Part shown: in pieces, positions 1-64,000 of the stretch
Layout: every line of letters begins with the position of its first letter
Position numbering within the stretch: position 1 is the stretch's first letter
DNA from: Affinundibacterium amnicola
Lineage (GTDB): Bacteria; Pseudomonadota; Gammaproteobacteria; Burkholderiales; Burkholderiaceae_D
Length of the DNA stretch: 64,000 nt
Direction: 5' to 3'
NCBI RefSeq assembly: GCF_014284275.1
Contig: NZ_JACOFU010000004.1
Span: 124,001 to 188,000, forward strand
Translations under genes and position numbers: made by a program
Notes under the pieces: generated by a model
What the model was told of the DNA's origin: nothing
The model's database searches: none
What the model saw: only the letters and a program-made list of their open reading frames with translations

Positions 1-2
1 AA

Positions 3-920
3 CTCGGTATCGGTGGTGCGAAGAAGGATATGAATATCTTGATGACGCTGAATAATAATGGGCAAGCGATTACGCTCTCTAAAAAACTCGCCGACAAAGG
101 CGCGGTCGATGGCGCGGGTCTCGCTAAATTAATGGCGCGTGAAAAGCGTGAATATACCTTCGCACAAACCTTCCCTACTGGCACGCATGCGATGTGGCTG
201 TATTACTGGCTGGCGGCGCATGGTATCAATCCTATGAGGGACGCGAAAGTCATTACCGTACCACCACCACAAATGGTGGCGAATATGCGTGTCGATAATA
301 TGGATGGTTACTGCGTTGGCGAACCATGGAATCATCGCGCGGTCGCTGATGGCATAGGCATTACTGCGGCGACGACGCAAGACATTTGGCGCGATCATCC
401 TGAAAAAGTCTTAGGCTGCACCGCTGAATTTTCACAAAAATATCCTAAAACTGCGCGTGCAGTGATTGCCGCGATTCTCGATGCCAGCCGTTGGATAGAT
501 GCCTCGCTGATGAACAAACAAAAGATGGCAGAAATCATTGCCGAGAAATCCTATGTCAACACTTCTGTTGACGTGATTAATCAACGCATTATGGGGCGAT
601 ACCAAAATGGTTTAGGTAAGACTTGGGATGATCCGCATTACATGAAATTTTTCAATGACGGCGCGGTGAATTTTCCTTACCTATCCGACGGCATGTGGTT
701 CTTAACTCAGCACAAGCGTTGGGGCTTATTGAAAACTGATCCTGATTATTTGGGCGTCGCAAAAGCAGTCAATCGTATCGACATTTACAAAGATGGCGCA
801 GCGATGGCGAAAGTCAATGTCCCCAAAGACCCTATGCGCAAGAGCAAGCTGATTGATGGCACGGTATGGGATGGACAAAATCCTGCTGCGTACGCCGCTG
901 CATTTAAGATCAAAGCATAA
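3..920 (+). CDS. nrtA: Nitrate ABC transporter substrate-binding protein, 5'-truncated by the window edge
   Basis: The reading frame is open from the first bases of the window, ahead of the first ATG at 30, so the N-terminus, including any signal peptide, lies upstream. About 305 C-terminal residues are visible. They resemble the NrtA/CmpA family of periplasmic nitrate or bicarbonate binding proteins: a YYWLAAHGINP stretch, a PPPQMVANMRV segment and a GEPWNHRAV segment are family hallmarks. The protein would capture nitrate in the periplasm and hand it to the permease encoded 9 bp downstream. The following nirB, nirD and nasA genes make nitrate a much better guess than bicarbonate or cyanate. 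Family assignment is confident; the ligand is inferred from context. Confidence 0.88.
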   Translation, partial: LGIGGAKKDMNILMTLNNNGQAITLSKKLADKGAVDGAGLAKLMAREKREYTFAQTFPTGTHAMWLYYWLAAHGINPMRDAKVITVPPPQMVANMRVDNMDGYCVGEPWNHRAVADGIGITAATTQDIWRDHPEKVLGCTAEFSQKYPKTARAVIAAILDASRWIDASLMNKQKMAEIIAEKSYVNTSVDVINQRIMGRYQNGLGKTWDDPHYMKFFNDGAVNFPYLSDGMWFLTQHKRWGLLKTDPDYLGVAKAVNRIDIYKDGAAMAKVNVPKDPMRKSKLIDGTVWDGQNPAAYAAAFKIKA

Positions 921-929
921 GGAAGCGCG

Positions 930-1862
930 ATGACGACTCTGCTTTCAACTTATTCAGCAAGCGATTCGGCTAATGCAGATACCAGCGCAGCGGAGAAACC
1001 CAAAGCTGCAACGGCTAGCGCATTAGCACTCAGGAAGGAAACAATGATGGTCAAGCCCTCTGCATTCTCTAATATTACAATCAAACTCAAAGCGATTGCC
1101 TTCAAGCTCTTGCCGCAATTTTTGGGCTTAGCCATGCTGGTATTGATCTGGGCAATTATTGCAGAGAAAAATACCTCGCTGCCCTCGCCTTGGGTCACTT
1201 TACTAGAAGCAATCAAACTTTTCTCTGATCCCTTCTACCAAAATGGCCCGAATGATCAAGGCATAGGTTGGAATATTTATGCATCTCTCAAACGGGTGGC
1301 AGTCGGCTTTGGTTTAGCGGCGGTGATCGGCATTCCACTCGGCTTCATGATCGGTCGCTTCAGCTTTATGGCGGGCATGTTTAATCCGATTATCAGTTTG
1401 CTCAAACCGGTCTCGCCATTGGCTTGGTTGCCCATCGGTCTATTAGTTTTCAAAGCAGCGCATCCTGCGGCGATCTGGTCTATTTTTATCTGCTCAATTT
1501 GGCCTATGGTGATCAACACCGCGATCGGTGTGCAACGTGTGCCGCAAGATTATATGAATGTGGCGCGCGTATTAAACCTCTCCGAATGGAAAATCTTAAC
1601 CCGCATTTTATTGCCTAGCGTGCTGCCGTATATGTTAACTGGCGTACGTTTGGCAATTGGCACGGCGTGGCTAGTGATCGTCGCCGCGGAAATGTTGACG
1701 GGCGGCGTGGGTATCGGCTTCTGGGTCTGGGATGAATGGAATAACTTGAATGTACCGCACATCATTATCGCGATTGTAGTGATTGGTTTAGTTGGGCTGT
1801 TATTAGAACAAGCGCTAGTAGCGATGGCACGTGCGGTCACCTACGAAGAAACAGGAGCCTAA
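930..1862 (+). CDS. nrtB: Nitrate ABC transporter permease
   Basis: This 310-residue protein is the inner-membrane permease of the nitrate importer. After a roughly 50-residue Ser/Ala-rich cytoplasmic N-terminus it shows hydrophobic segments from about residue 60, then a BPD_transp_1-type core. The EAA-like loop is visible around LNLSEWKILTRILLPSVLPY near residues 215-235, which is where the ATPase docks. The ATG at 930 is supported by AAGGA 7 bases upstream. A later ATG at 1044 would remove the unusual N-terminus, so the start is slightly uncertain. It lies 9 bp after the binding-protein gene and 4 bp before the ATPase start, so all are probably co-transcribed. Confidence 0.9.
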   Translation: MTTLLSTYSASDSANADTSAAEKPKAATASALALRKETMMVKPSAFSNITIKLKAIAFKLLPQFLGLAMLVLIWAIIAEKNTSLPSPWVTLLEAIKLFSDPFYQNGPNDQGIGWNIYASLKRVAVGFGLAAVIGIPLGFMIGRFSFMAGMFNPIISLLKPVSPLAWLPIGLLVFKAAHPAAIWSIFICSIWPMVINTAIGVQRVPQDYMNVARVLNLSEWKILTRILLPSVLPYMLTGVRLAIGTAWLVIVAAEMLTGGVGIGFWVWDEWNNLNVPHIIIAIVVIGLVGLLLEQALVAMARAVTYEETGA

Positions 1863-1866
1863 CACT

Positions 1867-2679
1867 ATGGAAGCGAACGATAAGAAGTACATAGAAATCC
1901 AAAATGTGGAGATGCGCTTCGATACCAAAAAAGGCAGCTTTCATGCTCTACGTGAGATCAATCTGCGCATCGCCAAAGGTGAATTCATTACACTGATTGG
2001 TCATTCTGGTTGCGGCAAATCGACGCTATTAAATTTGATCGCAGGATTAACCACTGCCACTTCCGGCGCATTGCTGTGCGCGAATCGCGAAATCGCCGGG
2101 CCTTCACCTGAGCGTGGTGTGGTGTTTCAAAATCACTCGCTATTGCCGTGGCTGACTTGTTTTGAAAACGTCTATCTGGCGGTAGAGCGCGTCTTTGCTG
2201 CGACCGAAAGTAAGACCGAGCTTATCAATCGCACTCGCAATGCTTTGGCCTTGGTAGGCTTGACCGCCGCTGATAAAAAACGTCCCCACGAAATCTCTGG
2301 TGGTATGAAACAAAGGGTAGGCATCGCACGGGCACTGGCGATAGAACCCAAAGTTTTATTGATGGATGAACCCTTCGGTGCACTCGATGCATTAACCCGC
2401 GCGCACTTACAAGACGAGTTACTCAAGATCGTCGCGAAGACGCAATCGACAGTGGTGATGGTCACGCATGATGTGGATGAAGCGGTACTCCTGTCCGACA
2501 AAATCGTCATGCTAACCAATGGTCCAGCCGCAACGATCGGCGAAGTCTTATCCGTGGAATTAGCCCGGCCACGTGAACGGGTCGCTTTAGCCAACGATGC
2601 GCAATACGCCAAATATCGCAGCGCGGTGCTGGAATTTTTATATCACCGCCAATCGCATCCAAGCAAAGAAGTCGCCTAG
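1867..2679 (+). CDS. nrtC: Nitrate ABC transporter ATP-binding protein
   Basis: The 270-residue ATPase energises nitrate uptake. Visible motifs are Walker A GHSGCGKST, signature ISGGMKQR, Walker B VLLMDEPFGALD and the H-loop VTHDVDEA. I chose the ATG at 1867 because AGGAG lies about 10 bases upstream and the frame's earlier start would overlap nrtB by 32 bases. The protein is a single ATPase without the C-terminal binding-protein-like domain found in cyanobacterial NrtC, so it corresponds to NrtD/NasD-type ATPases. It could equally be named nrtD or nasD. The next gene, nirB, follows after 30 bp. Confidence 0.9.
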   Translation: MEANDKKYIEIQNVEMRFDTKKGSFHALREINLRIAKGEFITLIGHSGCGKSTLLNLIAGLTTATSGALLCANREIAGPSPERGVVFQNHSLLPWLTCFENVYLAVERVFAATESKTELINRTRNALALVGLTAADKKRPHEISGGMKQRVGIARALAIEPKVLLMDEPFGALDALTRAHLQDELLKIVAKTQSTVVMVTHDVDEAVLLSDKIVMLTNGPAATIGEVLSVELARPRERVALANDAQYAKYRSAVLEFLYHRQSHPSKEVA

Positions 2680-2709
2680 AGCACCAAAAAAACATTAAGG
2701 ATTTTCATC

Positions 2710-5139
2710 ATGAAAAAACTCAAACTCGTCATGGTCGGCAATGGCATGGCAGGCGTTCGCACTTTGGAAGAATTGCTAAAGATCGCGCCGGATTTGTACG
2801 ACATCACGGTCTTTGGCGCTGAACCGTATGCCAATTACAATCGAATTTTATTGTCGCCAGTTTTAGCTGGCGAACAAACGATACAAGACATCATGCTCAA
2901 TGATGTTGACTGGTATGCCGACAATAATATCACCCTGCATTTAGGCAAAAAGATCGTCAAGATTGATCGTTATAAACGTATTGTAATCGCCGAAGACGGC
3001 ACGGAAACCGACTACGATAGATTGCTGATCGCAACAGGTTCCTCGCCTTTCATGTTGCCTGTGCCTGGCAAAGATTTGCAAGGTGTGATCGCCTATCGCG
3101 ACATCCACGATACTAATGCCATGATCGCGGCGGCAGAAGAACACACGCACGCCGTGGTGATCGGTGGTGGCTTGCTCGGATTAGAAGCCGCAAATGGTTT
3201 GAAGATGCGCGGCATGAATGTCTCCGTTGTGCATTTGCCTGCGTGGTTGATGGATAGGCAGCTCGACCTGACGGCTGGCAAGATGCTACAAAAATCTTTA
3301 GAAGATCGCGGACTCAATTTCTTATTAGAAAAAAATACCGAAGCCTTGATAGGCGATGAAAACGGTCACGTCAAAGCCATACGTTTTTCTGATGGTTTAG
3401 AAATCCCTACGCAACTCGTGGTGATGGCAGTGGGCATTCGTCCGAATACGGCCTTAGCGGAATCCGCAGGCTTGTATTGCAATCGTGGTTTGATCGTGAA
3501 CGACACCATGCAAACTTATGACCCGCGCATCTATGCGGTCGGCGAATGCGTCAATCATCGCGGCACGGTGTATGGCCTAGTGGCTCCTTTGTTTGAGATG
3601 GCAAAAGTCTGCGCGAATCATTTAGCCAATTTTGGTATCGGTCGTTATCAAGGTTCCGTCACTTCCACCAAACTCAAAGTCACGGGCATTGATCTATTTT
3701 CTGCAGGTGATTTCTCGGGCGGCAAAGATACGGAAGAAATTATCCTGTCCGATCCTATCGGTGGCGTTTACAAAAAACTGGTATTGAAAGACGACAAGCT
3801 GATCGGTGCTTGTTTGTATGGTGACACGGTTGATGGCAGCTGGTATTTCAAGCTACTGCGCGAAGGTAAAAACATTGCTGAGATTCGTGATTCGTTGATG
3901 TTTGGCGAATCGAATACCGGCGATGTCGGCCACGAAGGCCACACCAAAGCAGCGGCGATGCCTGATACCGCCGAAGTCTGCGGTTGCAATGGCGTGTGCA
4001 AAGGCACGATAGTCAAAGCGATTAAAGAAAAAGGTTTGTTTACTTTAGAAGATGTGCGCAAACACACCAAAGCCTCAGCCTCTTGCGGCTCATGTACGGG
4101 TTTGGTCGAACAAATCATCATGTTCACAGCAGGTGGCGATTACTCTGCAACACCCAAAGCCAAGGCCATGTGTTCGTGTACCGATCACTCCCATCATGCG
4201 GTGCGTGAAGCCATCAAAGTCAATCACTTACTGACCGTGGCAGCGGTTCAACAATTCATGGAATGGCGCACGCCGAATGGTTGTGCAAGTTGCCGCCCTG
4301 CTTTGAATTACTACCTGATTTCGACTTGGCCGAAAGAAGCGGTGGATGATCCGCAATCGCGTTACATCAATGAACGTTCACATGCGAATATTCAAAAAGA
4401 TGGCACTTACTCCGTCATTCCACGGATGTGGGGCGGCGAAACCAATGCCTCAGAGCTGCGCAGAATTGCCGATGTGGTCGATAAATTTAATATCCCCACC
4501 GTCAAGGTCACCGGCGGTCAACGTATTGATTTACTCGGGGTGAAGAAAGAAGATTTACGCGCAGTTTGGCAAGACCTCGGTATGCCCTCCGGCCTCGCCT
4601 ATGCCAAAGGTTTGCGCACGGTAAAAACTTGCGTAGGCAGTGAATGGTGTCGTTTCGGCACACAAAATTCCACGCTCATGGGGCAACAATTAGAACGTGA
4701 ATTAGCCCGTATGTATGCACCTCACAAAGTCAAACTCGCCGTCTCCGGCTGTCCACGCAATTGCGCCGAAGCAGGCATCAAAGACGTCGGTGTGATCGGG
4801 GTAGATTCGGGTTGGGAAGTGTATGTAGGCGGCAATGGCGGCATTAAAACCGAAGTCGCGCAATTTTTAGTCAAACTCAAAACGCATGAAGAAGTGATGG
4901 AGTACACAGGCGCTTTCTTGCAACTGTATCGTGAAGAAGGTTGGTACTTAGAACGCACCGTGCACTACCTCGCCCGGGTTGGTCTCGACTATGTGAAACA
5001 AGAAATTCTAGAAAATTCTGCACGACGTGAAGAGTTGTATCAACGCTTGTTGTTTTCATTGGAAGGTGAAGCTGATCCTTGGCATGAGCCTGAGAAGGCG
5101 CAAGTGGATACGCGGCAGTTTGAGCGGATTGTTGGGTAA
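2710..5139 (+). CDS. nirB: Assimilatory nitrite reductase [NAD(P)H], large subunit
   Basis: This 809-residue enzyme reduces nitrite to ammonium in the cytoplasm with NAD(P)H, in complex with NirD. Domains in order: an FAD/NAD(P)-binding pyridine nucleotide-disulfide oxidoreductase domain (residues 1 to about 400, with GNGMAG and GGGLLGLEAANG nucleotide motifs), two BFD-like [2Fe-2S] domains (CGCNGVC with CGSC near 425-465, and a second CSC with CASC near 490-530), then the sirohaem/4Fe-4S domain. The sirohaem cluster ligands are visible as TCVGSEWC near 640 and GCPRNC near 680. The length fits the family. It sits between the nitrate transporter and nirD, with a REP-like palindrome just after its stop. 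Confidence 0.96.
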   Translation: MKKLKLVMVGNGMAGVRTLEELLKIAPDLYDITVFGAEPYANYNRILLSPVLAGEQTIQDIMLNDVDWYADNNITLHLGKKIVKIDRYKRIVIAEDGTETDYDRLLIATGSSPFMLPVPGKDLQGVIAYRDIHDTNAMIAAAEEHTHAVVIGGGLLGLEAANGLKMRGMNVSVVHLPAWLMDRQLDLTAGKMLQKSLEDRGLNFLLEKNTEALIGDENGHVKAIRFSDGLEIPTQLVVMAVGIRPNTALAESAGLYCNRGLIVNDTMQTYDPRIYAVGECVNHRGTVYGLVAPLFEMAKVCANHLANFGIGRYQGSVTSTKLKVTGIDLFSAGDFSGGKDTEEIILSDPIGGVYKKLVLKDDKLIGACLYGDTVDGSWYFKLLREGKNIAEIRDSLMFGESNTGDVGHEGHTKAAAMPDTAEVCGCNGVCKGTIVKAIKEKGLFTLEDVRKHTKASASCGSCTGLVEQIIMFTAGGDYSATPKAKAMCSCTDHSHHAVREAIKVNHLLTVAAVQQFMEWRTPNGCASCRPALNYYLISTWPKEAVDDPQSRYINERSHANIQKDGTYSVIPRMWGGETNASELRRIADVVDKFNIPTVKVTGGQRIDLLGVKKEDLRAVWQDLGMPSGLAYAKGLRTVKTCVGSEWCRFGTQNSTLMGQQLERELARMYAPHKVKLAVSGCPRNCAEAGIKDVGVIGVDSGWEVYVGGNGGIKTEVAQFLVKLKTHEEVMEYTGAFLQLYREEGWYLERTVHYLARVGLDYVKQEILENSARREELYQRLLFSLEGEADPWHEPEKAQVDTRQFERIVG

Positions 5140-5179
5140 TCGTCAGATTGTTTGTAAAAGTAAGTTTCGATAACAAGCT

Positions 5180-5215
5180 CCCTCTCCCGCAAGCGGGAGA
5201 GGGTTGGGGTGAGGG
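5180..5215 (+). repeat. REP-like palindromic element, left copy
   Basis: CCCTCTCCCGC and GCGGGAGAGGG form a perfect 11-bp stem around an AA loop, followed by the tail TTGGGGTGAGGG. It sits 40 bp after the nirB stop and faces an inverted copy at 5301-5339. The stem could attenuate or terminate transcription, but there is no U-run directly after it, so a dispersed repeat is the better description. Confidence 0.8.
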
Positions 5216-5300
5216 TGGTTCCACAAAGTTGATACATCATTTAATACATGATTATAAATTTCTTATTTGAATTGCGATTTTGTCTGCAGTACTTCAACTG

Positions 5301-5339
5301 CCCTCATCCCTAACCCTTCTCCCGCTTGCGGGAGAAGGG
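5301..5339 (-). repeat. REP-like palindromic element, right (inverted) copy
   Basis: This is the reverse-complement partner of the element at 5180-5215: the tail CCCTCATCCCTAACC is followed by a stem CCTTCTCCCGC / GCGGGAGAAGG around TT. The two copies differ at a few positions and in stem length. It ends 22 bp before the nirD start, so it lies in the nirD leader. Confidence 0.8.
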
Positions 5340-5361
5340 AACTTAAAACAAAGGAAAAACC

Positions 5362-5706
5362 ATGTCCCAAGAATGGCAAGTCATCTGTCGCGTAGACGAC
5401 ATCCCAGTCCTCGGCGCACGTGTCGTGAAACGGCAAGCAAATACCGACGTCGCGATTTTCAGAAACACCGAAGACAAAGTATTCGCGCTCTTAGATAAGT
5501 GCCCGCACAAAGGCGGCCCCTTATCACAAGGCATCGTCTTTGGCGAAAAAGTCGCCTGCCCTTTGCATAACTGGAACATAGAATTACCGACCGGCTGTGC
5601 GGTATCGCCGGATGAAGGTTGTACACAGAAATTCAGTGTCAAAGTAGAAGCAGATCAAGTGTACTTGTGCAGTCACGAATTGCTGACTTTAGCGATTGAA
5701 ACCTAA
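5362..5706 (+). CDS. nirD: Nitrite reductase small subunit, Rieske-type
   Basis: The 114-residue protein is the small partner of NirB. It has a Rieske [2Fe-2S] fold with both ligand pairs intact: Cys47-Pro-His49 and Cys66-x2-His69. Many NirD proteins have lost these ligands, so the retained set suggests that this one binds a cluster. The ATG at 5362 is preceded by AAAGGAAAAACC, a good ribosome-binding site. It ends 34 bp before the nasA start, so tight co-transcription with the reductase is likely. Confidence 0.92.
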   Translation: MSQEWQVICRVDDIPVLGARVVKRQANTDVAIFRNTEDKVFALLDKCPHKGGPLSQGIVFGEKVACPLHNWNIELPTGCAVSPDEGCTQKFSVKVEADQVYLCSHELLTLAIET

Positions 5707-5740
5707 TTTCACTCCAAGCCAAGGGCCAAGGTCAGAAACT

Positions 5741-8536
5741 ATGCACGAGACTCAATCTAACTGTTGTTATTGCGGCGTCGGCTGCGGCGTCATCATTGAA
5801 TCTGACGGCACACAAGTCACTGGCGTACGCGGCGATCCTGCGCATCCAGCAAACTTTGGCAAGCTATGCAGCAAGGGCAGTAATTTGCATCTGACGGCGC
5901 AGCCTGTGCTGCAACAACAAGTACGTGCTTTGTATCCTGAAATGCGTACTGCACGAGATCAAGACAGAGAACGCGTGGATTGGGAAACTTGCCTGGAAAG
6001 CATGGCAGACAAATTTGCGACCTGCATACAAGCGCATGGTGCAGATAGCGTGGGGTTTTACATCTCTGGGCAATTGCTGACCGAGGATTATTATGTCTTC
6101 AATAAACTCGCCAAGGGTTTAATCGGCACGAATAACATCGATAGTAATTCACGTCTATGCATGTCAAGCACCGTCGCTGGCTATAAGCAAAGTCTGGGTG
6201 CCGATGCACCACCTTGTAGTTATGAAGATATAGAACTGGCGGATTTAATTTTTATTGCAGGTTCAAATACAGCGTATGCCCATCCAATTTTATATCGCCG
6301 TATAGAGCAAGCACGCGAGAACAATCCCCATCTCAAAGTCGTCGTCGTTGATCCACGCCGCACCGATACGGCGCGGGAAGCTGATTTGCATTTGGCGATT
6401 TTACCCGGCACCGATGTCGCGCTATTTCATGGCATGCTGCATTTGTGTTTGTGGGAAGATTTGATTGACACCGCATTTATCGCCGCGCATACCGAAGGCT
6501 TTGCCGAACTCAAACAAACCGTACGTGATTTTACGCCCGCCTTCACTGCGCAAATTTGTGGTATCGCCGAAAAAGATTTGATCCAGGCGGCACGTTGGTT
6601 TGGTCTGAGCAAAGCCGCGCTATCACTGTATTGTCAGGGGTTAAATCAATCCAGTGCCGGTACTGCAAAAAACAGTGCGCTGATCAATCTGCATTTGGCG
6701 ACCGGGCAAATCGGCAAACCCGGCGCGGGGCCATTCTCATTGACTGGACAACCGAATGCGATGGGCGGGCGCGAAGTGGGCGGTATGGCGAATCTGTTAT
6801 CGGCGCATCGTGACTTGAGTAATCCTGAACACCGTGCTGAAGTGGCAGCGCTATGGAATATTCCTAGTGTGCCTGATCAACCTGGCAAGACCGCAGTCGA
6901 ATTATTTGAAGCGGTGCGCACTGGCGAAATCAAAATCATCTGGATCGTTTGCACCAATCCCGCGCAATCCATGCCGGATCAAAATTTAATACGTGCAGCA
7001 TTAGAAAAAGCCGAACTGGTGATCGTGCAAGAAGCCTATCGCAACACGGCAACGGTGGCGTATGCCGACATACTTTTACCTGCATCAACCTGGTCAGAGA
7101 AATCCGGCACGGTAACTAATTCTGAACGCAGAATTTCACGCGTGCGGGCGGCGATTGCAGCACCCGGCGAAGCGCATCATGATTGGCAAATTGCGACAAA
7201 ATTCGCGCAAATCCTAGCGAAGAAATTGAATAAAACGCAGCCTGATTTTTCCTATACGAATCCAGAGACCATCTGGGATGAGCATCGTGATAGCACGGCT
7301 GGACGCGATCTCGACATTACTGGTTTGTCGTATTCTTTGTTAGAAGAAAAAGGGCCGCAGCAATGGCCTTACCCTGCTGATGCAAAAGCAGGACAACAAC
7401 GCCTTTACGAGAACCACCAGTTCGCCACCAGCAACGGCAAAGCTCGCTTTATCAATTGCGCCTATGTCGCCACAACAGAAAAAATCACACCACGTCATCC
7501 ATTTGCCTTAAATACAGGACGCTTACGCGATCAATGGCATGGCATGAGCCGCACTGGTTTGGTGGCGCAACTGTATGCCCACGCACCCGAACCTTGTATA
7601 GAAATGACAGCGCAAGATATGCAAAGACGCTTTATACAAGATGGCGATTTTGTCGAAGTCAGTAATCAACGGGGCACGCAAATTCTGATCGCCAAAGCGA
7701 GCGATCAACTCAAAGCGGGACAAAGTTTTATCGCGATGCATTGGGGGGAAGAATTTGTTTCTGGAACTCTGCACAGCGACGATGGCATAAGCAAAACTCT
7801 GTTCGGCGTAAATAGCCTATGCAATCCCGCCTTCGATCCTATTTCTAAACAGCCAGAACTAAAACACAGCGCGGTCAAAATTACTAAATTGGAATTCGCT
7901 TGGCAATTTATCGCCTGTGTGTGGATAGATCCGGCACGTATTTTGGAATTACAGCAAACATTGCGTCAATATTACCCACACTTCGCTTACGCCAGTTGCG
8001 TCTTGTTTGGACGTGAACGTCAAGGCTTACTATTTAGGGCGGCGAACCTGACTGCCGTTTCTGCGGACATCATGTCAGAGATTAGCCGCTTACTCGGTCT
8101 GCACGGCGAGCAAGTCTTGCAATATGGCGATGCGAAACGCGGCACTTCACGTCAACTGCTGATAGAAAATGATCCCGCATTATTGCCACAAAAACGCATC
8201 GCAGGTTTCGCTTTGGCAGGCGATATTGCGGCAGAGAGCTGGCTCAAGCAATTGCTATTAGACGAAGAGGTGCTGACGATTACGCCTGCATTATTGGCAC
8301 AATCAAAACCTGCTAACGGCAGCGCGCCACAACATGGCAAAGACAATCAAGTCGTGTGTACGTGTTTCAACATCAAAGCACAACAAATTAAACAAGACTT
8401 GGCACTACGCAACGGTGATGAGAAACAACGCCTAGGAAGTTTGCAACAAGCTCTGCGCTGCGGCACCAATTGCGGTTCTTGTTTGCCGCAATTGAAGCAA
8501 TTGGTACGTGAGACTGCTGTTGCAGAAGTCAACTAA
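5741..8536 (+). CDS. nasA: Assimilatory nitrate reductase catalytic subunit
   Basis: This 931-residue molybdopterin oxidoreductase reduces nitrate to nitrite in the cytoplasm. Its N-terminus carries the 4Fe-4S motif Cys8-x2-Cys11-x3-Cys15 plus a later Cys in GKLCSKG, then the bis-MGD core (SNSRLCMSS, GQPNAMGGREVGG and a VQEAYRNT segment) and a molydopterin-dinucleotide-binding domain near residue 600. The C-terminus, from about residue 870, is a BFD-like [2Fe-2S] domain (CTC and CGTNCGSC), as in Klebsiella-type NasA, and is the likely electron entry site. I chose the ATG at 5741 because AAGG lies upstream; an in-frame TTG at 5696 would overlap nirD. No signal peptide is visible, in line with a cytoplasmic enzyme. 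Confidence 0.94.
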   Translation: MHETQSNCCYCGVGCGVIIESDGTQVTGVRGDPAHPANFGKLCSKGSNLHLTAQPVLQQQVRALYPEMRTARDQDRERVDWETCLESMADKFATCIQAHGADSVGFYISGQLLTEDYYVFNKLAKGLIGTNNIDSNSRLCMSSTVAGYKQSLGADAPPCSYEDIELADLIFIAGSNTAYAHPILYRRIEQARENNPHLKVVVVDPRRTDTAREADLHLAILPGTDVALFHGMLHLCLWEDLIDTAFIAAHTEGFAELKQTVRDFTPAFTAQICGIAEKDLIQAARWFGLSKAALSLYCQGLNQSSAGTAKNSALINLHLATGQIGKPGAGPFSLTGQPNAMGGREVGGMANLLSAHRDLSNPEHRAEVAALWNIPSVPDQPGKTAVELFEAVRTGEIKIIWIVCTNPAQSMPDQNLIRAALEKAELVIVQEAYRNTATVAYADILLPASTWSEKSGTVTNSERRISRVRAAIAAPGEAHHDWQIATKFAQILAKKLNKTQPDFSYTNPETIWDEHRDSTAGRDLDITGLSYSLLEEKGPQQWPYPADAKAGQQRLYENHQFATSNGKARFINCAYVATTEKITPRHPFALNTGRLRDQWHGMSRTGLVAQLYAHAPEPCIEMTAQDMQRRFIQDGDFVEVSNQRGTQILIAKASDQLKAGQSFIAMHWGEEFVSGTLHSDDGISKTLFGVNSLCNPAFDPISKQPELKHSAVKITKLEFAWQFIACVWIDPARILELQQTLRQYYPHFAYASCVLFGRERQGLLFRAANLTAVSADIMSEISRLLGLHGEQVLQYGDAKRGTSRQLLIENDPALLPQKRIAGFALAGDIAAESWLKQLLLDEEVLTITPALLAQSKPANGSAPQHGKDNQVVCTCFNIKAQQIKQDLALRNGDEKQRLGSLQQALRCGTNCGSCLPQLKQLVRETAVAEVN

Positions 8537-8669
8537 AGTCGTCCTGACAACCTTTCTCGCTGCGGCGTTTGATTACAGCTTGCGCCTTAGTCCCATTATG
8601 TGGCACTCTCGCAGTTCATTTTCTGCCCTGACATAGCTCGGTGGCCTTACCCAATTGGACTAAACAAGC

Positions 8670-9701
8670 ATGCAACATTTTCGACTTTCTATTCTCATTT
8701 CTCTAATTTGCTTAGGCATTGCCACCTATTGGGGTTACACCCACGGTGGCGTAACCGCAGCAGCTAGCGCCCTTGGTATTGCAATGATTTTGGCGATATT
8801 GGAAATCTCGCTGTCATTTGATAATGCCGTCGTGAATGCCTCGGTCTTAAAAAACTGGAATGCATTCTGGCAAACTCTATTTTTAACTGTTGGTATCATC
8901 ATCGCCGTATTTGGCATGCGCTTGGTTTTTCCGTTGGTGATCGTAGCAGTAGCGGCTGATTTAGGCATGGCGGAAGTGTGGAATTTAGCCATCGACAATC
9001 CCAAAGAATTTTCTACCCACTTAATCAATCATCACGCCGAAGTCGCCGCTTTTGGTGGTGTTTTCTTATTACTGGTATTTTTAAATTTCTTACTCGATGA
9101 TGAAAAAGAAATGCATTGGTTAGGCAATGTCGAAGCCAAAATTGCGAGCTTTGGTCGTATCGGCTCCATTCCTGTATTGATTGCGCTTGGCGTCGTGGTC
9201 GGCAGCGTCAGCTTGGTCGATGCCGCGCAGCAGTATGCGGTGCTGCTGTCCGGCGTATGGGGCATCATCGTGTATGTTGGTGTTGATTTCATTAGCAGCT
9301 TGCTTGAAAAAGAAGAAGTCACCGATATCAATGTAGGTGCCGTTGTCAAAACCGGCGGCATAGGTGGCTTCTTGTATTTAGAAGTGCTCGATGCCTCTTT
9401 CTCTTTTGATGGTGTGATCGGCGCATTTGCGATCACCAGCGATGTCGTCATCATCATGTTAGGTTTGGCGATAGGCGCTTTGTTCGTGCGTTCGATGACG
9501 GTGTATCTGGTACGTCAAGGCACCTTGGAAGAATACGTCTACCTAGAACATGGCGCACATTATGCAATTGGTATTTTGGCCTTAATCATGTTTGCCAGCA
9601 TCAAATATCACATCCCAGAAATTTTTACTGGTCTGATCGGTGTGGCATTTATTGTGGCGTCATTCTGGTCGTCGCTCAAACATAAACGTCTGCACCATTA
9701 A
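8670..9701 (+). CDS. DUF475 / TerC-like integral membrane protein
   Basis: The 343-residue protein is strongly hydrophobic with roughly nine membrane segments. It carries two TerC-superfamily signatures: SLSFDNAVVNA near residue 50 and DASFSFDGVIGAFAIT near residue 245, each placing an acidic residue in a membrane helix. These acidic residues are thought to bind metal in TerC/Alx/MntP-like exporters, so manganese or another divalent cation is a plausible substrate, but DUF475 itself is not assigned. The gene stands alone between nasA and a terminator. I looked in its leader for a yybP-ykoY manganese riboswitch and could not see one. Confidence 0.85.
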   Translation: MQHFRLSILISLICLGIATYWGYTHGGVTAAASALGIAMILAILEISLSFDNAVVNASVLKNWNAFWQTLFLTVGIIIAVFGMRLVFPLVIVAVAADLGMAEVWNLAIDNPKEFSTHLINHHAEVAAFGGVFLLLVFLNFLLDDEKEMHWLGNVEAKIASFGRIGSIPVLIALGVVVGSVSLVDAAQQYAVLLSGVWGIIVYVGVDFISSLLEKEEVTDINVGAVVKTGGIGGFLYLEVLDASFSFDGVIGAFAITSDVVIIMLGLAIGALFVRSMTVYLVRQGTLEEYVYLEHGAHYAIGILALIMFASIKYHIPEIFTGLIGVAFIVASFWSSLKHKRLHH

Positions 9702-9720
9702 TGTAATTCAGCCCCCCCGC

Positions 9721-9748
9721 AAACGCCATCCTCACGATGGCGTTTTTA
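9721..9748 (+). terminator. Rho-independent terminator after the DUF475 gene
   Basis: AAACGCCATC and GATGGCGTTT form a stem around CTCAC, followed by TTATTTG. It lies 20 bp after the stop codon at 9701. Confidence 0.85.
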
Positions 9749-9875
9749 TTTGACGTCGTTGAATCAAATGAAAATGACGACAGTGTGCTGCACATTAATC
9801 AAAGAATAACTTGCCAGTGTCGAAATCAAAAGCTATTCTAAAAACATCGCCCTAAACTAACCCGAAAGAGCCACC

Positions 9876-11036
9876 ATGCGACGCTTGTTGATACTCAGCC
9901 TGCTCTGCTGTAGCCAGCTATTCATGCTCAATGGATGTGTGAGCAAACCTGTACTACAGACTGACGCAGGTCTTTTTCATGATGAACTTTTCACAGCACC
10001 CGCTGAGCCTGTCAGTGCTGAAACTGTCTTCAAGCTCAATCCTGCCATGCAACAATTTCTCGATCGCGAGATCCGCAAGCAATCAAGAATCCACAGCGAT
10101 CAACGTGCCTTGTATATGGCGCTTTATGATGAAGGAAAACTGCGTTTACGTTATGACTCGAGCTATACCAGAAACGCCTCCGACACTTTTGATACACGTT
10201 CCGGCAATTGTTTATCTTTAGTGATTATGACGGCGGCATTTGCCAAGCAGATGGGATTAAAAACAACGTATCAAAAGGTGTTTCTTGAAGAAGAATGGAG
10301 CCGTGCTGGCGAACTATATTTTTCTAGTGAGCACGTCAATATCGTACTCGGCCAAAGAAAATTGGCGATGACCATAGACAATACTGGTTCTGAACCAATG
10401 ATCGTCGATTTTTTACAACGTGGTGAAGCAGCAAATTTGCGTTCGATAGAAATTGACGAGAACACCATCATTGCGATGTTCATGAACAATCGTGCCGCGG
10501 AGGCTTTAGCACGTAATGACTACCATCAAGCCTATTGGTGGGTACGCGCAGCAATCAACGCAGATAATCAATTTGCAGCAGCTTACAATACCCTCGGCGT
10601 TATTTATATGAAACTCAATCAAGCTGAACCTGCGTATCGAGCACTCACCGCCGCATTAGCGCTGAACCCAAAAAGTTTAGTGACGATGTCGAATATGGTA
10701 CAAACGCTCAATGGTCTTGACCGTGTCGCTGAAGCGAATGAATTAAGTCAACGCATGTTCGATGAACAACCCCATCCCCCGTTTCACTTCTTTCAGTTAG
10801 GCTTGGCTGCGATGAATAGAAATGATTATGCAGCGGCGAAATCCTTATTCAAGCGAGAACTTAAACGAGCACCGGATTATCACGAATTTCATTTCTGGTT
10901 AGGATTAGCACATTTCCGCTTAGGTGAAATAGCGGATGCTGAAAAAGAACTCAATCTGGCGAAACAAAACAGCAGCAATCAAAAAGACCTTGCACTATAT
11001 GCTGCCAAGCTCAATTATCTGAACGCGAGGCGATGA
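9876..11036 (+). CDS. TPR lipoprotein with a transglutaminase-like domain
   Basis: The 386-residue protein starts with a lipoprotein signal peptide ending in the lipobox LNGC (Cys21). Residues 105-170 look like a transglutaminase-like core: Cys112 in SGNCLSL, His153 in EHVNIVLG and Asp168 in IDNTG have the order and spacing of a Cys-His-Asp triad. From about residue 210 to the end there are at least four tetratricopeptide repeats (for example YNTLGVIYMKLNQAEPAYRA and FWLGLAHFRLGEIADAEKE). It is therefore probably an envelope-anchored protein that binds partners through its TPRs. Whether the Cys is catalytic (protease or amidase type) is unknown. It is monocistronic, followed by a strong terminator. 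Confidence 0.75.
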   Translation: MRRLLILSLLCCSQLFMLNGCVSKPVLQTDAGLFHDELFTAPAEPVSAETVFKLNPAMQQFLDREIRKQSRIHSDQRALYMALYDEGKLRLRYDSSYTRNASDTFDTRSGNCLSLVIMTAAFAKQMGLKTTYQKVFLEEEWSRAGELYFSSEHVNIVLGQRKLAMTIDNTGSEPMIVDFLQRGEAANLRSIEIDENTIIAMFMNNRAAEALARNDYHQAYWWVRAAINADNQFAAAYNTLGVIYMKLNQAEPAYRALTAALALNPKSLVTMSNMVQTLNGLDRVAEANELSQRMFDEQPHPPFHFFQLGLAAMNRNDYAAAKSLFKRELKRAPDYHEFHFWLGLAHFRLGEIADAEKELNLAKQNSSNQKDLALYAAKLNYLNARR

Positions 11037-11070
11037 ATATTGAATCAATATCGGGAATCACTGGTAAACA

Positions 11071-11099
11071 AAAAACTGCCAAGCTAGTTGGCAGTTTTT
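11071..11099 (+). terminator. Rho-independent terminator after the TPR lipoprotein gene
   Basis: AAAAACTGCCAA and TTGGCAGTTTTT form a 12-bp stem around GCTAG. It lies 34 bp after the stop and could act in both directions, also closing the minus-strand gene ending at 11269. Confidence 0.88.
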
Positions 11100-11268
11100 G
11101 AAAAATCAAAAGCAAAATACGCAAATACACAACGCGAATGCTTCTAAAACCAAATAGATAAGCCAATCACCTTAGATCAGCCTATTTACTCGTTTTGTCT
11201 TGACTAAACTGTATTCGTTTCAATCTAGTTCAATGCAGTTCAATTCTACATCCGCTAGCAGTACCTAA

Positions 11269-11592
11269 TCAGGCTGCGAGAAAAACTGGTGCTTTGGCAA
11301 CTGCTGCCATGCGAACTGCAGGCATCTCTGCCAAATGTGTCGCACCGCTCATCAATTCAGCAATACGATCTGTCAAAGCCGATTCTTGCGTCGCTAGTTG
11401 GAAATGTGCAGGGCGTTGCGTTTGTACGATACCCCAACGAACAATAGGAGAACGTCCACTGCCATCCAATAAAGCATGGTCACGCAACCATTGCTCAAAG
11501 AAACGGGTCGGCATATTGCTCTCAACCCAGATCAGATGATCTGATGTCATCAATTTATTGTAAGACGGGCGGACTAAGATTTCGTAGATCAT
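11269..11592 (-). CDS. Conserved-looking hypothetical protein, 107 aa
   Basis: I do not recognise this protein. It is a compact 107-residue soluble-looking polypeptide with several aromatic and charged residues (for example LIWVESNMPTRFFEQWLRDH) and an Ala-rich C-terminus. It begins at an ATG with a strong AGGGAG ribosome-binding site 8 bases upstream, which supports a real gene over the antisense 81-codon frame. It is alone on the minus strand, separated by a terminator from the upstream cyclodeaminase gene, so it probably has its own promoter in 11593-11750. Confidence 0.6.
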   Translation of the reverse strand: MIYEILVRPSYNKLMTSDHLIWVESNMPTRFFEQWLRDHALLDGSGRSPIVRWGIVQTQRPAHFQLATQESALTDRIAELMSGATHLAEMPAVRMAAVAKAPVFLAA

Positions 11593-11756
11593 TTTGACAA
11601 CTCCCTAAATGTCTTTGTCTTTTATGGATTCGACAAAGCTGCTGTTAGGCAAAAAACGCTATCCGCTTTAGTCCGGTTGACACAAATACTGGCAAATTGC
11701 GTGTTTTTTAAAAAATTTTGTGATTATTTTTGTCGTAAACCACGTTTAAACGCAAA

Positions 11757-11788
11757 AAAAGCCTGAATTTAAAAAAATTCAGGCTTTT
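11757..11788 (-). terminator. Rho-independent terminator after the ornithine cyclodeaminase-family gene
   Basis: AAAAGCCTGAATT and AATTCAGGCTTTT form a 13-bp stem flanked by A and T runs. It lies about 80 bp beyond the end of the gene at 11867 on the minus strand. The rest of 11593-11866 is AT-rich with no other feature seen. Confidence 0.88.
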
Positions 11789-11866
11789 AATAAACTTTTT
11801 ATTTGCGATTAAGTCATTACTAAATCACGACTTATCTTCAGCTCAACGAAGATGTGGCCACGCAAT

Positions 11867-12997
11867 TTAAGATACAAATGCCGGGGTTGTGCGTGTTGTG
11901 ACGCTTGCGGATGAAGTGGAATTGGCATTATCACCGATAAATCCAAATAAATTCTTAGGGTTTTCCATCGCCGGGATCAAAGACAAAGTTTCGCTCATCC
12001 CCATTTCAATTGCCACGTCACGCATAAAACGTAATGCGGAATAGTCTTCTAAAGCAAAGCCAACGGAATCAAAAATAGTCACTTGATCAGGGCTGCTACG
12101 GCCTACTACCTTGCCCGACAATACTGTCCACAATTCCGTCACAGGGAAATCAGCTGGCATTTGTTGCATATCGCCTTCAATACGCGATTGCGGTTCAAAT
12201 TCACAGAACACTGGTCCCATGCGCAAAACGTCAGCATGTAACTCTGTCTTTCCTGGGCAATCACCACCAACACCATTGATGTGCATACCAGGCTCTATCA
12301 TATCTGCGGTAATAATCGTTGCGTTGGTTTTATCGGCAGTGACAGTCGTAATAATATCAACCCCTTTGACCGCCTCTTTGGTGCTAGCAAAGCGTTTGGT
12401 TTGCAAGCCCATTTTGTGCAAATTTGCTTCTAATTTATCAGTCGCTGCACTATCAATATCGAACAAATGGAACATATCGACACCAAGTAAATGGTGGAAT
12501 GCCAAAGCTTGGAAATCACTTTGCGCGCCGTTACCAATGATCGCCATGGTTTTGCAGTTATCACGCGCCAAAGCACGCGCAGCAACCGCAGACATCGCAG
12601 CAGTACGGATAGCCGTCGTCAAAGTCAACTCACTGACCAGTTCTGGCACACCGGTTTCGACATCGGCCAAAACGCCAAATGCCATCACGGTTGGTAAATT
12701 AAAACGATAATTGCTTGGATGGCCGTTCACATATTTAAACGCATACGATTTGTCATCGGCGATCGGCATTAATTCAATCACGCCAACATCAGAGTGATTC
12801 GCAACACGCGCGCATTTGTCGAAAGAATTCCAACGTAAAAAATCTTGATTGATGTAGGAAGCAACGCCAGTAATACAAGCGCCGATACCGCGTTTGTTAA
12901 TAATTTCGGCGACACGTTCTGCGCTTAAATATTGGGTTACAGCACGGCGTGGTGTGATGGTTTGTTGAGATGGTGTTGTGTGGTTTTGCTTACTCAT
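11867..12997 (-). CDS. Ornithine cyclodeaminase / mu-crystallin family protein
   Basis: The 376-residue protein belongs to the ornithine cyclodeaminase/mu-crystallin family of NAD(P)-dependent enzymes. It has a Rossmann segment MAIIGNGAQSDFQALAF near residue 155, a family-typical INGVGGDCPGKTELH stretch near 245 and DSVGFALEDYSALR near 320. The GGDCPGKTEL context is typical of true bacterial ornithine cyclodeaminases, which convert L-ornithine to L-proline and ammonia, but alanine dehydrogenase or other imine reductase activity cannot be excluded. The ATG has GGAGA 7 bases upstream. It is divergent from an Lrp/AsnC regulator at 13250, which makes local amino-acid-responsive control likely. 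Confidence 0.82.
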   Translation of the reverse strand: MSKQNHTTPSQQTITPRRAVTQYLSAERVAEIINKRGIGACITGVASYINQDFLRWNSFDKCARVANHSDVGVIELMPIADDKSYAFKYVNGHPSNYRFNLPTVMAFGVLADVETGVPELVSELTLTTAIRTAAMSAVAARALARDNCKTMAIIGNGAQSDFQALAFHHLLGVDMFHLFDIDSAATDKLEANLHKMGLQTKRFASTKEAVKGVDIITTVTADKTNATIITADMIEPGMHINGVGGDCPGKTELHADVLRMGPVFCEFEPQSRIEGDMQQMPADFPVTELWTVLSGKVVGRSSPDQVTIFDSVGFALEDYSALRFMRDVAIEMGMSETLSLIPAMENPKNLFGFIGDNANSTSSASVTTRTTPAFVS

Positions 12998-13249
12998 TTT
13001 AGTCTCCGTTTATTTGAGGTTTTAATGAGAACTTGCGTAAAATTTCTACAACCAGCTGAGAGAAAACTAAGCACTTCACCGTTGAAAATGACGATAACAA
13101 TTTCCGGTAAATCTCGCTGCAACAACTTTGCGTAAGTTCTTAAAAAATCTTGATGGAAGAATCTTACGGGATGTCGATGTTAAACAGAATCAGCAAAAAT
13201 GTACCAAATTCATCAAATTTCTGCCAAAATGACAGTCTAAATTATCGAA

Positions 13250-13693
13250 ATGCACAAAATGGACGCACTAGACCAACAACTGATTAGCTTATTACGCACC
13301 GATGCCCGAATGAGCATTGCCACGCTTGCACACAAGCTCAAAGTATCACGTGGCACCATTACCAATCGTATTACCAAGCTTGAAGACGATGGCATCATCG
13401 TTGGCTATACAGTTCGTTTGCGACCAGATGCACAACAGAATGAAATTCACGCATGGATTAGCATCGCCGTCGAAGGTAACGAAACCCGTGCAGTCATTGC
13501 TTCATTATTGGGTGAGCCAGGAATAGAAGAAATTCACGACACCAATGGTCGCTGGGATTTATTAGCAAGCTTGCGTGCCACCAATTTATCGGAACTGTCC
13601 TCGGTACTAGAAAGAATACGGCTGATCAAGGCAATCCAAAATACTGAAACGAGTATTCATTTGCAAACCTACCGCACATCCAGCAAAACATAA
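13250..13693 (+). CDS. Lrp/AsnC family transcriptional regulator
   Basis: The 147-residue protein has the Lrp/AsnC layout: an N-terminal winged helix-turn-helix (LDQQLISLLRTDARMSIATLAHKLKVSRGTITNRITKLEDDGII, split here only for description, residues 6-50) and a C-terminal RAM ligand-binding domain. It probably senses an amino acid. It is divergent from the ornithine cyclodeaminase-family gene with 252 bp between them, and most such pairs are regulator and target. An ATG at 13259 is an equally good start, as there is no clear ribosome-binding site before either. Confidence 0.88.
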   Translation: MHKMDALDQQLISLLRTDARMSIATLAHKLKVSRGTITNRITKLEDDGIIVGYTVRLRPDAQQNEIHAWISIAVEGNETRAVIASLLGEPGIEEIHDTNGRWDLLASLRATNLSELSSVLERIRLIKAIQNTETSIHLQTYRTSSKT

Positions 13694-13941
13694 AGCGAAG
13701 ACAATTACAGTGAGTGACTATCCAGTTTCGGCAAATGTTGACGAAAACAATCAAGGATGGACGCGCATCGCATTTATTCCTTTTTTGAAGCGCCCTCTGC
13801 TAACTAAATCACTCTATTGGCCTTATTAGGCACAGTTCCTGCTTATTCCTAAGAATTAATTAAACAACTATTTTGAGTAGTGCCCAGCAATCGCTGGGAT
13901 TAACTAAGATCAATTAGAAATATTAAACATAGGGACGAACA

Positions 13942-14361
13942 ATGAATTTCCTGAAAAAACTGTTAGGTATCGATAAAGAATCTCACGCAAAATCGCCTCT
14001 CAAGAAAACTCCTGAAATTCAGGCAGCAGAGGAACGCATAAAGGCACGTCAAAAGAAAGAAGCCTTAGCAAGCAGCGATAAACAAAGGCGTGAACGTTTA
14101 GTAAAAAACCAAAGCCCGACAGCGAGAGCTTCAGTCAACCAGCCAGTGTCAGCACAGGAAGAACTTCGTCGTTTAGAAAGAAGAGCCCAACAAAATCATA
14201 GCGATAAGCTTCAGGCTGATAGTGGCTTGATGGCAAATAGCAAAATGGATTTATGGCTTAACAGTATTGCGCCAGAAGATCCACCGGATACCATCGCTCC
14301 TCACCTGCGCATTCCAGATACGGTCTTTAACATCGATACCAATAAATTTGAAAAATCCTAA
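13942..14361 (+). CDS. Hypothetical charged protein, 139 aa
   Basis: I do not recognise this protein. It is highly charged and predicted mostly helical or disordered between residues 10 and 100 (Lys/Arg/Glu/Gln-rich, e.g. ERIKARQKKEALASSDKQRR), with a more ordered, Pro-rich C-terminus containing WLNSIAPEDPPDTIAPHLRIP. No signal peptide or membrane segment is visible. AGGGACGAAC precedes the ATG, an acceptable ribosome-binding site. The stop codon is built into a 9-bp hairpin. The 248 bp upstream (13694-13941) hold no recognisable feature beyond a possible promoter. Confidence 0.6.
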   Translation: MNFLKKLLGIDKESHAKSPLKKTPEIQAAEERIKARQKKEALASSDKQRRERLVKNQSPTARASVNQPVSAQEELRRLERRAQQNHSDKLQADSGLMANSKMDLWLNSIAPEDPPDTIAPHLRIPDTVFNIDTNKFEKS

Positions 14362-14380
14362 GCGCATCTGCATGCGCTTA
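14359..14380 (+). other. Hairpin overlapping the stop codon
   Basis: TAAGCGCAT and ATGCGCTTA form a perfect 9-bp stem around CTGC, and the first three bases are the stop codon of the preceding gene. There is no U-run after it, so it may protect the mRNA 3' end or be a weak terminator. The rest of 14381-14642 is low-complexity (many TCATC/CTCAT tracts) with nothing else recognised. Confidence 0.5.
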
Positions 14381-14642
14381 AATGCGTGTAAATGCTAGAA
14401 GCAATTTACAAGTAGTAGATACATTCATTTAGCGAATTTTCCTACGCGCGGTGCGCAATGATTTTTCTTCTATCATTGTTCATCACTCATCTCTCATCGC
14501 TCATGAATTAATAAGCTACGCATCGTCCGCGAACCAGTCCGATCTAGCAGTTCGCATGTCACATCCCCGTCATCAAAGCTTGAAACAATCTGCGGTTTAT
14601 CTAGCGCGGTTTTTCATTTCATTTTTCTGACCAAGGACATTC

Positions 14643-16307
14643 ATGCAGAACGCAAGTAAACGCCACTCATTGGCATCATTAATGGCATCACTTATTATTC
14701 CGATCTCACTTTTGAGCGGCTGCGGTGGCAATAGCGATGACACCAAAGAGACGCCAATTCCAGTTGCACCAACGCCAGTCAGCATGACGATGGAAAAAAT
14801 CGGCAGCTATGACGGCGCTGCGCTTGGTGCAGCCGAAATTACGGCATTTGATCCGGCTAGTAAACGCCTATTTGTTGTTAATGGCGCCAATGGTTCCGTT
14901 GATGTACTTGATTTAAGCACACCGACTGCGCCCAAGTTAATTAGCACCATTAATATCAGCAGTCTCGGCGGTGGTGTGAATAGCGTTGCGATACATGATG
15001 GCTTGGTTGCCCTTGCAATCGAAGGAAAATTGAAGACTTCAACAGGTGTAGTCGCATTCTATAATGCGGCGGATCTAAAGCTATTACATTCCGTCACAGT
15101 CGGCGCGTTGCCTGATATGCTGACATTTACTTCTGACGGAAAAATGCTGATTGTGGCAAACGAAGGAGAACCGAACAGTTATGGCTTAGCTGATTCGGTT
15201 GATCCTGAAGGTTCGGTCAGTGTCATCACCGTCAATCGCACTGGCACCTCGACAGTCAGCACTGCTGACTTCAAATCCTATATCGGTAAAGAAGCAGAAT
15301 TGCGCGCAAGCGGTGTTCGTATTTATGGTCCTGGCGCCAATGCTGCGCAAGATCTGGAACCAGAATACATCGCGATTAGTGCTGATAACAAAACTGCCTA
15401 TGTCACGCTGCAAGAAAATAATGCGATTGCGATTGTCGATATCGCTAGCGCAAAAGTCACTGCAATCAAGCCATTGGGCTTTAAAAGTCACAATGTTGCG
15501 GGTGCAGGTTTAGATGCTAGTGATGAGGATGGCGGCACCAACACCAACAGCGGCACACCCGTCGTCAAAATTGCTCCACAACCAGTTAAGGGTATGTATC
15601 TGCCTGATGCAATTGCACGCTATACAGTCAATGGTAGTACTTACCTGATCACCGCGAATGAAGGTGACGCGCGCGCTGATTGGCCGGGATTTAACGAAGA
15701 GACGCGTGTGGCCACCCATTGCAAATTAGGTTTAGACCCCGCAGTATTCGGCAGCGAAGCGACTAATTTATTATTTGATTCTAACCTCGGTCGTCTGCGC
15801 ATCACGACTACACCGAACGGTGGTAGTGCAGGTAAAAATGCCGCAGGATTGTGTACAGAATTGTTTGCGTTTGGCGCACGTTCATTCTCAATCTGGTCCA
15901 GCGATATCGTCAGAGTATTTGATTCAGGCGACGACCTCGAACAACGCACGAAAGCGCTCAGCAATGTCGCTTTCAACGCCAGCCATGACAATAATACGCT
16001 CGATGGACGCAGTGCCAGCAAAGGTCCAGAGCCTGAAGGTGTTGTTGTCGGCACTTTCGGCAATAAGACTTTTGCGTTTATTGGTATGGAACGGGTCGGT
16101 GGCGTAATCGTGTATGACGTGAGCAATCCAACAGCACCAACTTATGTCACTTACCTCAATACTCGCAATGCCTTAACTGGCGATCGTGGCCCTGAAGGAT
16201 TAGCACTAATTCCTGCAGACAAATCACCAAATAGCAAACCTTTACTGATCGTTGGTAACGAAGTCAGCGGCACAACAGTGGTGTTCCAATTGAATTTAGT
16301 TTATTGA
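14643..16307 (+). CDS. Choice-of-anchor-I-type beta-propeller lipoprotein
   Basis: The 554-residue protein opens with a lipoprotein signal peptide (lipobox LSGC, about Cys27). The mature part has repeated beta-propeller-like blades: FDPASKRLFVVNGANGSVDVLDLS, MLIVANEGEPNSYG, NKTAYVTLQENNAIAIVDIA, LITANEGDARAD and FIGMERVGGVIVYDVS. The paired ANEGE/ANEGD and PEG(L/V) motifs are characteristic of the 'choice-of-anchor I' family, often annotated as alkaline-phosphatase-like although catalysis is unproven. It would be anchored to an envelope membrane facing outwards. It stands alone and is followed by a terminator. Family placement is from memory of motifs; the function is not established. Confidence 0.72.
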   Translation: MQNASKRHSLASLMASLIIPISLLSGCGGNSDDTKETPIPVAPTPVSMTMEKIGSYDGAALGAAEITAFDPASKRLFVVNGANGSVDVLDLSTPTAPKLISTINISSLGGGVNSVAIHDGLVALAIEGKLKTSTGVVAFYNAADLKLLHSVTVGALPDMLTFTSDGKMLIVANEGEPNSYGLADSVDPEGSVSVITVNRTGTSTVSTADFKSYIGKEAELRASGVRIYGPGANAAQDLEPEYIAISADNKTAYVTLQENNAIAIVDIASAKVTAIKPLGFKSHNVAGAGLDASDEDGGTNTNSGTPVVKIAPQPVKGMYLPDAIARYTVNGSTYLITANEGDARADWPGFNEETRVATHCKLGLDPAVFGSEATNLLFDSNLGRLRITTTPNGGSAGKNAAGLCTELFAFGARSFSIWSSDIVRVFDSGDDLEQRTKALSNVAFNASHDNNTLDGRSASKGPEPEGVVVGTFGNKTFAFIGMERVGGVIVYDVSNPTAPTYVTYLNTRNALTGDRGPEGLALIPADKSPNSKPLLIVGNEVSGTTVVFQLNLVY

Positions 16308-16354
16308 GTTCAATCGACGCTAGACTTGATTTAGAAGCTAAGGCATACAAAGTA

Positions 16355-16378
16355 AAAGCCTCCTTCGCGGGAGGCTTT
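16355..16378 (+). terminator. Rho-independent terminator after the beta-propeller lipoprotein gene
   Basis: AAAGCCTCC and GGAGGCTTT form a 9-bp stem around TTCGCG, followed by GTTATTTCC. It lies about 47 bp past the stop codon. Confidence 0.85.
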
Positions 16379-16460
16379 GTTATTTCCGAGCTCAATCTAA
16401 ACACGCGCGACCTTATATTTTTGCCTCACTCAATACATCGCAAGCTGATATACAAACTGA

Positions 16461-17255
16461 CTATTCCCATGCAGCCTGGGGGATGATCCCCAAGCCTTTA
16501 AATACAGGCTTACTAAACCAGTAACCTTGCATCAAACTGATGCCGGTCGAAAAAAGAAAATCACGCTCAGCACGGGTCTCAATACCTTCCGCTAACAATT
16601 GAATGTTCAATTCTTCGCAGATAGTGGCAATCCCTTTGACGATTGCTTGACGCGCTTTATCTGCATCAATACCACGCACCAAATCCATATCAATTTTAAT
16701 GATATCTGGCTGATATTCTGACAGTAAATTCAAGCCAGCATACCCGGCACCAAAATCATCAATCGCAGTTCTAAAACCAAAATTGCGATACTGTCTAAAA
16801 ATATTGACCAGATGAGGGCGATCTTGTACGCGTTCACCCTCAGTAACTTCAAATATAATTCTTTCAATTGGAAAGTTATGCTCGCGCGCAGCCTCAAACG
16901 TGGTTCGAATACACACTTCTGGTTTATACACAGCGTTGGGCAAAAAATTGATCGACAAAAATTCCTGCATTTCCAAGCGTCCTGCGCCCTGCACTGCTTT
17001 TACACGACATAATTGATCGAAGCGGTAACGATTACTATCATTCACCTGCGCCAAAATACTCGCGGCCGATTCACCATTCGGCCCACGAACGAGCGCCTCA
17101 TGTCCAAAAATTGTTCGCGACGCAAAATCAACAATCGGCTGATAAGCAAATTCAAACGCCAACTCAAATGGCGTATCACTTCGACAACCGCCGCATGGTT
17201 CGACTGTGTCCACCTCGGTGGATTCAGTAGGAAAGATAGGGAAAATTGAAGTCAT
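16461..17255 (-). CDS. EAL-domain cyclic-di-GMP phosphodiesterase
   Basis: The 264-residue protein is almost entirely a single EAL domain, which hydrolyses cyclic di-GMP to pGpG. Conserved catalytic and metal positions are visible: the EAL signature EALVRG, NFLP, the Glu in FEVTEGE, the double Asp in AIDDFGAGYAGL, the Lys in IIKIDMDL and the Glu in LLAEGIET. The set looks complete, so it is probably active. The short N-terminus contains a CGGC pair (near residues 22-25) of unknown role. No signal peptide or membrane segment is visible. A 72-bp MITE ends or begins 34 bp upstream of its start, inside its likely promoter. Confidence 0.9.
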   Translation of the reverse strand: MTSIFPIFPTESTEVDTVEPCGGCRSDTPFELAFEFAYQPIVDFASRTIFGHEALVRGPNGESAASILAQVNDSNRYRFDQLCRVKAVQGAGRLEMQEFLSINFLPNAVYKPEVCIRTTFEAAREHNFPIERIIFEVTEGERVQDRPHLVNIFRQYRNFGFRTAIDDFGAGYAGLNLLSEYQPDIIKIDMDLVRGIDADKARQAIVKGIATICEELNIQLLAEGIETRAERDFLFSTGISLMQGYWFSKPVFKGLGIIPQAAWE

Positions 17256-17288
17256 GTTATCAACCTATGTGCGCGATACTTCATACAA

Positions 17289-17360
17289 GAGACTTCTGCA
17301 CAACCGTAGCGAGCGGTCGAAGTTTGAATCGAGAAGCGCAGTAGGTTGTGCAGAGGTCTC
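17289..17360. mobile_element. 72-bp MITE with 17-bp terminal inverted repeats
   Basis: The left end GAGACTTCTGCACAACC (17289-17305) and the right end GGTTGTGCAGAGGTCTC (17344-17360) are inverted repeats with one mismatch. The 5-bp sequence TACAA occurs immediately outside both ends (17284-17288 and 17361-17365), as expected for a target-site duplication. It has no coding capacity and would have moved with a transposase supplied in trans. The ends recall those of some IS5-like elements, but that is from memory. The rest of 17256-17560 holds nothing else recognised. Confidence 0.85.
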
Positions 17361-17560
17361 TACAAATGATTGTTCCAATAGAATAGTTCAACTCAACTAT
17401 ATGTCAGATTTTCTGCTTAAATCAAGCTGAATATTTTTCAAAAAAGCCACTCAATACCAAGATCCGCGATCCAATGTTGAACACATCACTACACAGGTAA
17501 ATGAATCTTTTAATCTAATAAAAAACAACATCGGCAAGGACGATTTCCCAATCTTCAACA

Positions 17561-18274
17561 TCAGCTTTGAAGAATCTTTGCGACATCATCTTTATAAACC
17601 CGACCAACTGGAATCACTACTTCACCTAGATGCACTTCATTTGCTTTCACGAGGGTGATTCCACTATGCGCAACGATATAGGAACGGTGCACGCGGCTAA
17701 ATTTTTGTTTCGGTAAGATCTTCTCAAAGTCAGAAATTTTCATCTGACTAAGTATATGTCCGCCGGTATGATAAACAGAAGTGAAGTTTCCGTTTGCCTT
17801 AATATAAATCAGCTTATCCAACGCTAACTGATGCTGCTTTCTATCATCCTTAATAAAGATGGTCTTTGAATCTGCGTGGTGGGATTCAAGCAATTTTTCT
17901 TGTATCGCCTTGACTCTCTTCAAATCCTGCAGCACTTTTTCTACCGCAATAGAAAAGCGAGAAGCATTGAAAGGTTTCAATAAGTAATCGGTAATCGCGT
18001 ACTCATAGCTTTCCAAAGCATATTCTTTGTGAGCAGAGACAATAATGACATAAGGTCGCTTATCGAGTGTCTGTAAGAATTCAAATCCGGTTAATCCAGG
18101 CATTTGAATATCTAAGAAAACCAAATCGACCTTATTTTTTTCCAAAACAGAATGGGCGTCATTCGCACGAAAAACACTGCCAACAAAATCAAGCGTGCCA
18201 AAATCGTCCGCAAATTTTCGTATCAAAGTATGAACGATGGGTTCATCATCTATGATTAAATAGTTCAATCTCAT
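17561..18274 (-). CDS. LytTR-family response regulator
   Basis: The 237-residue protein has an N-terminal CheY-like receiver (acidic pair Asp9/Asp10, phospho-acceptor Asp55 in LVFLDIQMPG, Lys in LLKPF near 108) and a C-terminal LytTR DNA-binding domain from about residue 140 (IFIKDDRKQHQLALDKLIYI, then FSRVHRSYIVAH). It is the cognate regulator of the kinase encoded 39 bp upstream on the same strand. The most likely target is the divergent ABC transporter beginning at 19317, since this pairing is frequent. Confidence 0.92.
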   Translation of the reverse strand: MRLNYLIIDDEPIVHTLIRKFADDFGTLDFVGSVFRANDAHSVLEKNKVDLVFLDIQMPGLTGFEFLQTLDKRPYVIIVSAHKEYALESYEYAITDYLLKPFNASRFSIAVEKVLQDLKRVKAIQEKLLESHHADSKTIFIKDDRKQHQLALDKLIYIKANGNFTSVYHTGGHILSQMKISDFEKILPKQKFSRVHRSYIVAHSGITLVKANEVHLGEVVIPVGRVYKDDVAKILQS

Positions 18275-18313
18275 GCAAAAACTCTTGGCATTCTCAAAGA
18301 AAAATAGGTTAAC

Positions 18314-19093
18314 TCAACACAAATCAATTTCCACTTTCGCGGTATATCGATCTTCATTCACTGAACATTGATATCGATGCTTATTCGGAAAAAGTAAAGC
18401 CAAGCGACGCCGAACATTATCCGTACCTAGACCGCCCTGCCCTCTTTTCAATTTATTTTTCGCAAGCACTTGCGCATCAAAATTATTCTCAATCATAAAT
18501 GCGATTGCTTGATGACTGGTATGTAAACTGAAATGAATATAGGGCTGCGACGCCAAGGTTTCTACACCGTGCTTAAACGCATTCTCCAACAAATTAATAA
18601 ATAACAGTGGCGGAATGCGCTGCTTAGGGTCTGCGATATTTTTACTAAAGCGTATATCTATTTGATGTTGCTGACGTATCTGATTGAGTTCGATGAAATT
18701 CTCTAAATAAGCAATTTCTTCCTCAACACTAACGCTATCTTTGCGCCCATCATAAATCGTAAAACGCATCATTTGTGCGAGTTTATGAATCACTTCCGGC
18801 GCGAGATCAGATTTAGCAACGGCTAGGCCATACAAATTATTGAGCGTATTAAAGAAAAAATGTGGATTGATTTGGCTCTTCAATAAATTCAGTTCAGCTT
18901 TTAAAGTCTCTTGATGCAAACGGTCTATCACTTGCGCTTGTTTGAATTTATCGAATATCAGAAACACGATAGGAATCATGAGTGACAGCGTAATGAAAAC
19001 CATCATCAGATCAGAGTTATTTAAGCGATAAACGGCGTATAACACACCGGCATACAGTCCGCTCACCAAGAATATTTTTAAGAAGGTTTTCAA
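18314..19093 (-). CDS. LytS-type membrane sensor histidine kinase
   Basis: The 259-residue kinase has two N-terminal membrane segments (about residues 5-22 and 29-48) with almost no extracytoplasmic loop, then a His_kinase (PF06580-type) domain. The phospho-acceptor His78 sits in LLKSQINPHFFFNTLNN. The ATP-binding region follows with LLENAFKHG near 165 and GGLGTDNVRRRL near 225. Lack of a sensor domain suggests that it senses within the membrane or through a partner such as the adjacent ABC permease. It is co-transcribed with the LytTR regulator and divergent from the ABC genes (223 bp between starts). Confidence 0.92.
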   Translation of the reverse strand: MKTFLKIFLVSGLYAGVLYAVYRLNNSDLMMVFITLSLMIPIVFLIFDKFKQAQVIDRLHQETLKAELNLLKSQINPHFFFNTLNNLYGLAVAKSDLAPEVIHKLAQMMRFTIYDGRKDSVSVEEEIAYLENFIELNQIRQQHQIDIRFSKNIADPKQRIPPLLFINLLENAFKHGVETLASQPYIHFSLHTSHQAIAFMIENNFDAQVLAKNKLKRGQGGLGTDNVRRRLALLFPNKHRYQCSVNEDRYTAKVEIDLC

Positions 19094-19202
19094 GCTCGTA
19101 CTCAGAATGAATTGTCGTTTGACATGGTTTATGCGTCGTTCGTCATTGTTGTATTTATTTTGATTTTACAACCAGTATGATGAAAGTGATTAAAACTTTT
19201 AT

Positions 19203-19297
19203 GTTTAGGACTTACGCAAACTGCCTTCGGCTTCCCGCCCCCAACTAAGACATTCGAGGGCAGGCTCTAGTCAGCGCAATTTTGCGCATGCCCTAAT
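19203..19297. repeat. Degenerate inverted-repeat element sharing ACTTACGCAAA
   Basis: The segment begins TTTAGGACTTACGCAAACTGC and ends with an imperfect reverse complement near GCAATTTTGCGCATGCCCTAA. The core ACTTACGCAAA (19210-19220) is exactly repeated in inverse orientation at 13127-13137. This looks like an old, decayed small mobile repeat between the two-component genes and the ABC genes; it could instead be part of the promoter. Confidence 0.35.
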
Positions 19298-19316
19298 CCT
19301 TTTAACAGAGGTAACT

Positions 19317-20204
19317 ATGCTAACCATACGCAATCTTTCTAAAACCTATGACAACGGCGTGCATGCGCTTAAATCCATTTCCTTAGATATCGAACCGGGA
19401 TTATTTGGTCTGCTTGGCCCCAATGGCGCGGGTAAATCATCCTTGATGCGCACCATCGCGACTTTGCAAAAAGCTTCGCATGGCCAAATTAGTTTTGATA
19501 ACAAGGATGTGATTCAAAACCCCAACATCTTACGCAGTTGCTTAGGTTATTTACCGCAAGAATTTGGGGTCTATCCTAAAGTATCTTGTTATGACTTACT
19601 TGATCACATCGCCTTACTGAAAGGCGTGGTAGATCATAAAGCGCGCAAAGCGCAAATTGAACAGTTGCTACATCAAACCAATTTGTATGAGGTGCGCAAA
19701 AAAGATGTGAGTTCGTATTCAGGCGGTATGCGTCAACGCTTTGGGATTGCGCAGGCCTTACTTGGTTCGCCGCGCTTGATTATTGTGGATGAACCGACCG
19801 CCGGGCTTGATCCACAGGAGCGTAATCGCTTCCACAATTTATTGTGCGAAATCAGTGAAAACGTCATCGTCATCCTTTCCACCCATATCGTCGAAGATGT
19901 CAGCCAATTGTGTCCTAACATGGCGATCTTGATTGATGGTGCAGTGTGTTTACAAGGCAAGCCAGCACATCTCATTCAAGAAATGGATGGCAGCATCTGG
20001 AGCAAGATGCTACCGCGCAATCAAACTGCACAGTACAAAGAAAACTTCAACGTCATCTCTGAGCGTCTAGTCACCGGGCAAACACAGATCGTGATACAAA
20101 GTGAGTTCCAACCAGAAATCGGTTTCGAACTGATTTCTGCCAGTTTAGAAGATGTGTATTTTGCGACCTTGAAAAAATTTGAAAAGGGAGCGCAACATGC
20201 TTAA
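19317..20204 (+). CDS. ABC transporter ATP-binding protein (exporter type)
   Basis: The 295-residue ATPase has Walker A GPNGAGKSS, Q-loop LPQEFGVYP, signature YSGGMRQRFG, Walker B LIIVDEPTAGLD and H-loop STHIVED. It resembles the CcmA/NatA-like drug and lipid exporter class, with an extended C-terminal region of about 90 residues. It overlaps the next gene by 8 bases, so ATPase and permease are translationally coupled. Its divergent neighbour is a LytS/LytTR pair that likely controls it. Confidence 0.93.
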   Translation: MLTIRNLSKTYDNGVHALKSISLDIEPGLFGLLGPNGAGKSSLMRTIATLQKASHGQISFDNKDVIQNPNILRSCLGYLPQEFGVYPKVSCYDLLDHIALLKGVVDHKARKAQIEQLLHQTNLYEVRKKDVSSYSGGMRQRFGIAQALLGSPRLIIVDEPTAGLDPQERNRFHNLLCEISENVIVILSTHIVEDVSQLCPNMAILIDGAVCLQGKPAHLIQEMDGSIWSKMLPRNQTAQYKENFNVISERLVTGQTQIVIQSEFQPEIGFELISASLEDVYFATLKKFEKGAQHA

Positions 20205-23200
20205 TCGCTTAGTCCTATTCGAATTAAAACTGTATCTTAAACAGGCGGGATTCTGGCTCGGCATTTTATTGTTTTGCGCATTGGCTTCGCTCATCACGAC
20301 CCAGCGCGGCTCGGCTTTTTTGTACGCAAACTCCTCCTACGCGATTACCCAAACGCTACTTTTTATCTCGCCTAATATTATTTTTCTGGTGTGTGCCTTA
20401 GCAACACCCGTATTGCTGCGTGACAGTCAATATAAAACCGAGTCCATGATATTCACCACGCCGCTCGACAAGTTTCACTACATGATGAGCCGCTTTTTGG
20501 GACTATTCTTTGCGGCGCTACTAGTGATGTTTGCGATGTTGCTCGCCATGATAGTGACGAGCTTCTTTTTAGACGCCAAGCAAATAGGCCCATTCAGGCC
20601 GCATTACTATTTATCCAGCTTTGCCATCTTTATCATGCCTAGCGTTTTGCTATGCACGTCTATCATTTTTGCCACCGCAATTTTTACCAAGAATATGTTA
20701 GCGGTCTATGTGGCTGCGATTGTTGTGTACGTGTTGTACGTGATCGCTTCCGTATTAGGTAACTCTCCTTTGTTAGCCAGATCTTCACCACTCACCAGTG
20801 GCAATTATGGATTTTCTGCCTTGTTGGAGCCTTACGGCTTGATCGCCTACTTTGAGCAATCCGCATATTGGGTAAACACACAAAGAAATCAGATGGAACC
20901 GCAACTCTCTGGCAGCTTATTGAGTAATCGTTTGCTGTGGATCGCGATCAGCCTATCGATGTTCGCTTATACCTATCAACGATTCACATTCAAATTACAA
21001 GAAGAACGTTCTAAAAAAGTGGAATTAGAAACGACCACCTCTGGATTAAAGATTCAGCCTTATCAAGCGGTCGTCCCCAACCATCAGTTTGAGGATTTCC
21101 ATATCGATATTTGGTTTTCAAAACTCAAAATAGAATATGCAAGCTTGGCCAGAGCGAAAGTCTTTTGGGTATTAATGATATTGACGATAGTTTTTACAGC
21201 GGTCCATCTGACGGTGGAAATGTTGACAGGCCCCATCAATGGCGCCCAGCCTTATTATGCGTCGAGCGAATTAATCTTAGAATCGCTGTTGGATCCCTTC
21301 ATCATCTTCGGGAAATTGGTCGCCGTCATCTATGCCGTTGAATTATATTGGAATGACAGAGCGGTCAATGCGTATGCGATTATTGATGCAACACCGACCA
21401 GCAACTTTACTTTCTTTCTCGCGAAACTCAGCAATGTCCTAGCGATTCTCTTTAGTCTGATCACAGCGAGCATGTTGACCGCGATTGTCTTTCAATTGCT
21501 GCGTGGCATAACAGACTTCAATTTCTCCGCCTATGCCCTGCTTTACTATTACGCAGGTGTACCAATTCTGTCGGTGGCTTTATTGAGTTTGCTTTTGCAG
21601 TGTTTTGCGAAACACAAAGCAGTCGGATTTTTGCTTGCCATCGGTGTCTTCAGTCTCGATATTTTATGGAAGGCACTAAACGTCAAGCATCCTTTGCTGG
21701 TATTCGCCTACAGTCCGAAGTTTTATTTCTCCGAAATGGCAAACACAATTTATCACCACGAGGCTTTCCATTGGTACAGCTTCTACTGGCTATCATTAGG
21801 TGCCATCTTTGGCCTGCTGGCGGTGCAATTTTGGCGCAGGGGTGAGCACTTGATTGCCACATCATGGACGCGCAGTAGTAAAGGTTGGTTAGCTAGTTTT
21901 GTGATGTGTTTTATTGCTTCAGGTAGCTACGTTTTTTATCAGACCAATGTATTCAATACCTACATCAACGCGAAAGACAAATTGGCGTGGATGGAACAGT
22001 ACGAGAAACAATACGGTCAATATAAGGATTTGCCGCAACCGACCATCACTAGCGTCAACTTTCAGGTGGATATAGAACCGGAACAACGCTTATATCAGGC
22101 CAAGGCTCAGCTCCAAATCACGAATCAAAGCGCGCAGCCTATTAGCAAAATTTTAGTCAATGTACTCAAGCAACCACACCTACAACAGAGTATGCAGATC
22201 AAAGGTGCAAAACTGATTTCTTATGATGCTACATATCAAAGCTATTGGTTTGCGCTGGAACCCGCGATGCAAGCAAACGAGACACGAGATGTGGAGTTAT
22301 CCTTGGCGGTCACACACAATGCTTTTGCTAAATTAGATGGTGAACATTGGGTGACCAAAGGTGGCAGTTATATTGAATTGGAAGATGTGTTGCCACAGTT
22401 TGGTTTCGATTCACGCTATATGATCAGCGATGAACAAGAGCGTAAAAGCCGTGGCTTAGCGTCTTCTAAATTGGCGATTCCTAGTGAGCGCGATCAACTT
22501 GCAAAAGAAGATCGTGCGCATTTTGAAGCCACACTGTCGACACCGCTTACCAGCCGCCAAACGATGGTGACGGTCGGCCAATTACAGCGGCAATGGCAGC
22601 AAGAGGGGCGTCAATTTTTCCACTACAAAGCATCGCATAAAGTCGCATTGCAATTGGCAATGATCTCGGCGCAATTTGCCATAAAAGAAGCGCGGCATAA
22701 TGGTGTGGATATTCGCCTTTATCGCAGTCCTAAACATGATAAAGATGACGCCTTGGTACTGGATGCCTTGACTAAAACAATGGATTATTTTGCGACGCAT
22801 TTACAAGCGTATCCTGATAAGCAGTTCACCGTGGTGGAATTACCGTACTTTGCTAAAACGCAATCATTTGGTAGCGCGCAACCCGGCATGTATCTGGGTG
22901 TGGAAAATCGCTTCTTTAACTTAGATAATCGAGGCGCTGAAAAGAACCCTTTATTAAATGGCGTCTCGCACGAATTTGCGCATCAATTTTGGGGATTTGC
23001 GATTGATCCGAATCACCTTGGCGGCTATTCCATGTTGACGGAAGTGTTGAGCAAATACATAGAACTCGTCATGATGAACAAGCTCTACGGCGAGACGGCA
23101 AACTTGGAGGCGATACATCAGGCAATCGACCGTTACTTACGCTTACGTCCCTATAGCCAAAACACCGAACGTCCTTTGTTTAGTGTTGGTATGGAACCGC

Positions 23201-23745
23201 ATATTTATTACAACAAAGGCCAGCATAGTATGCACGCGTTAATGGGCTTGATTGGCGAAGAGAAAATCAATATCGCGCTACGTAATTTACTCACAGATTT
23301 CGCGTATCCACGTAAGCCAACTTCTTTGGACTTATTGAATCTGTTTTATCAACAAGCCGATGCTGCGCAGAAGAAGGTGATTGATGATTTATTCAAGCGC
23401 GTCGTATTTCATGATTTCACGGTACATAATGCAAAATCGGTGCAATTGGCAAATGGTGAATACGAGACGACTATTGATCTCCGTACGCTCAAATTTGTCG
23501 TGAACCAAGCCAATAATCTTGAAGAGAAAGAACGCATTGATGAAGAAATCGAAGTCGCGCTGTTTACCAATTTCCCAGCCGAAAAACAAGCGGACAGAAT
23601 TTTGCTAACGAAAAACCTATTCACACAAGATCGCAGCGTTCTCAAACTTCGTAGCTCTGAACGTCCGCAGTATACTCAGATCGATCCAAGACGACTGCGT
23701 ATCGACCGGACACCGGGGGATAATTTGTTCAAGATTGAAAAATAA
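20197..23745 (+). CDS. ABC permease fused to an M1-type zinc aminopeptidase domain
   Basis: The 1182-residue protein has two ABC-2-type permease blocks (about six membrane segments in residues 1-260 and a second set in 300-600), then a C-terminal M1-like metallopeptidase domain. The zinc site is HEFAH (His925-His929) with the third ligand Glu949 in TEVLSKY, and a GMYLGVENRFF segment upstream stands where M1 enzymes have their substrate-binding motif. I start it at the ATG at 20197 because GGGAG lies 6 bases upstream; the longer frame begins with TTG. The peptidase domain is placed outside the membrane by topology if the helix count is even. Function is unknown; cleavage or recognition of an exported or resisted peptide is inference. 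Confidence 0.9.
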   Translation: MLNRLVLFELKLYLKQAGFWLGILLFCALASLITTQRGSAFLYANSSYAITQTLLFISPNIIFLVCALATPVLLRDSQYKTESMIFTTPLDKFHYMMSRFLGLFFAALLVMFAMLLAMIVTSFFLDAKQIGPFRPHYYLSSFAIFIMPSVLLCTSIIFATAIFTKNMLAVYVAAIVVYVLYVIASVLGNSPLLARSSPLTSGNYGFSALLEPYGLIAYFEQSAYWVNTQRNQMEPQLSGSLLSNRLLWIAISLSMFAYTYQRFTFKLQEERSKKVELETTTSGLKIQPYQAVVPNHQFEDFHIDIWFSKLKIEYASLARAKVFWVLMILTIVFTAVHLTVEMLTGPINGAQPYYASSELILESLLDPFIIFGKLVAVIYAVELYWNDRAVNAYAIIDATPTSNFTFFLAKLSNVLAILFSLITASMLTAIVFQLLRGITDFNFSAYALLYYYAGVPILSVALLSLLLQCFAKHKAVGFLLAIGVFSLDILWKALNVKHPLLVFAYSPKFYFSEMANTIYHHEAFHWYSFYWLSLGAIFGLLAVQFWRRGEHLIATSWTRSSKGWLASFVMCFIASGSYVFYQTNVFNTYINAKDKLAWMEQYEKQYGQYKDLPQPTITSVNFQVDIEPEQRLYQAKAQLQITNQSAQPISKILVNVLKQPHLQQSMQIKGAKLISYDATYQSYWFALEPAMQANETRDVELSLAVTHNAFAKLDGEHWVTKGGSYIELEDVLPQFGFDSRYMISDEQERKSRGLASSKLAIPSERDQLAKEDRAHFEATLSTPLTSRQTMVTVGQLQRQWQQEGRQFFHYKASHKVALQLAMISAQFAIKEARHNGVDIRLYRSPKHDKDDALVLDALTKTMDYFATHLQAYPDKQFTVVELPYFAKTQSFGSAQPGMYLGVENRFFNLDNRGAEKNPLLNGVSHEFAHQFWGFAIDPNHLGGYSMLTEVLSKYIELVMMNKLYGETANLEAIHQAIDRYLRLRPYSQNTERPLFSVGMEPHIYYNKGQHSMHALMGLIGEEKINIALRNLLTDFAYPRKPTSLDLLNLFYQQADAAQKKVIDDLFKRVVFHDFTVHNAKSVQLANGEYETTIDLRTLKFVVNQANNLEEKERIDEEIEVALFTNFPAEKQADRILLTKNLFTQDRSVLKLRSSERPQYTQIDPRRLRIDRTPGDNLFKIEK

Positions 23746-23799
23746 CCTGGCTGAAACCTAAAAATAAGGTCACCGAACATTTTGTAATATTGAAGGAGC

Positions 23800-23832
23800 A
23801 AAGGCCTATAAGTCGACGACTTGTAGGCCTTT
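23800..23832 (+). terminator. Bidirectional terminator hairpin after the ABC-M1 gene
   Basis: AAAGGCCTATAAGTCG and CGACTTGTAGGCCTTT form a 16-bp stem with one G-U type mismatch around an overlapping centre. It separates the plus-strand ABC operon from the convergent minus-strand sugar operon ending at 23981 and could serve both. Confidence 0.8.
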
Positions 23833-23980
23833 GTCTATTTATATCTAATAAAGTGACTTCTGCGCAAACCGACAAGCAAAAGATGCAAATTGAATTGTAG
23901 GATCCTTGCTAATGGCTACGCTTATTGATGGTGAACCGCGCTGAATATCAATACACAAGGTAAAACGTACCGCATTGCGA

Positions 23981-25039
23981 TCACTCAGCAATACCAATTA
24001 ACTTTCGCAATGCGACTGCATCCACCGCACTCGCAGCAAAATCATCGAACGCACGCTTGGCCGTCGGAATAATGTGGCGTTTAATAAATTCTGCACCTTC
24101 GCGTGCGCCAGTCTCACTATCTTTCAGACAGCATTCCCATTCCAGTACTGCCCAACCACTGTAATCGTACTGGGCCAATTTACTGAAGATGGCAGTGAAA
24201 TCAACCTGGCCATCACCCACGCTACGGAAACGGCCTGCTCTTTCCAACCAAGGGGCGTAGCCGCCATAAACACCACATTTGCCGGTAGGATTGAACTCGG
24301 CGTCCTTGACGTGGAACATACGAATGCGCTCGTGATAGATGTCGATGAAATCGAGATAATTCAGTTGCTGCAGAACGAAATGACTTGGGTCATACAACAT
24401 ATGACAACGCTCATGTTGACCAACTGCGTCTAAAAAACGTTCAAAGCTCAAACCATCATGCAAATCTTCACCGGGATGAATTTCATAGCAGAGGTCGACA
24501 CCGTTTTCTTGATAAATATCCAGTATCGGCTTCCAGCGTTTTGCTAATTCAGCGAATGCAAGTTCGACCAAGCCATTCGGACGTTGCGGCCACGGATACA
24601 TATAAGGCCAAGCTAAAGCGCCAGAAAATGTTACGCTGGCATTCAATTTTAAGCGACGTGATGCCTGTGCCGCGAGTTTGAGCTGTTCGGTCGCCCACTG
24701 CGTTCTGGCGGCTGAATTGCCATGCACATGCGTTGGTGCGAAGCCGTCAAAAAGACTCTCGTAAGCAGGATGAACCGCTAAACACTGCCCTTGAAGATGC
24801 GTCGACAACTCGCTAATAACCAAACCATGTTCAGCAAGTTTGCCTGCTACTTCATCACAATAAATCTGGCTGATGGCAGCCTTATCTAGATCGAAAATAT
24901 GGCCAACATTGCTCGGCATTTGTACTCCAACGAAGCCTTTGTCGGCCGCCCATTTAGCCAAACCATCGAGCGTGTTAAACGGTGCCTCACCGCGAATAAA
25001 CTGCGCGAGAAAAATTGCTGGACCTTTGATGGTTTTCAT
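23981..25039 (-). CDS. Sugar phosphate isomerase/epimerase-type TIM barrel
   Basis: The 352-residue protein is an AP-endonuclease-family-2 (xylose isomerase-like) TIM barrel. Metal-site residues are visible in order: Glu in DLCYEIHPGEDL, Asp and His in YDPSHFVLQ, His in FHVKDAEF, Glu in AVLEWECCL. No signal peptide is seen, so it is likely cytoplasmic. Members of this family act as 3-keto-glycoside beta-eliminases (as in levoglucosan and C-glycoside breakdown), epimerases or isomerases. As the last gene of a nine-gene cluster with Gfo/Idh/MocA, GMC and DUF1080 proteins, an isomerase or eliminase acting on the 3-keto product is the best guess. It lies 112 bp after the Gfo/Idh/MocA gene, across an A-rich leader. 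Confidence 0.85.
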   Translation of the reverse strand: MKTIKGPAIFLAQFIRGEAPFNTLDGLAKWAADKGFVGVQMPSNVGHIFDLDKAAISQIYCDEVAGKLAEHGLVISELSTHLQGQCLAVHPAYESLFDGFAPTHVHGNSAARTQWATEQLKLAAQASRRLKLNASVTFSGALAWPYMYPWPQRPNGLVELAFAELAKRWKPILDIYQENGVDLCYEIHPGEDLHDGLSFERFLDAVGQHERCHMLYDPSHFVLQQLNYLDFIDIYHERIRMFHVKDAEFNPTGKCGVYGGYAPWLERAGRFRSVGDGQVDFTAIFSKLAQYDYSGWAVLEWECCLKDSETGAREGAEFIKRHIIPTAKRAFDDFAASAVDAVALRKLIGIAE

Positions 25040-25150
25040 AGATTCAATCTCATTTGAATTTTTAGTTTGGTTTTAATTTTAGTTTTAGTTGTAGTTTTAT
25101 TTTTGATGTCATTAATACGGAACATCGTAAGCCTTGCCATTTCAGACTTA

Positions 25151-26308
25151 TCAGGTTTTCAGCGAAACCCAAGTGCTATCTTGTGCAGATGAAGCAATGC
25201 AAGCTTCGATAAAACAAAGATCGAGATAGGCAGGGATAGCAATATGCTCAGCATTGCTATTGGCACCAACATGCGGCTTAACTGGTTCTGCGAGGATGTT
25301 TGCGAACTCCGTATACAACACAGCAAATGCTTCGAGATAGCCTTCTGGATGTCCAGCGGGAATCAGACTAATATCTCGGCTCGCCTGACTAATTTGATGG
25401 CGTGCTCTACTCAATATTTGCATAGCACCATCTAGCGTAGAAAAACTCAATTGATTGGGTTGTTCTTGACACCAATCCAACGATCCTTTATCACCAAAAA
25501 TTTGCAGCCGCAAATGATTTTCCTTGCCAACCGCTACCTGACTACTTAGCAGACTGCCGCGTGCACCATTGGCATAGCGCATAAAGACTTGCGCATGGTC
25601 ATCCAGCACTCTACCGCGCACGAATGAATGTAGGTCTGCCGCAATTTTGGTGGGTGTTATACCAGAAACGAAATGTGCCAAATTAAAAGCATGCACACCG
25701 ATATCACCAAGGCAGCCAGCGGCACCTGCTTGCTTGGGATCAGTACGCCAGCTTGCTTGCTTTTGTCCAGACTGTTCGAGTGCTGTGGCTAACCAATCTT
25801 GACTATATTCGACTTGAACAATACGTATTTCACCGAGGTCACCGCATCGCACGCGTTCACGAGCTTCCCTTATCATTGGGTAACCTGTGTAGTTATAAGT
25901 GACAAATACATGCTTGCCAACACGTTCACTGATGGTAATCAGTTCACTTGTTTCAGCACTGGTCATGGTCAAAGGTTTATCACAGATAACATGAATGCCA
26001 TGCTCTAAAAAACATTTCGCAATGGGGAAGTGCAAGTGATTCGGCGTGACGATAACTACAGCCGTGATGCCGTTTTCAATTGCTGCCTCGGCCTGTGCCA
26101 TCGATTGAAAATCAGAATAACTACGATTTGCAGGAATTCCAATTTCTTCCGCACTGGCAGCGGCGCGCAGCGGATCAGAAGAAAAACACGCTGCTTCGAG
26201 TGAATACCGATCACTGATACGCATGGCGATTCTGTGTACATTACCAATGAACGCACCCTGCCCGCCGCCGACCATGCCGATACGAATTTTTTGTTTTGAA
26301 TTGTTCAT
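25151..26308 (-). CDS. Gfo/Idh/MocA-family oxidoreductase (cytoplasmic)
   Basis: The 385-residue NAD(P)-dependent dehydrogenase has the N-terminal Rossmann fold (GMVGGGQGAFIGNVHR) and the family's catalytic Lys-Pro motif in ICDKPLT near residue 115. A later GDIGVHAFNLAHF segment carries the typical Asp and His of the active site. No signal peptide is visible. In glycoside 3-oxidation pathways this family oxidises or reduces the C3 hydroxyl/keto group, and it probably works in the cytoplasm with the TIM-barrel proteins on either side. It starts 26 bp after the preceding gene of the operon. Confidence 0.9.
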   Translation of the reverse strand: MNNSKQKIRIGMVGGGQGAFIGNVHRIAMRISDRYSLEAACFSSDPLRAAASAEEIGIPANRSYSDFQSMAQAEAAIENGITAVVIVTPNHLHFPIAKCFLEHGIHVICDKPLTMTSAETSELITISERVGKHVFVTYNYTGYPMIREARERVRCGDLGEIRIVQVEYSQDWLATALEQSGQKQASWRTDPKQAGAAGCLGDIGVHAFNLAHFVSGITPTKIAADLHSFVRGRVLDDHAQVFMRYANGARGSLLSSQVAVGKENHLRLQIFGDKGSLDWCQEQPNQLSFSTLDGAMQILSRARHQISQASRDISLIPAGHPEGYLEAFAVLYTEFANILAEPVKPHVGANSNAEHIAIPAYLDLCFIEACIASSAQDSTWVSLKT

Positions 26309-26334
26309 ACGAATTGTCAGAGCTTGCTTTAAAT

Positions 26335-27216
26335 TTAGACGTCACACAATAAAACAGCCCGCTTCAAAGAGCTGGCTTTTTCTTCAGGCGTAGTACCTGA
26401 GGGCGAAAATTCCTGCGCAACGTAACCTTGAAAACCGGTTGCGTGAATTGACTTCATAATCGCACGGTAATTTAGCTCCTGTCCCTCCGTAATTTCACCG
26501 CGTCCTGGGACTCCACCTGTGTGGTAATGCCCGATATAAGGTGTACATTTACGCAAACGGCGAATGATGTCGCCTTCATTGATTTGCACATGATAGATAT
26601 CGAACAGCATCTTCATATTTGGCGAGTCAATCCGCTTACACAATTCGAATGCCCAATCGCTGCTATCGGCCATATAGTCGAGATGGTCAATTCTGCTATT
26701 GAGTATTTCCATGTGTAATACGACGCCATGTCGCTCCGCGTGAGACATAATTTTCTTCAATCCATCGACACAATTTTTTAAACCGACTTCATTGTCCATA
26801 CCGCGTCGATTACCTGTGAAGCAGATCAGGTTTTTATAACCCGCTTTTGAGACTAACTCGATGTGTTCAAGATAGTTCTTGATGAGCGTTGGATGATATT
26901 GCGGGTCATTCCAACCTTTGGTCAAACCGATTTCCGCACCATTGCACATCGAAGAATCAATCTCGTGCATTTTCAAGATTGGCCAATCTTTTGGGCCAAC
27001 TAAGTCCACAGCAGAAAAACCGATCGTTTTTACCAAACCACAGAGCTCCGGCAGGCTCAGATGCGAAAATGTCCATCGACAAACCGAATGACGTATATTG
27101 CCCTTTAACGAACCCATAGTTTGTGCCTTCGCCAGATGAAAGGCACTCGGTGCGAGCATTGCAATGGTGCCGAGTGAGAGTTGTTTTAACATGCTACGAC
27201 GATCTAATGTGTACAT
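26335..27216 (-). CDS. Tat-exported TIM-barrel isomerase (hydroxypyruvate isomerase-like)
   Basis: The 293-residue protein begins with a twin-arginine signal (DRRSMLKQLSLGTIAML... cut after AKAQ near residue 32), then a TIM barrel of the sugar isomerase/epimerase family. Metal residues can be followed: Glu in LHMEILNS, Asp/His in FDIYHVQIN, His in GHYHTGGVPGR, Glu in AQEFSPSG. The GHYHTGGVPGR stretch resembles hydroxypyruvate isomerase. Export of a cofactor-containing folded protein by Tat places part of this pathway in the periplasm. The precise substrate is unknown; isomerase, epimerase or eliminase are all possible. Confidence 0.85.
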   Translation of the reverse strand: MYTLDRRSMLKQLSLGTIAMLAPSAFHLAKAQTMGSLKGNIRHSVCRWTFSHLSLPELCGLVKTIGFSAVDLVGPKDWPILKMHEIDSSMCNGAEIGLTKGWNDPQYHPTLIKNYLEHIELVSKAGYKNLICFTGNRRGMDNEVGLKNCVDGLKKIMSHAERHGVVLHMEILNSRIDHLDYMADSSDWAFELCKRIDSPNMKMLFDIYHVQINEGDIIRRLRKCTPYIGHYHTGGVPGRGEITEGQELNYRAIMKSIHATGFQGYVAQEFSPSGTTPEEKASSLKRAVLLCDV

Positions 27217-27287
27217 AGATTTCTTTCTTTATTCAAAGCAAAAACAGCAACCACGCTAAAGCCCTACAATTTGTTTACCCGACGAGA

Positions 27288-27947
27288 TTAAGCCCAGGCG
27301 CGCTGCCCTTTGACATAAGGTACATTGCCGTCATAACGACCTGGTACCGCCACATAACGTAAGGTTTTCGTTGCACCAGTTTCGGAGGTAAAGAAGCCTA
27401 ATAAGGTCAGCTGTTTTACCATGGTGTAAAAATGCTTTGGCAGGCTTTCGAATTCTTTTTGCCGCGCAAAATCGTTGTCTTTATTTTCCGTATCGAGAGC
27501 GTGACGTCGTTCTTTATCTCTTTCGGATTGGCCGGCATTAAAGGTTTTGGCTTCTTTTTCCAAGCGCACTAACATTTCATGCTTTTGCTTAGCACTCATA
27601 CTAAAGAAACTTTTTTGATATTGCTCCAAGCACAAACTCGGGAAGTTCTTCAGACCATCGACAAAGGCATCTTGTTGTGCTTTGGTGTAGCAATCACGCA
27701 CCATTACCTCCATGAAGCGCCCTACCTTGGCGGCTTTAGCGCCAGGTGTATCCGTTTTAGGAATAATAGTTTCCGCTATTTCATCAAGTAAATTTATCTC
27801 GCGCGCAGTCAACCGGAAACGGATATCACTTGATCCAGCGGTATAAGATAAGCCCGTTCCTAGATTTAGAGCAAATGCTTCGCCACCAACCACTGCCATT
27901 CCCGTCATCGTAGCGACTAACTGCAAGAGTTCTCTTCGATTCATCAT
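27288..27947 (-). CDS. Gluconate 2-dehydrogenase subunit 3-family small subunit, Tat signal
   Basis: The 219-residue protein is of the gluconate 2-dehydrogenase subunit 3 family, the small chaperone/targeting subunit of membrane-associated FAD dehydrogenases. It begins with a twin-arginine signal (MNRRELLQLVATMTGMA). The mature part contains the family's RLTAREINLLDEIAETIIPKTDTPGAKAA stretch (residues about 45-75). Its role is to carry the signal-less GMC flavoprotein encoded just upstream through the Tat pathway as a complex. It starts 46 bp after the GMC gene. Confidence 0.9.
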   Translation of the reverse strand: MMNRRELLQLVATMTGMAVVGGEAFALNLGTGLSYTAGSSDIRFRLTAREINLLDEIAETIIPKTDTPGAKAAKVGRFMEVMVRDCYTKAQQDAFVDGLKNFPSLCLEQYQKSFFSMSAKQKHEMLVRLEKEAKTFNAGQSERDKERRHALDTENKDNDFARQKEFESLPKHFYTMVKQLTLLGFFTSETGATKTLRYVAVPGRYDGNVPYVKGQRAWA

Positions 27948-27993
27948 TTTCCTCTTAGATTTTTTTGCTTTCTTCTTCGGTAGGTATCAAGCG

Positions 27994-29673
27994 TTATAGA
28001 TTTCCACGTTTAAGCTCATTCACGGCAAAATCGGCTGCACGTGCAGTCAACGCCATATACGTCAAGGAAGGATTAACACACGAACTTGAAGTCATGCATG
28101 CACCGTCGGTAACAAAAACGTTAGGCGCATCCCAGACTTGATTGTTTCCATTTAAAACTGAAGACTTGGGGTCGCGTCCCATGCGCGCTGTACCCATTTC
28201 ATGGATACCTGATCCTACAGCGTAGCCATTGTCGTAGGTGTAAACATTCTTTAGACCTGCCGCAGTGAGCATTTCTTTCGCATCGTTCACCATATCGATA
28301 CGCATACGTTTTTCATTGTCTTTCAGTTCGACGTCCATCGCCAAAACAGGCAAACCCCATTTATCTTTTTTGGTACGGTCGAGACTGATCTTATTCGAAT
28401 GATCGGGCAGCATTTCGCCAAAGGCCGTGATATTGAAACCCCAATTCTCAGCCGGTACACTCATTGCTTCTTTCAACTCTTTACCAATCGTGAATTCAGC
28501 AATCTCAACGCCTCGTCCACGCCCCGCTCCACCTTGATAGCCAAAGCCACGCAGATAATCGCGCTTATCGTCATAGACATTACGGAAACGCGGAACATAA
28601 ATACCTGTCGGGCGACGTCCAAAATCATACTTATCGCCAAAACCTTCCACCGTACCACCCGCGCCTAATTTGAAATGATGATCCATCACATTGTGACCGA
28701 GCTCGCCGCTACTACTACCTAAACCACCTTCCCACACATCGGTGGCTGAGTTCATCAGTACCCAAGTTGAGTTAAACGAAGATGCACAAACAAACACGAT
28801 CTTGGACTTGAATTCATAGGTTTGATTGGTCTCTGCATCTAACACTTCAACACCACGTGCACGTTTCGTATTCTTGTCATAAAGAATTTGCGTCACAATA
28901 GAAAATGGACGCAAAGTCAAACGATTAGTCGCCATTGCCGCAGGCAAGGTTGAAGATTGCGTACTGAAATAGCCGCCAAACGGGCAGCCACGCCAGCACC
29001 GGTTGCGATACTGGCAGTTCACGCGATTTTGTAAAGGTTCGGTAATGTTTGCAGAGCGCCCAATAATCAAATGACGCTGACCTTTGTAAATTTCTTCCAA
29101 CCGTTTCTTCACATGTTTCTCAGCGCAATTCAGTTCCATTGCGGGCATGAAGTGTCCATCGGGTAAAACATCCAAACCATCTCTACTACCTTGTATGCCT
29201 GCGAATTTCTCCACATAACTATACCAAGGCGCGAGATCGTCATAACGAATCGGCCAATCAACACCGATTCCTTCCTTGGCATTCGCTTCGAAATCCCAGC
29301 GGTTAAAGCGATAACTTTGACGTCCCCACATCAACGAACGACCACCTACCTGATAGCCACGGAACCAGTCAAATCGTTTTACTTCCGTGTAGGGGCTTTC
29401 ACTGTCTTTCGCCCAAAAATCAAGTACCGTTTCATTCAAAGGATAATCACGTTTCAACACTGGATAGTCTTCGATCATCTTTTGTGTTCGACCACCACGA
29501 TGAGGAAACTCCCAATTCTCTTTCATGGCGTTGACATAATCCTTCACGTGCTCCACATTGCGACCACGTTCCAGCAACAAAACGTTCAAGCCTTTTTCGG
29601 TTAACTCTTTGGCTGCCCAACCACCACTAATGCCAGAGCCAATCACAATCGCGTCATAAAAATTCTCGTCCAT
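27994..29673 (-). CDS. GMC-family FAD-dependent sugar dehydrogenase with Fe-S cysteine motif
   Basis: The 559-residue flavoprotein has the FAD fold AIVIGSGISGGWAAKEL at the N-terminus and the GMC active site near the C-terminus: His in GSGIHEMGTARMG and Asn in SSCVNPSLTYM. A motif Cys220-x5-Cys226-x3-Cys230 followed by Pro and Gly matches the position where bacterial FAD glucose dehydrogenases bind a [3Fe-4S] cluster, so it should be an electron-transferring dehydrogenase, not an oxidase. No signal peptide is present; it is expected to hitch-hike with the Tat-exported small subunit. With the DUF1080 protein next door, oxidation of a sugar or glycoside at C3 is likely. Confidence 0.92.
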   Translation of the reverse strand: MDENFYDAIVIGSGISGGWAAKELTEKGLNVLLLERGRNVEHVKDYVNAMKENWEFPHRGGRTQKMIEDYPVLKRDYPLNETVLDFWAKDSESPYTEVKRFDWFRGYQVGGRSLMWGRQSYRFNRWDFEANAKEGIGVDWPIRYDDLAPWYSYVEKFAGIQGSRDGLDVLPDGHFMPAMELNCAEKHVKKRLEEIYKGQRHLIIGRSANITEPLQNRVNCQYRNRCWRGCPFGGYFSTQSSTLPAAMATNRLTLRPFSIVTQILYDKNTKRARGVEVLDAETNQTYEFKSKIVFVCASSFNSTWVLMNSATDVWEGGLGSSSGELGHNVMDHHFKLGAGGTVEGFGDKYDFGRRPTGIYVPRFRNVYDDKRDYLRGFGYQGGAGRGRGVEIAEFTIGKELKEAMSVPAENWGFNITAFGEMLPDHSNKISLDRTKKDKWGLPVLAMDVELKDNEKRMRIDMVNDAKEMLTAAGLKNVYTYDNGYAVGSGIHEMGTARMGRDPKSSVLNGNNQVWDAPNVFVTDGACMTSSSCVNPSLTYMALTARAADFAVNELKRGNL

Positions 29674-29725
29674 ATTTTTCTTCTTAAAGTGTATTTCTCA
29701 ATCTTTTTCGGGTTTCGTGTTTTGT

Positions 29726-31345
29726 TCAAAGACGGCGGATCTTCATGTTTCTAAAACTGACCGCATCACCATGATCCTGCAAACCAATATGCCCTTTTTT
29801 TGATTCGCCAAAACCTTGCATATTGCTGAATTTGCTTTTCTTAACTAAATCTTTCCAGGCGTCTGTCCATAAACGGGTATTCAAAACATGACGTCCATTC
29901 AGATAGAAATCCAATTCGCCGCGGTCACTCACAATATCGACGAGATTCCATTGTCCTGGAGCTAAGGCAACGGCCTCGGTTGCCTCAATCAAATCGTATA
30001 AATCCCCTGCGCGATGTTTGAAAATTTTTCCGTCGGCGTGACCATCATTGTCTAACACTTGCATTTCTAAGCCCGTGTTCCAGGCGTAAGGAAACTGTTT
30101 CGCATCTTCGTTCACATACAGGAAAATGCCACTGTTACCGTTCTTCTGCAGCTTCCATTCCAATTGCAAATGGAAATGATCAAATTGTTCATCGGTGACA
30201 ATATCGCCACCTCCAGAGGTTTGCCATCCATCTTTTTTACTAACATCTAATTGCAATTCGCCTTGATAGATTTTCCAGGCGCTTCCAACTGACGCTTTAC
30301 CATAAGCGTGCCAACCTTGGGTGCTCTTGCCGTCAAACAGAAGTTTCCAACCATTGGCCTGCTCACTTGGTGTTAGCGCATTGTGAGGGCGAGCAGCACC
30401 TGCTTTTCGTGCCGCGATAACAGCTTTCAATCCACGTAAAGATTGTTCTACACTTTGCATCGGGCTTAATCCATTTGGGTACTCTTCCTGTTCAACCACT
30501 ATCCATTCGGTACCACCAACCTGAACATTCGCCTGATACAAAGCGTCCCAATCAATATTGTCTTGTCCGATGATGGTCGTATAAAATTTCCCACCATCGG
30601 TCTGAGCGGACTTCACCGGCAATTTGCTTTTATAGTGTGTCGTCAAGGTACGACCGGGATAACGCTTAACAAACAAAACAGGATCTTTACCTGCGTAACT
30701 CGTCCAGCCAACGTCTTGCTGCAAAATGACCTCATGTGGCGTATTTTTTGCAATAGCATCCCAATACGTTTGACCTTCAAAGGTGTTCATTTCGACGCTA
30801 TGGTTATGGAAACCAATTCGCATGCCGAATGGCCTTAACTGTTTAGACAGTGAACTTAAATCCTGCGCTAATAATTTCACACCGACAGGATCGCCCGCGC
30901 GCGCATCGCTTGGCACGATGAGCTTAGTGCATCCAATATCTTGATAAAACTTAACGACCTTGGCGAAGCTATCTGGCTTTAGCTGTGCGATAGCAACATG
31001 CGCACCCGATACTTGTAAACCGGTTTTATCCAAAAATCGTTTCAAACCTGGCGCATCATTTTTATAGAGGCCAAAATCTCCCGCGAATTCGACACCTTGG
31101 AATCCCATCGCAGCAAGCTTCTTTAGTGTGCCTTCAAAATCTTTACTAACATCTTCTTTTACAGACCACAGTTGCACACTCAGTTGAGGGAACTGAGTGG
31201 ACTTAACTGCATTCTGACTGCTTACGGGCTGACTATTTGCAGTCTGACTTGTTTGCCGGGCATGAACGATGCTGGGACTCAATAGGCTCAAACTCAACAA
31301 CATACCCACTCCCAAGTAGCTAATTTTGTGAAACGAATTTTTCAA
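29726..31345 (-). CDS. Secreted TIM-barrel isomerase fused to a DUF1080 (3-keto-glycoside hydrolase-type) domain
   Basis: The 539-residue protein has a Sec-type signal peptide (cut near residue 29, after VHA). Residues 50-310 are an AP-endonuclease-2/xylose-isomerase-like TIM barrel with Glu in GFHNHSVEMN, an Asp in LQQDVGWTS where the usual Asp-x-x-His has a Trp, and Glu in VVEQEEYPNG. From about residue 330 there is a DUF1080 domain (WKLLFDGKSTQGWHAYG, GNSGIFLYV, FYLNGRHV, GHIGLQDHGDAVSFRNMKIR). DUF1080 proteins cleave 3-keto-glycosides. The fusion suggests that cleavage and the following isomerisation or elimination are coupled in the periplasm. It lies 52 bp before the GMC gene. Confidence 0.9.
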   Translation of the reverse strand: MKNSFHKISYLGVGMLLSLSLLSPSIVHARQTSQTANSQPVSSQNAVKSTQFPQLSVQLWSVKEDVSKDFEGTLKKLAAMGFQGVEFAGDFGLYKNDAPGLKRFLDKTGLQVSGAHVAIAQLKPDSFAKVVKFYQDIGCTKLIVPSDARAGDPVGVKLLAQDLSSLSKQLRPFGMRIGFHNHSVEMNTFEGQTYWDAIAKNTPHEVILQQDVGWTSYAGKDPVLFVKRYPGRTLTTHYKSKLPVKSAQTDGGKFYTTIIGQDNIDWDALYQANVQVGGTEWIVVEQEEYPNGLSPMQSVEQSLRGLKAVIAARKAGAARPHNALTPSEQANGWKLLFDGKSTQGWHAYGKASVGSAWKIYQGELQLDVSKKDGWQTSGGGDIVTDEQFDHFHLQLEWKLQKNGNSGIFLYVNEDAKQFPYAWNTGLEMQVLDNDGHADGKIFKHRAGDLYDLIEATEAVALAPGQWNLVDIVSDRGELDFYLNGRHVLNTRLWTDAWKDLVKKSKFSNMQGFGESKKGHIGLQDHGDAVSFRNMKIRRL

Positions 31346-31390
31346 TTTTTGTCTCCAACTAAATGTCTATCTTTTGTTGATTTTCCTAAA

Positions 31391-32140
31391 TTACGAAGCC
31401 ACTTTCGTTTGTTCTGCTAGTAACGAGAATTGTCGTGGTGTCATACCAATCACTGCACGAAACTCTTTAGTAAAATAGCTTTGATCGCAAAATCCCGTTT
31501 CAGAAAACGCTTTCTTAATGCCATATCCCGTCGCTAATAATTTACAAGCTTGGTGAATGCGTAAGTGCTTGATGTACTGTATTGGCGTTTGCGAAAAATG
31601 TTTTTTGAATTTGCGTTCAAAGGTGCTTAAAGACATGCACGCCAGTTCCGCCAGATCAGCAATATTGATGTCATTCATATACTCGCGTTGCATGTACTCG
31701 ATACTCGATTTAAAGACCTGAAATGGTTCAATAATATTTTGCGACCGCTCTGCATCTCGACTAAAACCCTCCACTCCAACGATCACGCCTTTGCGGTTCC
31801 TAATCGGCGTTTTAGTCGTAAACAACCAAAACAATTTACCGTTCACACCGACCACGACCTCAAATTTGTCTTTGACCACAAGTGTCCCTGCCATCACAGC
31901 GAGATCGTCTTCACGAATACGACTGGCAACATCGTGACTCAAGAAATCAAAATCAGTTTTACCGATGACATCTTCGGCACTTTCCAAATCAAATTTTTCT
32001 TGCAGAAGTTTGTTGGCACAAACGAATTGCCCATTGCAATTTTTTGCAAAATAGAACGTATCGGAAAGTAGATCGAAGATGGCATAGGGTGACGAGATGC
32101 CGTGCTTCGCATAAAAATTCTTAACATCCATTGCCGTCAT
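31391..32140 (-). CDS. PAS-AraC family transcriptional regulator
   Basis: The 249-residue protein has an N-terminal PAS domain (residues about 18-130; YFAKNCNGQFVCANKLLQEKF and GVNGKLFWLFTTKTPI stretches) and a C-terminal AraC-type double helix-turn-helix (NIADLAELACMSLSTFERKFKKHF, then GFCDQSYFTKEFRAVIGMTPRQF). The PAS domain should bind a ligand or cofactor. The gene is embedded in the sugar operon, 45 bp before the DUF1080 gene and 48 bp after the transporter gene, so it is likely the local regulator and could autoregulate. Confidence 0.9.
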   Translation of the reverse strand: MTAMDVKNFYAKHGISSPYAIFDLLSDTFYFAKNCNGQFVCANKLLQEKFDLESAEDVIGKTDFDFLSHDVASRIREDDLAVMAGTLVVKDKFEVVVGVNGKLFWLFTTKTPIRNRKGVIVGVEGFSRDAERSQNIIEPFQVFKSSIEYMQREYMNDINIADLAELACMSLSTFERKFKKHFSQTPIQYIKHLRIHQACKLLATGYGIKKAFSETGFCDQSYFTKEFRAVIGMTPRQFSLLAEQTKVAS

Positions 32141-32188
32141 TGAATATCACAATCTGAAGTGAGAAATTTATCCGTCGCGAAGCGTAGC

Positions 32189-33484
32189 CTATGCAGCCAT
32201 TTTCTTGCTCTGGTGACGATCGTGCAACCAGATCGCCGCAAAAATTGGCAACAAAATTAGGGGCACCATCGCGATAGCTTGAAAGGATTCTCTTGACGCG
32301 ATTTGGATGACTTGGGCGGATTGCTCTGCAGTTAATGTAGCCAGTTTTTCAGCGCCACCGGCTGCGAGATTTTTTGCTTCATCGAAAATTTTCCCAAGCG
32401 CCGGCAATAGAAACTGTATCGCCATACCCCCAGTAAATCCCATCAAACCCAACGCCAAGGCACCACCACGAACAAAGCGTTCAGAGACAACCGCCAACAT
32501 CGTCGGCCACATAAAACAAACGCCAGCACCCCAAATTGTGGCTGCCAGTAAAGCGGTCACTGGACTATTTGCGCGGCTGAGTGCGAACAAGCCTATCGCT
32601 GCCAACAAACTACTCACCCACAACAAACCGATGCTGGATAACCGATGCGCAATCGGACCTGCAAAATGACGCATTACAAACATGAGGGTGCTAACATAGA
32701 TCAGAATGAAAATGCCACTCATTCCAACGGTATGACTCAAAGTAAGATCAACCCACTGACCGGGAGCGAGTTCGCTTGAGGTCGTCAACCACATGCAGCA
32801 TAAGAAGACCAAAAATTGCGGACGACGATACAGTTCACGACACATGTCTGCATAAGAAACACCCTGCGCAACACGCTCGGTGACGGGAAAAACTTGACCA
32901 CGCACTAGCATGATAATTGCGAAGGCTGGCAAGCAAAGCACCACCAAATTTGTTTGCCAAGGCAATCCAAAAGCTTTGACTGCAATACTGAATAATCCGC
33001 CAAACACAATGCCCGCTGGCCACCAGGCATGCAAGATGTTGAGGCGCTTAATCTTGTTATCAGGATCGATACTGACGACCAATGGATTCACTGCACCTTC
33101 GACGCCTCCCCATCCTAAGCCGGTCAACATTAAACCAATCAAGACGATGGTATAACTGCTCGCATCGACTGGGCGGATCGAAGCCCACAACACCAGTAAG
33201 CTTCCGACCAAGTTGCTCAAGGCAGAGAAAACCAAAATACGTTTGGAGCCCAAAATATCGACCAATGAGCTCCCGATGAGTAGTGTGAAAGCGAAACCAA
33301 GAAAGGTCATACCTAATGCCTGACCGACCATGGTTGCTGACTGTGCAGCATCAATCACATTGAAGATTTTCACACGCAAATCATCTGCTATTGCGGCGCG
33401 CACGGCGAAGCCTAAACCGATCGTAAAAATCGCCAAGTTCGAAGTAAACAACAAACGTGCATTGAAATTAGCTTTTGTCTCCAT
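32189..33484 (-). CDS. MFS transporter, likely sugar/glycoside uptake
   Basis: The 431-residue protein has about twelve membrane segments and resembles the FucP/NarK-like sugar MFS type seen in carbohydrate clusters (e.g. LTGLGWGGVEGAVNPLVVSIDPDNKIKRLNILHAWWPAG, residues about 115-155). It would carry the periplasmic products or the intact sugar across the inner membrane. Its ATG is preceded by AAAGGAAAGC. It is followed 48 bp later by the AraC gene and heads the tightly spaced part of the operon. Confidence 0.85.
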   Translation of the reverse strand: METKANFNARLLFTSNLAIFTIGLGFAVRAAIADDLRVKIFNVIDAAQSATMVGQALGMTFLGFAFTLLIGSSLVDILGSKRILVFSALSNLVGSLLVLWASIRPVDASSYTIVLIGLMLTGLGWGGVEGAVNPLVVSIDPDNKIKRLNILHAWWPAGIVFGGLFSIAVKAFGLPWQTNLVVLCLPAFAIIMLVRGQVFPVTERVAQGVSYADMCRELYRRPQFLVFLCCMWLTTSSELAPGQWVDLTLSHTVGMSGIFILIYVSTLMFVMRHFAGPIAHRLSSIGLLWVSSLLAAIGLFALSRANSPVTALLAATIWGAGVCFMWPTMLAVVSERFVRGGALALGLMGFTGGMAIQFLLPALGKIFDEAKNLAAGGAEKLATLTAEQSAQVIQIASRESFQAIAMVPLILLPIFAAIWLHDRHQSKKMAA

Positions 33485-33543
33485 TTGCTTTCCTTTTTTT
33501 AATGTATTGGAAATGCTTTATTTTTTGCATCGCGCCAAAACTT

Positions 33544-33566
33544 GCCTGCAAATTAGGCTTGCAAAT
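33544..33566 (-). promoter_or_regulatory. Direct repeat, candidate operator upstream of the sugar operon
   Basis: GCCTGCAAAT (33544-33553) and GCTTGCAAAT (33557-33566) are a 10-bp direct repeat with one mismatch and a 13-bp period, about 60-82 bp upstream of the MFS start on the minus strand. It is a candidate site for the PAS-AraC protein. The rest of 33485-33947 has no gene; it holds the presumed operon promoter and the short palindrome ATGTCGCGGACAT near 33631. Confidence 0.35.
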
Positions 33567-33947
33567 GAGACTTAATAAAATAAATTCAGTTCACTCACGC
33601 CGACTTTACAACAGCATATTTTTATTACGATGTCGCGGACATAGTAGCAAGCAAAATGACGAAGCACTATGGATAAATCCGCAAAAAATATAAGAAAATC
33701 GGCAAATAGGCATTTTTCATAGAAGTGATAAGACGACACAATGGTGCATTTTCTCCAAGCTTGCAGCACATCCTCGCTTCAATTCTTTGCAAGTTCAAAA
33801 ACTAAGATTGTTGATCACCAAAACAAACGATCCATTGTGCGCCACGGCATTTTTTCATTGAAATAAAATGTCGAGCTCTCCGAATCAAGGGGAGGTGACT
33901 TCGCTTTTCTTAAAACCAAATTAAGCCATGTTTATGATGGCGCGCAA

Positions 33948-35345
33948 CTAGATTTTTACCTCCATTACGCGGCCATTCTTACGACTACTCTCCGCCATAA
34001 AACCCATAATGTGGCTTTCGATCGACTCATCAATAGTTGAAGTCAATAGCGCTGGATTTTGCTGAGCAACCGCCTGTACAAAATCTTTGACGAGTAACCA
34101 ATCACCACCGCCATGACCACTGTTTTTGTATCCGGCAACATCCTCGGCATCAGGAACAAATCGCATCTCTTTTTTGGTTCGGAAATCATGAACAACGAGC
34201 TCATTCATATCACCAACCATATCACCCATCGCACCCATCACTCGTGTACGTATTCCGTGATACGCGGTAAAGGCTTCCATAGAAAAACTGGCCGTGACGT
34301 TGTCACTGAACTGTATGCTCGATACGTAATGATCGGGTTGGTCGTTATCCATGCGATAGACACAGCGGCCATAATTACTAGTTTTAAGTCTCTCGAGCGC
34401 AGCAAGTTTGCGATCAGGAACATTTTCAGGAATGTCTAAAACATGCGATCTGCCAACGACGTCGACATACTCCTTAATAGCGGAATAAGGGCAAGAGCGT
34501 TCGACCAGACATCCATCGGTACAACGAGCAGTACTACCTGCTGGTGCATTTTCGCGGCGGAACCATTTTAGATTACCCATCGCGACAATTTTTTCAGCTT
34601 TTTTATCAATGACCCATTTCATGATATCGAGGTCATGGCAGGACTTCGCTAAAATAATCGGCGTAGTCTGTTTTGAGTTATGCCAGTTGCCACGCACGTA
34701 AGAGTGCGCCATATGGGTGTGTTCAATTGGCTCAAGATGCTGCATGCTAATGACTTCACCAATTGCGCCTTTGGCGATCAACTCTTTCATCTTGACGAAA
34801 TACGGCGCGTATCGCAATACATGGCATACAGCGACAATTCGCCCAGTCTTTCTGGCCAAAGCCAAAATATTTCTACATTCTCTTTCCGTGGGCGCGATTG
34901 GTTTTTCCAGTAACACGTCGTAACCGAGACGCAAAGCTTGCATACAAGGCTCGTAGTGAAGATTGTCCGGCATCGAGATGATCACCGCATCTGCCATTTT
35001 TGGTTTTTTAAATACATCTTCCCAAGTATCGAATCGGTTCGCAGCCTCAATTTGATGTTTTTTTGCGTATTTCTCATTACGAAAAGCGACTGGTTCCGCG
35101 ACGCCAATCACTTTAAGTTGCTCCGGAAATTGCGTCGCATAATTTCCATAAACATTTCCTCGACTTCCAGCACCACAAGTAATCACCGTGACAGGTTTGG
35201 ATATGGGTTGGTGATTCGAATTTTCTCCAATCAGGTAACTATAAGTATTCTCTCCAACTCGCGCCAAAACATCCGTCGTGACAATGCCAGTTCCTAAACT
35301 TAAGCTGAGCGTTTTCAGTAAATTTCTACGATTCATTATGTTCAC
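33948..35345 (-). CDS. Tat-signal Gfo/Idh/MocA oxidoreductase (GFOR-like)
   Basis: The 465-residue protein carries an N-terminal twin-arginine-like signal (NRRNLLKTLSLSLGTGIVTT) and then a Gfo/Idh/MocA Rossmann domain (ITCGAGSRGNVYGNYA) with the Lys-Pro motif in LLEKPIAPTE and an active-site-like KSCHDLDIMKW. A Cys pair in RCTDGCLVERSCPYSA is typical of this long subfamily. Exported members such as glucose-fructose oxidoreductase keep their NADP tightly bound, so periplasmic redox on sugars is possible. It is on the same strand as the sugar operon but 463 bp upstream, so it may be transcribed on its own. Confidence 0.85.
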   Translation of the reverse strand: MNIMNRRNLLKTLSLSLGTGIVTTDVLARVGENTYSYLIGENSNHQPISKPVTVITCGAGSRGNVYGNYATQFPEQLKVIGVAEPVAFRNEKYAKKHQIEAANRFDTWEDVFKKPKMADAVIISMPDNLHYEPCMQALRLGYDVLLEKPIAPTERECRNILALARKTGRIVAVCHVLRYAPYFVKMKELIAKGAIGEVISMQHLEPIEHTHMAHSYVRGNWHNSKQTTPIILAKSCHDLDIMKWVIDKKAEKIVAMGNLKWFRRENAPAGSTARCTDGCLVERSCPYSAIKEYVDVVGRSHVLDIPENVPDRKLAALERLKTSNYGRCVYRMDNDQPDHYVSSIQFSDNVTASFSMEAFTAYHGIRTRVMGAMGDMVGDMNELVVHDFRTKKEMRFVPDAEDVAGYKNSGHGGGDWLLVKDFVQAVAQQNPALLTSTIDESIESHIMGFMAESSRKNGRVMEVKI

Positions 35346-35690
35346 CTTTTTATTAAAATGAAGATGGATTGACTACAAACTCGATCGATTCCACTTTGCG
35401 CGTTAAGCAATCATCTTTCGGCAAATGTAAGGCTAACACCATTCGCTTCGATATTTTATAAATATATTTAATTTAAGTAAGGGAAATATTAACATCCGTT
35501 TTTTAGGATTCTTTGGTCTAAAATCTGCAAAACATGAAAGTATTTCGGCAATCAACTGTTTTATACGTTGATTAGAAGTTAGTGTCATCGGAGTTTAGCT
35601 ACAAAGCATTTGTCCACGATTGATGATTTTGGTCTTCGAAAACAGCATAAGGAAGCTGGCAGTCGCGACATTGCATTTGCACCAAGAAAA

Positions 35691-35721
35691 ATGGCCTATA
35701 AATCAGAGAGTTATAGGCCAT
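35691..35721 (-). terminator. Rho-independent terminator after ssb
   Basis: ATGGCCTATAA and TTATAGGCCAT form a perfect 11-bp stem around TCAGAGAG region bases, followed on the minus strand by TTTTTC. It lies about 28 bp past the ssb stop. The remaining 35346-35690 is AT-rich with a probable promoter for the Gfo/Idh/MocA gene and nothing else recognised. Confidence 0.88.
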
Positions 35722-35748
35722 TGTTTACTTATATTAACTTACCAGGTT

Positions 35749-36264
35749 TCAGAACGGAATATCGTCATCCATATCCGAGAAATTCGGTGCTGGACGCTGA
35801 GCCGGAGCTTGACGTGTTTGTTGCACCGGCGCGCTGTAGGCTTGCTGTTGCTGACGTGGCGCTGGAGCACCGCCGCCGTAGCCGTCATCATCCATAGGAG
35901 CACCGCCACCGCCGCCCATGCCTTGGCGACTGCCTAGCATTTTCATTTCATCGGCACGGATGTCAGTTGCGTATTTTTCTACGCCGTCTTTGTCGGTGTA
36001 CTTACGTGTACGCAAGCTACCTTCGATGTAAACCTGTGAACCTTTTTTCAGATATTGACCAGCGATCTCTGCTAATTTGCCAAAGAAAGTCACGCGATGC
36101 CATTCGGTCGCTTCTTTCTTTTCACCGGTTTGTTTGTCTTTCCACGATTCTGTGGTTGCTACTGCAATGGTGGTCATTGCATCGCCACTTGGCATGTAGC
36201 GGGTTTCTGGATCACGGCCCAGATTGCCAATAATTAACACTTTATTCAAAGATGCCATATTCAA
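35749..36264 (-). CDS. ssb: Single-stranded DNA-binding protein
   Basis: The 171-residue protein has the N-terminal OB fold ([62 protein letters not shown]) followed by a Gly/Gln/Pro-rich linker and the acidic tip DMDDDIPF that recruits partner proteins. It protects single-stranded DNA in replication and repair. The ATG after AGGAGAC fits. The preferred start may be the second Met (36258). It sits downstream of an MFS gene and near uvrA, as in many Betaproteobacteria. Confidence 0.97.
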
Positions 36265-36376
36265 TGTCTCCTACACTCAAAAATAATTTATCAACGTAAC
36301 TCGCGTGTTTCAATAGATCAAAAATGTTTTCCCTACAGGAGGACAAATTTGCTTACTGCGTTTCTAAAAATCTTGG

Positions 36377-37642
36377 CTAGACCGCGTTGGCGATGTCGCT
36401 CGTATTTTCAGAATCCGGTTTGCTGGCGCGCTTAGGCAGTTCCGGCATCCGGCTTGCGATTATAAGCCAGATCAGGGATAAAACTGCAGTAAATATAAAC
36501 ACAGAACTGGCGCTGATATGTTGTTTCATCCAACCGCCAATGAAGCCGCCACAGGCTAAGCCTAATGCTTGCAAAGTGTTATATACACCAAGCGCCGCGC
36601 CCTTGGCGGAAGGTGGTGCGAGACGCGAAACCAAAGATGGCTGACTCGCTTCCAGAATATTAAACGCGAGGAAGAAGGCAAACAGCATCGCTATCAGCAT
36701 CGTGGCGTTTTCCAAGAAGCCCCAAAAGCCCAATTGCACCAACATCAATAAGGCGATCGACCAGACAAAAACCTGCTTCATCTTGCCACTACGTTCACCG
36801 CGCATAATCGCTAGTAACATCACAAAGAAGGAACCAAACACAACTGGCAAATACACTTGCCAATGTTGATCCAACGGTAGGTGTGCGTATTGTACTAATG
36901 CCGAAGGAACCACAACAAACATGGCAACCTGACTCAAATGCAAAACAAAAACGCCTACATTTAAACGCATCAGCTCAGGATTTTTTAACACCTGCATGAA
37001 CGGTACTTTAATCGTCGGCAGTGAAGGTGCATCTGGCGTAATCCAAGTCACAACGCCTATCGCCACAATCGCCATGATGGCAGTCAAAATAAATATGCCA
37101 TCCATGCCTATGCGCTGATACAAGACAGGTGCTAACACTAGCGACAACGCAAAGCTGATGCCAATCGACCCGCCAACCATCGCCATCGCCTTGGTGCGAT
37201 GTTCTTCCCGCGTGGTATCTGCCAACAAGGCGGTAATCGCCGCTGAAATTGCTCCAGCACCCTGCACTGCGCGCCCGATCAAAATGCCCATTACAGTATG
37301 CGACATCGCCGCGATCACAGCGCCGACAGCGAATAAAATCAACCCAATAATAATCACGGGCTTGCGACCATATTTATCCGAAGCTATACCGAACAGGATT
37401 TGCAAACAGGCTTGCGTCAGACCATAAATTCCCATTGCCATCCCGACCAAGGCAACATTGTCGCCATCCGGCAAGGTTTTGGCATGAATCGCGAAAATGG
37501 GCAGAATCAAAAACAAGCCAAACATGCGCAATGCAAAAATGGATGCCAAAGATGCGCCTGCGCGAATTTCGGAGGACGACATCTTATTTGAAACTGATGT
37601 GGAGGTGAGCGGTTGTGAGCTCATAGGTGTTGCGCTATTCAT
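36377..37642 (-). CDS. MFS transporter (YajR-like)
   Basis: This protein of about 421 residues has roughly twelve membrane segments beginning at SLASIFALRMFGLFLILPIF, which is the start of the YajR-like drug or metabolite MFS group. Substrate is unknown. The frame stays open to an ATG at 37696, and ATGs at 37642, 37624 and 37582 are possible; none has a strong ribosome-binding site, and I chose 37642 because it leaves a normal short cytoplasmic N-terminus. It sits between ssb (113 bp downstream) and divergent uvrA. Confidence 0.88.
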   Translation of the reverse strand: MNSATPMSSQPLTSTSVSNKMSSSEIRAGASLASIFALRMFGLFLILPIFAIHAKTLPDGDNVALVGMAMGIYGLTQACLQILFGIASDKYGRKPVIIIGLILFAVGAVIAAMSHTVMGILIGRAVQGAGAISAAITALLADTTREEHRTKAMAMVGGSIGISFALSLVLAPVLYQRIGMDGIFILTAIMAIVAIGVVTWITPDAPSLPTIKVPFMQVLKNPELMRLNVGVFVLHLSQVAMFVVVPSALVQYAHLPLDQHWQVYLPVVFGSFFVMLLAIMRGERSGKMKQVFVWSIALLMLVQLGFWGFLENATMLIAMLFAFFLAFNILEASQPSLVSRLAPPSAKGAALGVYNTLQALGLACGGFIGGWMKQHISASSVFIFTAVLSLIWLIIASRMPELPKRASKPDSENTSDIANAV

Positions 37643-37925
37643 AAGACTAATACTGCAAAATTCAGGCAAAAACTGAGTGTCTGCATCCCTGACCATGATT
37701 CTCGGGACAATTTATGATGACACTCGCGCTTATTTTTGAAAACCCGTTATAGTATCAGGTTGCTCGCCTTTCATTTCGAAATGCGAACCAGAATTGCGTT
37801 TGTTCGGTTGACTGAGATTAAATCCTGTTCCAAAAAATGGGAAATATCGTGAATTGAATAAATATTCTTTTCTTTATAGCACTTAGAATCTTTTTAATCA
37901 GCAGAAATCCAGCAGGAATTGTTTC

Positions 37926-40862
37926 ATGACCACTAGCAAAACTAAGAAATCCCTGAAGTCCGCGCCCGCAGAAATCGAATTCGATCTCGTGGACATGCCG
38001 CTCCCCAAAAAGGATGCGATCCGGGTTCGTGGTGCACGTACGCATAATCTGAAAAATATCAGCATAGACCTGCCACGCAATAAGCTGGTGGTGATTACCG
38101 GCTTATCAGGCTCGGGTAAATCCTCGCTGGCGTTTGATACCTTGTATGCGGAAGGCCAGCGACGCTATGTGGAATCACTGTCTGCGTATGCACGCCAGTT
38201 TTTGCAATTAATGGAAAAGCCCGATGTCGATTTGATCGAAGGCTTGTCGCCAGCGATTTCTATCGAGCAGAAAGCCACCTCACACAATCCGCGTTCAACG
38301 GTTGGTACCGTCACCGAAATTCACGATTACCTGCGTTTGCTGTACGCGCGTGTCGGCACACCGTACTGCCCCGATCATCCGGAAAATCCTTTAGCTGCAC
38401 AATCGGTTTCACAAATGGTCGATGCCGTGTTAGCGATGCCGGAAGACAGCAAGCTAATGATTTTGGCTCCAGTAGTATCGAATCGCAAAGGCGAGCATGT
38501 CGATTTATTCGAGCAAATGCAGGCGCAGGGTTTTGTACGCTTCCGCGTGCAAAGCGGCACGCATGCCGCAAAGATTTATGATGTTGATGATTTGCCGAAA
38601 CTCAAGAAAACTGAAAAGCATACGATTGATGTGGTCGTCGATCGCGTCAAAGTCAAAGCCGACATTAAGCAACGTCTGGCAGAATCATTTGAAACCTGCT
38701 TGCGTATTGCAGAAGGTCGTGCGCTGGTCGTTGATATGGATAGTGGACACGAACAATTATTCTCCAACAAATTTGCCTGCCCGACTTGCGGCTATAGCTT
38801 ACAAGAACTAGAACCACGTCTGTTCTCATTCAATAATCCTATGGGCGCTTGCCCTGAATGCGACGGCCTCGGTCATATCGAATTCTTTGATCCAAAACGC
38901 ATCGTCGCTTTCCCAAATTTATCTTTAGCGAGCGGCGCAGTCAAAGGCTGGGATAGACGCAATCAATTCTATTTCCAGATGTTGTCTAACCTGGCGGCTT
39001 TCTATGATTTTGATTTGGATCTGCCGTTTGAACAATTACCAGAAGCAGCACAGCAAGTCGTGCTTTATGGTTCGGGCAAACAAAGCATTCCTTTCACCTA
39101 TGTGAATGAAAAAGGTCGCACTGTCGTCAAAGAACATACGTTCGAAGGTGTGGTCACCAATCTGCAAAGACGTTATCGCGAAACCGATTCGATGGCTGTC
39201 AAAGAAGAACTAGCAAAATTCATCAATGAAAAAGAATGTCCGTCTTGCCACGGTGCGCGATTGCGCGTTGAAGCCCGTTATGTGAAAGTCGGCAATGGCA
39301 AACAAGAGCGCGCGATTTATGAAATCAGTGCGATGCCTTTACGTGAAGGCATGGATTTTTTTGGCAAATTAAAACTCACAGGATCGAAGCGCGATATCGC
39401 GGATCGCATCATTAAAGAAATCAGCTCACGCCTGACGTTTTTAAACAATGTCGGCCTCGATTATTTATCACTGGATCGTAGTGCGGATACCTTGTCGGGT
39501 GGTGAAGCGCAGCGGATTCGTCTCGCTTCACAAATCGGCTCAGGCTTGACGGGTGTGATGTACGTTTTGGATGAACCTTCTATCGGTTTGCATCAACGCG
39601 ATAATGACCGCTTGATCGGTACGCTCAAACATTTACGTGATATTGGTAATAGTGTTCTCGTGGTTGAGCATGATGAAGACGCGATCCGTTGCGCCGACTT
39701 TATTGTCGATATGGGACTCGGTGCTGGCGTACATGGTGGCGAAATTATCGCGCAAGGTTCTCTCAACGACATCATGCAAAGCAAGCGCTCTTTGACTGCG
39801 CAATATTTATCCGGCGCGTTGGAAATTGAAGTATCGAAAAAACGCACGGCCTTCAATCCCGAAAAACAATTTGTGATCGCTGGCGCGACTGGCAACAATC
39901 TGAAAAAAGTCACGATGAAGTTACCCGTCGGTTTACTGACTTGCGTGACAGGTGTTTCTGGCTCCGGCAAATCAACTTTGGTCAACGATACTTTATATCT
40001 GGCTGCCTCACGCCATCTGTACGGTTCACAAACCGAACCAGCCGCGTTTGAAAGCATCAGCGGCCTAGAACATTTCGATAAAGTCATCGCGGTTGATCAA
40101 GCGCCAATTGGTCGTACGCCACGCTCGAATCCAGCGACATACACTGGCTTGTTCACTCCGATTCGCGATTTGTTTGCGACTGTTCCCGTCGCCAAAGAAC
40201 GTGGTTACAGCGCAGGTCGTTTCTCCTTCAACGTCAAAGGCGGACGCTGCGAAGCTTGTCAGGGCGATGGCGTGATTAAGGTTGAAATGCATTTCTTGCC
40301 GGACGTTTATGTGCCTTGCGACGTGTGCCACGGCAAACGCTACAACCGTGAAACTTTGGAAGTGCAATACAAAGGTAAGAACATCAACGAGATTCTGGCA
40401 ATGACGGTCGAAGATGCGCATGAATTCTTCAAGCCTGTGCCTTTGATTGCACGTAAATTGCAAACCCTGCTGGATGTGGGTCTAGGTTATATCCGCCTCG
40501 GTCAAAGCGCCACCACGTTGTCGGGCGGCGAAGCGCAACGCGTGAAATTATCCTTGGAATTATCTAAGCGCGATACCGGTCGTACTTTGTATATTTTGGA
40601 TGAGCCGACTACGGGCTTGCATTTCCACGATATCGCTTTGCTTTTGAAAGTTATTCACCGTCTGCGCGATCAAGGTAACACCGTGGTGATCATTGAACAC
40701 AATCTGGACGTGATTAAAACAGCGGACTGGATTGTCGATATGGGACCCGAAGGTGGTGCCGGTGGTGGCCGCATTATCGCCAGTGGTACGCCGGAAGATG
40801 TGGCGGCGAATGAGCATAGTGTGACTGGGCATTATTTGTTGCCTTTGTTGAAGAAGAATTAA
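37926..40862 (+). CDS. uvrA: Excinuclease ABC subunit A
   Basis: The 978-residue ATPase recognises DNA damage for nucleotide excision repair with UvrB and UvrC. Two ABC cassettes are visible: Walker [10 protein letters not shown] near residue 58 and GVSGSGKST near 679, signatures [12 protein letters not shown] and [11 protein letters not shown], and Walker [12 protein letters not shown] and [11 protein letters not shown]. Zinc-binding cysteines occur in CPTCGYS...CPECDG and CEACQG...CDVCHG. The N-terminus is about 30 residues longer than in E. coli. The divergent region 37643-37925 contains no LexA-type box that I can see. Confidence 0.97.
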
Positions 40863-40883
40863 AAGCATTGCCGCAGAGGTGCG

Positions 40884-40945
40884 GAGTACGCAGAGAAATT
40901 CATCACAAAACTCAGCGTGTCCTGCGCTCATGTGGCAAGGCTTTT
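40884..40945. repeat. Direct repeat copy 1 (about 62 bp)
   Basis: This stretch starts GAGTACGCAGAGAAATTC and ends GGCAAGGCTTTT. A related copy starts GAGTACGTAGAGAAATTC at 41098. They match over most of the length. It begins 22 bp after the uvrA stop, and belongs to a repeat class rich in CGCAGAG that I have seen in many proteobacterial intergenic regions. Confidence 0.7.
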
Positions 40946-40968
40946 GAGCGATTTGAACGTAATTCGTC

Positions 40969-41048
40969 GTCATTCCTGCGCAGGCAGGAATCCAGTGTCG
41001 TCAGTTGTTCAACGAACGCCGCTGGGTTCCTGCCTACGCAGGAGTGAC
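40969..41048. repeat. 80-bp inverted-repeat element inside the uvrA-pth spacer
   Basis: A 27-bp arm (40969-40995) starting GTCATTCCTGCGCAGGCAGG is matched by its reverse complement at 41022-41048 with three mismatches, around a 26-bp loop. Each arm is itself nearly self-complementary. The unit resembles the common 'ATTCCTGCG/CAGGAAT' dispersed repeats of Burkholderiales and lies between the two direct repeats. Confidence 0.75.
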
Positions 41049-41097
41049 ACAAGAACGGGCGACTAGGCATTAAGAAAGAAAACAAGCTCACGCCATT

Positions 41098-41160
41098 GAG
41101 TACGTAGAGAAATTCCTCAAAAAAACTCTGCTCTCTCTGCGCCTCTGCGACAAAGCTTTT
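41098..41160. repeat. Direct repeat copy 2 (about 63 bp)
   Basis: This is the second copy of the repeat at 40884, starting GAGTACGTAGAGAAATTC and ending GACAAAGCTTTT. It ends 24 bp before pth. Its CTCTGCGCCTCTGCGACAA end is also an imperfect inverse of TTGCCGCAGAGGTGCGGAG at 40868-40886. Confidence 0.7.
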
Positions 41161-41184
41161 GATCCAAAAAACTTTTAAATTACT

Positions 41185-41763
41185 ATGAGCATCAAACTAA
41201 TCGTAGGCCTAGGCAACCCCGGCCCTGAATATGAACAAACCCGTCACAACGCGGGTTTTTGGCTGATCGATCAACTCGCTGGCAGCGGCTTGCAGCGCGA
41301 TAAAAATTTCAATGCCTTGGTTGCGAAGACGCGCATCGCAGGTGAAGAAGTTTGGCTATTACAACCGCAAACTTTTATGAACCGTTCTGGGCAATCGGTC
41401 GGTGCGCTCTGCCGTTTTTACAAAATCTTGCCAGAACAAGTCTTGGTTGTGCATGATGAACTCGATATCGCCCCTGGTCTCGCTAAGCTAAAAAAAGGTG
41501 GATCTTCAGGCGGGCATAACGGACTCAAAGACATCACAGCGGCACTTGGCACCCAAGATTATTGGCGCATGCGCATAGGCATCGGCCATCCCCGTACTTT
41601 GAATTTACAACAAGGCGTCGCAGATTTTGTTTTGCATAGACCGCGAAAAGAAGAACAACCGTTAATTGATGAATCGATTGCGCGCGGCTTAGAGATTATT
41701 CCTATGTTAATCAAGGGAGAATTTGCAGACGCGATGACGAAGTTACATACAGTGGCAAAGTAA
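41185..41763 (+). CDS. pth: Peptidyl-tRNA hydrolase
   Basis: The 192-residue enzyme releases peptide from prematurely dropped peptidyl-tRNA. Active-site features are clear: [20 protein letters not shown] contains the Asn and catalytic His (about 20-22), [10 protein letters not shown] carries the Asp, and GGHNGLKDI carries the substrate Asn. Length is normal. It is followed by a strong hairpin terminator shared with the convergent TonB receptor gene. Confidence 0.97.
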
Positions 41764-41791
41764 GTCTAAACGATCCAAACATTAATCCAAC

Positions 41792-41828
41792 AAAAAAGCC
41801 TCAGACAAAGCATTGTCTGAGGCTTTTT
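41792..41828. terminator. Bidirectional terminator between pth and the TonB receptor gene
   Basis: AAAAAAGCCTCAGACAA pairs perfectly with its reverse complement TTGTCTGAGGCTTTTTT around AGCA, and a T-run follows on both strands. It serves the convergent genes on both sides. Confidence 0.93.
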
Positions 41829-41870
41829 TTGTTTATTCAGGTGATACCTCACCTGAATATCCCTCCGTCA

Positions 41871-44651
41871 TTAAAACTTGTAACTTCCACTTACATAGAA
41901 TGTACGGAAAGTTGGAGCCCAACCATCACGCCATGTTACTGGACCTTCTGAGTTGAACAAATTGCCAACAAAGAAGTTGATACGGGTATTTTTGATGCCA
42001 GAGTATGACAAGCTATAGTTCACGAAGATAGATTCATCAACATGCTCACAAGCAGCCATATTTTCCGCAGCAACTTTTTGTGTCGCGCAGTAAGTTGGTG
42101 AAGAGATGCTATTTGTGCTGTAACCACCGTTGTAGTTTACAACGACAGAATTGTCCCAGTTGCCTGTTTTCAAGGCTGCAGTCACTTTCGCGCCCATACG
42201 ACCACCACGATCATATGTACCAACAACGTTCTTATTCCATTTGCCGTCAGCAACGCTGTAAGTCTGGTAGTTCATCTCATAGTTACCATCGAGACTCAAA
42301 CGCAAATCACCAACATTAGCAATCTTAAATCTTGAAGTCACATCAAAATCTAAGCCTGAAGCACGTGTTTTACCGCTATTGACGTATGGGTTATAGACCA
42401 ATCCAAGCTTGCCGATGTTTTGGAAGTTTGCTGTCGTTGTTGGTGCATACTTCTTCACCAAAGCGATGAATTCATTGTCAGAGGCTGAATTATCAACGCG
42501 CAACAATTGACCCGCTGGCAGACCTGCTTCACCTTTCAAGATGTCCACTACTGAACGCGTGCCGATTTGATCTTTGCGCTCGATATTGTAGTAGTCCATT
42601 GCAAATGACCATTGCTTACTTGGAGCCATAACAAAGCCCAAAGTGTATGAACGTGAAGTTTCTGGCTTCAAATCTGGATTTGAAGCGACAAAACTTGGCA
42701 AGCTTGCTGAGCAATCTGTGTTGCGATAGCTATTGCCTAAAGTCTTATCAGCAGTAGTTGCATTTGGATTATTCTGAATCAAATTGTTCAATTCAGTCGC
42801 GATTGGGCAACGACGTGGATCGATATTGCCATTGGATACAGAACTACGGCCTAAACCATTTCCAGACTCAACGATGTTTGGCGCACGGAAACCACCTGAA
42901 GCAGTTGCACGAACCAACAAGGCATCAGTCACGGTGTAACGTAAGCCGAGTTTTGGAGAAACGTGTGCATCGAAATCACCTTGTTTATCAGCACGTAATG
43001 CGGCACTAACTTCGAGGTCTTTGATCACTGGAATTGTCGCTTCACCAAAGATCGCATATTGGTTACGCGTGTCTTTCACTTGCAAACCGAAAATACCAAC
43101 TAACTCACCATTCAAGACATTGTCGGAACTCTTCATTTCATAAGCTTCACGACGGATATCAATACCCGCAGCAACTGATAATGGACCCGCTGGCAATTGC
43201 ATTACTTCGCCAGTCATTGTCGCATCGAAAAAGGTCGTTGTTGCTTTACCTTTCGTTGTACGGACTGGGAACATTGTTTCTAACAACGCGATATCGTTTT
43301 TCTGACCGAACTTGTAGGTCTTATTCACGATCGCATCGGTGTACCCCTTAGCGCTAGTAGAACGTGTGGACTTGTCCGCTGTCGATTCCATATGACCGAA
43401 AGCAGATTTCCAATCGTAATTGCCCCATGTACCGTTGAGGTTCAACATGGCACGATACTGCTCAGAATTCGTTTTATTGAAATTGAATCCATCGCCTGTA
43501 TCCATCATACGAGCACGATACTCAACTGGTGTTGTGTATGGATTGCTAGGATGGCCTACTGGCAATTTTGGATACGTGAATGGACCGACCATCTTGCCGC
43601 CGTACACGTTGTACCAAATACTAGAACCAGTTGTCGCTGGCGTTGTGGATGGTCCAACGATGTAGGAGTTATAAGCGTTTGCGTAGGTTAATTCGAAATT
43701 TGCATCAATTTCTTTACCGATTTTAAAGCTGGTATTACTGGCCAATGCATAACGTTCGTTATTTGTCGTTTGACCAGCGTAATCCAAGATGTCCATCTTA
43801 CATTGCTTGTCGATAGGATCGATATCTGCTGCCGGGCAACCTGGCGCTGCTTTAATATTGGTACTGCTGATGAAGTAATTACCCGTTGGCGTGTAAGCAC
43901 TTTTCGCATCCCAAGTCGAACGACCTGGTGTTTGACGATGCCATTCTGGGTACTTATCACGCAAATCACCGGTTGTGTAGCCATCGCGCTTATAGCCTTC
44001 GATAGTCAAATAGGTGTTAAAACCATTTGTTTCTACATCGCCGTAACCATAGATTGCGGAAACATTGCGGCTGCGGTTGTCAGCAAAATTTTCAGCGACA
44101 CGGTAACCAGCTTTGATTTCTGCGCCTTGGTAATTTTTACGCAAAATGATATTGATGACACCTGCGATTGCGTCAGAGCCGTAGATCGCAGAAGCACCGT
44201 CTTTCAAAATTTCAATACGATCAATCGCGTCAGATGCGATTGCGTCTAAGTTAGTGAAATTGTCTTGCGCACCATCAGACAAACCGTATGGTGCAATGCG
44301 GCGACCGTTAACCAAAACCAAAGTCGCTACTTTACCCAAACCACGCATACCAGCAGCAGATGCGCCAGTCGCAAAACCGCCAGAACCTTGAGATGCAGAA
44401 TTCAAACTTACGCCAACAGCAACTGAATCAGTGATAACGCCCAGCGCTGTGTTTGCACCACTGCGAATAATATCTTCGCGTGTCAACACTTGCACAGAAG
44501 CAGAAGTCTCAATGTTGGTGCGCTTAATACTAGAACCAGTTACTTCAATACGTTGGATTTTTTGTTCTTGCGCAAAAGCAGGAACAGCCACAGCGAGGGA
44601 GTTAAGAACGCCAATAGCGATCAAAGCTTTCGTCATTTGTTTCAGTTTCAT
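41871..44651 (-). CDS. TonB-dependent outer-membrane receptor
   Basis: The 926-residue protein has a Sec signal peptide ending PAFAQ (about residue 28), a plug domain (SASVQVLTREDIIRSGANTALGVI, DRIEILKDGASAIYGSDAIAGVINII near 75-170) and a long beta-barrel ending in the C-terminal aromatic FYVSGSYKF. A TonB box is not obvious; RIEVTGSSIKRTN near residue 33 is the usual segment of CirA/BtuB-like or carbohydrate-type receptors of this size. The substrate is unknown; the size and 'TSASVQVL' plug type recall glycan or peptide receptors in Gammaproteobacteria. It is transcribed alone, and the 414-bp upstream region (44652-45066) has an AT-rich likely promoter. It is about 6.5 kb from the sugar cluster and is not evidently part of it. 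Confidence 0.93.
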   Translation of the reverse strand: MKLKQMTKALIAIGVLNSLAVAVPAFAQEQKIQRIEVTGSSIKRTNIETSASVQVLTREDIIRSGANTALGVITDSVAVGVSLNSASQGSGGFATGASAAGMRGLGKVATLVLVNGRRIAPYGLSDGAQDNFTNLDAIASDAIDRIEILKDGASAIYGSDAIAGVINIILRKNYQGAEIKAGYRVAENFADNRSRNVSAIYGYGDVETNGFNTYLTIEGYKRDGYTTGDLRDKYPEWHRQTPGRSTWDAKSAYTPTGNYFISSTNIKAAPGCPAADIDPIDKQCKMDILDYAGQTTNNERYALASNTSFKIGKEIDANFELTYANAYNSYIVGPSTTPATTGSSIWYNVYGGKMVGPFTYPKLPVGHPSNPYTTPVEYRARMMDTGDGFNFNKTNSEQYRAMLNLNGTWGNYDWKSAFGHMESTADKSTRSTSAKGYTDAIVNKTYKFGQKNDIALLETMFPVRTTKGKATTTFFDATMTGEVMQLPAGPLSVAAGIDIRREAYEMKSSDNVLNGELVGIFGLQVKDTRNQYAIFGEATIPVIKDLEVSAALRADKQGDFDAHVSPKLGLRYTVTDALLVRATASGGFRAPNIVESGNGLGRSSVSNGNIDPRRCPIATELNNLIQNNPNATTADKTLGNSYRNTDCSASLPSFVASNPDLKPETSRSYTLGFVMAPSKQWSFAMDYYNIERKDQIGTRSVVDILKGEAGLPAGQLLRVDNSASDNEFIALVKKYAPTTTANFQNIGKLGLVYNPYVNSGKTRASGLDFDVTSRFKIANVGDLRLSLDGNYEMNYQTYSVADGKWNKNVVGTYDRGGRMGAKVTAALKTGNWDNSVVVNYNGGYSTNSISSPTYCATQKVAAENMAACEHVDESIFVNYSLSYSGIKNTRINFFVGNLFNSEGPVTWRDGWAPTFRTFYVSGSYKF

Positions 44652-45005
44652 ATCAACTCTTTCATTTTGTTACAAAATTCTTGGATGACTCCAAAGTGGA
44701 AGTAGTTCCCTACTTTGGCTATTAAATTGCAGATTATTGAAAAATAATTTTCATTTCTTGATTTAATTAGGTTCGAATAATACAAGATTCCTAAGGAAAA
44801 AATCCAAATTAATTTCAATTTGTGGAAATTTCCTCAAATTTGCAGGCGAAATTTTCACTTAAATATGTAAACTTAGTTTCAATTAAGGCACGCAAAAAAA
44901 TAAATATTGCAATGCAACATTTTCTCAACTTCGATTAAATGATGAAAAATTGGAAAGCAACTGCTTAAAGCGATGCGCAAGCAATTGATAATAAGAAGGG
45001 AGCAA

Positions 45006-45029
45006 GATGACGATCACGTGATCGTCATC
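45006..45029. repeat. Perfect 24-bp palindrome downstream of the ribbon-helix-helix gene
   Basis: GATGACGATCAC (45006-45017) is followed directly by its reverse complement GTGATCGTCATC. No base is mispaired. It lies 38 bp beyond the stop of the minus-strand gene ending at 45067. It lacks a T-run on the minus strand, so it might be a protein-binding site, not a terminator. The rest of 44652-45005 is AT-rich. Confidence 0.8.
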
Positions 45030-45066
45030 CCCAAAAAAACGCTCAGTGTTTACTTTTAGCAACTAG

Positions 45067-45252
45067 TTAATCATCGACCTCAGAGCTAGTTGATGCCGGT
45101 ATTTTTTTACCGCGTTGAGCCAAAGCCTGGCGCAACAAATATTCGACCTGTGCATTAGCACTACGCAATTCTTGCGCAGCCAAGCGTTCGATTTCAGTCC
45201 ACAGCACGGGATCAATACGTAGCGGGAAAGATTTTTTTCCAGGACTTGCCAT
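45067..45252 (-). CDS. Arc-like ribbon-helix-helix DNA-binding protein
   Basis: The 61-residue protein fits a ribbon-helix-helix repressor: a beta-strand KSFPLRIDP followed by two helices VLWTEIERLAAQELRSANAQVEYLLRQALAQRG, then a short acidic tail. Such Arc-family proteins are often DNA-binding partners. Next to an SPFH-domain protein and a small membrane protein, in the order SPFH, membrane protein, Arc, this is a recurrent bacterial gene set. It follows the membrane-protein gene by 26 bp and is likely in the same transcript. It is too short to be certain from sequence alone. Confidence 0.78.
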   Translation of the reverse strand: MASPGKKSFPLRIDPVLWTEIERLAAQELRSANAQVEYLLRQALAQRGKKIPASTSSEVDD

Positions 45253-45278
45253 GACGACTCACATTGAAGAATATTTGC

Positions 45279-45761
45279 TTATGCTGTGCCCTGTGCCCTA
45301 AGACCTGAGCCATTAAGCAGCGCATTAATTTTCTGATATAGCACTTCAGGCTCCGACGAGCCTAATCGAATTTTGCTTCCATCGGTTTTATAGATTCGCA
45401 CAGCGCCATCACCTGCCGCGTTATACAGCATGCCTTCAGCAGTGAATCGTATGCCTTTGCCTTCGTACCATTTAGTGTTGCAAATTTCCACGCGTTGAAT
45501 CTGCGACAAAGCTAACTCCCACTTTGGGCGTCCGAACAAGCCAAAATACCAGCGTAATTTGTCTTCTTCCAGCTGTATGCTTAAGCGTGCAAAGAGCGTT
45601 AGCACAAGCAAGTTAATTAGCATCATTAAGCCGAAGACTTTCCAGATCAAGACTGATTTCTGCGCTGTCGCACCATCTAAGCCAAACGCTGCCACAGCCA
45701 AAGTGCTCAGTGGCAGTAAGATCCACAATAGAATCATCCACTGACGAGATTGATACCGCAT
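45279..45761 (-). CDS. Membrane protein with a PH-like domain
   Basis: The 160-residue protein has two N-terminal membrane segments (about residues 10-28 and 42-62) and a soluble C-terminal domain starting RLSIQLEEDKLRWYFG, a pattern like bacterial PH (bPH) domains, with WEL and IRLGSSEPEVLYQKI stretches. Its function is not known. It lies between an SPFH gene and a ribbon-helix-helix gene, which suggests a joint membrane-associated system. Confidence 0.75.
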   Translation of the reverse strand: MRYQSRQWMILLWILLPLSTLAVAAFGLDGATAQKSVLIWKVFGLMMLINLLVLTLFARLSIQLEEDKLRWYFGLFGRPKWELALSQIQRVEICNTKWYEGKGIRFTAEGMLYNAAGDGAVRIYKTDGSKIRLGSSEPEVLYQKINALLNGSGLRAQGTA

Positions 45762-45870
45762 AAAGAACTCACTTTTCTTAATTTATTAATGTCGAATTAT
45801 CGTCGATTTTACAAAAGCGTCGGCGCATACAATTTAACGATCAATCGACGAAATGGCGTAAGCCCAGCAA

Positions 45871-46779
45871 TTAATTATACAAAGTACCTGCATTAATAAC
45901 GGGTTGCGTTTCTTTATCAGAACACAGTACAACTAATAAATTGCTCACCATCGCGGCTTTACGTTCGTCATCAAGTTCTACAATTTTCCGCTCTGACAAA
46001 CCCTGCAGCGCCTCTTCCACCATACTGACTGCGCCTTGTACAATCTTTTTACGAGCGCTGATAATCGCTTCGGCTTGCTGACGACGCAGCATGACTTGTG
46101 CGATTTCTTGTGCATAAGCCAAATGCGTGAGTTTGGCATCTTCTACATCGATGCCGGCAGCAACAAAACGATTATGCAATTCTTGCCGCATCGCATTCGC
46201 AACCACGTCCATACCGGCACGCAAAGTTGTCTCGCCAGTTGCCAAATCCTCACCATCGTCGTAAGCATATTGTGCAGCGAGATGGCGAATAGCGGCTTCC
46301 GCCTGCACTTGTACAAATCGCTCAAAATCATCCACATTAAATATAGCCAGAGCGGTTTCCTCCACTCTCCACACAATCGCCGCACCAATTTCGACTGGAT
46401 TACCGCGTTTATCATTGACCTTTAATGGTGGCGTATTGAGGGTGCGCGCACGCAAACTCAGCTTACGCTTGGTGTATAAAAAATTGGCCCAACGAAGTCC
46501 CTCGCTGCGATCAGTACCTTTATATTCACCAAAGAGTGAAAGTAAAACCGCTTCGTTAGGCTGCAACATGTACAACCCGGCAAAAATCATTGCACCAATC
46601 ACATTAAGCATCAGCTTTACCATCACACTCAAAATCGTATGACTGTCGGCCGTCACCAAAAGAGCAATCCCAACAAGATGCAAAATCACACCGCAGGCTA
46701 GCATCAGATAGCCATTTTTTGACTGCAAACGATGCTCTTGAATTACTTTTTTAATGGGCAGGTTTTTCTCTTGGTTCAT
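45871..46779 (-). CDS. SPFH-domain (stomatin/prohibitin-like) membrane protein
   Basis: The protein has about 302 residues: two hydrophobic N-terminal segments (SKNGYLMLACGVILHLVGIALLV and LNVIGAMIFAGLYML), then an SPFH/Band-7 domain (NEAVLLSLFGEYKGTDRSEGLRWANFLYTKRKLSLR, TLNTPPLKVNDKRGNPVEIGAAIVWRV) and a coiled-coil-like helix with AYAQEIAQVMLRRQQAEAIISARK. It should assemble into membrane microdomain oligomers. I chose the ATG at 46779 because GGAG lies 6 bases upstream (the longer frame begins with TTG). It heads the three-gene set that ends at 45067. Confidence 0.87.
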   Translation of the reverse strand: MNQEKNLPIKKVIQEHRLQSKNGYLMLACGVILHLVGIALLVTADSHTILSVMVKLMLNVIGAMIFAGLYMLQPNEAVLLSLFGEYKGTDRSEGLRWANFLYTKRKLSLRARTLNTPPLKVNDKRGNPVEIGAAIVWRVEETALAIFNVDDFERFVQVQAEAAIRHLAAQYAYDDGEDLATGETTLRAGMDVVANAMRQELHNRFVAAGIDVEDAKLTHLAYAQEIAQVMLRRQQAEAIISARKKIVQGAVSMVEEALQGLSERKIVELDDERKAAMVSNLLVVLCSDKETQPVINAGTLYN

Positions 46780-46971
46780 CATTTTCTCCATAAAATTTAC
46801 ACACAGACATGGACTTATTCGGACATTCAATTGAAATCAAAGTGATATCACTTTAATTTCACTCTATTCATAAGTCAAGTTTTTTTATCAAAATTTTTCA
46901 ATGTGCGACAACCAACAAAATTGGCAGTTCAGGTAAGATGATCCGAACTAGAAGAACTCCATTTCCAATTC

Positions 46972-48357
46972 ATGAAAACCAAAATACGTACCGAGCTTGC
47001 GAAGCTTTGGCAAATTGCATGGCCTGTACTCATTGGTCAACTTGCGACTGTCGGCATGTCCGTGGCTGACGTAGCGATGGCTGGACATTTCAGTGCCGGA
47101 GATTTAGCTGCAGTAGCACTCGGCGCTTCACTCTGGTCTATCATTTTGGTGACTGTGATGGGAGTGATGATCTCCATCAATGCGATCGTATCGCATGAAG
47201 TCGGTGCAGGCGCTTTCAACAAAATCCCTCACATTATGCGACAGTCAATGTGGATGGCGTTTGGCATCGGAGTCATCGCCTGCCTGCTGCTAAATCTCTC
47301 GACCGAAGTATTTGACTACTTGCAGCTTGAAGCATCCGTTCAACAAAAAGCCACTGAATTCGTACGCGTCATTAGTATTGGAATGCCCGCATTTGCGATG
47401 TATCGCGCACTGTATAGTTACACCACCAGCCTGAATGAAACCAAACCTGTGATGGTCATTGCGATCGTTGGGTTAATATTTAATGTATTGGTCAATTATC
47501 TCTTTATTTACGGCAAATTTGGTCTCCCGCAGCTTGGCTCAACTGGCTGTGCACTGGCAACAGGTGTCGCAATGTGGCTGATGCTAGGTGCGATGTTGTG
47601 GTGGGTACATCACGCGCCTGTTTATCAACAAACTTTTCCATTTACGCACAGAGAAATGCCAAAGTGGAGTGAAATTCGCTCCATGCTGCGCATCGGCTTA
47701 CCGATCGGTGTAACTTACTTTGCAGAAGTTTCCGCCTTTTGTGCAGTTGGACTATTAGTGGCTCGTTTTGGTGTAATTGCAATTTCTGCCAATCAAATAG
47801 CACTCAATTTTTCTTCACTGATTTTTATGATCCCGATGAGCTTAGGAATCGCATTAACCACCCGAGTCAGTCAGACTTTAGGAGAGGGAAATGTCATTCA
47901 TGCCCGTTTCGTTTCTTGGACTGGCGTCGGCATATCATTAGTCATTGCGGTAGTCTCCGCTAGTTTAATGACCATATTTCGCCATCAGGTTGCGGCTGCC
48001 TACACGTCGGATCCAGCCGTACAAGAAGTTGCAGCCAACTTATTATTACTAGCGGCCATTTTCCAATTATCCGATGCAGCGCAAGTAACACTGTCCTGTG
48101 CTTTACGTGGCTACAAAGTGACGCGCGTGCCGATGTTTATTCACATCATGGCCTTCTATGGATTCGCTCTACCGATCGGCATCGCCTTAGGATTAGCACC
48201 AGATTGGATGCCTTGGCACCCAGTCAAACCCATGGAAGCTAGTGGCTTTTGGATAGGCTTGGTACTAGGCCTGACGGTTGCAGCAATATTACTCGGCATC
48301 TTCTTGCACAGATTATCAAGTACACGAATCGCTTATCATTTAAGTAGAGTAGAGTGA
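46972..48357 (+). CDS. MATE-family multidrug efflux pump
   Basis: The 461-residue protein has about twelve membrane segments in the MATE pattern, starting LAKLWQIAWPVLIGQLATVGMSVADVAMAGHFSAGDLAAVALGASLW, with the repeated second half near LRIGLPIGVTYFAEVSAFCAVGLLVARFG. It would export cationic drugs or metabolites coupled to Na+ or H+. No regulator is adjacent. The gene is preceded by an AT-rich region divergent from the SPFH gene and ends 133 bp before ychF. Confidence 0.92.
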   Translation: MKTKIRTELAKLWQIAWPVLIGQLATVGMSVADVAMAGHFSAGDLAAVALGASLWSIILVTVMGVMISINAIVSHEVGAGAFNKIPHIMRQSMWMAFGIGVIACLLLNLSTEVFDYLQLEASVQQKATEFVRVISIGMPAFAMYRALYSYTTSLNETKPVMVIAIVGLIFNVLVNYLFIYGKFGLPQLGSTGCALATGVAMWLMLGAMLWWVHHAPVYQQTFPFTHREMPKWSEIRSMLRIGLPIGVTYFAEVSAFCAVGLLVARFGVIAISANQIALNFSSLIFMIPMSLGIALTTRVSQTLGEGNVIHARFVSWTGVGISLVIAVVSASLMTIFRHQVAAAYTSDPAVQEVAANLLLLAAIFQLSDAAQVTLSCALRGYKVTRVPMFIHIMAFYGFALPIGIALGLAPDWMPWHPVKPMEASGFWIGLVLGLTVAAILLGIFLHRLSSTRIAYHLSRVE

Positions 48358-48490
48358 TGCCTCCTAGCCGCACGAGACAGCGAATAAGCTGAAATGAAAA
48401 GCACATAGTGTAAAATGGCGGATTAAATCCCATAATCTTTTCATTTGCGCAATGAACAATTTGCGCATTTATTTCTGAGCAAAGTTCATC

Positions 48491-49582
48491 ATGAGTCTTC
48501 AATGCGGCATCGTCGGCCTACCTAACGTCGGCAAATCTACGCTTTTCAACGCTTTAACTAAAGCGGGCATTCCAGCGGAAAACTATCCTTTCTGTACCAT
48601 TGAACCAAATGTCGGCGTAGTTGAAGTTCCAGATCCTCGCTTAAAGCAATTGTCTGAAATCGTTAAACCTGAGCGCGTACAAAACGCGATTGTTGAATTT
48701 GTCGATATTGCTGGTTTGGTAGCTGGTGCATCAAAAGGCGAAGGCTTGGGCAATCAATTTTTAGCGCACATTCGCGAAACTGATGCCATCGTCAATGTAG
48801 TTCGCTGTTTTGAAGATGACAATGTGATTCACGTTGCCGGCAAAGTGAGTCCATTAGATGACATCGAAGTAATTCAAACCGAATTATGCTTAGCCGACAT
48901 GGGTTCGGTCGAAAAAGCGATTCACCGCGAAAACAAAAAAGCGCGTTCGGGCGATAAAGATGCGCTCAAGTTGGTGACCTTGCTTGAGAAAATCATGCCT
49001 GGTCTGAATGAAGCAAAGCCGATCCGCGCTATGGGCTTAGACAAAGAAGAAATGGCATTAATCAAACCGATGTGTCTGATTACCGCCAAGCCAGCCATGT
49101 ATGTCGCCAATGTGTCTGATACTGGCTTCACCAACAATCCATTGCTTGATCAACTGACTGAGTTTGCAGCAAAACAAAATGCGCCTATCGTCGCGATCTG
49201 CGCATCGATTGAATCAGAAATTGCTGATTTAGATGATGCCGACAAAACGGAATTCTTGGCAGATATGGGCATGGAAGAACCAGGTCTAGACCGCTTGATT
49301 CGTGCTGCATTTAAACTCCTCGGCCTGCAAACTTATTTCACTGCTGGTGTTAAAGAAGTACGCGCATGGACGATTCATGTCGGTGACACTGCACCACAAG
49401 CAGCAGGTGTGATTCATACCGATTTCGAGCGTGGTTTCATTCGCGCGCAAACCATCGCCTTTGATGATTACATCGCGCACAAAGGTGAAGCTGGCGCAAA
49501 AGAAGCCGGTAAAATGCGCGCTGAAGGTAAAGAATATGTTGTAAAAGACGGAGATGTTTTAAATTTCTTATTCAACGTCTAA
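48491..49582 (+). CDS. ychF: Redox-regulated ATPase/GTPase YchF
   Basis: The 363-residue OBG-family protein binds ATP in preference to GTP and associates with ribosomes. Motifs: G1 GLPNVGKST (residues 8-16), G2-region [12 protein letters not shown]3 [17 protein letters not shown], and a C-terminal TGS-like domain ([38 protein letters not shown]). Length is normal. It is followed by a strong terminator at 49648. Confidence 0.96.
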
Positions 49583-49647
49583 ACTGTTCTGACGCTTTTG
49601 ATTAGTCTGAATAATTTAAGCAACGAATGATCGGACAGTCTCCCTCA

Positions 49648-49680
49648 ATAAAAAATCCCAGTCTATCTGGGATTTTTTAT
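49648..49680. terminator. Bidirectional terminator between ychF and the 276-aa gene
   Basis: ATAAAAAATCCCAG and CTGGGATTTTTTAT are perfect 14-bp reverse complements around TCTAT, giving A- and T-runs on both strands. It lies between the convergent ychF and minus-strand gene ending at 49709. Confidence 0.93.
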
Positions 49681-49708
49681 TGCTGCCAATGTTGGAAGAA
49701 GCGCCAAA

Positions 49709-50539
49709 TCAAAATCCAGCTGTCACGTTGAGCCCATTAAAATTGCGTAGGCGTGGTTCCTGCGAATTACCTTCGATGCTCTCATAAATTAATTCAATCA
49801 AGGCATCATCCGTGAATTCCGCATTCAATAAACTTAGTGTGTAACTTGATTTAATCTTGTCAACGACCAAATTTTGTCGACGCTCTCCTTGTACTAAAAT
49901 CGCTTCTTTTAAACCCATGAATTCGGCGGGAAAACTCAAAGTCACTTTTTTTGTATTGCATGGCCCACCTAAAGCGCGCACCAAATTTCTCGCGACGAAA
50001 GGCAAATCGTCATAATGTATCGCCCAAAACATTTCGCACTCTAAACGCAAATCACCTAAGCGTCGCTGATGCGGCAACACAGCTGGACTTCGGACTAAAG
50101 GCCACCAACGAAATAAGTCTTTCTTACGATTGATCATCAGCTCTGCACTTTGCGCTTCTGCCTGCGAATCACGTGGCAAACTAAAGCTACCGTCTTCACT
50201 TAAAACGATAGGACGACTAAATTCATCTGTGGCCAAACGCAAACTGACACCAATCAAACTCGCCTCTTGCTTACGCGGCTTCAAAATAAACTTATGCTCG
50301 GCGCGAGGAGCATGAGCGTGATGTTTTTCAAATGCATCCAAGCCTTTCAACATGGTTTTGTATGATTTCCAGTCGGGGTTTTTGACATTATTAATCTCTA
50401 TCGATTGGGCCGATTCTACTTGATCTTGATTTTGCTCCTTTGCCGCTGACGAAGTCGCCGACGCTTCCTGAGCGAAGCTGTTCGATGTAAAGAGAAATAC
50501 AAAAACACAAAATGAAAATACAGGTGATTTCATAGACAA
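49709..50539 (-). CDS. Exported protein of unknown function, paralogue of the 50822 gene
   Basis: The 276-residue protein starts with a signal peptide (cut after SFAQ, residue 23). I do not recognise its family. It shares a common core with the protein encoded at 50822: a SYKTMLKGLDAF-like start, an ILKPRKQEASLIGVSLRLATDEF strand pair, RRLGDLRLECEMFWAIHYDD, a Cys-containing GGPCNTKKVTLSF, and YTLSLLNAEFTDDALIELIY. Both have one conserved Cys in LECE/LECQ and one in PCNTK/PCTKT, which could form a disulfide outside the cytoplasm. The two genes are divergent with 282 bp between them. Confidence 0.75.
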   Translation of the reverse strand: MSMKSPVFSFCVFVFLFTSNSFAQEASATSSAAKEQNQDQVESAQSIEINNVKNPDWKSYKTMLKGLDAFEKHHAHAPRAEHKFILKPRKQEASLIGVSLRLATDEFSRPIVLSEDGSFSLPRDSQAEAQSAELMINRKKDLFRWWPLVRSPAVLPHQRRLGDLRLECEMFWAIHYDDLPFVARNLVRALGGPCNTKKVTLSFPAEFMGLKEAILVQGERRQNLVVDKIKSSYTLSLLNAEFTDDALIELIYESIEGNSQEPRLRNFNGLNVTAGF

Positions 50540-50821
50540 ATTGTCGTGGTTTGTTTTGATTGAGGCACCATGATTAGTGGTGTGAGAATGAAGGTCAAGA
50601 CAATTCTCACAAGTCTCATGACGCTGTATTTCTAAATGCTATTTTATGCCACCCAATGTCCTAAATAACAGCGCGATTTTGTTACTCAAGAACCCAAAAC
50701 AATAAATAAAAGACTAGACTAAATTAATCTCATTTATTATCATACATATCATTATCACTCCCTTAGTTTAGATCACGAAGCCAACTTCAAAAATTTCCCT
50801 TACTCAATACTGAAGCGATCA

Positions 50822-51559
50822 ATGCAAATGAAAATTGTAAAATTCATCGGCTATCTATTTTTTTTCCTTTCTACCTTGACGGCAAGTGCGCAAGATGAAA
50901 ACAAAGACAGCACAAGTAGGGTCGAAGTGTCTTCGCAAAAAGGCCTAGAACTCAAATCGTATTCACAAATGCAGAAAGGCCTAAAAGCCTATGCCGAGTA
51001 CAATAAACTAGCTCCCAATTCAGAGCTCTTTTTCATCCTTATCCCCAGATCAAAAAAACTAAGCTTAGAAGGCGTCACGATGCGTCTAGCGAGCGATGAA
51101 ACCTCAATCAATATCCCAATCGATGCAGATGGCAAATTTCAGTTACCGGACATTGCTCTCAAACATGAGGACGAATATGACCTCATTTTGAATAAGCTTA
51201 AAGGTCAGTTCCATTTTGTCGCCCATGTCAAAAGCGAGAATTTAGCTAAAGACGTCAAGCGTATGGGGGATCTCAGACTGGAGTGCCAAGTAAGATGGGC
51301 AATCGAGAAACAGGATGTCTCAGTAGTATTTAGTTCCTTTGTGAAATTGTTTGCAGCTGGCAACCCCTGCACCAAAACCATAAGCGTTTATTTCTTTGCG
51401 CCTGACGGGATGAACACCGTGACACTCGATACACCAAAACTAAAGTCGGTATATAAAGTTAACGAGAAAAGACAATACACATTGCCACTGTCGAACGCTG
51501 ACATTATTGACGACGACATTCTTCAATACACAAGTAATATAGCCTCGACTGTGAAATAG
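50822..51559 (+). CDS. Exported protein of unknown function, paralogue of the 49709 gene
   Basis: The 245-residue protein begins with a signal peptide (cut after ASAQ, about residue 24). Its mature part parallels the divergent 276-residue protein: SYSQMQKGLKAY, FILIPRSKKLSLEGVTMRLASDET, KRMGDLRLECQVRWAIEKQD, NPCTKTISVYFF and YTLPLSNADIIDDDIL. I do not recognise the family. The ATG at 50822 has AATGCAAATG context; a second ATG at 50828 is possible. The spacer 50540-50821 is AT-rich and should hold both promoters. Function is unknown; an envelope role is inferred from the signal peptide. Confidence 0.75.
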   Translation: MQMKIVKFIGYLFFFLSTLTASAQDENKDSTSRVEVSSQKGLELKSYSQMQKGLKAYAEYNKLAPNSELFFILIPRSKKLSLEGVTMRLASDETSINIPIDADGKFQLPDIALKHEDEYDLILNKLKGQFHFVAHVKSENLAKDVKRMGDLRLECQVRWAIEKQDVSVVFSSFVKLFAAGNPCTKTISVYFFAPDGMNTVTLDTPKLKSVYKVNEKRQYTLPLSNADIIDDDILQYTSNIASTVK

Positions 51560-51731
51560 TAGAACCTAAACAAGCCCTGGTTAGGAAGCAATTCGATTCA
51601 ATGAAAACGAATTCATAGAAGATTCGACATGAGCGAATTGTAGAATGTATGGAAGATTCTCAGCGATGCTCCGAGCCAACTTTTTGTATCTGGCGAGGGA
51701 CGAAATTCAGTTTTTCATAACACACAGAAAC

Positions 51732-51865
51732 TATGTCGCATTACAGCGACAAAAATGTGTGCACGACGTAGAACTTCATTGAATTCAAACTTGTTAAACA
51801 TAGTAAGTTCATGTGCTTGATCAATGGGCTATGGTAAAGTTGTGATGCAGTAGTGACATTACTGC
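51732..51865. other. Two short hairpins in the leader of the diguanylate cyclase gene
   Basis: TGTCGC and GCGACA pair around ATTACA near 51732, and GCAGTA (51847-51852) pairs with TACTGC (51860-51865) around GTGACAT, 40 bp before the start at 51905. They could be operators or leader structure. The rest of the 345-bp spacer 51560-51904 shows nothing else. Confidence 0.3.
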
Positions 51866-51904
51866 CAAAAGCACCTCTCTTGAATCACAGTACACAAGAA
51901 CTCT

Positions 51905-53032
51905 ATGGATAAGTCGTTGATCTCTGGCTCGAATCATCTTGTTGATGCTACCCATAATGAAGTGCATCTTGTCCGTGCTCAATTGCAGGACTTATTAATC
52001 GAAGCACGGCATAATCAAGACATTTTGAATCGTCATCAGACCTTAGATTTACAACTGATAGGTTCACATAGTTTTCGTGAACTCATTCAACATATTTTCG
52101 TGACGCTGGCAGAGTTGTGTGAACTTGATCAAGTCACTTTGAGTCTGGTCAATAGTCAACATAATCTACAAGATATGCTGGCGGATTTAAAAGTAGATAG
52201 CACAGAATTCCCGTTTCTATTATTTGTACAAAGTGAAACCGAGCTACAAATCGAAGCACGTCCACTGAAAAAGCCCGTCTTAGGCAACTATGAAACTGAC
52301 CTGCACCAAACCTTATTTTCCCCTTGCTTTGAGCAACCAGTCAGCGTTGCCATCATTCCGTTAATACGTCAAAGTAAATTATTGGGTAGTCTGAATCTGG
52401 GTAGCATGAATCCTGAACGATTCTCCTTCGACATGGGAACCGACTTCATTGAACGACTCGCTTCTATCATTGCCATTTGCCTAGAAAACGTCATCAACAG
52501 TGAGCGTTTAACTCAAATCAGCTTAACCGATGCACTCACCAACGTGAGTAATCGTCGCTATGTAGAGCAAAGAATGTTGGAAGAAATTGGACGGGCGCGG
52601 CGCCAGCATTACGGCATTGCTTGCATGTATTTGGATATTGATCACTTCAAAAACATCAATGATCAGCATGGCCATCAAGGTGGTGACGATGTCTTGCGTG
52701 AAGTCGCAAAACGGATTAAGGCGGAACTCCGGCTGAGCGATACCATAGGCCGTTTTGGTGGCGAAGAATTTGTGGTTTTGTTGGTCAATACATCACATAC
52801 CAATGCCTTATTGGTCGCAGAACGCATTCGCGCTAGTATCGCTGATAAACCATTTTTATTGAGCTTAAGCGGTATCTGCGATGTGACAATTTCTATCGGG
52901 ATCGCGACTTTGTCTGATGATCACAACCTAGGGGAAATCGATAGTGCGGCGAAGGCCTTGCTATTGCGCGCAGACCGCGCCCTATATCAAGCTAAAGATC
53001 AGGGACGCAATTGCGTGCGTGAGGCAGAGTAA
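51905..53032 (+). CDS. GAF-GGEEF diguanylate cyclase
   Basis: The 375-residue protein has an N-terminal helix, a GAF-like (DUF484) domain over residues 60-200 (FRELIQHIFVTLAELCELDQVTLSL) and a C-terminal GGDEF domain. The active site reads FGGEEF (Gly285-Phe289) and the inhibitory I-site RxxD is present as RLSD (276-279), so product feedback is likely. It synthesises cyclic di-GMP and complements the EAL protein at 16461 in this window. The ATG has a weak ribosome-binding site. The gene is monocistronic. Confidence 0.93.
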   Translation: MDKSLISGSNHLVDATHNEVHLVRAQLQDLLIEARHNQDILNRHQTLDLQLIGSHSFRELIQHIFVTLAELCELDQVTLSLVNSQHNLQDMLADLKVDSTEFPFLLFVQSETELQIEARPLKKPVLGNYETDLHQTLFSPCFEQPVSVAIIPLIRQSKLLGSLNLGSMNPERFSFDMGTDFIERLASIIAICLENVINSERLTQISLTDALTNVSNRRYVEQRMLEEIGRARRQHYGIACMYLDIDHFKNINDQHGHQGGDDVLREVAKRIKAELRLSDTIGRFGGEEFVVLLVNTSHTNALLVAERIRASIADKPFLLSLSGICDVTISIGIATLSDDHNLGEIDSAAKALLLRADRALYQAKDQGRNCVREAE

Positions 53033-53058
53033 ATTAGGCGAAATGAATCAAAGGAAAA

Positions 53059-53885
<827 letters not shown>

Positions 53886-54002
53886 TTATTGGTTAAGTTC
53901 ATTATGCTTCGTTGACTTAACTTCTTTGACTTTACTGACTTCTTCGCTTAGTTCTTCACTTACTTATTAATTGACTTAGCAAGACGCGCATTATCCCAGA
54001 TT

Positions 54003-54683
54003 TTAACCAGCTTCACCGGACTCAGTGTTGCGTTGCAACAAATGAAAGTGCACACTGCCTGCTTTGTCTTGGCGCAAGATACGCCATCCTTGGTAACACG
54101 CCGGTGTATCAGCGGTATCCAAGGCGGGAAGCATTTGTTCTGATTCCACATAAATGACACCGCCCTCGGCTAATAATTCAGCACAAATGGGAAATACTTT
54201 TTCCAAAAAACCTTGGTTAAATGGCGGATCAAGAAAGATAAGCTGGAATTTGTCTACACGGGTTGCCAAAGTCTTTAATAGTAAAAGCGCATCGCCTCGC
54301 TGTAGATGGATCTGTTCAGCTTTCAGTTTCTGTTTTGTTAGCTCAAGTTGTTTGAATGCTGCAGGGAATGCTTCTAACATCGTCACCTTCGCAGCACCGC
54401 GACTTGCAGCCTCGAATCCCAAAGCACCGCTACCTGCAAATACATCCAAGCAAGAAATCGATACCCATTGACTATGAAAAACATGGTTTAACCAATTAAA
54501 CACAGTTTCACGCACACGATCTGGGGTTGGTCGCAATCCTTCAGCATTGATCACCGTCAAAGGCGTGCGTTTCCAATCGCCACCGATAATTCGAATCTGG
54601 TGACTAGTCTGGTTATGCTTAACGGGTTTAGCTGGCTTGGCTTGTGATGCGGCTGGATTCGGGCGATTCTTGTTGTGATTCAT
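54003..54683 (-). CDS. rsmD: 16S rRNA (guanine966-N2)-methyltransferase
   Basis: The 226-residue enzyme methylates G966 of 16S rRNA. It has the RsmD motifs RIIGGDWKR, GLRPTPDRVRETVFNWL, a SAM-binding DVFAGSGALGFEAASRGA and the DPPF catalytic motif in FLDPPFNQG. The N-terminus has a Lys/Pro/Ala-rich tail of about 25 residues, slightly longer than usual. It is divergent from ftsY, a conserved arrangement in many Proteobacteria. A low-complexity spacer of 141 bp separates it from coaD. Confidence 0.95.
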   Translation of the reverse strand: MNHNKNRPNPAASQAKPAKPVKHNQTSHQIRIIGGDWKRTPLTVINAEGLRPTPDRVRETVFNWLNHVFHSQWVSISCLDVFAGSGALGFEAASRGAAKVTMLEAFPAAFKQLELTKQKLKAEQIHLQRGDALLLLKTLATRVDKFQLIFLDPPFNQGFLEKVFPICAELLAEGGVIYVESEQMLPALDTADTPACYQGWRILRQDKAGSVHFHLLQRNTESGEAG

Positions 54684-54715
54684 AGCGGGCAGCGGAAAAT
54701 CGCGGTTAGGCTCTG

Positions 54716-54735
54716 TTAGAATGGCAGCATTCTAA
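54716..54735. promoter_or_regulatory. Perfect inverted repeat in the rsmD-ftsY divergent promoter region
   Basis: TTAGAATG and CATTCTAA are perfect inverse copies around GCAG. The site lies 33 bp upstream of rsmD and about 120 bp upstream of ftsY, where a regulator or the -10 elements could sit. No factor is assigned. Confidence 0.35.
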
Positions 54736-54856
54736 AGGTTTTTCGCTCTAGCTTTGCAATTCTCTGGCATCCAATGCCGATCGCACAGATTTGTCTTAGC
54801 TTTCAGGACACCATCAGCGAATCATCTCAACACTACTTTTGAGTATAAATTCATCA

Positions 54857-55966
54857 ATGTTTAGCTTTTTTAGAAAAAAAACACCCGAAGTCCTCGCAAC
54901 TCCAACGGCTTCCGAGACCAGCAATACGGCAAATCAGGTCAATCATAGCGAATCTAACATCAACGCAGACAGTCAACTCGCCCATGCTCCCGCAGCAGTT
55001 GAGGTTAAGGTCGAAGCTGAGTTGGAAGCGAAGTCAGCACCAGCACCAGCACCAGCACCAGCACCAGCAAAATTGTCATGGATCGCACGCTTAAAACAAG
55101 GCTTAGCGAAAACCTCTTCCAACTTGACCACCCTATTCGTTGGTGCCAAGATCGACGATGATTTATATGATGAGCTAGAAGCCGCTTTATTGACCTCTGA
55201 TGCGGGCGTCGAAGCTACTATGCATTTGCTCGACAACTTAAAACGCAAAGTAAAAGAAGAAAAGCTGACTGAGGCTGAGCAAGTCAAAGCTGCACTCAAA
55301 ACCTTGTTGCTCGATTTGCTCACACCCTTGCAAAAGCCATTTGAACTGGGCCGCCATCAACCTCTGGTGATGATGATTTCTGGCGTGAATGGCGCCGGCA
55401 AAACCACCACCATCGGCAAACTCGCTAAACACATGCATGCGCATGGTCAATCCGTAGTGCTGGCGGCGGGCGATACCTTCCGCGCTGCCGCTCGTGAGCA
55501 ACTGATGGTGTGGGGCGAACGCAATAATATTACCGTGATTGCACAAGAATCTGGTGATCCGGCCGCAGTTGCATTCGATGCAGTCGCATCAGCAAAAGCA
55601 CGAGGTACCAATGTCGTGATGGTCGACACCGCGGGTCGTTTGCCAACACAATTACATTTGATGGAAGAACTCAAAAAGATCAAACGTGTGATTGCCAAAG
55701 GCATGGATGGCGCACCTCAGGAAGTCTTATTAGTCATTGATGGCAACACCGGGCAGAATGCCTTGACACAAGTAAAAGCCTTTGACGATGCGCTGCAATT
55801 AACTGGACTCATCATCACCAAACTTGACGGCACGGCAAAAGGCGGCGTCTTGGCAGCGATTGCAAAAACTCGTCCAATTCCCGTATATTTCATCGGTGTC
55901 GGTGAACAAATTGAAGATCTGCAAGCATTCAATGCCCAAGAATTTGTTGACGCGCTGTTGCAATAA
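54857..55966 (+). CDS. ftsY: Signal recognition particle receptor FtsY
   Basis: The 369-residue GTPase is the SRP receptor that targets nascent membrane proteins to the translocon. After an acidic/Ala-Pro-rich N-domain with an AP repeat (55036-55068, residues about 61-71), the SRP54-type NG domain follows: G1 GVNGAGKTT, RAAAREQL, DTAGRLPTQ, TKLDGTAKGG and GVGEQIEDLQAF. I chose the ATG at 54857 because the longer frame begins with TTG. Its start codon is followed by ATGTTTAGCTTTTTTAG. It is upstream of ftsE and ftsX in a probable operon. Confidence 0.96.
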   Translation: MFSFFRKKTPEVLATPTASETSNTANQVNHSESNINADSQLAHAPAAVEVKVEAELEAKSAPAPAPAPAPAKLSWIARLKQGLAKTSSNLTTLFVGAKIDDDLYDELEAALLTSDAGVEATMHLLDNLKRKVKEEKLTEAEQVKAALKTLLLDLLTPLQKPFELGRHQPLVMMISGVNGAGKTTTIGKLAKHMHAHGQSVVLAAGDTFRAAAREQLMVWGERNNITVIAQESGDPAAVAFDAVASAKARGTNVVMVDTAGRLPTQLHLMEELKKIKRVIAKGMDGAPQEVLLVIDGNTGQNALTQVKAFDDALQLTGLIITKLDGTAKGGVLAAIAKTRPIPVYFIGVGEQIEDLQAFNAQEFVDALLQ

Positions 55967-55999
55967 ATTTGCTCAAAATACGATGAAGGAAAGCGCACT

Positions 56000-56686
56000 A
56001 TGATTGAATTCCAACATGTGACCAAAGCCTATGCCAATGATATCTACGCTTTACGCGATGTTTCTTTAACGATAGGCGATGGCGAATTGGTTTTCTTGGC
56101 TGGCCCATCGGGTGCGGGCAAATCAACCTTATTACGCATGATTGCTGGCTTAGAGAAACCCAGCAGCGGCATGGTACTGATGAATGGTCAAAACATCGGC
56201 CAATTGAAAAGTAGCAGCTTGCCTTATTTACGCCGCAAGTTGGGCTTGATTTTGCAGGGCCAAGGTTTGTTACTAGATCGTAGCGTATTGGCGAATGTCA
56301 TGCTGCCGATGATCGTGGTTGGTGAATCCACCAACGAAGCTGAAACCCGCGCCTGTGCCGCCTTGGATCGCTTAAATATTCTGGACAAAGCGCTTGCCTC
56401 GCCACTGGCCTTATCTGGCGGCGAACAACAACGCGTCGCCATTGCCCGCGCCATCGTCAATCGTCCCAAAATCATTTTGGCAGACGAACCTACCGCTTAT
56501 TTAGACCGCGATAATGCCATCATCGTGATCAATGCCTTAAAAGCATTTCAACGTTCGGGCGTCACTTGCATTATTTCTAGTCACGATGAGCAATTTTTAG
56601 ATCAGGCCAATCGCGTGATTTATTTGAGCAAAGGCGAAGTTACTGACTCCTGGACCTCATCAGTCGAGCCAGCTGTTGCCGCTTAA
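56000..56686 (+). CDS. ftsE: Cell-division ABC ATPase FtsE
   Basis: The 228-residue ATPase couples ATP hydrolysis to septal peptidoglycan hydrolase activation through FtsX. Motifs: Walker A GPSGAGKST, signature LSGGEQQRVAIARA, Walker B ILADEPTAYLD and H-loop SSHDEQF. It begins 33 bp after ftsY and ends 20 bp before ftsX. Confidence 0.96.
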   Translation: MIEFQHVTKAYANDIYALRDVSLTIGDGELVFLAGPSGAGKSTLLRMIAGLEKPSSGMVLMNGQNIGQLKSSSLPYLRRKLGLILQGQGLLLDRSVLANVMLPMIVVGESTNEAETRACAALDRLNILDKALASPLALSGGEQQRVAIARAIVNRPKIILADEPTAYLDRDNAIIVINALKAFQRSGVTCIISSHDEQFLDQANRVIYLSKGEVTDSWTSSVEPAVAA

Positions 56687-56706
56687 ATCAGATTTCAAGG
56701 ATAGAT

Positions 56707-57624
56707 ATGACCAACTGGTTCCGCCAACATGCTTACGCGATGCGCAGTGCGTTTACCCATTTACGCGCAGCGCCTGGCAATTTTTTGTTTAATGTTTTAG
56801 TCATCGCAATCGCCCTATCCTTACCCATAGCGGGCTTAACAGTTTTAGAAAACATACGCCCTGTCGCCTCACAATTATCGATAGAGCCAGAAGTCAGTGT
56901 CTTTCTCAAACCTGAATTAGCAACAGCAGATGCAGCGGCTTTACAAACACCGATCAAAAAGACCCTAAAGGATTTACAGATCAATGCCAAGCTACGCTTT
57001 GTGGCCAAAGACAAAGCATTGGCAGCGATGGAAGGCACGAATAATCTAGCGGAAGTTTTAGCGACCTTGGGCGGCAATCCTTTGCCCGATGCGTTTGTAC
57101 TGTCTTTATCTAGTGCGGACAGCACGAAAGTTGAGCAGCTCACCAGAGCATTGCAAGGTCTCGATCACGTCGATGTAGTGCAAGTTGACTCCGCATGGGT
57201 AAAACGTCTAGCGGCACTGTTACACGTATTGCAGATGGCCTTACTATTTTTAGCGGGAACTTTAGCAGTGGTTGTGATCGTGGTGATTTTTAATGCGACG
57301 CGCTTACAAGTGATTTCCCATCAAGCCGAGATTAGCGTCAGCCGTATGTTAGGCGCGACGAATAGTTTCATTCATAAGCCGTATTACTATACTGGCGCGA
57401 TGCTAGGTGTGCTAGCGGGTGGCTTGGCCTTAGGTTTAGTTGCACTCTCTTTACAACCGCTGAATCAAGCAATTGCCGAATTCGCCAAATTGTATGCTTC
57501 AGAGTTTCACCTCAGCCCACTTGGCATCTTGCCTAGCCTGGGCTTAATTCTCATCAGTAAGCTACTTGGTTTATGCGGTGCTTACCTCTCGGTACGTCGA
57601 CAATTATCAAAAATAGCCGCCTGA
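56707..57624 (+). CDS. ftsX: Cell-division permease FtsX
   Basis: The 305-residue protein has one membrane segment near the N-terminus (about residues 22-45), a periplasmic loop of about 110 residues (VSVFLKPELATADAAALQ to DVVQVDSAWVKRLAALL) and three more segments after residue 170, the MacB/FtsX fold. It works with FtsE to regulate amidase activators at the septum. It ends 243 bp before rpoH, the classical ftsYEX-rpoH order. Confidence 0.95.
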   Translation: MTNWFRQHAYAMRSAFTHLRAAPGNFLFNVLVIAIALSLPIAGLTVLENIRPVASQLSIEPEVSVFLKPELATADAAALQTPIKKTLKDLQINAKLRFVAKDKALAAMEGTNNLAEVLATLGGNPLPDAFVLSLSSADSTKVEQLTRALQGLDHVDVVQVDSAWVKRLAALLHVLQMALLFLAGTLAVVVIVVIFNATRLQVISHQAEISVSRMLGATNSFIHKPYYYTGAMLGVLAGGLALGLVALSLQPLNQAIAEFAKLYASEFHLSPLGILPSLGLILISKLLGLCGAYLSVRRQLSKIAA

Positions 57625-57734
57625 TCCTGAGGAAAATTCATGCATCAGTGCAACTTTTAGTACCTGATTTGGTCTTATATGCAAATTTCGGCACTGAAAT
57701 GCCAGTGAAAATTAATTTTTTTACAGCAGACACC

Positions 57735-57762
57735 TTGAAATTCCGCAAAATAAACAGATTAT
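57735..57762 (+). promoter_or_regulatory. Sigma-70-like promoter upstream of rpoH
   Basis: TTGAAA (57735-57740, five of six to the -35 consensus), then 16 bp, then GATTAT (57757-57762, four of six to -10). Its -10 directly abuts the CIRCE element, so the start site would fall within CIRCE. This is the same arrangement as at HrcA-repressed groESL promoters. Confidence 0.5.
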
Positions 57763-57788
57763 TAGCACTCATGCCGATTGAGTGCTAA
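57762..57788 (+). promoter_or_regulatory. CIRCE operator (HrcA-binding site) upstream of rpoH
   Basis: TTAGCACTC (57762-57770), then nine bases ATGCCGATT, then GAGTGCTAA (57780-57788). This is a perfect match to the CIRCE consensus TTAGCACTC-N9-GAGTGCTAA. HrcA, the repressor that binds CIRCE, would block the adjacent promoter, linking heat-shock repression to sigma-32 synthesis. hrcA is not in this window. Confidence 0.93.
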
Positions 57789-57803
57789 TATTAGAACTTG
57801 AAG

Positions 57804-57862
57804 GTACCAGAAAATGTTTTTGGTACGGCTCTATAGATACAATCTGATTTGATATCAGGAGG
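57804..57862 (+). promoter_or_regulatory. Leader hairpins of rpoH that may affect the ribosome-binding site
   Basis: GTACCA (57804-57809) pairs with TGGTAC (57821-57826) with extra A-T pairs inside, and CTGAT (57844-57848) pairs with ATCAG (57854-57858), whose last bases are the start of AGGAGG (57857-57862). The second hairpin could partly hide the Shine-Dalgarno at low temperature. It is a weak, unproven thermometer candidate. Confidence 0.3.
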
Positions 57863-57866
57863 AAAC

Positions 57867-58766
57867 ATGACACAAACATCAGCACAAGGCATTTTGCGTT
57901 CTTCGGACAGCACCGCTTTAGCACTGGGGTTTTCCGGCACCTTAGGCAATATTGATGCCTATATTTCTGCGGTCAATCGTTTGCCTATGTTATCGCACGA
58001 AGAAGAAATCGATCTGGCGACAAAATTAAAATTACATAATGATCTGAACGCTGCGCAACAATTAGTTATGTCGCACTTGCGTCTGGTTGTCTCGATTGCA
58101 CGTGGCTACTTGGGCTATGGTTTGCCACACGCAGACTTAATTCAAGAAGGCAATATCGGTTTGATGAAAGCAGTCAAGCGTTTCGATCCAGATCAAGGTG
58201 TGCGTTTGGTTTCTTATGCCATGCATTGGATCAAAGCCGAGATGCATGAATACATCTTGAAAAACTGGCGCTTGGTGAAAGTCGCAACGACAAAAGCACA
58301 ACGTAAATTGTTCTTTAATCTGCGCTCGAATAAAGAAGGTCTGGATTCCATGACACCTTCGCAGATCGACAGCTTGGCGAGTAAGCTTGATGTCAAACGT
58401 GAAGACGTGATTGAGATGGAAATGCGTTTGTCCGGTCGCGATGTTGCTTTGGAAGGTTCTAGCGATGACGAAGATGAAAAATTTGCGCCGATTGCTTACT
58501 TAAAAACCGATGCTGGCGAACCAACCAATGTCATCGAAGCGCAGCAATACGATCGCTTGCAAGGTGAAGGCTTAGAATCAGCATTAGCGAAACTAGACCC
58601 ACGCTCCCGCCGCATCATCGAATCGCGCTGGTTGCAAAATGATGATGGCTCTGGTGCCACTTTGCATGAATTAGCGGATGAATATGGTGTTTCTGCAGAG
58701 CGCATTCGCCAAATCGAAAGCGCTGCGTTAAAGAAAATGAAAACTGCACTTACTGAATTTGCGTAA
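57867..58766 (+). CDS. rpoH: RNA polymerase heat-shock sigma factor RpoH (sigma-32)
   Basis: The 299-residue sigma factor directs transcription of heat-shock genes. It has the region 1.2/2 stretch (LPMLSHEEEIDLATKLKLHNDLNAAQQLVMSHLRLVVSIARGYLGYGLPHADLIQEGNIGLMKAVKRFDPDQGVRLVSYAMHWIKAEM) and region 4 helix-turn-helix (LHELADEYGVSAERIRQIESAALKKMK). A QRKLFFNLR segment, the RpoH box, is present. I chose the ATG at 57867 because AGGAGG is 4 bases upstream; the frame's TTG at 57849 has none. Its promoter carries a CIRCE operator. It ends at a terminator. Confidence 0.96.
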   Translation: MTQTSAQGILRSSDSTALALGFSGTLGNIDAYISAVNRLPMLSHEEEIDLATKLKLHNDLNAAQQLVMSHLRLVVSIARGYLGYGLPHADLIQEGNIGLMKAVKRFDPDQGVRLVSYAMHWIKAEMHEYILKNWRLVKVATTKAQRKLFFNLRSNKEGLDSMTPSQIDSLASKLDVKREDVIEMEMRLSGRDVALEGSSDDEDEKFAPIAYLKTDAGEPTNVIEAQQYDRLQGEGLESALAKLDPRSRRIIESRWLQNDDGSGATLHELADEYGVSAERIRQIESAALKKMKTALTEFA

Positions 58767-58794
58767 GCGATAGCAATTTCTATTAGGTATACGC

Positions 58795-58820
58795 AAAAGG
58801 CACTCAATTGAGTGCCTTTT
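58795..58820. terminator. Bidirectional terminator between rpoH and the SCO gene
   Basis: AAAAGGCACTCAA (58795-58807) is followed directly by its reverse complement TTGAGTGCCTTTT, a perfect 26-bp palindrome with A/T-runs on both ends. The genes on both sides are convergent. Confidence 0.9.
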
Positions 58821-58860
58821 GTTTTATACGCTTCACTACTCACAATGCAGATCTGAAGCT

Positions 58861-59472
58861 CTACTTCAATAAGATTTGCAAATCATGCACGATAGTTTCT
58901 GTTTTTTGTCCGTATTGAATATATAAACGAATCCTGCCTTGCGGATCAAACACATAGCTCGCCGCCGTATGATCCATGGTGTAGCTATCAGGTGTTTTGC
59001 CAGGGCTCTTTTGATAGAACACTTTAAATTCTTTCGCAACCTTGGCCGTTGCTTCCGCATTCCCATAAAGGCCTAAAAAGCGTTTATCAAAATTCGGTAC
59101 ATAAGCAGCCAATAGCTCTTGCGTATCGCGCTCTGGATCTACTGTTACGAATAATACTTGCACACGCTCAGCCAAAGGGCCAAGCTGAGTCATGACCTTA
59201 GACATCTCAAACATGGTGGTTGGGCAAACGTCAGGACATTGCGTATAACCAAAAAACAAAACCACCGCCTTGCCTTTAAAATCTGCCAAGCTACGTGGTT
59301 GACCATTCTGATCAATCAAGGCGAAATCCTTAGCGTAAGAAAGACCCGTCAGATCGGTATTCAAGAATTTCTCTTCTGGCTTATTGCATGCACTCAATAT
59401 CAAACCAGCCGCAAGAGCTAAACCGCCAGAAACAATTCGCGTCCAAACAGAACGTCTAGAAAGTGTTTTCAT
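58861..59472 (-). CDS. SCO1/SenC copper chaperone for cytochrome oxidase
   Basis: The 203-residue thioredoxin-fold protein delivers copper to the CuA centre of cytochrome c oxidase. It has a lipobox (LSAC, Cys29), the redox/copper motif CPDVC in GYTQCPDVCPTT, and the copper His in TMDHTAASYVF. It is in the periplasm anchored by lipid. It follows ctaB by 1 bp and belongs to the cytochrome oxidase assembly operon. Confidence 0.93.
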   Translation of the reverse strand: MKTLSRRSVWTRIVSGGLALAAGLILSACNKPEEKFLNTDLTGLSYAKDFALIDQNGQPRSLADFKGKAVVLFFGYTQCPDVCPTTMFEMSKVMTQLGPLAERVQVLFVTVDPERDTQELLAAYVPNFDKRFLGLYGNAEATAKVAKEFKVFYQKSPGKTPDSYTMDHTAASYVFDPQGRIRLYIQYGQKTETIVHDLQILLK

Positions 59473-59473
59473 A

Positions 59474-60358
59474 TCAAAATTTAATGTAATGATCGACCAG
59501 TAATGCGGCGAACAATAAGGAGAGATAGACTATCGAAAACGTGAAGGTTTTACGCGCTAACACATCATCGTAATGGCGATAAATGCGCCACGCGTACCAT
59601 AAGAATCCCAGCCCCAAAATCACTGCGCTCACCAAATAGATGATGCCACTCATCTTGACTGCATAAGGCAATAAGGTCGTTGCGAACAACGCGATGGTGT
59701 ACAGCCAAATATGGAAACGTGTGAACTCAAGGCCGTGCGTAATCGGTAACATTGGCAAACCTGATTTCGCATAGTCATCTCGGCGATACATCGCCAGCGC
59801 CCAAAAATGTGGTGGTGTCCAAACAAAAATAATTAACACCAATAACCAGGCTTGCATTGGCACTTCATTGGCAATCGCAGCCCAACCTAAAGCTGGCGGC
59901 ATCGCGCCAGATAAACCACCGATGACGATGTTTTGTGGGGTCGCAGGTTTTAAGATAATCGTGTAAATCACAGCGTAGCCAACAAAAGTAACGAAGGTCA
60001 GCCACATCGTGAGCGGATTGACCAAGGCATATAAAATCCACATGCCTGCGCCACCTATCAGAAATGAGAAAACGAGAATCTGCTTGGTACTCATTTCACC
60101 TTGCGCGCTAGGGCGACGCGCTGTGCGTGCCATGCGCGCATCAATTTCGCGCTCTACTAAACAATTGACCGCAAAAGCAGCACCTGCTAGCAACCAAATG
60201 CCTATCGTCGCAGCCAGCACGATGCGCCAGTCAGGCAAATCTGGGGTGGCCAAAAACATGCCGATCACAGCACAAAAAACAGCAAGCTGGGTAACACGTG
60301 GCTTGGTGAGTGCCACATATTGAGAAAAGCGATTTAACAAAGTACTTTGAGTTGTCAT
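59474..60358 (-). CDS. ctaB: Protoheme IX farnesyltransferase (heme O synthase)
   Basis: The 294-residue membrane enzyme attaches a farnesyl group to heme B, giving heme O. It is a UbiA-type prenyltransferase with the Asp-rich motifs in [19 protein letters not shown] (near residue 65) and [23 protein letters not shown] (near residue 180). It has about nine membrane segments. It ends 1 bp before the SCO gene on the minus strand and follows ctaA by 9 bp. Confidence 0.96.
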
Positions 60359-60367
60359 TGGGTGCGA

Positions 60368-61432
60368 TTAAGATTCATTAGCAACGCTGGAGCGAACCCG
60401 ATAGTTTAACATGCTCAGCAACAGCACAAGCACTGCGGCACCTGCATTATGCAAAACAGCAATCGCAAGTGGCCAAGAGAAATAGATTGTCGCTACGCCT
60501 GTTATCAATTGCATCAGTAAAACCGCCAAAACGGCATTTGATAGTGTTTTTGTATTGGCATGCTTCCGGCTTAAAAAAGCGACATAACCAAGCACAGCAA
60601 ACACGATCCATGCAAAACTACGATGCACCCAGTGAATCGTAATCAGCGCTGAAAAAGGTAAGAAATCTCCGCTACCAGTGCGCCCTAATTCGCGCCACAA
60701 AACATAAGCGTGCTCAAAATCAAGCTGCGGAACAAGTTCGCCATTACACAATGGATAATCGTGACATGCGAGCGCTGCATAGTTAGTACTGACCCAACCG
60801 CCAAGTGCAACTTGTATCAATAAAATGATGAAAGCGATCGGTAAGAGCTTATACAAGGGCCGCGAATAATTAGTCTCAGAGCGCGAGGATTCCCGCTGCC
60901 ATGCCCACGCCAACATCGACAAAATAATCAGTGCCAAGATTAAATGGATGGTGACGATAATTGGCTGCAACTTCATCGTCACGGTCCACTTGCCAAACGC
61001 TCCTTGAATGCCAACCAAGACAAACAAACTGGTTGCTAGCCAAGGAGAAAATGGACGGGTCTTACGCTGCCACCAAGCGATACCCATTTGCAGCATAATC
61101 AAGAAACCCACGCTCATGGCAAGGTAGCGATGAATCATTTCTATCCATGCTTTCGCTACCGTCACAGGACCAGTCGGCAAAAGACTTTCCGCAGCTTTGA
61201 TTTCACTATGTGCTTGGAATGGATTCGCCTCTCCATAGCAACCAGGCCAATCGGGACAGCCCAAACCGGAATCCGTTAGACGCGTGAACGCGCCAAAAAT
61301 AATCAGATCGAAAGTTAAGAAAAGCGTGACAGCGATTAGCTTTTTATACTTATTCTGCTCTTTTGAAAACAGGACGAAAGCGAGCGGAATCACCGCAAAC
61401 AAGATCCCAATGATGGCAAGTTGAAGTAGCAT
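60368..61432 (-). CDS. ctaA: Heme A synthase (COX15/CtaA)
   Basis: The 354-residue membrane enzyme oxidises heme O to heme A. It has eight membrane segments with conserved His ligands: GAFTRLTDSGLGCPDWPGCYG near residue 40, EMIHRYLAMSVG, IVTIHLILALI, TIHWVHRSFAW and AVLHNAGAAVL. I chose the start at the ATG at 61432, directly before the first membrane helix, because the longer frame (to 61513) would overlap the upstream gene by 65 bases. It lies 16 bp after that gene. Confidence 0.93.
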   Translation of the reverse strand: MLLQLAIIGILFAVIPLAFVLFSKEQNKYKKLIAVTLFLTFDLIIFGAFTRLTDSGLGCPDWPGCYGEANPFQAHSEIKAAESLLPTGPVTVAKAWIEMIHRYLAMSVGFLIMLQMGIAWWQRKTRPFSPWLATSLFVLVGIQGAFGKWTVTMKLQPIIVTIHLILALIILSMLAWAWQRESSRSETNYSRPLYKLLPIAFIILLIQVALGGWVSTNYAALACHDYPLCNGELVPQLDFEHAYVLWRELGRTGSGDFLPFSALITIHWVHRSFAWIVFAVLGYVAFLSRKHANTKTLSNAVLAVLLMQLITGVATIYFSWPLAIAVLHNAGAAVLVLLLSMLNYRVRSSVANES

Positions 61433-61448
61433 GATATGGATTAATGAA

Positions 61449-62042
61449 TTAGCCGATTGCCGATGCCCTGAGCAGCTTAGACAAGTCTTTTTTGATCTTA
61501 TTCGGATCAGCATCTTTTGGATAACGCATCATCAAATTACCCAAAGGATCAACGAGATATATATGGTCATGAAGATTGGTACCCAACTCCGTTGGCAGCC
61601 ATTTTTCTAACTTGCTTTTATCACTGCGGAGTAAATGTGTGCCGGCGATACCTGGTTTTAATTTTTCTGCGACTGCTTGCGCATCAGTGATCAACCAAAC
61701 TCTTTCTATGCGATCCATATTCTTGCCTTGCGCCAGGCGCAATTGGCGGATCTCCAGCAGTTTACGCTGGCAAACTTCAGCGCAACTAGCATCATCTATT
61801 TGTAATATCAGCCACTTACCTTTTAAACTGCTGAGCTCAATAACTTTGCCTTCTTCACTTTGCAAACCCAAAGTTGGCATAGGATGTTGGCGCGGATCAA
61901 TTAAGCTACCATAATTGTTTTTCGGGCCTGGCTTAATCACGTAATAAGTGAAATACGATGCGATCAATGGCGATGCGCACACCGCCAAAACCGCTAGCAA
62001 TTTCCAACGACCAGCAGTTTTTTTATTTTCTGTTTTTTCCAC
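61449..62042 (-). CDS. Membrane-anchored SCO-like thioredoxin-fold protein
   Basis: The 197-residue protein has one N-terminal membrane helix (LLAVLAVCASPLIASYFTYYVI) and a thioredoxin/SCO-like domain with a Cys pair in DDASCAEVCQRKLLEIRQLR and a His in NLHDHIYLVDPLG near the C-terminus. The CxxxC and His spacing recalls SCO copper chaperones, and the neighbours are all oxidase assembly genes. I chose GTG at 62042 because AGGA lies 7 bases upstream; the frame opens with TTG at 62060. The gene overlaps the SURF1 stop by 20 bases, which indicates coupling. Exact role is unknown. Confidence 0.8.
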   Translation of the reverse strand: MEKTENKKTAGRWKLLAVLAVCASPLIASYFTYYVIKPGPKNNYGSLIDPRQHPMPTLGLQSEEGKVIELSSLKGKWLILQIDDASCAEVCQRKLLEIRQLRLAQGKNMDRIERVWLITDAQAVAEKLKPGIAGTHLLRSDKSKLEKWLPTELGTNLHDHIYLVDPLGNLMMRYPKDADPNKIKKDLSKLLRASAIG

Positions 62043-62742
62043 GACGAATTCCTGTAACAACGAAAAAGATGGCTGCCATCAAAGCCAAGCCATACCATTG
62101 AAATGCATAAGCACGATGTTTATCTGACCCAGCCGACGGCTTTGGCCAATCACGTATCAAACCATCACTAGCATTGGATGTTTGCTCCAATACCTTATCA
62201 ACTATTGCCAATCCAGTTTGCTTGCGCAAATCATCAAATGGCACACTTTGAACTATGCTGGCGGGCTTTAAGATCTCAGATTTTCCGAGCTGCATAGTGC
62301 GATCTAATTGATCACGAACGACACCCTCGATCTCAATGATGCCTTGATCAGTCAGCAAAGTGGGTATTTTAGTCCGTTCCACTGGATTGCGCTGCAGCCA
62401 GCCACGCGCCACCAAGACCGATTGTTTGCTTCCATCAATCTTAAATGGCATGAGAACATAGAATCCGGCCACGCCATAAAGGGGGCGATTATCCAGATAC
62501 AAAGACCAGTCACGCGCAAACTGGCCTTTAAGTTTTACTTTTTGAAATGCTCGCAAGCGGCCGAAATCTTGCGAACCACTCAGGACAACAGGCGCTTGTC
62601 GTAATTGCTCCTGCATGACCGCGGCAATCGCTTCCTTTTCCTCTGCTCGCCTAGTCTGCCAATTTCCCAATGCAATACCAGTCGCACATAATATTGCCGT
62701 GGCAAGCAAGGGCAAGATACGAATCAATCGGGACTTAAGCAT
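62023..62742 (-). CDS. SURF1-family cytochrome oxidase assembly protein
   Basis: The 239-residue protein has two membrane helices at the ends, residues 8-24 (LLATAILCATGIALGNWQ) and 213-230 (FQWYGLALMAAIFFVVTGIR), around a periplasmic domain with the SURF1 pattern LGNWQTRRAEEKEA, RDWSLYLDNRPLYGVAGFYVLMPF and VARGWLQRNP. It inserts heme A into oxidase subunit I. It is divergent from the small twin-TM gene at 62776. Confidence 0.94.
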   Translation of the reverse strand: MLKSRLIRILPLLATAILCATGIALGNWQTRRAEEKEAIAAVMQEQLRQAPVVLSGSQDFGRLRAFQKVKLKGQFARDWSLYLDNRPLYGVAGFYVLMPFKIDGSKQSVLVARGWLQRNPVERTKIPTLLTDQGIIEIEGVVRDQLDRTMQLGKSEILKPASIVQSVPFDDLRKQTGLAIVDKVLEQTSNASDGLIRDWPKPSAGSDKHRAYAFQWYGLALMAAIFFVVTGIRRGKNRK

Positions 62743-62775
62743 TACAATAGCTCTTTTGCGGAAAAAGTGATTATC

Positions 62776-62976
62776 ATGAAAATTCTGGTTGCCATCGCCT
62801 TCTTACTCATTTTTTTTAGTTTAGGCTCAGCTTTAGTTTATCTAATGAAAGACAAAGGAAAAAGCAATCGTACCGTAAAGGCTTTGGCTTTTCGCGTCGG
62901 TTTTTCCGTGAGTCTATTTGTGTTAATTTTGATCGCTAATCACTATGGATTAATCCAGCCCACAGGAATTCGCTAA
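62776..62976 (+). CDS. DUF2909-type small twin-membrane protein
   Basis: The 66-residue protein has two membrane helices: KILVAIAFLLIFFSLGSALVYLM and VGFSVSLFVLILIANHYGL, joined by a positively charged loop KDKGKSNRTVKALAFR. DUF2909 'twin transmembrane helix' proteins are found next to cox3 and surf1 in Betaproteobacteria, but their function is unknown. I chose the ATG at 62776 over the in-frame GTG at 62767. It is on the plus strand between divergent SURF1 and convergent cox3. Confidence 0.82.
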   Translation: MKILVAIAFLLIFFSLGSALVYLMKDKGKSNRTVKALAFRVGFSVSLFVLILIANHYGLIQPTGIR

Positions 62977-63003
62977 ATCAAACAGTTTTACGATAAGCCA
63001 CAT

Positions 63004-63038
63004 GAAGAAAAAGCCGCACACAGTGCGGCTTTTTCTTC
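63004..63038. terminator. Bidirectional terminator between the twin-TM gene and cox3
   Basis: GAAGAAAAAGCCGCAC (63004-63019) and GTGCGGCTTTTTCTTC (63023-63038) are a perfect 16-bp inverse pair around ACA. It closes the plus-strand DUF2909 gene and the minus-strand cox3 gene. Confidence 0.93.
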
Positions 63039-63063
63039 AACTGTATTAATTCAGCAGTGGCGA

Positions 63064-63924
63064 TTATAACCAGTACACAACGACATACAAGCCCAACCAT
63101 ACCACGTCGACAAAGTGCCAGTACCAAGCTGCGCCTTCAAATGCAAAATGATTCTCTGCTGTGAAGTGCCCCTTCATCAAGCGATACAGAACAACTGACA
63201 ACATAATCGCGCCCATCGTGACGTGGAAACCATGGAAGCCAGTTAACATAAAGAATGTAGAACCATAGATGCCAGAGGTCAATTTCAAATTCAAATCGCT
63301 GTACGCATGCATGTATTCATAAACTTGGAATCCCATGAAAACTGCACCCAACAAAATGGTGGCAAACAACCAAATGGCTGTTTTAGCGCGAAGACCTTCA
63401 CGAATAGCGTGATGAGAAATCGTTAAAGTCACACCAGATGCCAACAATAACGCGGTATTGATGGTTGGGATTGGGAATGGTCCCATCGTTTTAAACGCTT
63501 CAACCGTACCTGCTGGGCCAACATTACCCCATTGTGCAGCAAAATCCGGCCACAATACTTTGTGATCTAAATCTGCCAACCAAGGCATACTGATGCTACG
63601 CGCATAAAACAAAGCGCCGAAGAATGCGCCGAAGAACATCACTTCAGAAAAAATAAACCAGCTCATACTCCAGCGGAAAGATACGTCAATACGTGCACTG
63701 TATTTTCCACCTTCTGATTCAGCGATCGCATCACCAAACCACTTGTACAATACGACCAAGGTCAAAAAGACACCAGTTAAATTGAGGTAAGCACCCCATG
63801 TGATGCCATTCACCCAGGCAGATGCACCGATCATCGTCAGCAATAAAGTAGTAGCACCTAAGACTGGCCACTGTGAAAGACCTGGCACAAAATAGTAAGG
63901 TGCACTAGCGTTGTGAGAACTCAT
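63064..63924 (-). CDS. ctaE: Cytochrome c oxidase subunit III
   Basis: The 286-residue protein has seven membrane segments and the subunit III signatures FSEVMFFGAFFGALF, SGVTLTISHHAIREG, MLTGFHGFHVTMGAIML and EGAAWYWHFVDVVWLGLYVVVYWL, the last at the C-terminus. It is part of an aa3-type oxidase. I chose the ATG at 63924 because GGGAG is 6 bases upstream, leaving out six residues of the longer frame. The rest of the cox operon lies beyond the window end; 63943-64000 is low-complexity AT-rich DNA. Confidence 0.95.
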   Translation of the reverse strand: MSSHNASAPYYFVPGLSQWPVLGATTLLLTMIGASAWVNGITWGAYLNLTGVFLTLVVLYKWFGDAIAESEGGKYSARIDVSFRWSMSWFIFSEVMFFGAFFGALFYARSISMPWLADLDHKVLWPDFAAQWGNVGPAGTVEAFKTMGPFPIPTINTALLLASGVTLTISHHAIREGLRAKTAIWLFATILLGAVFMGFQVYEYMHAYSDLNLKLTSGIYGSTFFMLTGFHGFHVTMGAIMLSVVLYRLMKGHFTAENHFAFEGAAWYWHFVDVVWLGLYVVVYWL

Positions 63925-64000
63925 TTCCATCTCCCGATACAATTTTTTAGACTCAATTATTAACTAATATTAACTAATTTCTTTAATTTCTTTATTTTGC

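Follow-up and report, generated by a model that had tools for sequence, protein, structure and literature searches.

The question raised by the locus at 23981-35345 of the window (the whole stretch of 64,000 nucleotides that was analyzed) is how glycosides could be split by a gene cluster in which no classical glycoside hydrolase is found, and whether such a route has been described before. Oxidative, eliminative cleavage of glycosides is a recently recognized route, the genetic variety of which is still being mapped. All four steps, oxidation, elimination, hydration and reduction, have been published for Agrobacterium in passages of Bitter et al. (2023, PMC10628242).

The gene cluster and its relation to the Agrobacterium operon

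The ORF list and Pfam searches gave nine ORFs in this region, all on the minus strand and with the families that had been named in the original prediction. Its statement that a classical glycoside hydrolase is lacking held for these nine genes, in which no such domain was detected (Pfam, E 0.001). Gene order is the same in three other records (L047-L049), except that GFO2 (33948-35345) is missing from the L049 stretch. Because this order is kept, and parts of the set occur in many loci, a chance gathering of the genes was rejected.

Homology and synteny strongly support the prediction of a pathway by which 3-keto-glycosides are formed by oxidation, cleaved and reduced. It is considered probable that the cluster serves glycoside use, in which oxidation would be followed by elimination, hydration and reduction, with a fusion protein that would act on both anomers. 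The GlycDH-AtOGE-AtHYD-Gfo operon of Agrobacterium tumefaciens shares with it a GMC-type dehydrogenase with a Tat partner, a Mn TIM eliminase, a hydratase and a putative Gfo reductase, a likeness that for GlycDH and Gfo was drawn from domains, signal and synteny. In passages of PMC10628242 no TIM-DUF1080 fusion, MFS carrier, PAS-AraC protein, TIM2 or Tat-type Gfo protein is mentioned for that operon. While the outline of a 3-keto pathway had been correctly anticipated, as judged from homology and synteny, the proposal that it is an undescribed variant mostly did not stand, given the Agrobacterium system and that of Caulobacter as presented in passages of PMC9007349. What is new or unusual is the mosaic make-up of the cluster, its TIM-DUF1080 protein, its MFS carrier and the presence of an additional Tat-type Gfo protein.

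Predicted oxidation by the GMC dehydrogenase pair

GMC (27994-29673; GMC N- and C-terminal domains, PF00732/PF05199) is the FAD dehydrogenase subunit, with a predicted role in glycoside C3 oxidation. It matched the large subunit of fructose dehydrogenase (E 6e-35) and contains three clustered Cys residues (220, 226 and 230), which possibly form an Fe-S cluster site. The small subunit GMCs (27288-27947; Gluconate_2-dh3, PF13618, E 3.6e-37) carries a Tat-like signal with its RR motif starting at residue 4; export of all cluster proteins was called from motif and hydrophobicity only. Going by family and signals, the periplasmic GMC/GMCs pair would oxidize the glucosyl C3 as the first step, both subunits being exported on the Tat signal of the small one.

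In the trees GMC formed a clade with six TIM2-type loci (support 100/100); trees and identity table took in matches of at least 60% of the query length, with each locus represented by a single GMC. No cytochrome domain was found by Pfam among the nine genes. A cytochrome gene is present in the Xanthomonas and Hymenobacter loci and absent from the cluster, and matches to the Xanthomonas cytochrome within the own genome were weak (best E 4e-5). LacC, of the Caulobacter locus discussed below, is a cytochrome c.

A predicted TIM eliminase and a DUF1080 domain in one protein

The DUF1080 domain and a TIM barrel had been listed side by side; both domains were recovered, not as separate proteins but as a single 539-aa protein with a TTG start (TIMDUF, 29726-31345; PF01261 and PF06439). 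The predicted TIM eliminase covers residues ∼53-312 and DUF1080 residues ∼332-539, and the N-terminus is hydrophobic and Sec-like. It is predicted that this protein is exported and that it joins an AtOGE-type beta-eliminase to a DUF1080 3-keto-glucoside lyase.

Among solved structures, AtOGE (8bvk; E 2.3e-18) gave the best score for the TIM half. In the pairwise alignment, AtOGE residues H132, H134, D163, H189, E233 and H66 have the same residue in the TIM half, and E161 is replaced by Gln. For E39, a matching residue is seen in the multiple alignment alone, since the pairwise one is shifted by three positions there. These seven matching positions were invariant in 8 of 8 rows (window and seven relatives). 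With residue roles as given in passages of PMC10628242, the alignments place the predicted metal ligands and catalytic His of AtOGE in the TIM half, where they are retained. C-glycoside (flavonoid) degradation relies on this chemistry and on TIM-barrel lyases as well, but it is highly improbable that the cluster serves that pathway, since AtOGE is O-glycoside-specific (both according to passages of PMC10628242) and no further small lyase-subunit domain was found in the nine genes (Pfam, E 0.001).

The PF06439 match in the C-terminal half reached 153.7 bits, above the curated cut-off of 26.8. The best six solved chains for this half matched at E 3e-41 to 3e-36, and include 8tda and 8rr2, the latter named "3-keto-disaccharide hydrolase domain-containing protein."

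The Bacteroides thetaiotaomicron DUF1080 3-keto-glycoside lyase, reportedly described by Kastner in 2024 and Nasseri in 2024, is Ca-dependent, and its partners are Gfo-type dehydrogenases, not GMC. We take this DUF1080 protein to be the Bacteroides lyase for which activity is cited next. Activity of that lyase on 4-nitrophenyl-3-keto-alpha-glucoside is given in passages of PMC13273386, on the basis of which "lyase" may be a better label than "hydrolase" for the domain. The B. thetaiotaomicron protein (BT2157 in passages of PMC9007349) belongs to the same domain family as the C-terminal half, a family with solved structures, but it is a single-domain protein.

The fusion is full length in the window and in L047-L049, 4 records in a contig search that reaches close relatives only (5 loci), with identity down to 77-81% per domain. 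With four full-length records, an assembly artefact was rejected as its source. For both domains pN was 0.06-0.12 and pS 0.69-0.77 (window versus L048 and L049), and both are under purifying selection. Two plasmid records (H22 and H17) cover at least 80% of the fusion, Pfam being applied to H22. A candidate second bacterial fusion, G559, was rejected: it had looked like a fusion at first because both domains were listed with the same open-frame length, but its two genes proved to be distinct ORFs that share a reading frame and are divided by stop codons. PF01261 followed by PF06439 in one CDS was also found in the "family 16 glycoside hydrolase" WP_256493433.1 of the haloarchaeon Natronococcus sp. 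CG52, so the architecture is not unique. This archaeal protein differs in its length of 765 aa and is 24% identical, and the 11 features listed in its surroundings include no GMC oxidoreductase or sugar isomerase. TIM eliminase and DUF1080 lyase are usually separate in relatives, and their union in one protein is the unusual trait of the cluster. Models made with AlphaFold for the fusion (mean pLDDT 43.8) and for TIM2 (51.4) were too poor and were left out of the analysis.

Most likely the fusion has two functions, as a 3-keto-glucoside lyase for beta-glucosides and for alpha-glucosides. As the second step, exported TIMDUF would cleave the 3-keto-glycoside through beta-elimination. Its TIM half would act on beta-glucosides, as AtOGE does, and its DUF1080 half on alpha-glucosides, as the Bacteroides lyase does, and a single protein would serve both anomers; this split rests on single characterized relatives. 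We suggest more tentatively, as something close to an even chance, that in Undibacterium this two-headed 3-keto-glycoside lyase, with a Mn-dependent TIM barrel for beta and an unrelated domain for alpha, together with a single GMC and a dedicated keto-sugar MFS carrier, replaces a set of anomer-specific glycosidases. If true, the fusion of two unrelated lyase types would show a link between their roles and provide a compact tool for breaking glycosides of either anomer.

Predicted import, hydration and reduction

The MFS transporter (32189-33484; MFS_1, PF07690) is predicted to take up the glucal or keto-sugar that cleavage sets free, and in the third step would carry 2-hydroxy-3-keto-glucal and/or 3-keto-glucose into the cell. 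Its relatives are 58% identical in L084, where the gene lies beside HYD, 44% in L082 and 30-33% in L071-L074. Many, not all, related loci have ABC or nucleoside-type permeases where the window has the MFS carrier. If the reading is true, the cluster points to an MFS carrier for keto-sugars.

TIM1 (HYD, 23981-25039; TIM barrel PF01261) is a predicted cytoplasmic 2-hydroxy-3-keto-glucal hydratase. It matched PDB 8ro4, "2-hydroxy-3-keto-glucal hydratase," over residues 1-350 of 352 (phmmer, E 5.9e-169); we infer that 8ro4 is AtHYD. Identity is 59-71% in related loci outside Undibacterium, and in the HYD tree the window was placed with full support only among Undibacterium rows, not beyond. By this very strong homology, TIM1 would hydrate the glucal to 3-keto-glucose as the fourth step. 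No export signal was detected in TIM1 by motif and hydrophobicity.

The two halves of the fusion could instead work in tandem, the TIM half removing the aglycone and the DUF1080 half hydrating the glucal in the periplasm, with the MFS carrier importing 3-keto-glucose. All 4 fusions retain a QDHGD motif, a likely seat of the DUF1080-half His, as would suit this arrangement, but we regard it as rather unlikely. Entry of glucal into the cell is suggested by TIM1, a near-full-length hydratase relative without a detected export signal that each of the four Undibacterium-type loci retains, and L071 and L072 have two GMC genes with DUF1080 beside the second type, which fits parallel and not serial roles. 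The L073 stretch has one GMC gene only, of the type beside DUF1080 in L071 and L072.

In the favored reading, in which both halves act as lyases, the fifth step would be the reduction of 3-keto-glucose to glucose by GFO1 (25151-26308; Gfo/Idh/MocA, PF01408/PF22725/PF02894), a predicted cytoplasmic 3-keto-glucose reductase by analogy with the Agrobacterium operon. GFO1 matched PDB 3v5n (E 9e-118), and its relative adjoins HYD or lies at most ∼3 kb away in related loci with both; identity is just 30-31% in L101, L102 and L105. A levoglucosan pathway was rejected, as GFO1 remained under the cut-off for levoglucosan dehydrogenase NF052479 (119.5 versus 650 bits). Scores of TIM1, TIM2, GFO1 and GFO2 were far under every curated NCBIfam cut-off.

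TIM2, GFO2 and the Caulobacter lactose locus

TIM2 (26335-27216; TIM barrel PF01261) has a Tat-like signal (RR motif from residue 6) and an isomerase/epimerase-type E-D-H-E site, the residues of which (E170, D206, H230 and E269) are shared by all 8 aligned rows and by 11 of 11 loci. It matched PDB 3ngf (E 1.5e-16) and also psicose and tagatose 3-epimerases; the cut-off for hydroxypyruvate isomerase TIGR03234 was not reached (92.2 versus 353.45 bits). Our guess is that TIM2 probably widens the range by isomerizing or epimerizing 3-keto-glycosides, for example galactosides.

According to passages of PMC9007349, growth of Caulobacter on lactose depends on lacABC and a DUF1080 protein, together with a transporter, two epimerases and a reductase. 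The Caulobacter crescentus LacABC/DUF1080 locus, likened here by parts list, shares lacB/lacA, a transporter, two sugar epimerases, a sugar reductase and a DUF1080 protein that is putatively periplasmic; an exported-type DUF1080 protein likewise lies near the dehydrogenase in the window (PF06439; hydrophobic N-terminus). The Caulobacter locus differs in having LacC, without a counterpart among the nine genes, and a single-domain DUF1080 protein.

This similar parts list with its lactose phenotype could mean that the cluster is mainly for a single disaccharide (lactose, for instance, or a different galactoside) and not for glucosides in general, and that TIM2 is a 3-keto-galactoside/glucoside 4-epimerase. 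TIM2 is weakly related to the 3-keto-D-glucoside 4-epimerase 6wn6 (E 3e-7; second search 1.9e-5), and no GH2_C domain was found in the genome. We nevertheless consider it improbable: the 3-epimerases outscore 6wn6, AtOGE works on beta-glucosides, GH1 and GH3 enzymes occur elsewhere in the genome (3 GH1, 2 GH3 and 6 GH13 matches), and Caulobacter lacABC matters on salicin and raffinose too (passages of PMC9007349).

GFO2 (33948-35345; Gfo/Idh/MocA, PF01408; Tat-like signal, RR motif from residue 6) would be an accessory exported oxidoreductase. It is separated by 463 bp from the rest of the cluster and may form its own transcription unit. This extra Tat-type Gfo protein occurs in 3 of the 4 Undibacterium-type records, with counterparts in L048 and, split over two reading frames, in L047, and none in the L049 stretch. 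No match at E 1e-60 was found in 298 other genomes, and the 12 plasmid relatives among the matches listed, mostly from Deinococcus and Streptomyces, are 39-44% identical. Cut-offs for the glycoside 3-dehydrogenases BT_2158 and BT_2159 were not reached (38.4 versus 750 and 37.1 versus 650 bits, respectively).

Regulator and related loci

The PAS-AraC protein (31391-32140; PAS_4, PF08448, and HTH_18, PF12833), a predicted local activator, probably activates the operon. A relative that is 56-61% identical was found in 8 of 8 OGE/ABC loci. Eight loci share AraC, GMCs, GMC, OGE, a 3.5-kb gap, HYD and GFO1, and the gap holds ABC genes in both of those checked.

Related loci were found in other Pseudomonadota and in Bacteroidota. 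Where TIM2 is at least 45% identical, 9 of 10 examined loci also have HYD, GMC, GMCs, a relative of GFO1, an HNH barrel and DUF1080, a count that covers H54-H58 of the six plasmid records (H53-H58) and is without the weaker matches (L082, L104 and others). The TIM2-GMC-HYD-Gfo-OGE-DUF1080 set recurs in Gamma- and Alphaproteobacteria and Bacteroidota, which makes the role of TIM2 directly testable.

Cluster layout and predicted functions

The nine minus-strand genes at 23981-35345 and the domains named for them in the original prediction could be confirmed by ORF and Pfam analysis. From the upper end they encode the Gfo/Idh/MocA protein GFO2 with a Tat-like signal (33948-35345), an MFS transporter (32189-33484), a PAS-AraC regulator (31391-32140), a TIM barrel-DUF1080 (PF06439) fusion (29726-31345), a GMC dehydrogenase (27994-29673) and its small subunit GMCs (27288-27947), the barrel TIM2 (26335-27216), the oxidoreductase GFO1 (25151-26308) and the barrel TIM1, here HYD (23981-25039). 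The genes from MFS through TIM1 are spaced by 26-111 bp, the GFO2 gene ends 463 bp upstream of them, and a 17-pair hairpin (23798-23834) lies directly beyond the last gene. In the whole genome (4.58 Mb, 32 contigs) DUF1080 gave a single match, as did a search with the GMC protein at E 1e-30.

The fusion is a single protein of 539 aa with a hydrophobic N-terminus, followed by the TIM barrel and then the DUF1080 domain. The best PDB match of its TIM half was 8bvk (E 2.3e-18), followed by the barrels 8tcd, 8tcs and 8tct. The 8bvk structure is that of AtOGE, which acts as 3-keto-O-glucoside beta-eliminase in Agrobacterium, with metal ligands H132, D163, H189 and E233 and catalytic residue H134 (PMC10628242). 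In the pairwise alignment to 8bvk, these residues and H66 are the same in the TIM half, E161 is replaced by Gln, and E39 was unmatched, the alignment being three positions off there; its counterpart is present in the multiple alignment. In this alignment of the window and seven relatives, the positions equivalent to H132, H134, D163, H189, E233, H66 and E39 were invariant in 8/8 rows.

For the DUF1080 half, the matches to six solved DUF1080 chains ranged from E 3e-41 to 3e-36, with weaker ones to eight others. The Bacteroides DUF1080 protein of Kastner 2024 reportedly binds Ca and is presumably the Bacteroides 3-keto-O-glycoside lyase described next. A Bacteroides 3-keto-O-glycoside lyase uses 4-nitrophenyl-3-keto-alpha-glucoside as a substrate, and its H275N variant is hydration-deficient (PMC13273386).

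TIM1 aligned over 350 residues with PDB 8ro4, '2-hydroxy-3-keto-glucal hydratase' (E 5.9e-169), and GFO1 is similar to PDB 3v5n (E 9e-118). GFO2 is a distant Gfo/Idh/MocA protein (top PDB match E 2e-15), and TIM2 carries an isomerase/epimerase-type E-D-H-E site where lyases have HNH. Judged by sequence, each core gene fits the published route, in which oxidation is followed by elimination, hydration and reduction. The analysis was based on homology, residues, synteny and selection; enzyme activities, protein locations, transport direction and the alpha/beta split are what we infer. In the study that linked a similar Caulobacter gene set to lactose use, none of ten DUF1080 genes of a Pedobacter gave a phenotype on this sugar, perhaps because of redundancy (PMC9007349).

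Occurrence of the fusion

The full-length fusion was identified in four records: the window, the MAG UBA7693 (98%), which may be the same species, Undibacterium seohonense (84%) and MAG nzgw559 (78%). In both domains pN was low and pS high, the ratios being rough because pS was close to saturation for L048 and L049, two of the Undibacterium-type loci with the fusion. None of 16 other sampled genomes of the genus matched GMC at E 1e-30 or matched the fusion strongly; a single DUF1080 match among them was weak (E 9e-4). In Natronococcus a TIM barrel and DUF1080 likewise share one CDS, and therefore the architecture itself is not new. No description of the fusion or of this Undibacterium locus was found in titles and abstract openings, a search outside which most subscription papers fall.

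Of eight flanking proteins tested, the L048 and L049 stretches contain none; the cluster is therefore located elsewhere there. GFO2 was not found in the L049 stretch. In the UBA7693 locus (L047), the flanking ssb protein and the 20179-23745 protein are also present. Here GFO2 is split over two reading frames (4267-5693) and another ssb fragment occupies the contig start (1-114), which may reflect an assembly error.

Related gene sets

Among 245 genomes of the family, ten encode a barrel 49-58% identical to the TIM half, joined to DUF1080 in none of them. Eight of the ten loci share the order AraC, GMCs, GMC, OGE (the AtOGE-type barrel), a gap of ~3.5 kb, HYD, GFO1, and the remaining two (L041, L043) have the barrel only. 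The gap holds ABC transporter genes in both loci checked (L034, L042); L042 has a weak, separate DUF1080 match (24%) immediately outside the gene set.

In the phylum sample (398 genomes), the f13 loci L071-L074 contain an OGE-type barrel together with HYD, GFO1, MFS and AraC genes, and L075-L078 the barrel without the remaining parts. L071 and L072 have two GMC genes each, DUF1080 adjoining the second GMC type, which suggests oxidase-lyase pairs; OGE-type barrel, DUF1080 and both GMC types lie at 7483-12588 and 8414-15262, respectively. In L071 the barrel gene adjoins the DUF1080 gene, yet the two are distinct. In L073 DUF1080 accompanies a second-type GMC only, and L074 has no DUF1080 match in the locus.

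TIM2 was found at 54-61% in 5/298 other genomes and at 28-37% in six further ones. Ten loci with TIM2 of at least 45% were examined, and nine (L098-L102, L105, L107-L109) also contain HYD, a GFO1 relative (30-48%), GMC (67-71%), GMCs and an OGE-like HNH barrel, with a DUF1080 gene in 9/9 (L109 by annotation). The named carriers are Xanthomonas, Paracoccus, Palleronia and Hymenobacter; in the tenth locus, Parabacteroides L110, this gene set does not accompany TIM2. The set, with TIM2 near the GMC dehydrogenase, recurs in Gammaproteobacteria, Alphaproteobacteria and Bacteroidota. The reductase may have been replaced in the TIM2-type loci L101, L102 and L105 (the last from Xanthomonas sacchari), since their Gfo shares only 30-31% identity with GFO1 and has a very long branch in the tree. 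A Croceicoccus plasmid (L104, 1097-13378) combines HYD, Gfo and GMC with ThuA, DUF6379, two TIM barrels and a GH3 protein, and may be another layout using the same chemistry.

Origin of the cluster

The window GMC groups with six TIM2-type loci in the tree (support 100/100). The AraC is nearest to those of the eight OGE/ABC loci (56-61%), and the TIM half is 51-57% identical to the barrels of these eight; for L071 and L072 the values are 55% and 53%. The DUF1080 half is 38-47% identical to DUF1080 genes mostly near the second GMC type (L044, L071-L073, L079-L081, L084), versus 24-29% in TIM2 loci; exceptions are L082, which has a first-type GMC nearby, and L083, whose stretch contains no GMC. 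Since GMC groups with TIM2-type loci and the AraC and fusion halves resemble other loci, these comparisons support a mosaic origin for GMC versus AraC and fusion, not for every gene; the HYD tree gave no resolved placement for the window's HYD.

Next to the cluster, the plus strand carries an ABC ATPase gene followed by a gene for a 1188-aa protein with an M1 peptidase domain and weak ABC-2 membrane matches (19317-23745). This pair is adjoined by a histidine kinase and a LytTR response regulator (17561-19093).
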